A stretch of 20,914 nt of DNA from an uncultured Polaromonas sp. (GTDB lineage Bacteria > Pseudomonadota > Gammaproteobacteria > Burkholderiales > Burkholderiaceae). The position numbers were made by a program, and so were the translations under genes. Shown piece by piece: positions 1-20,914 of this stretch. The stretch covers positions 1 through 20,914 of the forward strand of contig CAMLDT010000039.1 in assembly GCA_946479075.1 (NCBI GenBank). Direction: 5' to 3'. The number at the start of each line of letters is the position of its first letter. Position 1 is the stretch's first letter. The notes below the pieces were generated by a model. The model had not been told where the DNA came from. It did not search any database and saw nothing but the letters and a program-made list of their open reading frames with translations.

Positions 1-1
1 C

Positions 2-52
2 ATCGTGGTGCTGGTCACGGCGCAGATGGGGTGGGTTCGCTGGGCGGGTTGA
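2..52 (+). CDS. possible C-terminal tail of an unknown gene (partial)
   Basis: One frame reads sixteen codons from the left edge, giving IVVLVTAQMGWVRWAG and then a TGA stop. The start is outside the window. The first half is hydrophobic, which would suit the last membrane segment of a small membrane protein, but the piece is far too short to assign a family. The other two plus frames run on into repeat sequence, so this is the likeliest reading if a plus-strand gene ends here. It could equally be non-coding. Confidence 0.3.
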   Translation: MVVLVTAQMGWVRWAG

Positions 53-69
53 GCCCTTCTGTTTTATCG

Positions 70-88
70 TCCCGGAATTGATCCGGGA
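70..88. repeat. short inverted repeat (7-bp arms)
   Basis: TCCCGGA at 70-76 is the exact reverse complement of TCCGGGA at 82-88, with a five-base loop. It resembles the short palindromes scattered between genes in many proteobacterial genomes. No T-run follows, so it is not a typical terminator. Confidence 0.5.
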
Positions 89-108
89 TCCATGCCTGAA
101 GACCACCA

Positions 109-134
109 CCGTTCGGGCTGAGTTTGTCGAAGCC
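109..134. repeat. dispersed motif of the TTCG...GTCGAAG type
   Basis: The motif CGTTCGGGCTGAG is followed directly by TTTGTCGAAGCC. From memory this matches a dispersed motif very common between genes in Comamonadaceae, Pseudomonas and Xanthomonas genomes. The family assignment is recollection, not a search result. Confidence 0.5.
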
Positions 135-138
135 GTCT

Positions 139-417
139 TTTCTTTTAAGCCTCTTGGTTCGCTGATGCCCGTTGGCCGGGGGTTGCCCGGCGGCAACTCA
201 CTTTTCTTTGCGTCGCCAAAGAAAAGTACCCCAAAGAAAGGCGACCCGATGGTCTGGGTCCCTCCGCTTCGCTGCGGGCAGCCTGCGGGGCTCGCCGAAA
301 ACGGGTCCGGGCTCGAACTCGGCTTCGCCTCAAACAATCGCCCGTCCTGATCCGTTTTCGTCTGCGCTCCTCGGCCCAGCCCGACGAGTGGGGCAGAAGA
401 CAAATACCAAAGAGAAA
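139..417. repeat. long intergenic repeat element with two hairpins
   Basis: This stretch contains a perfect 6-bp hairpin at 182-197 (GTTGCC/GGCAAC) and a perfect 11-bp hairpin at 200-227 (ACTTTTCTTTG paired with CAAAGAAAAGT around a six-base loop). It then runs into the sequence CCCTCCGCTTCGCTGCGGGC and further CTTCG-rich text. The overall order resembles a roughly 300-bp non-coding element I remember as frequent in beta- and gammaproteobacterial genomes and often mis-annotated as small ORFs. The outer borders are approximate. Confidence 0.5.
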
Positions 418-425
418 ATCCGGAA

Positions 426-452
426 TCCTTGAAGCGCGCAGCGCTTCAAGGA
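426..452. repeat. perfect 12-bp hairpin
   Basis: TCCTTGAAGCGC at 426-437 pairs perfectly with GCGCTTCAAGGA at 441-452 around a three-base loop. This is the strongest short palindrome in the window. There is no U-tract on either side, so it is a repeat or processing-type hairpin and not a standard intrinsic terminator. It sits in the repeat pile upstream (in window coordinates) of the hydrolase stop. Confidence 0.65.
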
Positions 453-684
453 CGGGAATCCCAACAGTCCGTCACGTTTGCACGCGAGCGCAGCGCACGC
501 GGCCACATGAGGCTCCCTTCCCTCGACCCGCTGCGGGGTGAGGAAAGAGCGGGGGTGGGAGTGAGGCGTTGAAACCACTGTCCAGCAGGAACTGCGGATG
601 CAGCGTGATGCCTGAAAAAATCCTCACTCAACACGCACGGATCGCAACTCAGGCCCGCACTGACAAATTTCAACCAGGGGCTGC

Positions 685-1527
685 TCAGCCCATCATGTTG
701 CGCAGCGAAGCCTCGATGGCTGCCGCGGTGGCGAGGGGTTTTTCCATCGGAAACAGGTGGCTGCCGTCGAGCATCATGATGCGGCCATTGGTAACCTTCT
801 CTGTCATGGCCATGCCGACTTGCTTCATCTCGGCCGACTGGCGCCCGCCAATAAATGCCACCGGGCATTTGAGCGGGTGCCGCTTCAATAGGCCTTCGAG
901 GTTGTGCGGCAGGGTGTTGTAGATCGCGGTTTCCACGTCGCGGTCAAAACTGAGCATGCGCTGCTTGTGGCCTTCGCCTTCCGCGTCGTGGGTGCCGTAT
1001 TCGATGTAGTCGAGCAGCACCTGCTCATCCCACCGTGCAAACGCCTTCTTGCTGCGAAAGTGCGCCAGCACCTCGGCCTGGCTCTGCCACTGGTGCCTGC
1101 GCTTGCGGCTGACTGCGCCCGGCGAGATCGAGCCGACCAGTTGCGCGCGTTTGGCCACGCTGAGCGCGGCAGCCCGCCAGCCGCCCAGGATCGGTGAATC
1201 GATCAGCAACACGCCGCGCACCGGCTGGCCGCCGAGTTCGGGGTTGCGCGCGGCACACATCAAACTAAGAAAGCCGCCCAGGGAATGGCCGACCAGAAAC
1301 ACCGGCTGGCCGGTTTTTTCCACGGCGTCGGCACTGAAGTCAGCGAGCTGCTGCACCAGGTGCGGCCAGTTGCTGGTGACAGGGTAACGCGGGTCATGGC
1401 CAAACTTTTCAATCGCCCGCACCTGAAAGCCGCGCGCCTTCAGGCTCCGGAACAGCACGCCGTAGGTGCTCGCAGGAAAGCTGTTGCCGTGGGAGAAGAC
1501 GATGAGGGGTCGAGCGGTGGCCGGCAC
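685..1527 (-). CDS. alpha/beta hydrolase
   Basis: This 280-residue protein is a serine hydrolase of the alpha/beta fold. The N-terminus has the oxyanion-side motif SHGNSFPAS (residues 12-20). The nucleophile elbow is VGHSLGG (79-85, Ser82), and a catalytic His lies in DGSHLFP (His257) near the C-terminus, the normal order for the family. The substrate cannot be read from sequence; esters or thioesters of small molecules are possible. The chosen GTG start lies three bases past the TGA of the upstream protease gene, so the two are almost certainly co-transcribed and perhaps translationally coupled. It is the last gene of the mutS, protease, hydrolase group, and repeats follow it. No signal peptide is seen, so it should be cytoplasmic. 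Confidence 0.85.
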   Translation of the reverse strand: MPATARPLIVFSHGNSFPASTYGVLFRSLKARGFQVRAIEKFGHDPRYPVTSNWPHLVQQLADFSADAVEKTGQPVFLVGHSLGGFLSLMCAARNPELGGQPVRGVLLIDSPILGGWRAAALSVAKRAQLVGSISPGAVSRKRRHQWQSQAEVLAHFRSKKAFARWDEQVLLDYIEYGTHDAEGEGHKQRMLSFDRDVETAIYNTLPHNLEGLLKRHPLKCPVAFIGGRQSAEMKQVGMAMTEKVTNGRIMMLDGSHLFPMEKPLATAAAIEASLRNMMG

Positions 1528-1529
1528 GG

Positions 1530-2357
1530 TCAGATCAGTTTTTCTTCAGGCGAGGTAATTTTCTTGAGCGGCTGGTTGCGCGTCAGCGGCGTCAGCAGCG
1601 GGACCTGGGTTTCGCCGCCCGTCCACATCGGGTCTTCGATGCTGTCGAAAACTTCGCGCAGCTTGGTGCCCCAGCTGTTGTGCAGCATGCGGAAGTACGG
1701 GTTCTCGTGGTCGATACACACCACCTTGTCGGTCTGCAGCGTGTTGACCTCGTACACCACCATGTCCAGCGGCAAGCCGACCGACAGGTTGGATTTGAGG
1801 GTGGAGTCCATGGACACCAGCGCACATTTGGCGGCTTCATCCAGCGGGGTGTCGGGTGTGATCACGCGGTCCAGCACCGGCTTGCCGTATTTGGATTCGC
1901 CGACCTGGAAGTAGGGCGTCTCGGGCGTGGCTTCAATGAAGTTGCCGGCCGAATACATCTGGAACAGGCGCATGCCTTCGCCGCGGATCTGGCCACCGAA
2001 GATTAGCGAGACATTGAACTCGACGCCGGCGTGTTTGAGGTCTTCGGCATCGCGTTCGTGCACGCGGCGGATGGCAGCGCCCAGCACGCGTGCGGCGTCG
2101 AACATGCTTTTGGCATTCCAGATGGTGATCGGCGGGCCGCCGTCCGGGTCTTTCAGCTGCTCGACCTGCAGGATTTCGCGCACCGACTGCGAGATCGACA
2201 AGTTGCCGGCCGACAGCAGCACCATGAAGCGGTCTTCCGGCTTTTCATAAATGATCATCTTGCGGAAGGTGCTGATCTGGTCCAGCCCGGCGTTGGTCCG
2301 GGAGTCCGAGAGAAACACCAGACCGGCATTGAGTTTGATGGCGACGCAATAAGTCAT
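1530..2357 (-). CDS. Anbu-type proteasome-like protease
   Basis: The 275-residue protein begins MTYCVAIKLNAG and matches the predicted proteasome-type protease family known as Anbu (ancestral beta subunit). Removal of Met1 would expose Thr2 as the N-terminal nucleophile. Asp18 in LSDSR and Lys33 in FRKM fall where the Asp17 and Lys33 of proteasome and HslV subunits are expected. Family members form self-compartmentalised cytoplasmic rings whose substrates and unfolding partner are poorly known. The frame is open far upstream through an antisense shadow of mutS, but the ATG at 2357 places Thr at position 2 and lies 29 bases after the mutS stop, so I take it as the start. The usual Anbu neighbours (transglutaminase-like, alpha-E and ATP-grasp proteins) are absent here. 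Confidence 0.87.
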   Translation of the reverse strand: MTYCVAIKLNAGLVFLSDSRTNAGLDQISTFRKMIIYEKPEDRFMVLLSAGNLSISQSVREILQVEQLKDPDGGPPITIWNAKSMFDAARVLGAAIRRVHERDAEDLKHAGVEFNVSLIFGGQIRGEGMRLFQMYSAGNFIEATPETPYFQVGESKYGKPVLDRVITPDTPLDEAAKCALVSMDSTLKSNLSVGLPLDMVVYEVNTLQTDKVVCIDHENPYFRMLHNSWGTKLREVFDSIEDPMWTGGETQVPLLTPLTRNQPLKKITSPEEKLI

Positions 2358-2386
2358 GGAGGGCAATCGTGAAGAGGTGGGGCTGC

Positions 2387-5011
2387 TCAGGCGGCAGCGA
2401 TTTTCTTGAGTTGGTACAGGGCGTCCAGCGCTTCGCGCGGACTCAGCTGGTCGGGGTCGATGCCGCCCAGCGCTTTTTCGACGGGGCTGGCTTCGGGCGC
2501 GGCCTGCTCGGGCGGCGCGGCGAACAGATCGACCTGGGCGCGGGTGGCGTCCTGCTGGGTTTCCAGCGCGGCCAGCGCGTGGCGGGCATGGTTGACCACG
2601 CCGGCTGGCACGCCGGCCAGTTTGGCCACGGCAATACCGTAGCTCTTGCTGGCCGGGCCGGGTTCGATGTGGTGCAGGAACACGATGTCGGCGCCGGATT
2701 CGACCGCGCTGACATGCACGTTGACTGCTGCGTGGTGGCGCGCCGGAAACTCGGTCAGCTCGAAATAATGCGTGGCAAACAGTGTGAAGGCCTGCGTCTT
2801 GTTGTGCAGGTGGGCGGCGATGCCGCCGGCCAGCGCCAGGCCGTCGAAGGTGGAGGTGCCGCGGCCGATCTCGTCCATCAGCACCAGGGAATGCGGCGTG
2901 GCCGCGTGCAGGATTTGCGCGGCCTCCAGCATCTCCAGCATGAAGGTCGATTGCGCATTGGCAACGTCGTCGGCCGCGCCTATGCGGGTGAGGATGGCGT
3001 CGATGGGACCAAGGCGGCAACTGGTGGCCGGCACATATGAGCCCATGCTGGCCAGCAGCACGATGATCGCCACCTGGCGCATGTAGGTCGACTTGCCGCC
3101 CATGTTGGGGCCGGTGATGATCTGCATGCGGGTTTTGCTGTCCAAGCTGCAGTCGTTGGCGATGAAGGCGCCGGCGCCCAGCTCGCCCAGCCGGGCTTCC
3201 ACCACCGGGTGCCGGCCTTCGCGGATGGCGATGCAGGGCTCTTTCACAAACACCGGCGCGGCCCAGTTCAGGGTGAGCGAACGCTCCGTCAGCGCACACA
3301 GCGCGTCCAGGCTGGCCAGCGCACGCGCCAGACGGCTCAGCGTCGGCACGTACTGCTGCAGTTCGTCGAGCAGCTGTTCGTAAAGCCATTTCTCGCGGGC
3401 CAGGGCGCGCTCCTGCGCGGACAGGGCCTTGTCTTCAAAGGCCTTGAGTTCGGGGGTGATGAAGCGCTCGGCGTTTTTCAGGGTCTGGCGGCGCCGGTAG
3501 TCGTCGGGCACCTTGCTGGCCTGGCCCTGCGTCACCTCGATGTAAAAGCCGTGCACCTTGTTGAACTGCACGCGCAGGTTGGCGATGCCGGTGCGGGCGC
3601 GCTCACGGCCTTCAAGGTCCAGCAAAAACGCGTCGCAGTTGGTCTGGATGCCGCGCAACTCGTCGAGGTCGGCATCGCAGCCGTGGTTGATCACGCCGCC
3701 GTCGCGGATCAGCGCGGCCGGTTCTTCCAGCAGGTAGCGGCCCAGCAGTGCCGCGCAATCCGGCGGCGCCTGCAGGTCTTCAAAAATAGTGGTCAAAAGT
3801 GCCCCCAGCCCTTGCTGGGCGGGCGTGAGCAGCTCTGTTTTTTGTAGCGTCTGGCGCAGCGCCACGAGTTCGCGCGGGCGCACCTGGCGCAGGGCAATGC
3901 GCGCGGTGATGCGTTCAACGTCGCTGCTGCCGCGCAGCCCGGCACGCAGCTTGTGGTGCAGGCCGCCGCGCAAGGCGGTGATCGCGTCCAGCCGCGCCTG
4001 TGCCTGGCTGCGCTCGCGCCGCGGACTGAGCAGCCAGCTTTTCAGGGTGCGGCTGCCCATGCCGGTGATGCAGGTGTCGAGCAGCGAAAACAGCGTGGGT
4101 GAATCTTCGCCGCGCAGGTTGTGTGTCAGTTCCAGGTTGCGGCGGGTGGACAGGGGCAGCTCGATCAGCTCGCCGGATCGCACCACCTGCAGGCTGTGCA
4201 CATGCGGCAGCGTGCGGCCCTGGGTGTGTTCTGCATAACCAAGAAGCGCAGACGCTGCCGCATGTGCGTCGGGCAGGGCTTCGGCATTCCACGAAGCCAG
4301 AGAAGCCACCTGTAACTGGGTCAGCAGGCGGCGCGCACCGAGTGCCGCGTCAAACTGCCAGGCCGGCCGGGCGCTGACCGCGCAGCGATGGGTTTTCAGG
4401 CGCTGCTCGAAGGCGGGGGTGGCCTCGACGTTGTAGAGCAGCTCGCTGGGGGCGATACGCGCGATCCAGGCTTCGAGTTCGTCGCCGGCGCAGTGCGCCA
4501 GGTGGATCACGCCCTGGGTCACGCTGAGCCAGGCCAGGCCGCAGGTGTTGCGCAGGCCCTGGTGCACCGCCAGCAGAATCGACTCATTCTTGTCGCTGAG
4601 CAGTTCGGTGTCGGTCAGGGTGCCTGGCGTCACCACCCTGACAACTTTTCTTTCGACCGGCCCCTTGGCGGTGGCGACATCGCCGACCTGCTCGCAGATG
4701 GCCACCGACTCACCGAGCTTGATCAGCTTGGCAAGATAGCCTTCCAGCGAATGAAAGGGAACGCCGGCCATGACGACCGGCTCGCCGGCCGACTGGCCGC
4801 GCCGCGTCAGCGTGATGTCCAGCAGGCGCGCGGCTTTCTCGGCGTCGGCATAAAACAGCTCGTAAAAGTCGCCCATGCGGTACAGCAGCAGCGTGTCCGG
4901 GTAGTCGGCCTTCAGGCCGAGGTACTGGACCATCATGGGCGTGTGTTTCCCGGCCGCGGCGGGGGCGGTGTCGGCGGTCTCCGCGGGAGCGTCAGAAGGG
5001 GAAAGGTTCAC
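2387..5011 (-). CDS. mutS: DNA mismatch repair protein MutS
   Basis: This is the mismatch-recognition ATPase of methyl-directed repair. With the GTG start at 5011 it is 874 residues, close to the usual 850-880. The mismatch-binding Phe-X-Glu is in GDFYELF (Phe49, Glu51). The Walker A motif is GPNMGGKS (634-641) and Walker B is LVLMDE (Asp713, Glu714), followed by GRGTSTFDG. The frame stays open another 54 codons upstream, but that part is low complexity and crosses the likely promoter, so the GTG is preferred; the Met-Met of PMMVQYLGL about 25 residues later is an alternative. No strong Shine-Dalgarno supports either. Residues about 387-407 are encoded by a copy of a dispersed repeat also found at 20108-20168. 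It heads a three-gene unit with the Anbu protease and the hydrolase. Confidence 0.95.
3791..3851 (-). repeat. copy of a dispersed repeat embedded in mutS
   Basis: These 61 bases align without gaps to 20108-20168, with 48 of 61 positions identical by my count. Both copies share GACGCTACAAAAA, AGCTGCT, CGCCCG and AAGGGCT on the minus strand. Here the repeat is read as MutS codons of the core region (about residues 387-407). MutS length in this part matches what I recall of E. coli MutS, so the copy did not simply lengthen the protein. Confidence 0.7.
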
Positions 5012-5084
5012 AAAGGGTTCGGGCTGGGGGCCGGCTGGAGGCCAGGCCGGCGAAGCAGCAAGGCGGCAGCGCGGCCGGGGGAAA

Positions 5085-5093
5085 ATAATAGCA
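5085..5093 (-). promoter_or_regulatory. extended -10 element, candidate mutS promoter
   Basis: On the minus strand this reads TGC followed by TATTAT, a good extended -10 (TGn plus five of six TATAAT bases) in otherwise very GC-rich sequence. No clear -35 lies upstream, which extended -10 promoters tolerate. Transcription would start near 5077 and leave a leader of about 65 bases before the GTG of mutS. This also argues against a mutS start upstream of 5011. Confidence 0.35.
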
Positions 5094-5167
5094 CCTGCGC
5101 CGGGACGGATCGCCGGCTGGAACGGTTGGAAGGGCTGTGTAAAGCGACATTTCACTACAAATATTCC

Positions 5168-5200
5168 CCCCACCGGCCGCTAAACTCGAAAACGGTGGGG
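5168..5200. promoter_or_regulatory. perfect 8-bp inverted repeat upstream of the halogenase gene
   Basis: CCCCACCG at 5168-5175 is the exact reverse complement of CGGTGGGG at 5193-5200, with 17 bases between the arms. It ends 45 bases before the ATG at 5246. It could be a dyad operator for a regulator or a leader hairpin; the sequence does not decide which. Confidence 0.35.
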
Positions 5201-5245
5201 TCCCGGCGCGGGCCTGACCCTTTCACAGCAACCAGGGACCTGTCC

Positions 5246-6622
5246 ATGATCCAGCCGCATTCATCCGACCCTTCCTCCAGCGAGACGCCGGCCGAATGTG
5301 ATGTGCTGGTGATCGGCGGTGGCCCTGCAGGCGCTACCGCGGGGGCGTTGCTGGCGCAACGCGGCCATAACGTGGTGATTCTTGAAAAGGAACACCACCC
5401 GCGTTTTCACATCGGGGAGTCCCTGTTACCTGCCAATTTGCCCCTGTTTGAGAAACTGGGGGTGGCCGACGCCGTCAAGGCCATCGGCATGGAAAAGTGG
5501 GGCGCCGAATTTGTGTCGCCCTGGCATGCCGCCAAAAGCCAGACCTTCGAGTTTGCCGACGCCTGGGACAAGTCCATGCCTTTTTCCTACCAGGTGAGGC
5601 GCTCCGAGTTTGATGAAATCCTGATCCGGAATGCGGCGCGTCTGGGGGCCGACGTTATTGAAGGCTGCCGCGTCAAGGGCGTGGCGTTCAAGCGTGACGG
5701 CAGCGGTGCGACGGTGCAGGCGCAGCGCGACGACGGGAGCCCCTGCAACTGGCGCGCGCGTTTCGTGGTCGATGCCTCTGGCCGCGACACCGTGCTTGGC
5801 AAACAGTTCGACATCAAGCGGCGCAACCCCAAACACAACAGCTCGGCGCTTTATGGCCACTTCATCGGTGCGACGCGCCACCCCGGCCAGGCCGAGGGCA
5901 ACATCACCATCTTCTGGTTCGACCACGGCTGGTTCTGGTTCATTCCGCTGGCCGACGGCTTCACCAGCGTGGGGGCGGTGGTCTGGCCCCACTACTTGAA
6001 AAGCCGCACCAAGCCGGTCAGGGAATTTTTTCTCGACACCATCGCCATGTGTCCGGCCCTGACGGAACGGCTGGCCGGGGCCACGTTGTCTTCGGAGGTG
6101 GAAGCCACCGGCAATTTTTCCTACGCTTGTGACCGCACCCATGGGCCGGGCTACGTGATGATCGGCGACGCCTTCACCTTCATCGACCCGGTGTTTTCTT
6201 CCGGGGTGATGCTGGCGATGCAGGGCGGCTTTGTGGGCGCGGAAACCGTGGACACCTGCCTGCGCGAACCCGCGAAGGCCGCGGCGGCCCTGGCCCATTT
6301 CGACCGCCAGGTGCGCAAGGGCCCCAAGGAGTTTTCGTGGTTCATCTACCGTGTGACCAACCCGACCATGCGCGACCTGTTCATGGCGCCCAGTAATGTC
6401 TGGCGTGTCAAGGAAGCCCTGTTGTCCATGCTGGCGGGCGACATATTCGGCAAGACGCCGATCTGGCGGTCGCTGCGGGTGCTCAAGGGCATCTTTTACA
6501 TTGCCTCGGCGCTGAATTTCAAGCGCTCCCTGCAGGCCATGCGCCTGCGCAAGGCCAACATCCGCGTGGTGGATGCCGCGGACGCAGAGGCCGCAGTGCA
6601 TGGCGCGCCGCTGGCGCGCTGA
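5246..6622 (+). CDS. flavin-dependent halogenase-like FAD oxidoreductase
   Basis: This 458-residue protein has the FAD-binding GxGxxG (GGGPAG, 24-29) and a second FAD motif GDAF (307-310). It also carries flavin-dependent halogenase hallmarks: Lys84 in MEKWGAEF, a complete WxWxIP motif (WFWFIP, 229-234), and a DPVFSSG loop (314-320) like the FxPxSG region of the family. Such enzymes use FADH2, oxygen and halide to make hypohalous acid, which reacts at the lysine and halogenates an aromatic ring. In an aryl polyene cluster the aryl head group is the obvious target, as in brominated xanthomonadins. AGGGA at 5234-5238 is a well-placed ribosome site for the ATG at 5246; the frame continues upstream only as an antisense shadow of mutS. 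It is the first gene of a plus-strand trio, with three bases before the next start. A monooxygenase or reductase role remains possible. Confidence 0.85.
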   Translation: MIQPHSSDPSSSETPAECDVLVIGGGPAGATAGALLAQRGHNVVILEKEHHPRFHIGESLLPANLPLFEKLGVADAVKAIGMEKWGAEFVSPWHAAKSQTFEFADAWDKSMPFSYQVRRSEFDEILIRNAARLGADVIEGCRVKGVAFKRDGSGATVQAQRDDGSPCNWRARFVVDASGRDTVLGKQFDIKRRNPKHNSSALYGHFIGATRHPGQAEGNITIFWFDHGWFWFIPLADGFTSVGAVVWPHYLKSRTKPVREFFLDTIAMCPALTERLAGATLSSEVEATGNFSYACDRTHGPGYVMIGDAFTFIDPVFSSGVMLAMQGGFVGAETVDTCLREPAKAAAALAHFDRQVRKGPKEFSWFIYRVTNPTMRDLFMAPSNVWRVKEALLSMLAGDIFGKTPIWRSLRVLKGIFYIASALNFKRSLQAMRLRKANIRVVDAADAEAAVHGAPLAR

Positions 6623-6625
6623 GTC

Positions 6626-7441
6626 ATGGATTACAAGCCGCAAGCCCTGCTGGATGACGCCCTGGACATTCACGTCAGGCCGACCCGCCTGCACGAGAGT
6701 CTTCGCATGTATCTGGGTTACGGGGTGCTCGGTGTCATCTGCCTCGCCGTGACCCTGCTGGCTTTTCCGGTGCGCGCGCTGCTTCCACGCGCCTTAAGCC
6801 GGCGGTTTGGGCGCAGGGTGGTGACGCACAGCACCCGCGCCTACCTCCATTTTTTGACGCGCATGGGGGCATGCCGCTTCGACCTGTCGGCGCTGGACGC
6901 GCTTCGGGATGCGCCAGCCATGGTCATCGCGCCCAACCACCCCGGGCTGCTCGACGCCCTGATGATCCTGTCGCGCCTGCCCGATGCCGCGTGCATCATG
7001 AAGGCCGAACTGGTCAACAGTGTGTTTTTTGGCGCTGGTGCCAGGCTGGCAGGGCATATCCGCAACACGCCGATTCGCACCATGGTCAAGCTCGCCGTGG
7101 ACGACCTGGACCGCGGCAGTCATTTGCTGCTGTTCCCCGAGGGCACCCGAACCACGCGATTCCCGGTGGGCCCGATGCAGGGCACCGCCGGCCTGATTGC
7201 CAAGAAAGCCGGTGTGCCGGTGCAGACGGTTTTCATCGAAACCGATTCCGGTTTTCTCGGCAAGGGCTGGTCCTTGCTGTGGACGCCCAAAATGCCGATC
7301 ACTTTTCGGGTGCGCCTTGGCAAACGGTTTGAGCCGCCTTGCGACACGGCTCAGTTTGTCTGCGAACTTGAACACTATTTCCAGTCAGAACTGGCCCATG
7401 CGCAACTGCCGGTATTCCCCGCCAGGGCGCCGTCCGCCTGA
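6626..7441 (+). CDS. PlsC-like 1-acyl-glycerol-phosphate acyltransferase family protein
   Basis: This 271-residue protein has the HX4D catalytic motif in NHPGLLD (His105, Asp110) and the phosphate-binding FPEGTRT motif (170-176), in the spacing of the PlsC family. One hydrophobic segment at about 28-52 should anchor it to the inner membrane. Family members move an acyl group from ACP or CoA to a glycerolipid or another hydroxyl. In aryl polyene clusters such acyltransferases are thought to attach the polyene or a fatty acid to the lipid carrier, and that is the likely role here. It starts three bases after the halogenase stop and is followed by the glycosyltransferase after 39 bases, so the three probably form one transcript. 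Confidence 0.87.
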   Translation: MDYKPQALLDDALDIHVRPTRLHESLRMYLGYGVLGVICLAVTLLAFPVRALLPRALSRRFGRRVVTHSTRAYLHFLTRMGACRFDLSALDALRDAPAMVIAPNHPGLLDALMILSRLPDAACIMKAELVNSVFFGAGARLAGHIRNTPIRTMVKLAVDDLDRGSHLLLFPEGTRTTRFPVGPMQGTAGLIAKKAGVPVQTVFIETDSGFLGKGWSLLWTPKMPITFRVRLGKRFEPPCDTAQFVCELEHYFQSELAHAQLPVFPARAPSA

Positions 7442-7480
7442 ACCACGGGCCGCCTGCTTTTCCCATTGCCTGTTGACCCG

Positions 7481-8269
7481 ATGACCGTTTCCGAATCCCG
7501 TACTCCGACGCCCGGCGCTTCGCTTTCCCATCTGGTCCTGATTCCCAGCTACAACCCCGGCCCCAAGGTGTATGAGACCGTGCGGTCGGCGCGGGCGCAG
7601 TGGACACCGGTCTGGGTGGTGGTCGATGGCAGCAGCGACGGCAGCGCCGAAGGGCTGCTGGCCATGGCAGGGCAGGACCCGGGCCTGCAGGTGATGGTTC
7701 TGCCGCACAACGTCGGCAAGGGCGCGGCGGTGCTGCAGGGCATAGACCGCGCGGCGGCCCAGGGATTCACCCACGTCCTGACGATGGACTCCGACGGCCA
7801 GCATCCGGCGCACCTGATTCCGCCATTCATGGCCGCTTCGGCGGCCCAGCCGCAGGTGATGGTGCTGGGCGTGCCGGTGTTCGCCGCCGACGCACCGCGG
7901 CTGCGCGTGAATGGCCGCAAGGTTTCCAATGGCTGGGCGAATCTGGAAACCCTGTGGGCAGGTATCGGGGACTCGCTGTTCGGTTTTCGGGTGTACCCAA
8001 TTGCACCGCTCAGCAAGGTCATGCACGGCCAGCGCTGGATGCGCCGTTTTGACTTTGATCCCGAGGCTGTGGTGCGCATGTGCTGGAGGGGCGTGAAGCC
8101 CGTCAACCTGCCGGCCACCGTCAAATACTTCCGGATCGACGAAGGCGGGGTGTCGCACTTCAACTACCTGCGCGACAACCTGCTGCTGACCTGGATGCAC
8201 TCGCGGCTGTTCCTGGGTTTTCTTGTTCGCCTGCCCCTGCTGATCTGGCGACGCGTCCAAGGCCTCTAG
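7481..8269 (+). CDS. family 2 glycosyltransferase
   Basis: This 262-residue protein has a GT2 fold: LIPSYNPG near the N-terminus, VVVDGSSDGS (47-56), NVGKGAA (77-83) and the metal-binding DSD in TMDSDGQHP (Asp103, Asp105). The C-terminus has a short hydrophobic stretch before RRVQGL, so it may sit on the membrane. It should move a nucleotide-sugar residue onto a lipid or polyene acceptor; GT2 genes of this kind are regular members of aryl polyene clusters. An in-frame TTG at 7466 would add five residues, but the ATG at 7481 gives the cleaner N-terminus. It ends the plus-strand unit and faces the convergent operon across a hairpin-rich repeat. Confidence 0.87.
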   Translation: MTVSESRTPTPGASLSHLVLIPSYNPGPKVYETVRSARAQWTPVWVVVDGSSDGSAEGLLAMAGQDPGLQVMVLPHNVGKGAAVLQGIDRAAAQGFTHVLTMDSDGQHPAHLIPPFMAASAAQPQVMVLGVPVFAADAPRLRVNGRKVSNGWANLETLWAGIGDSLFGFRVYPIAPLSKVMHGQRWMRRFDFDPEAVVRMCWRGVKPVNLPATVKYFRIDEGGVSHFNYLRDNLLLTWMHSRLFLGFLVRLPLLIWRRVQGL

Positions 8270-8276
8270 CGGTCAG

Positions 8277-8384
8277 CGAACTTGCGCGTTGCGGAGCGAG
8301 CAAAGGAGTTCTTCTTGCCGGCCTGCAGGCGCAGCGGCTCCCCTCGGGGGGCAGGGCGCTAAATGCAGTGCGCAACCGTGGGGG
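8277..8384. repeat. hairpin-rich intergenic repeat between convergent units
   Basis: The gap between the glycosyltransferase stop and the ketoreductase stop contains a GCCTGCAGGC palindrome (8321-8330), a CCCC-TC-GGGG hairpin (8340-8349), and outer arms GTTGCG (near 8288) and CGCAAC (near 8371) that can pair. The words GCGAGCAAAGGAG and CTCCCCTCGGGGGGCAG recall an intergenic repeat I remember from Acidovorax and Polaromonas genomes. It probably serves as a two-way transcription end, although it has no U-tract. Confidence 0.5.
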
Positions 8385-9116
8385 CTAGATCATCCCGCCA
8401 TTGATGGAAATGATCTGGCCGCTGATGTAGGCCGCCTGTTCGGACGCCAGGAAGCCGACAAGATCGGCGACTTCTTCCGCCTTGCCTGCGCGTTTCATCG
8501 GGACCATGCGGTCGATCACATCCTTGCTGAATGCGCCCTGGGTCATGGCGGTGTCGATGATGCCGGGTGCCACGGCATTGACCGTGATGCCGCGGCTCGC
8601 GACTTCGAGGGCCAGTGATTTGGTTGCCGCATGCAACGCGCCCTTGGCGGCTGAATAGTTGACCTGTCCGCGGTTGCCGGCCACCGCAGCCACCGAGGTG
8701 ATGGTGATAATCCGGCCCCAGCGTGTGCGGATCATCGGCATGGTCAGCGGTTGGGTCACATGGAAGAAACCATTGAGCGACACATCGAGCACGCGCTGCC
8801 ACTGGGCCAGTTGCATGCCGGGGAAGACGGCGTCGTCGTGGATACCGGCGTTGTTGACCAGCACCTGGATGGGCCCGTCGTCGAGCAGGGTTTGCAGCGC
8901 CAGGGCGGTGGCTGCGGCGTCGGTCACGTCAAACGCCACGGCCTGGGCCTGGCCACCCTGGGCCACGATGTCGGCGGCGACCGCCTGCGCAGCAGCCAGA
9001 TGGCTGTTGGCGTGAACGATGACGGCGAAACCATCTGCCGCAAGGCGCCGGCTGATGGCCGAGCCCAGGCCGCCGCTGCCACCGGTAACCAAAGCGCGTT
9101 TGAGGCTTGTATTCAT
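8385..9116 (-). CDS. 3-oxoacyl-ACP reductase (FabG/ApeQ-like)
   Basis: This is a 243-residue short-chain dehydrogenase. It has the NADPH-binding TGGSGGLG (11-18), the NNAG motif (88-91), and the catalytic Asn115, Ser141, Tyr154 and Lys158. The spacing is that of FabG, and the C-terminus SGQIISINGGMI is typical of 3-oxoacyl-ACP reductases. It would reduce the 3-keto group after each condensation so that the dehydratases can make the next conjugated double bond. It is the last gene of the long minus-strand operon. Its ATG overlaps the stop of the upstream dehydratase by four bases (ATGA). Confidence 0.92.
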   Translation of the reverse strand: MNTSLKRALVTGGSGGLGSAISRRLAADGFAVIVHANSHLAAAQAVAADIVAQGGQAQAVAFDVTDAAATALALQTLLDDGPIQVLVNNAGIHDDAVFPGMQLAQWQRVLDVSLNGFFHVTQPLTMPMIRTRWGRIITITSVAAVAGNRGQVNYSAAKGALHAATKSLALEVASRGITVNAVAPGIIDTAMTQGAFSKDVIDRMVPMKRAGKAEEVADLVGFLASEQAAYISGQIISINGGMI

Positions 9117-9628
9117 GGCGGTGTCGATGCGTTGGAAGAAACCGGGGCCAGCGCGGATGCGTCAAGCACCACCACGGCGCGGCCGCTGAGCAGGGATTGG
9201 CCGCCGGCCTGCACGTCAAAGCTGTACAGCACGGTGCTGGCATCGCCGGTCAGCCGGTCCGCACGGATGGTCAGTTCGCCGGCACAGGCGTCCAGGCGCT
9301 CAACGAAAAGCGTGACGCCGCGCATGCTGGCCAGGTAGCCGGCGCGCGGTGGCGTTGCGGATGTGTCCGGACCGGCCAGCGCTTCAGCGACCAATGCACC
9401 GTGCACGGCCATGGCCTGCGCGGCGTACTCCACACCGCAGGCGGCACCGAGCCGACCGTAGGCCCGCAGCGGGTGGTCGGGCCGGTGGTGGCTGCTGGCC
9501 AGGCAAACAATGTGATCGGCGTCCCAGCCGGTGACGCTGTCCAGCAGGCACATGGCACCCTGGTGAGGAATACGCCGTGCGATGTCTTGGTGCGCCAGCG
9601 CGGCAGGCGGATGCGGCGCCGTCAGCAT
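9113..9628 (-). CDS. hot-dog 3-hydroxyacyl-ACP dehydratase (ApeP-like)
   Basis: This 171-residue protein has the hot-dog signature IPHQGAMCLLD (His22 expected catalytic) and a helix with VEYAAQAMA (Glu67), the two residues that define FabA/FabZ-type dehydratases. The form matches the ApeP group of aryl polyene clusters. It probably removes water from the 3-hydroxyacyl-ACP, working next to the ketoreductase and alongside the ApeI-like dehydratase encoded at 17175-17495. Family assignment is from motifs and context. The ATG at 9628 overlaps the end of the chain-length-factor gene by seven bases, and the stop overlaps the ketoreductase start. Confidence 0.82.
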   Translation of the reverse strand: MLTAPHPPAALAHQDIARRIPHQGAMCLLDSVTGWDADHIVCLASSHHRPDHPLRAYGRLGAACGVEYAAQAMAVHGALVAEALAGPDTSATPPRAGYLASMRGVTLFVERLDACAGELTIRADRLTGDASTVLYSFDVQAGGQSLLSGRAVVVLDASALAPVSSNASTPP

Positions 9629-10452
9629 GCTTCCACCTGCACGGCCAGTTGCAGGCCATCGAGGTAATCAAGCACGACCTCGCCGCGGTCCTGCCGGGCC
9701 ACACTGCGAAGCAGCGTCAGGCAACGTGCAGCCGGAATGCTGGCGCGAAGCTGCTCCAGCACCGGATCGTCCATGGCACTGGCGCTGTCGCCCGTGAGGC
9801 AGGCGGCGGGCGCCAGGCGCCAGCGCGCCAGGCTGCGTTCGCTGCGTTGCGGCGTCAGCACCAAGGCCACGCCGAACGAGTCCGGCAGCGGCCGCACGCT
9901 GTGCAGCGGCTCGGGGTAGTCGGTGTCGTAGGCCACCAGCAGCACGGGTGTCTGATCGGCCGCTGCCTGCGCCACCGCTTCGAGCAGGCCGGCCGCAAAA
10001 CTGCCGTCGTAGGCACACAGCACGGAGGAGGTCGCCATGGAGCCGCTGGAGATGCTCCAGTAGCCGGATGAGGCGTTGTGCACCGAGTTGTGAAACCGGG
10101 TGGGAGAGATCAGCCGGTCGCTGGAAGCCAGCGCGCTGCAGATTTCATGGCAATTGATGGCGTCACCGCTGGAGGAGGTGAACACCGAGGGCAGGCCCGC
10201 TGCGGGCAACCCGGATGCGCTCAGCGCTTCCTGGCCAACGGCCAGCGAGACCTTTACCACGGCACCCGCACGGCGGCGCTCCGCGGCGGGCAAGGCCATG
10301 GGCAGGGGCAGCACACACCGCGCCGGGGCGTACGCCGTCCGGCCCGACAGTATTTCGCGGCCGGCTTCCCAGCTCGACAGGCCGGGGCCCAGCAGGCCCA
10401 CGCCTTCAACATAAACCGAAAGGGACGGTGCAGCGGAAGCAGGCTGTGTCAT
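9622..10452 (-). CDS. beta-ketoacyl synthase chain-length-factor homologue (ApeC-like)
   Basis: The 276-residue protein is thiolase-like but short and lacks the Cys-His-His triad. Where a ketosynthase has its active Cys there is instead SSVLCAYDGS, and the late His motifs are absent. The FTSSSGD (91-97) and HNSVHNASSGYW (121-132) stretches are typical of the chain-length-factor-like family found in aryl polyene clusters. It should pair with the adjacent ketosynthase in a heterodimer and shape the pocket that sets polyene length. Its ATG at 10452 overlaps the ketosynthase TGA as ATGA, consistent with one-to-one synthesis of the two subunits. The open frame upstream of 10452 is a shadow of the ketosynthase gene. 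Confidence 0.87.
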   Translation of the reverse strand: MTQPASAAPSLSVYVEGVGLLGPGLSSWEAGREILSGRTAYAPARCVLPLPMALPAAERRRAGAVVKVSLAVGQEALSASGLPAAGLPSVFTSSSGDAINCHEICSALASSDRLISPTRFHNSVHNASSGYWSISSGSMATSSVLCAYDGSFAAGLLEAVAQAAADQTPVLLVAYDTDYPEPLHSVRPLPDSFGVALVLTPQRSERSLARWRLAPAACLTGDSASAMDDPVLEQLRASIPAARCLTLLRSVARQDRGEVVLDYLDGLQLAVQVEAC

Positions 10453-11651
10453 CGCTGTTTCCCCGCACGGCCAAAAATCAGGCTGCAGTTGGTGCCGCCA
10501 AAGCCGAAGGAGTTGCTCAGTACGCGCTGGACGGTTTGCTGCCGGTTGTTCAGCAGGTAGTTCAGCGGCAGGGCCGGGTCCAGGTGCTGCGTGTTCAGGC
10601 CCGCCGGCAACAGGCCGTTCTGCAGGGCCAACGCGCAAATGACCGCCTCCAGCCCGCCCGCTGCACCGAGGGTGTGACCGGTGGCGCCCTTGGTGGAACT
10701 GCAGGGCGTGAGCGGCCCGAACAAGCTCGTCACGGCCCTGGTTTCGGCGGCGTCATTGCTCGGCGTGGCCGTGCCATGCAGATTGATGTAGTCAATCTCC
10801 GCAGCATCCAGCCCCGCCGCTGCCAGCGCCTGCTGCATGGCCATGCGTGCACCCAGTCCCTCCGGATGGGGTGAGGACATGTGGTGGGCATCGCTGGATT
10901 CGCCAATGCCCAGCAGCAATACGGCGTCGTCTTCCGGGTGTTGGGGCACCGGTTCAAGCAGCGCAAAAGCGGCGGCTTCACCGATGGAAATGCCGTCGCG
11001 TTCCGCATCGAAGGGCCGGCAGGCCCGGGTGGAAATCAGGCCGAGGGCGTTGAATCCATACAGCGTTGTGAGGCACAGCGAATCGACCCCGCCGACCACC
11101 GCGGCGTCAATCAGCCCGGCGGCCATCATGCGTTGCGCCGACGCAAACACCTTGGCACTGGATGAGCAGGCCGACGAAACCACCACCGCCGGGCCTGCCA
11201 GATCGAGGCAGTGGCGTGTGAAGTCGGCGACGGAGAAGGTGTTGTGGGTGGTCCGGTAGCAAAAATCGGCAGGAAAGGCGCCGGTGGCCGGATCAAGCCG
11301 GCGGTAGGCCAGTTCTGTCTGCAAGATGCCCGACGTGCTGGTGCCGATGAAGATACCGATGCGCTGTGCGCCATATTTCTGGCGCGCGGCAGCCACGGCC
11401 TCGATAAAACCGTCCTGCGCCAGCCCCAGCAGCGCGAGGCGGTTGTTGCGGCAGTCAAACGCTGCCAGCGGCGCAGGCAATGCGACCTCGTCCACCCCTG
11501 CCACTTCGCCGACAAAGGTCGGCAGATCGACCGTGTCAAACGCACACGGCGCCAGGCCGCCGCGCTGCCCGCGCAAGGCGTCGAGGGTCTGCTGGAGGCC
11601 GCGGCCGACGCTGCTGGTCGCGGTGAAGTGGGAAAGCCAGAGCGGGTTCAG
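10449..11651 (-). CDS. beta-ketoacyl-ACP synthase (FabB/F-like, ApeO-like)
   Basis: This is the condensing enzyme that should add two-carbon units to the aryl starter. The triad is complete: Cys162 in SSACSSSA, His292 in NLHGTATPSND and His326 in KGATGHTLGAAGG (400-residue numbering). The C-terminal SNSFGFGGTN is also present. The first ordinary start codon in frame is a TTG at 11576 (375 residues), but that cuts off the first strand and helix of the fold. The 25 codons before it read WLSHFTATSSVGRGL and then QQTLDA, clearly ketosynthase-like. The only start-like codon that keeps them is a CTG at 11651, which I use. CTG starts are rare, and a base change or frameshift near 11648-11683 is an alternative. 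The gene is the first after the only real gap in the operon and overlaps the chain-length-factor gene by ATGA. Confidence 0.88.
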   Translation of the reverse strand: MNPLWLSHFTATSSVGRGLQQTLDALRGQRGGLAPCAFDTVDLPTFVGEVAGVDEVALPAPLAAFDCRNNRLALLGLAQDGFIEAVAAARQKYGAQRIGIFIGTSTSGILQTELAYRRLDPATGAFPADFCYRTTHNTFSVADFTRHCLDLAGPAVVVSSACSSSAKVFASAQRMMAAGLIDAAVVGGVDSLCLTTLYGFNALGLISTRACRPFDAERDGISIGEAAAFALLEPVPQHPEDDAVLLLGIGESSDAHHMSSPHPEGLGARMAMQQALAAAGLDAAEIDYINLHGTATPSNDAAETRAVTSLFGPLTPCSSTKGATGHTLGAAGGLEAVICALALQNGLLPAGLNTQHLDPALPLNYLLNNRQQTVQRVLSNSFGFGGTNCSLIFGRAGKQR

Positions 11652-11681
11652 AAGAAGACAAGCCGATCTAAAAGTGAAGTC

Positions 11682-11713
11682 ATGTTAGCAAAAGCAGGGG
11701 TTGATTTTGTCAG
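11682..11713 (-). promoter_or_regulatory. candidate internal promoter before the ketosynthase gene
   Basis: On the minus strand CTGACA (11713-11708, five of six bases of TTGACA) is followed after a long 20-base spacer by TGC-TAACAT (11690-11682), an extended -10 with four of six bases. It lies in the 73-base gap after the PAP2 gene, where the operon's chain of overlaps breaks. The spacer is longer than ideal, so this is tentative. A start near 11675 would leave about 25 bases before the CTG codon. Confidence 0.25.
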
Positions 11714-11724
11714 CCGACAGGCTG
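11711..11724 (-). other. small intercistronic hairpin after the PAP2 gene
   Basis: CAGCC and GGCTG, five perfect pairs around a four-base loop, lie immediately after the PAP2 stop codon. No U-tract follows. It may stabilise the upstream message end or slow polymerase, but it is short. It overlaps the -35 of the internal promoter candidate. Confidence 0.3.
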
Positions 11725-12426
11725 TCAGGCGGCCAGATAGGGGCGGTACTCATGCGCCCGCGTGCGCACCACGTGACGCAGCGACCAGCCCGCAGTGACA
11801 CTGCCCAGCAGCAGCCCGGCCCACATGTCCACGGCGACATGCTGGCGTGTCGCCACCGTCGAGTAAACAATGCCCAAGCACCACAGGGCATTGATGAGGC
11901 GGACCCAGACCGGCGCGCCAAAACGGCGCAGCAACCGGTGCAGCCAGAAGCCCGAAAAAACCGCGGTGGCCACATGCAGGGAGGGGCAGGCATTGCCGCC
12001 GGCATCCATGTTTTTGAGGAAGTCCACCCCCGGGTGCAAAGTCCAGTCGATGTCGGCCGGTGGAATCGCCGTCGGCCAGAAGTAAAAGATCAGCAGCCCG
12101 CTCAGGCAGGTGGCCGTCATGGCCAGGCTGAAGATCCAGAGTTCACGCCGGCTCGCCAGAAAGGCCGGCGGCAGCGACACGTACACCCACAGGGAAACGT
12201 ACAGGGGCAGAGCCCCGGGGTTGAAGCCGATGATGCGGTCCAGCAGGGTCACCGGCATCACCGTGACGGGAAAAGCCGGGTGCTTGAGCACATAAAAATA
12301 AGCGGCAAAAAACACGGCGATAAAAGCCGGAATGCCTATGCTTTTCAGAAGGACATCCCGGGGCACGAGCCGCGCCGCCTGGCGGTACCAGGCCAGCGCC
12401 TGCCCTTGTACCGGGGGCGTGTTCAT
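11725..12426 (-). CDS. PAP2-type membrane phosphatase or phosphotransferase
   Basis: The 233-residue protein has about five or six membrane segments and the PAP2 motifs PSLH (148-151) and R194-Q-H196-x3-D200. The PSLH rather than PSGH form, and the RxHxxxD block within a helix, resemble the PAP2 subgroup that includes inositol-phosphoryl-transferase-like enzymes. It would act on a lipid phosphate or pyrophosphate, or pass a phosphoryl head group between lipids, with its active site on the periplasmic side. Placed between a polysaccharide deacetylase and the ketosynthase, it may finish the lipid or phosphate anchor of the pigment; that is inference. Its ATG overlaps the deacetylase stop by four bases. 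I do not consider this a core aryl polyene gene. Confidence 0.83.
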   Translation of the reverse strand: MNTPPVQGQALAWYRQAARLVPRDVLLKSIGIPAFIAVFFAAYFYVLKHPAFPVTVMPVTLLDRIIGFNPGALPLYVSLWVYVSLPPAFLASRRELWIFSLAMTATCLSGLLIFYFWPTAIPPADIDWTLHPGVDFLKNMDAGGNACPSLHVATAVFSGFWLHRLLRRFGAPVWVRLINALWCLGIVYSTVATRQHVAVDMWAGLLLGSVTAGWSLRHVVRTRAHEYRPYLAA

Positions 12427-13232
12427 GCCATCGCCTCGGGCAAGGTCACGGGTTTGAGGCCGGCCGCTGCGGCAGAGGCCAGCACGGCGGGCAGCACGTC
12501 AAGGATCACCGGAACGCCGCCAGGTGTGCGGGCCGCATTGCCGTCATGCAGCAACACGATGGCGCCGGCTTTCATGCCGGGCAGCAAGGCGCCGGCGACA
12601 CGCTTCGCATCGCCGATGCGGGTGTCAAAACCGCGCACCGACCAACTGGCCAGCCGCAGCCCCATGCGTGCGAGAACGGGCTCCAGAAAGGGATTGCGCA
12701 GCCCCGCCGGAGCGCGAAAAAAGAGCGGGCGGCGGCCGGTGATGGCAACCAGCGTGTCCTGGGCGGCCTGCAGCTCGCGCGCCATGCTGCGTGGCCCCAG
12801 CATGGAAAAGGTGTGGCGATGGTGCTGGCTGTGGTTTTCAACCGCGTGGCCGCGGCGGACAATCTCGCGGCACAGCGCCGGGTAGCGCGCAGCTTTTTCC
12901 CCAATGCAGAAAAAAGTCGCCCGGGCGGCGTGCCGGTCCAGCAGGTCCAGCACCTGCGGCGTGACCTGCGGGTCGGGCCCGTCGTCGATGGTCAGGGCAA
13001 TTTCATTGCGGGCCGCGGCGGCCGCGGGCAAGCGTGACCAGTTCGGCCCGAGCCAGTGGCTGCGCGGCCACAGGCCGACGCCGGTCACCACCGCGTGGTT
13101 GGCAACAACGGCGGCCAGTGCCCAGGGCCAGAGCCCGGGCACCGCGACAGCAGCGGCCAGCGCCAGCGCGTGTAGCGCCAGGGAGGCGCGGATCAGGGGC
13201 GCGGCGTGCCAGCGCGGCTCAGACCTGGGCAT
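12423..13232 (-). CDS. polysaccharide deacetylase family protein
   Basis: This 269-residue protein belongs to the NodB-like carbohydrate esterase 4 fold. Motif 1 is TIDDGPDP (Asp83, Asp84), motif 2 is NHSQHH (metal ligands His134 and His138), motif 3 is RAPAG (Arg173), and the last motif is LLHDG (His229). Two hydrophobic segments at about 12-58 should anchor it in the inner membrane. The family removes acetyl groups from N-acetylated sugars in a metal-dependent way. Next to a cluster with a glycosyltransferase it could deacetylate the sugar placed on the lipid carrier, which is inference. The ATG at 13232 overlaps the exporter gene by 14 bases; the open frame further upstream is an antisense-free shadow of that gene. 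Confidence 0.88.
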   Translation of the reverse strand: MPRSEPRWHAAPLIRASLALHALALAAAVAVPGLWPWALAAVVANHAVVTGVGLWPRSHWLGPNWSRLPAAAAARNEIALTIDDGPDPQVTPQVLDLLDRHAARATFFCIGEKAARYPALCREIVRRGHAVENHSQHHRHTFSMLGPRSMARELQAAQDTLVAITGRRPLFFRAPAGLRNPFLEPVLARMGLRLASWSVRGFDTRIGDAKRVAGALLPGMKAGAIVLLHDGNAARTPGGVPVILDVLPAVLASAAAAGLKPVTLPEAMA

Positions 13233-15573
13233 CACGGGTTCTTTTCGCAAAAACCGCTGCATACACCAGCGCCAGGATGACGCCGGGCGCGACGGTGGCG
13301 CCCATGGCCTGCAGGATGGAAATTTTGGAAAAAGCCAGCAGCCCAAAGCCTGCCACCGTGGTGAGGTTGGCCAGCGCCATGGAGGCCAGCGTGCGATGCG
13401 AGATCGGGTCCAGCGGGTCGGGCCGGTCAAAAAACAGCGCGTAGTTCGAGCCCACAGCGACCACGAGCAAGAGACCGACCAGGTGAAGAATGATCAGCGG
13501 CTGGCCGGCCAGGGCCAGGCCCGCCGTGACTGTGACCACCGAGGCGGCCAGGGGCGCAATGGTGCGCAGCACCCGCAGCGGCGACCGGAACACCAGCAGC
13601 AAAAGGACGACGATGGAGAGCAGCCCGCCCAGCGACAGCAGCGTGGCTTCACGCAGGTAGCCGGAATACAGGCGGTCGGACTCGGCCTTCATGTCCACAA
13701 ACAGCACATCCGGCGAGTTGCTGCCCAGGGCGGCACGGATGTGGTCGGCCTGGATGCCGGCGCCTGCCGGAGCCCGCAACGGCAGCAATGCCGTCCAGCC
13801 ACCGCGTGATGACTGGAGCAGCAGCGCGTCAACGGCCATGGCCAGGGAAGTCCGTTCGAGATCGCTGGCCTGCAGCGGCTCGCGGCTGCGGCTGGCTTGC
13901 ACGTCCGCCAGGAAGGGCTCGAACACCTGGGCGCGCACCGGCAGGCCCTGCACCGCCTGTGCCAGGCGCGGCTGCAGGACTTCGGCCGGCGGCAGGCTGG
14001 CCTGCCGCGCGCGCTGGGTCGCCATGCTGGGCAGGTAGAAGCTGGGGCTGTCAAAGCCGGCAAGTTCGCCCTGGTCCACCTGGGTCTGCAGCAGGGCAGA
14101 CACCCGCCCGGAAGACGCCAGGACCGCTTCCCGGCTGGGACCCGAGATCACCACGACATAACGCACGTCAGGGGCGCCCATATCGGCGCGCAGGCTTTCG
14201 TCGAGCGCAATGTCGGCTTGCGAGACCGGGCTCAGCGAGGAAATCTTGTCGTTGAGCAGCGTGTCGCGGTGGGTGGCAAGTACAAGGCAGGCCGCAAGCA
14301 GCAGCGCCGCCGCTGGCCAGCGCAAGGCAGCAGCGCGGCGGGTGAGCTGGCTCAGCACGCGGCCTATCGCAGAAACGTCGTGAATACGAAACTTCGCCGG
14401 CAACAGATGTGGCAGGACAAAACGCGTCATGAGCGCCGCGGCGACCAGGCCGGCAATGGCGTACAGGCCCAGCTGCGCCAGACCCGGGAAGCCCGACAGC
14501 AGCAACGATGCAAAGCCGAAGATGGAGGTCAGCACCCCCAGCCGGATGGTCGGCCAGAAACGCTTGACCCAGCTTTCCTGGCTGTCGCCCGCCTGTTCGG
14601 ATTGCACGAACAGGTAGATGGAGTAATCCACCGCCTCGCCGATCAGCGCGGTGCCGAAGCCCAGGGTGATGCCGTGCACCGAGCCAAAGCCCAGGCTGAC
14701 AGCGGCCACGCCCGCCAGCACGCCGCTGAGGACCGGCAGGAAGCCGAGTGCCAGTGCGGTGGGCGAGCGGTACACCAGCAGCAACAGCGTGGCGATGATC
14801 ACGACGCTGATCAGCGACAGGCGGCTGACCTGGCTCTGGATCGCCTCGCGCGATGTCACCGAAAACACGCCGGGGCCGGTCATCACCAGCCTGGCGCTGG
14901 CGCTGTCCCGGCGCGCTGCGTCAAAGGCCTGGCGGATGGTGGCCATCGCGCTTTGCTGGGCGTCGGTGTCCGATCCGGCTGCGCGCGTTTGCACCAGCAT
15001 CAATGCGCGCTCGCCGTCGCGCGACGCCCAGGCGCCATCGATCAGGCGCGGCTGCGTGCCGCTGTCCAGTTGACCGAGCAGTTGAACCATCTCGCCGGTC
15101 GGGTCGCGCGGCAGCAGCGACTTGACCATCAGGCCGGCCGGCGAGGCCAGCAGGTCGATGCTTTCGGCCAGGGCGGCGTGCAGTCCCGCGGTGCTGAAGC
15201 GTTCCGGGGTCACCAGCGGGCTGAGCAGGTAGCGGTTGTCGAACAGGTAGGCGCGGTCACGCTCCTTGTTGACCGGTTCTCCGTTGTTGACCGTCACAAA
15301 CGCCGGGTCGGCGCGCAGGCCGCCTGCGACCGCTTTGGACAGCCGTGCACGTGCCGCAGCGTCTGCTCCCTCGATGCCGACCAGTATCAGGCGCGAGGCC
15401 AGACCGTCCTTGAGCTGGTCCATCAGCAATTGCTGCTCGGCCGTCGGGTTGCGCGGCAAAAACGCCGACAGGTCGGTGGTGATCTGCGTGCGGCTGATGA
15501 TGGCGCCGCAGCTCACCAAAAAAGCCATCCACAGCCAGACAGGCAACAGCTGACGGCGCAGCAGGCGGCTCAT
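13219..15573 (-). CDS. MMPL/RND-type exporter (ApeM-like)
   Basis: The 784-residue protein has the two-fold RND plan: one membrane helix at about 10-28, a large periplasmic loop, five helices at about 252-390, a helix near 418-434, a second loop, and five more helices from about 643 to 775. The first half carries GEAVDYSIYLF with Asp316, the residue expected to relay protons. In the second half the matching site reads VGSNYALFF, with Asn710 instead of Asp. MMPL proteins of this type accompany aryl polyene clusters and are thought to move the lipid-linked product out of the inner membrane, handing it to a LolA-like carrier. The upstream gene encodes such a carrier and its stop overlaps this ATG by four bases. 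Confidence 0.9.
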   Translation of the reverse strand: MSRLLRRQLLPVWLWMAFLVSCGAIISRTQITTDLSAFLPRNPTAEQQLLMDQLKDGLASRLILVGIEGADAAARARLSKAVAGGLRADPAFVTVNNGEPVNKERDRAYLFDNRYLLSPLVTPERFSTAGLHAALAESIDLLASPAGLMVKSLLPRDPTGEMVQLLGQLDSGTQPRLIDGAWASRDGERALMLVQTRAAGSDTDAQQSAMATIRQAFDAARRDSASARLVMTGPGVFSVTSREAIQSQVSRLSLISVVIIATLLLLVYRSPTALALGFLPVLSGVLAGVAAVSLGFGSVHGITLGFGTALIGEAVDYSIYLFVQSEQAGDSQESWVKRFWPTIRLGVLTSIFGFASLLLSGFPGLAQLGLYAIAGLVAAALMTRFVLPHLLPAKFRIHDVSAIGRVLSQLTRRAAALRWPAAALLLAACLVLATHRDTLLNDKISSLSPVSQADIALDESLRADMGAPDVRYVVVISGPSREAVLASSGRVSALLQTQVDQGELAGFDSPSFYLPSMATQRARQASLPPAEVLQPRLAQAVQGLPVRAQVFEPFLADVQASRSREPLQASDLERTSLAMAVDALLLQSSRGGWTALLPLRAPAGAGIQADHIRAALGSNSPDVLFVDMKAESDRLYSGYLREATLLSLGGLLSIVVLLLLVFRSPLRVLRTIAPLAASVVTVTAGLALAGQPLIILHLVGLLLVVAVGSNYALFFDRPDPLDPISHRTLASMALANLTTVAGFGLLAFSKISILQAMGATVAPGVILALVYAAVFAKRTRDAQV

Positions 15574-16196
15574 GGGGAGGCCAGCTTGTCGATCACCATG
15601 ACCGAACGGTCCTTGTCGGTCTGCTGGATTTCAATCGTCCTGACCTCTGCACGGCTGCCGGCGATGAGGATGCGCTGGACCACATCCAGCATTTTGGTTT
15701 CGATGGGGCGCAGGGTCAGCGTCCAGCGATCCTCCGAACCTTCAAGGTCAAGGTTGTAGATGCGCCGGAGTGCGGCCATGTCGCCGGCCAGGGTGCCGCG
15801 TATGCTTTCAGTGAAGGCGACCAGCTCCGGGTAGTCCTGCAGGCGCAGCACCATGCGGCGCTTGCCGCGCTCGACGGTGAGCTTGTCTCCGTCGATCAGC
15901 AGCGACTCGGGGCGCGGCTTGAGCGTGCGTTTTTCCAGGCGGTCCGGCGCGGTGTAGAGCAGCTCACCGGAGGATTCCACCGGTGCGTCGAGCAGGGCGA
16001 TGTATTTCTTTTCGACAAAGCTGGCGCGTCCGGACTTGTTCTGCGCCAGGCCTTGCATCAGTTGTGCCACGTCCCAGGCGGCCAGGGCTGGCAGGCACAG
16101 GGCGGCCAGAAGGACCGCGGCGGCCAGCTTGCCGGGCCGCAAGAAGATGCTGGAGCGGGAGCTGGCGCGGGGGGTGTCATTCATGGGGAGGTTCAT
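15570..16196 (-). CDS. LolA-like outer-membrane lipoprotein carrier protein
   Basis: The 208-residue protein has an N-terminal signal peptide: basic residues, then KLAAAVLLAALCLPALA with likely cleavage near residue 39. The mature part looks like the LolA/LolB fold, with an early FVEKKYIALLDAP strand and SGELLYTAPDRLEKRT. It should be periplasmic and carry a hydrophobic cargo, here probably the lipid-linked polyene, between the exporter and the outer membrane. Two ATG codons are possible, at 16196 and 16184; neither has a good Shine-Dalgarno. Either overlaps the acyltransferase end, and the gene's own stop overlaps the exporter start as ATGA. Confidence 0.85.
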   Translation of the reverse strand: MNLPMNDTPRASSRSSIFLRPGKLAAAVLLAALCLPALAAWDVAQLMQGLAQNKSGRASFVEKKYIALLDAPVESSGELLYTAPDRLEKRTLKPRPESLLIDGDKLTVERGKRRMVLRLQDYPELVAFTESIRGTLAGDMAALRRIYNLDLEGSEDRWTLTLRPIETKMLDVVQRILIAGSRAEVRTIEIQQTDKDRSVMVIDKLASP

Positions 16197-17178
16197 GGGG
16201 AGATACCGGGTGGGCCCTGGACGCGGAGAGCGGGGTGGATGAGGGCACGGCTGCGGTTGCGGCTAGTGCAGGCGGCCAGAAGTCGAAAAAATTGAACCAG
16301 TTGTAGGGGGCTGCACGGCAATACGTGCCCAGCAACTCGGCGTAGCGCGCCATCGCCGCTTGGACCGCAGCTTCACGGCCGCCTGCCGGGATGCGGGAGA
16401 AATCGGCAAGCGTTTCAAAGTGAATATCGTAGCGGTTGGCGCCCCCGTAAAGCCCAACCATGAACAAGACGGGCCGCCGCAGAATGGCTGCCATGCGAAA
16501 CGGCCCCACCGGGAATTCCGTGACTTCACCGAGAAACGGCACGGGCCGGGTGCTGTCCTGGTTCAGTCGGCGGTCGGCCAGCATGCCCACCACGCTGCCC
16601 CCTTCGATCAGCTCATGCACCCGGATCATGGAATCGGCATGGCCCAGCGCCACGATGTCCTGCTGCGCCGCCGGGTTGATCGCGCTCAGGGCTGCGTTGA
16701 TCTTGCGGGCGTTTTCCTCAAACATCACCATGGCTACCCGCAAGCCGGGCCGCCGCCGCCCGATGGCCCGCAAGACCTCGAAGCTGCCGACGTGTGCGCC
16801 CATCAGGAAGACGCCTTTTTGGTCGGCGGTCAGCTCGGAAATCAGGTGCTCGTTGTGAATGCGGATGTCAAACAGAGCGAAGCGGTCATTGATCAGGTAC
16901 ACCCGGTCATGCACGCAGGAGGCAAAACTCAAAAAATGGCGGAAGATGTGGCGCCAGCCGACCTGCTGGACGCCCAGGGACCGGCGCAGGTAGTCGCGCG
17001 ATGCCCGCCGCGCAAGCGCATTGGCCAGCACAAAATAGGCTGCAATGCCATACAGCACCAGCCGGCCGGCACGGCGGCCCAGCCGCAGGGATATCCAGGT
17101 CATCACCCGCAGCATCAGCATGTTGCTGCGCTCCGGCCGCTCTTGCCAGCCGGCTTTTTCAGGCTTGTCTTCGTTCAT
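16177..17178 (-). CDS. lipid A biosynthesis-type (LpxL/HtrB-like) acyltransferase
   Basis: The 333-residue protein has the HX4E motif of late lipid A acyltransferases in HVGSFE (His129, Glu134). It also has ADRRLNQ (201-207), PVPFLGEVTEFPVGPF and a C-terminal YNWFNFFDFW, all normal for the family. A hydrophobic segment at about 37-56 anchors it in the inner membrane. In aryl polyene clusters these enzymes are candidates for moving the finished polyene from ACP to the lipid carrier; this copy is more probably pigment-specific than a housekeeping LpxL, given its operon. The ATG at 17178 overlaps the dehydratase stop as ATGA, which fixes the start despite an open frame upstream. The last 30 residues are Ala/Pro-rich and probably disordered. 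Confidence 0.88.
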   Translation of the reverse strand: MNEDKPEKAGWQERPERSNMLMLRVMTWISLRLGRRAGRLVLYGIAAYFVLANALARRASRDYLRRSLGVQQVGWRHIFRHFLSFASCVHDRVYLINDRFALFDIRIHNEHLISELTADQKGVFLMGAHVGSFEVLRAIGRRRPGLRVAMVMFEENARKINAALSAINPAAQQDIVALGHADSMIRVHELIEGGSVVGMLADRRLNQDSTRPVPFLGEVTEFPVGPFRMAAILRRPVLFMVGLYGGANRYDIHFETLADFSRIPAGGREAAVQAAMARYAELLGTYCRAAPYNWFNFFDFWPPALAATAAVPSSTPLSASRAHPVSPHEPPHE

Positions 17179-17495
17179 GCCGCGCTGCTCATGCCGAGCA
17201 CGCCGGTCGCCACCTGGCGACCGGAACCGGCGATGGCAAACCGGACCTGACCCTGCTGCGTGTCGCTCCACGACAAGCTCAGCACTTCCCCCGGCAACAC
17301 CGGGCTGAGGAACTTGGCCGTATTGACCTGGCAGGTGCGGGTGCCGCGCTCATTGCTGCCTGCCGGCTGGGCCTGCAGCACCGCATGGATGGCAGCATCC
17401 AGCAGCAGCACGCCCGGCACGATGGGCCGGCCAGGGAAGTGGCCCGCAAACGCCGGGTGGCTGGCCGGAAAGGTGAGGCTGGTTTCACCCTGCAT
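17175..17495 (-). CDS. small hot-dog 3-hydroxyacyl-ACP dehydratase (ApeI-like)
   Basis: This 106-residue protein is a FabZ-like single hot-dog unit. The motif HPAFAGHFPGRPIVPGV gives the catalytic His19. Fourteen residues later, where FabZ has its catalytic Glu, there is Asp33 in LLLDAA. It should dehydrate 3-hydroxyacyl-ACP intermediates on the growing polyene, complementing the ApeP-like enzyme. The ATG at 17495 overlaps the AMP-ligase end by 11 bases, and the stop overlaps the acyltransferase start. A longer open frame exists upstream but lies wholly within the ligase gene and lacks hot-dog residues. Confidence 0.85.
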   Translation of the reverse strand: MQGETSLTFPASHPAFAGHFPGRPIVPGVLLLDAAIHAVLQAQPAGSNERGTRTCQVNTAKFLSPVLPGEVLSLSWSDTQQGQVRFAIAGSGRQVATGVLGMSSAA

Positions 17496-18888
17496 GCTGT
17501 CCGCCTTTCTGGCGAAAAGAGGCGAGGTGGTCCTGTGCCAGGGCCTGCAAGGCCTCCCGGGGGAGCTTGCCGGTGCCGTTGCGCGGCAGCGCATCGAGAA
17601 GCACCAGCGGACGCGGCAGAAACGTGGTGTCAATGCGTTTTTTCAGCGCGGCCTGCAGATCAGCTGCGCTCATGCCGGGCGCGACGGCGAAAGCCATCAG
17701 GCGCACCACGGCTTCTGCCTCGTCATCATCGGGCATGAAAAAAGCGCCGTCCCGCACGCCATCAATGCTCAGAAGCTGGTGATTGAGGTAACCCAGCGAG
17801 CTGCGCTTGCCGGCGATGTTGATGAGGTCACTCAATCGGCCGTGCAGGAAAAAGCGGTGGTTGTCGATGGGTTCCAGCACGTCGTTCATGGCAACGACCT
17901 GCTCGACGTGACCGCCGCTGGCCCACATGCGCTGGTCGTGCGGCGTCAGCGTCACCAGCGGGAACAGCACCCACTGGTCGGTCTGCGCACTGCGGCGCGA
18001 CGCGATCTGCCCGGTTTCGGTGGAACCGTAGATTTCGAACAGCGGCGCAGCAAAACCTGTTTCGCAGCTTCGGGCCAGCGCCGGTGCCATCGGTGCGGTG
18101 GCCGACACGACGAGGTCCAGGGCGGGCAGCTCGACGCTGGAGGAAAGCAGCACCCGCAAATGCACCGGTGTGCTGACCAGCACGCGGGGGCGCGGCACGG
18201 ACTGGAGGGCGCTGACGATATCGGCGGGATAAAACGGCTGGCCGGCGTGGATGGCCGAAGCGCTTTGAAGGGCCATCAGCACCGTTGATTCAAAGCCGAA
18301 CATGTGCTGTGGCGGCACCGTGCCCACAATGCTGTGCGGGCGGATCCGGCCCGAGCCGGAGCCCGGGTCCAGGCCCAGGCGCATGGCTTCGGCCCGCGCG
18401 CTTTGCACCAGGGCTCCCCAGGTTTTTCGATGCGGTTGCGGCATGCCGGTTGAGCCGGAGGTAAAAACATCGGCCACCGGCTGGTTGCCCGGAAACAGCG
18501 GAATGTCGCAGCTTGCTCCCGGGTCGTCATCGGCCATCCCCTGCGCGAAGGCATCCTGGTAGGCGAAGCCGGGCAACTGGATGGCATGGGGCGCGTCGGT
18601 CAGGCAAAACACGTCGGGGGTGAGCGCCTGCAACTGCCGGATCATCTCAGGCGTGTGTGTCGGCGGCAGCAGGCTGATCTTGCGCGCGACCAGGGCCGCA
18701 CCGAGACCCACGGTGAAGTGATAACGGTCGCTGCAGGCATTGAGCATGTGCCGGCCCGCGGGCAACTGTGCGGCCAACTGCCGCACATCGGCAACGAACT
18801 GGCGCACGGTGATGCGCTCGCCATAGCGCCATGCCACGATGTCATCGGGGTGATCGTGGGAAACGAGGGCAAAGTGGGTGACAGGCAT
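17485..18888 (-). CDS. AMP-dependent aryl/acyl-ACP ligase (ApeH-like)
   Basis: The 467-residue protein is an adenylate-forming enzyme. It has the P-loop FTSGSTGMPQPHRK (142-155), YGSTETG (287-293), LHGRLSDLINIAGK (348-361) and the catalytic lysine in NGTGKLPR (Lys441). It is shorter than fatty acyl-CoA synthetases (about 540), as expected for the small aryl-acid ligases of aryl polyene clusters. It should activate an aromatic starter acid such as a hydroxybenzoate or hydroxycinnamate and load it on the ACP; the exact acid cannot be read here. The ATG at 18888 lies ten bases after the membrane protein stop. No aromatic-acid synthesis gene is visible in the window, so the starter must come from elsewhere. 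Confidence 0.88.
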   Translation of the reverse strand: MPVTHFALVSHDHPDDIVAWRYGERITVRQFVADVRQLAAQLPAGRHMLNACSDRYHFTVGLGAALVARKISLLPPTHTPEMIRQLQALTPDVFCLTDAPHAIQLPGFAYQDAFAQGMADDDPGASCDIPLFPGNQPVADVFTSGSTGMPQPHRKTWGALVQSARAEAMRLGLDPGSGSGRIRPHSIVGTVPPQHMFGFESTVLMALQSASAIHAGQPFYPADIVSALQSVPRPRVLVSTPVHLRVLLSSSVELPALDLVVSATAPMAPALARSCETGFAAPLFEIYGSTETGQIASRRSAQTDQWVLFPLVTLTPHDQRMWASGGHVEQVVAMNDVLEPIDNHRFFLHGRLSDLINIAGKRSSLGYLNHQLLSIDGVRDGAFFMPDDDEAEAVVRLMAFAVAPGMSAADLQAALKKRIDTTFLPRPLVLLDALPRNGTGKLPREALQALAQDHLASFRQKGGQHAG

Positions 18889-18898
18889 GGGCGAACGC

Positions 18899-19573
18899 TC
18901 AGGTGGGCGGACGGGCAGCGCCAGAACCGGCCTGCCGCCAGGCGCGGATCGCGTCGAGTGGGCCCGAGCGGTCTGCTGGCGAGAGCAGGATGAGGCGCGC
19001 ACTGTATTCAGCGGCAAACATCAGCACCAGCAGCGGAAGGTTCAGCAGGTTCGCAAACACCGACCACACGGCCACGGGCGCCAGCCAGAACAGCAGCAGC
19101 GACAGCGCCGTCATGGCCGCAAAATAAACCGTCCAGGCCCAGGTGACCTGCCGGGTGTAGCGCGCCAGGGCGGGCGACAGCTCCTTGCCGTGGGCGATGG
19201 CGGCCAGGCTGGACACCATGGGGACTTCACCGGCGCGCAGGGTGCGGCCGAAGGCCAGACCCAGCAAGGCCTGGATGCCCGCGTGCTGCAACAGGAACAC
19301 CCAGTTGAAATGTTGTACCAGCCAGTGGCGTGAGGCATACAGAACCAGTGCGGCGCTCAGGCACAGCAGCAGCATCCAGGACCGATGCGGCGAACGCCAG
19401 GCCAGCACTGCGCCCAGGGCCAGAGGTGGCGCCATGGCGACCGCCGCGTCGAACAGGTCGGGGTGGGGGTCGGCGGCGGCCAGATGGGCCAACACCGGGT
19501 AAGCGACACAGAAGGCGGCAATGCCTGCCCAGCGAACGCCTCGCAGCAGCTGTGCCGTCAAGCCGGGTTTCAC
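18899..19573 (-). CDS. aryl-polyene-cluster integral membrane protein (COG4648-like, ApeG-like)
   Basis: This 224-residue protein has about six hydrophobic segments (roughly 14-33, 46-60, 65-82, 91-106, 144-165 and 168-190) and a basic, soluble C-terminal tail. It has no catalytic motif I recognise. Its length, membrane pattern and position between ACP and AMP ligase match the uncharacterised membrane protein regularly found at this place in aryl polyene clusters. Its function is unknown; a scaffold for the assembly enzymes at the inner membrane is only a guess. The GTG start at 19573 overlaps the ACP stop by four bases (GTGA). Confidence 0.75.
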   Translation of the reverse strand: MKPGLTAQLLRGVRWAGIAAFCVAYPVLAHLAAADPHPDLFDAAVAMAPPLALGAVLAWRSPHRSWMLLLCLSAALVLYASRHWLVQHFNWVFLLQHAGIQALLGLAFGRTLRAGEVPMVSSLAAIAHGKELSPALARYTRQVTWAWTVYFAAMTALSLLLFWLAPVAVWSVFANLLNLPLLVLMFAAEYSARLILLSPADRSGPLDAIRAWRQAGSGAARPPT

Positions 19574-19869
19574 TTCGTTCTTTGCTGCGCGATATGGTTG
19601 CTCAGGCTGCGCAGCGACTTGAAAATGACCGTGTTGTCTTCATGATCTGCGCGCAGTTGCAGGCCGTAGCGCTTGGACACCACCAGCGCAATTTCCAGGA
19701 TGTCGATGGAGTCCAGGCCCAGGCCGTCGCCATACAGCGGCTCGTCCGGCTGGATGTCGGCGGCAGCCGTTTCCAGGTTGAGCGAAGAGACCACCAGCTC
19801 GGCGACTTCGCCCATCAGGGCCGGGTCGGCAAGGGCGGGTGCGGAGGTGGAAGCAGAGGAGTCGGACAT
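19570..19869 (-). CDS. acyl carrier protein of the polyene pathway
   Basis: The 99-residue protein is an ACP with the phosphopantetheine site GLGLDSIDILE, Ser54 being the attachment residue. After a disordered Ser/Ala-rich start of about 15 residues it follows the normal four-helix pattern. It should carry the aryl starter and growing polyene between the ligase, the ketosynthase pair, the ketoreductase and the dehydratases. The ATG at 19869 is chosen because upstream in-frame sequence is non-coding and forms a leader hairpin. It is the first gene of the twelve-gene operon. Canonical aryl polyene clusters have two ACPs; only this one is visible. Confidence 0.92.
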   Translation of the reverse strand: MSDSSASTSAPALADPALMGEVAELVVSSLNLETAAADIQPDEPLYGDGLGLDSIDILEIALVVSKRYGLQLRADHEDNTVIFKSLRSLSNHIAQQRTK

Positions 19870-19905
19870 CGTGGACGTGAACCTTGTTTTTTCGGAATTT
19901 TGGGG

Positions 19906-19943
19906 CCTGGCGCCGGGCCTTGACGCTTCCCGGCAGCGCCAGG
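19906..19943 (-). promoter_or_regulatory. leader hairpin upstream of the ACP gene
   Basis: CCTGGCGC at 19906-19913 and GCGCCAGG at 19936-19943 are perfect reverse complements. The inner CGGG (19914-19917) and CCCG (19929-19932) extend the stem to 12 pairs with a three-base bulge and an 11-base loop. It ends 36 bases before the ACP start on the transcribed strand. It could stabilise or attenuate the operon message; no U-tract follows directly, so simple termination is unlikely. Confidence 0.45.
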
Positions 19944-20107
19944 AAACACGCATGTTTTGATGGTAACTGACAATGTTTGGGGCCAAGGACCGGGATGTAG
20001 GCGCACAACCCAGGGCGGCGTCAGCGCCCGGCGAAACAAGCTGTCCATGCAGACATCGTCAACGCCCGTGCCTGGTGATAAAAACTTGGCCCCTTTACCC
20101 GATTGAT

Positions 20108-20168
20108 GATAAAAAAGGCCTGTAGCCCTTACTGGACGGGCGCAAGCAGCTATGCTTTTTGTAGCGTC
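20108..20168 (-). repeat. dispersed repeat downstream of suhB, possible terminator
   Basis: This is the intergenic copy of the 61-base repeat also found inside mutS (3791-3851). Read on the minus strand it starts nine bases after the suhB stop codon and ends in AAGGGCTACAGGCC plus six T. AAGG/CCTT with an inner C-G pair gives a weak stem before the T-run, so the repeat may double as the suhB terminator. From memory it resembles an abundant Comamonadaceae intergenic repeat with TAGCTGCTTGCGC; this was not searched. Confidence 0.6.
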
Positions 20169-20177
20169 GCTGTCCTG

Positions 20178-20914
20178 TCAGAAAGGGGCGTCCGGCGGAC
20201 TGTCGGCCGGCGGGGTGACCGGGGCCGTATCGCCCGCCTTGATGCGTCTGGACTTGAGGGTGGTTTTTGCGGGGGCGGGGGCTGGCTCAGCGGCTTCGGC
20301 CGGGGCGCCGTCCGCGGAGGTGTCCAGGGCGGCCTGGCGCACCGTGGCCTTGTCGCCGGCGCCGGCAAACTTGCTGTATTTGCCCAGCGTGCCCACCAGT
20401 GCGCCGTAAATGCGCGGGTTGCCGGCGACACATTCGCCATGGTCCATGAACTCGGCCTCGCCGGTGAAGTTGCCGATCAGGCCGCCGGCCTCGGTCACCA
20501 GCAGTGAGCCGGCTGCCACGTCCCAGGGCTTGAGGTTGGCTTCAAAAAAGCCGTCGCTGTAACCCGCTGCCACATAGGCCAGGTCCAGTGCGGCAGCGCC
20601 GGGGCGGCGCACGCCGGCGGTCTGGCTCATGACGTCGCCGAGCATGTTGAGGTAAGTCTTGAGCTTGTCGCCCGGCCGGTAGGGAAAGCCCGTCGAGATC
20701 AGGCAATCCTGCAGGCGCGTGCGCTTGGCGACACGAATGCGGCGGTCGTTCTGGTAGGCGCCGCGCCCCTTGGTGGCGCAGAAGATGTCGTTGCGGGTCG
20801 GATCGTAGACCACCGCCTGCTCGACCTTGCCCTTGACGGCCAGCGCGATGCTGACGCAATACACGGGAAAGCCGTGGATGAAGTTGGTGGTGCCGTCCAG
20901 CGGGTCGATGATCC
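20178..20914 (-). CDS. suhB: inositol-1-monophosphatase family protein SuhB (partial at right edge)
   Basis: The visible 244 residues begin with the metal-binding [16 protein letters not shown] motif that runs off the right edge, and include the second family motif [15 protein letters not shown]. This is a magnesium-dependent inositol monophosphatase of the SuhB type, which in proteobacteria also acts in ribosomal RNA transcription antitermination complexes. After the conserved GKYSKF the protein has a tail of about 65 residues rich in Ala, Pro and Lys, longer than E. coli SuhB and probably disordered. The N-terminal third lies outside the window. It is upstream of, and in the same direction as, the polyene operon but 308 bases away, so I treat it as a separate housekeeping gene. 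Confidence 0.9.

What the first reader, a model, noticed from the sequence alone, without database searches (positions are those of the whole stretch)
5246..6622. Complete flavin-dependent halogenase signature beside an aryl polyene cluster
The FAD enzyme keeps GxGxxG, a candidate catalytic Lys84, WFWFIP (WxWxIP) and DPVFSSG. Most described aryl polyenes are not halogenated; xanthomonadins are the brominated exception. A betaproteobacterial cluster with an intact halogenase-like gene could make a new halogenated polyene lipid.
Basis: partly seen in the sequence, partly recalled or inferred. Interest (0 to 1): 0.72.

Follow-up and report, generated by a model that had tools for sequence, protein, structure and literature searches.

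The report
Known-type halogenase-like enzyme in pigment cluster
A Polaromonas-like bacterium carries a yellow-pigment gene cluster with an intact halogenase-like enzyme, but the enzyme belongs to a widespread, already annotated family whose best comparable pigment contains no halogen, so a new halogenated pigment is possible but not shown.

Summary
The 458-aa protein at 5246-6622 (+) has every motif claimed and folds like flavin-dependent halogenases (FDHs). Lys84 and WxWxIP are almost invariant in 361 proteins, under purifying selection. By score it is no geranylgeranyl-type reductase. It lies inside, not merely beside, an aryl polyene cluster.

The step to "a new halogenated polyene" is weak. 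The protein is an ortholog of an Azoarcus-like ArcA and of XanB1-type proteins of probable Xanthomonas (one clade, 99/99). ArcA was printed as "halogenase" in a betaproteobacterial polyene cluster in 2014, yet arcuflavin, from LB with NaCl, is C41H52O4: no halogen and, by my count, no extra oxygen.

New here: probable Xanthomonas clusters hold a second, distant FDH ("H-type", about 26% identical) beside KS-CLF-GT. It is missing from the window and from an Azoarcus-like genome. In a Xanthomonadaceae-family sample both types occur together in 77 of 198 genomes. H-type may be the pigment brominase, or each type may place one of xanthomonadin's two bromines.

Verdict: a new member of a known kind. 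True halogenase chemistry is slightly under even odds; pigment halogenation in this organism is unproven.

The parts
5246..6622 (+). XanB1/ArcA-type flavin-dependent halogenase-family protein, 458 aa
5315..5332 (+). GGGPAG (GxGxxG, FAD binding), residues 24-29
5495..5497 (+). Lys84 codon; aligned with the Lys of the C-1027 plasmid halogenase (SgcC3, name recalled), CndH, FasV, ChlB4, Mpy16 and 3nix
5930..5947 (+). WFWFIP (WxWxIP), residues 229-234
6185..6205 (+). DPVFSSG (halide-site loop region), residues 314-320
6626..7441 (+). PF01553 acyltransferase (ArcD-like), three bases after the halogenase stop
7466..8269 (+). family 2 glycosyltransferase (ArcE-like)
8385..9116 (-). ketoreductase (SDR)
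9113..9628 (-). probable dehydratase; no Pfam hit, named by position and by 54% identity to the gene in the same place in L124
9622..10452 (-). chain-length-factor-like protein (Ketoacyl-synt_2)
10449..11576 (-). ketosynthase
11725..12426 (-). PAP2 phosphatase
12423..13238 (-). polysaccharide deacetylase family
13219..15573 (-). MMPL exporter
15570..16196 (-). LolA-like outer membrane carrier
16177..17151 (-). lipid A-type acyltransferase
17485..18894 (-). AMP-binding ligase (likely hydroxybenzoate ligase, inferred from ArcT)
18899..19573 (-). conserved cluster protein without Pfam hit
19570..19872 (-). acyl carrier protein

Best explanation
The protein is a variant (CmlS/CndH-like) flavin-dependent halogenase-family enzyme of the XanB1/ArcA subfamily, a conserved gene of beta- and gammaproteobacterial aryl polyene clusters. 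Shown by sequence: family, clade, intact motifs, selection, linkage. Inferred: it takes FADH2 from a separate reductase, forms C4a-hydroperoxyflavin, oxidises halide (more likely bromide) to HOX, and Lys84 directs it to the electron-rich hydroxyaryl head group of a free or ACP-bound intermediate. Whether the finished pigment is halogenated depends on halide supply and is not implied by the gene.
Against: Arcuflavin, from a strain with an ArcA 'halogenase', is C41H52O4 and nonbrominated, no other derivatives found, although the LB medium had 0.5% NaCl: this argues against chlorination of the pigment; bromide is not mentioned. Probable Xanthomonas has a second candidate brominase. PMC3838355 says XanB1 is among four ORFs required for xanthomonadin biosynthesis, which a mere tailoring step would not explain. 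The margin of the CmlS over the QhpG profile is only 20 bits for P0001, against 139 for the C-1027 halogenase. True QhpG, a hydroxylase, has Trp181 and Trp183 in its channel, so WxW alone is no proof. CmlS (35.3) and the first hydroxylase (34.8) are tied in Z, and the halogenases PltM and CtcP are not in the 50 entries shown while many hydroxylases are. The loop before Lys84 is one residue shorter than in the references and its reach was not measured.
Confidence: 0.47

Rival explanations
1. XanB1/ArcA is an FDH-fold flavoenzyme that does a non-halogenating job in the aryl polyene pathway (a redox or quality-control step on the chain or head group, or a transient oxidation), and the pigment halogenase of Xanthomonas is the separate H-type protein.
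For: Non-halogenated arcuflavin with ArcA annotated in the cluster; its four oxygens are all used by methoxy, ester and phenol (my count). No H-type in the Azoarcus-like genome G404, H-type in 6 of 6 probable Xanthomonas genomes tested. PMC3838355 calls XanB1 'putative reductase/halogenase' beside a separate 'H = halogenase' and lists XanB1 among ORFs required for the pigment. FDH-like hydroxylases such as QhpG exist, with WxW in the channel, and the QhpG profile scores only 20 bits below CmlS.
Against: Lys84, which the two LodB/QhpG-like controls lack, is almost invariant. Best sequence matches of known function are halogenases. Bromide was not supplied to Azoarcus, as far as the passages read show. 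L. enzymogenes is reported to lack a halogenase gene in its cluster and still makes the polyene, so an essential role is not general.
Confidence: 0.39
2. A true halogenase whose substrate is not the polyene (for example free hydroxybenzoate, another phenol, or a resorcinol partner).
For: FDHs such as RadH and PltM act on free phenolics (recalled). The Variovorax sp. PDNC026 ortholog has only a PAP2 match of the window's cluster genes within 12 kb, and G001 has a second copy, 62% identical, with no cluster gene in a 13-kb stretch.
Against: Linkage to polyene genes: 56 of 80 loci and 25 of 35 class-sample loci (my count) have 3 or more.
Confidence: 0.08
3. A geranylgeranyl-type reductase or a decayed gene.
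For: TIGR02032 matches at 113.7 bits.
Against: Below that family's cut-off of 158.8 and below CmlS at 190.8; omega 0.078-0.096 and an intact frame.
Confidence: 0.03

Closest known systems
ArcA (azo3921), Azoarcus sp. BH72 arcuflavin cluster (PMC3949708)
   Same: Polyene cluster gene annotated as halogenase.
   Different: The window has no XanB2 chorismatase, MipA, semialdehyde dehydrogenase or Na/H exchanger, and its cluster is one locus where Azoarcus has two. BH72 itself was not fetched.
XanB1 of Xanthomonas ('putative reductase/halogenase', PMC3838355)
   Same: Same clade and motifs; in the probable Xanthomonas genome G639 it lies between ACP and XanB2, as the Xam figure legend lists them.
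   Different: 45-49% identical; those clusters also carry the H-type FDH.
H-type halogenase of the xanthomonadin cluster (taken as Xam 0075 from its place in the legend)
   Same: FDH motifs GES, Lys, WxWxIP, FLDPFYSPG.
   Different: About 26% identical to P0001, next to KS-CLF-GT; absent from the window.
FasV, CndH, C-1027 halogenase (SgcC3, recalled name), CmlS, PltA, Mpy16, RadH
   Same: Fold and motifs; FasV, CndH, Mpy16 and the C-1027 protein align at about 30-38% identity.
   Different: Those put in the tree lie outside the polyene clade (CmlS, PltA, RadH were not put in); substrates differ.
QhpG / LodB / GoxB flavoprotein maturases
   Same: QhpG shares the FDH-like fold, channel and a W-x-W pair.
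   Different: The two LodB/QhpG-like genomic proteins lack the Lys and WxWxIP; P0001 is under the QhpG cut-off. The Lys position of QhpG itself was not seen.

Membership tests
Flavin-dependent halogenase (variant CmlS/CndH type) | GxGxxG FAD motif | tested here: met
Flavin-dependent halogenase (variant CmlS/CndH type) | WxWxIP | tested here: met
   residues 229-234
Flavin-dependent halogenase (variant CmlS/CndH type) | Catalytic Lys at the aligned position | tested here: met
   Lys84 by alignment; one-residue shorter loop before it
Flavin-dependent halogenase (variant CmlS/CndH type) | Lys at the end of the HOX tunnel in space | not testable with these tools
   model coordinates are not exposed
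Flavin-dependent halogenase (variant CmlS/CndH type) | Ser/Thr-Gly halide loop after DPxxS | tested here: met
   DPVFSSG, sequence only
Flavin-dependent halogenase (variant CmlS/CndH type) | FDH fold | tested here: met
   hydroxylases share the wider fold and CmlS is tied with the first of them
Flavin-dependent halogenase (variant CmlS/CndH type) | Halogenation activity with FADH2, O2 and halide | not testable with these tools
   bench assay needed
XanB1/ArcA subfamily | Falls in one clade with XanB1-like and ArcA-like proteins | tested here: met
XanB1/ArcA subfamily | Linked to aryl polyene genes | tested here: met
H-type xanthomonadin halogenase | Close similarity to the FDH beside KS-CLF-GT | tested here: not met
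   about 26% identity; no H-type in the window at E 1e-40
Geranylgeranyl reductase | TIGR02032 above cut-off | tested here: not met
   113.7 against 158.8 bits
CmlS equivalog | NF033113 above cut-off | tested here: not met
   190.8 against 900 bits
QhpG | NF049967 above cut-off | tested here: not met
   170.7 against 240 bits
Aryl polyene (xanthomonadin-type) cluster | KS with CLF-like partner, KR, ACP, AMP-ligase, LolA and MMPL exporter together | tested here: met
   the dehydratase is by position only, no XanB2 in the window

The most novel reading that the evidence does not exclude
Two-halogenase model: the XanB1/ArcA type and the H-type each place one bromine of dibrominated xanthomonadins (ring and polyene positions, recalled). 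A cluster with XanB1/ArcA alone, as in the window, would then make a mono-halogenated polyene, but only when bromide is available, so that 'non-halogenated' aryl polyenes of betaproteobacteria are partly an effect of growth media.
Probability: 0.2. Interest if true: 0.55.

Novelty: new member of a known kind. Interest (0 to 1): 0.36.

Why it matters
[quoted passage not shown] If it halogenates, some pigments thought plain may be halogenated in nature; if not, the members now annotated as halogenases (Azoarcus arcA, some records) are misnamed. The presence of two FDH types, together or singly, in the Xanthomonadaceae-family sample makes the question testable by single deletions and bromide feeding in harmless strains.

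Tried and rejected
Own genome: none is held, so flavin reductase, chorismatase and a possible H-type gene elsewhere in the window's organism were not searched; its nearest relatives differ (G001 and G002 have an H-type, G003 does not). A named Xanthomonas sequence was not obtained: the one genome-contig scan kept the best 80 of 549 relatives, all close to the window. That G639, G685, G692, G727, G582 and G708 are Xanthomonas is inference from their family (Pseudoxanthomonas names for L109), genome size and gene order. BH72 was likewise not fetched; G404 stands for it. Geranylgeranyl reductases were compared by profile and PDB score, not in a tree. No QhpG above cut-off was found in 339 genomes or in the 4; LodB/QhpG-like L165 and L115 served as controls. 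L115 found no PDB chain at 1e-15. The tree is a selection: 8 of 80 loci, 22 of the 30 class-sample loci L081-L110, 4 of 8 low-identity members, 4 of 6 xan-like proteins. A first tree with the two LodB/QhpG-like rows had very long branches; the second left out these and g_L108, g_L099, g_L110. Three of the four low-identity rows outside the clade (L159, L160, L161) also have several polyene-type matches nearby, so polyene linkage is not unique to the clade. The H-type protein was not put in a tree. Bias: the 80 loci were found with patterns that include MEKWGAEF and WFWFIPLA, so their motif counts (79 of 80; exact DPVFSSG 78 of 80; L062 the shared miss, cause not followed up) prove little. One search lacks that bias: of 30 class-sample loci 29 show Lys and WxWxIP, and L098 is cut to 54 aa by a stop. 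One search holds only top hits of three queries. Several contigs were too short to show neighbours. The search on bromine and chlorine gave nothing useful. arcA was not searched by name in the papers.

Full report
OBSERVATION. The ORF at 5246-6622 (+) gives 458 aa with GGGPAG at 24-29, GES at 57-59, Lys84, WFWFIP at 229-234 and DPVFSSG at 314-320. PF04820 Trp_halogenase matches at 100.5 bits (cut-off 21). In 361 aligned proteins (the query and the listed best hits of three searches) position 84 is K in 360 and N in 1, and W229, W231, I233 and P234 are present in all 361. Of 30 orthologs from a class sample, 29 show the Lys and WxWxIP and one is cut short by a stop. Against four Polaromonas-type loci (L001-L003, L023) omega of the gene is 0.078-0.096. 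The finding is real and not chance.

SURROUNDINGS. The gene heads a + strand trio: acyltransferase (6626-7441) and GT2 glycosyltransferase (7466-8269) follow. A - strand set runs from 19872 down to 8385: ACP, an unknown, AMP-ligase, acyltransferase, LolA, MMPL, deacetylase, PAP2, KS, CLF-like, probable dehydratase, KR. Among the best 80 relatives with flanks up to 10 kb the acyltransferase is matched in 74, GT in 73, KR in 57, KS in 53, and 3 or more of 12 - strand cluster genes in 56. In the class sample 43 of 369 genomes match at 1e-50, 35 of them at 43% identity or more; of these 35 loci, 25 have 3 or more of 14 cluster genes (my count from the rows; several contigs are short). So the gene is a standing part of this cluster type. 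The closest relatives are Polaromonas (91%).

PHYLOGENY. In a 52-row tree of selected proteins 42 rows form one clade (99/99) against 10 others: the C-1027 protein, CndH, FasV, ChlB4, Mpy16, 3nix and four low-identity proteins, three of which (L159, L160, L161) also have polyene-type matches nearby. The clade holds the window, an Azoarcus-like protein (L124), Caballeronia (L164), Variovorax (L163), a Pseudoxanthomonas-type protein (L109, named through) and four probable Xanthomonas proteins.

THE BEST COMPARISON CASE. PMC3949708 (passages) lists arcA (azo3921) of Azoarcus sp. BH72 as halogenase, followed by arcB XanB2, arcC MipA-type, arcD acyltransferase, arcE GT, arcF N-acetyl-gamma-glutamyl-phosphate reductase, arcG antiporter and arcH ketoreductase, with a dehydratase row beside it. 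Arcuflavin is C41H52O4, a nonbrominated aryl heptaene, with no other derivatives found; the four oxygens are accounted for by methoxy, ester and phenol (my count). Cultures were in LB with 0.5% NaCl, so chlorination should have been possible; the word bromide does not occur in that text. Hence a gene of this type does not by itself predict a halogenated pigment. PMC3691225 (passages) already reported halogenase genes in the clusters of two Xanthomonas species and, in its Figure 5 legend, their absence from L. enzymogenes and Xylella fastidiosa; among its examples is Variovorax paradoxus, a betaproteobacterium.

A SECOND HALOGENASE TYPE. PMC3838355 (passages) labels two such genes in the xanthomonadin cluster of Xanthomonas axonopodis pv. 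manihotis: 'H = halogenase' and 'XanB1 = putative reductase/halogenase', the latter listed between ACP and XanB2; it says XanB1 and XanB2 are among four ORFs required for the pigment. In the probable Xanthomonas genome G639 the window's ortholog lies between ACP and XanB2 (45% identity), and another FDH (L221:12063-13685, about 26% identical to P0001, with GES, Lys, WFWLIP and FLDPFYSPG) lies after KS-CLF-GT. I call it H-type; that it is the paper's 'H' rests on position. In 20 chosen genomes a close H-type (57-100%) is in 9: six probable Xanthomonas (one is the query's own), G377 and the two nearest Polaromonas (G001, G002). It is not in the other 11, including G003, the Azoarcus-like G404 and G022, which show only the weak cross-match of about 30%. 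It is not in the window or the 80 loci. In G001 the H-type sits among genes such as acyl-CoA dehydrogenase, thiolase and AceK; in the stretches held around it in G001 (about 9 kb each side) and G002 (2 kb and 10 kb) no cluster gene of the window was found. In a family sample of 198 genomes XanB1-type is in 101 (E 1e-60) and H-type in 94 (E 1e-80). Taking both calls as the same set: both 77, XanB1-type only 24, H-type only 17, neither 80 (the Fisher P of 3e-17 ignores relatedness).

INTERPRETATION. I give 0.47 that the window enzyme has halogenase chemistry acting in this pathway, resting on almost invariant Lys84 and WxWxIP, and 0.39 that it does another job there while H-type is the pigment brominase. 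A bolder reading is that the two types place the two bromines of xanthomonadin I (that it is dibrominated is in PMC3691225; the two positions are recalled). None of this is tested at the bench. No paper on the activity of XanB1 or ArcA turned up in the held library (4 papers; 3 papers, two of them seen only as listings); the library lacks most subscription journals.

NOVELTY. The gene is a new member of a known kind: a halogenase annotation in betaproteobacterial polyene clusters was already in print. The two-type pattern is the part a specialist may not expect.

Noticed in passing
L001, L002, L003 against window 5246-11576: Mosaic cluster: halogenase, acyltransferase, GT and KR are 85-91% identical while KS is 69-71%, which suggests replacement of part of the cluster.
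   Followed up: partly
L221:12063-13685 and L195:9385-10668: Probable Xanthomonas pigment clusters hold two different FDH-family genes; in a 198-genome family sample both types co-occur in 77.
   Followed up: partly
L232 (H-type at about 9115), L235 (halo-type at about 9156), both genome G001: A close Polaromonas relative has an H-type gene among housekeeping genes and a second, 62% identical XanB1/ArcA-type copy with no cluster gene of the window in a 13-kb stretch.
   Followed up: partly
window 1530-2360 (-): Proteasome-family protein (PF00227), possibly Anbu-like (recalled), next to mutS.
   Followed up: no
L163 (Variovorax sp. PDNC026 megaplasmid): Ortholog at 52% identity with only a PAP2 match of the window's cluster genes within 12 kb.
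   Followed up: no
G009, G146, G189, G082, G464, G493, G528, G445, G555 matches: Some tblastn matches include one stop codon; in G189 (L098) the frame read from the match start ends after 54 aa. Gene ends or broken genes: not checked.
   Followed up: no
PDB 3nix; L160: The best fold match is an uncharacterised Cytophaga flavoprotein; its tree neighbour L160 has matches to 10 of 14 polyene cluster genes nearby, some weak.
   Followed up: no
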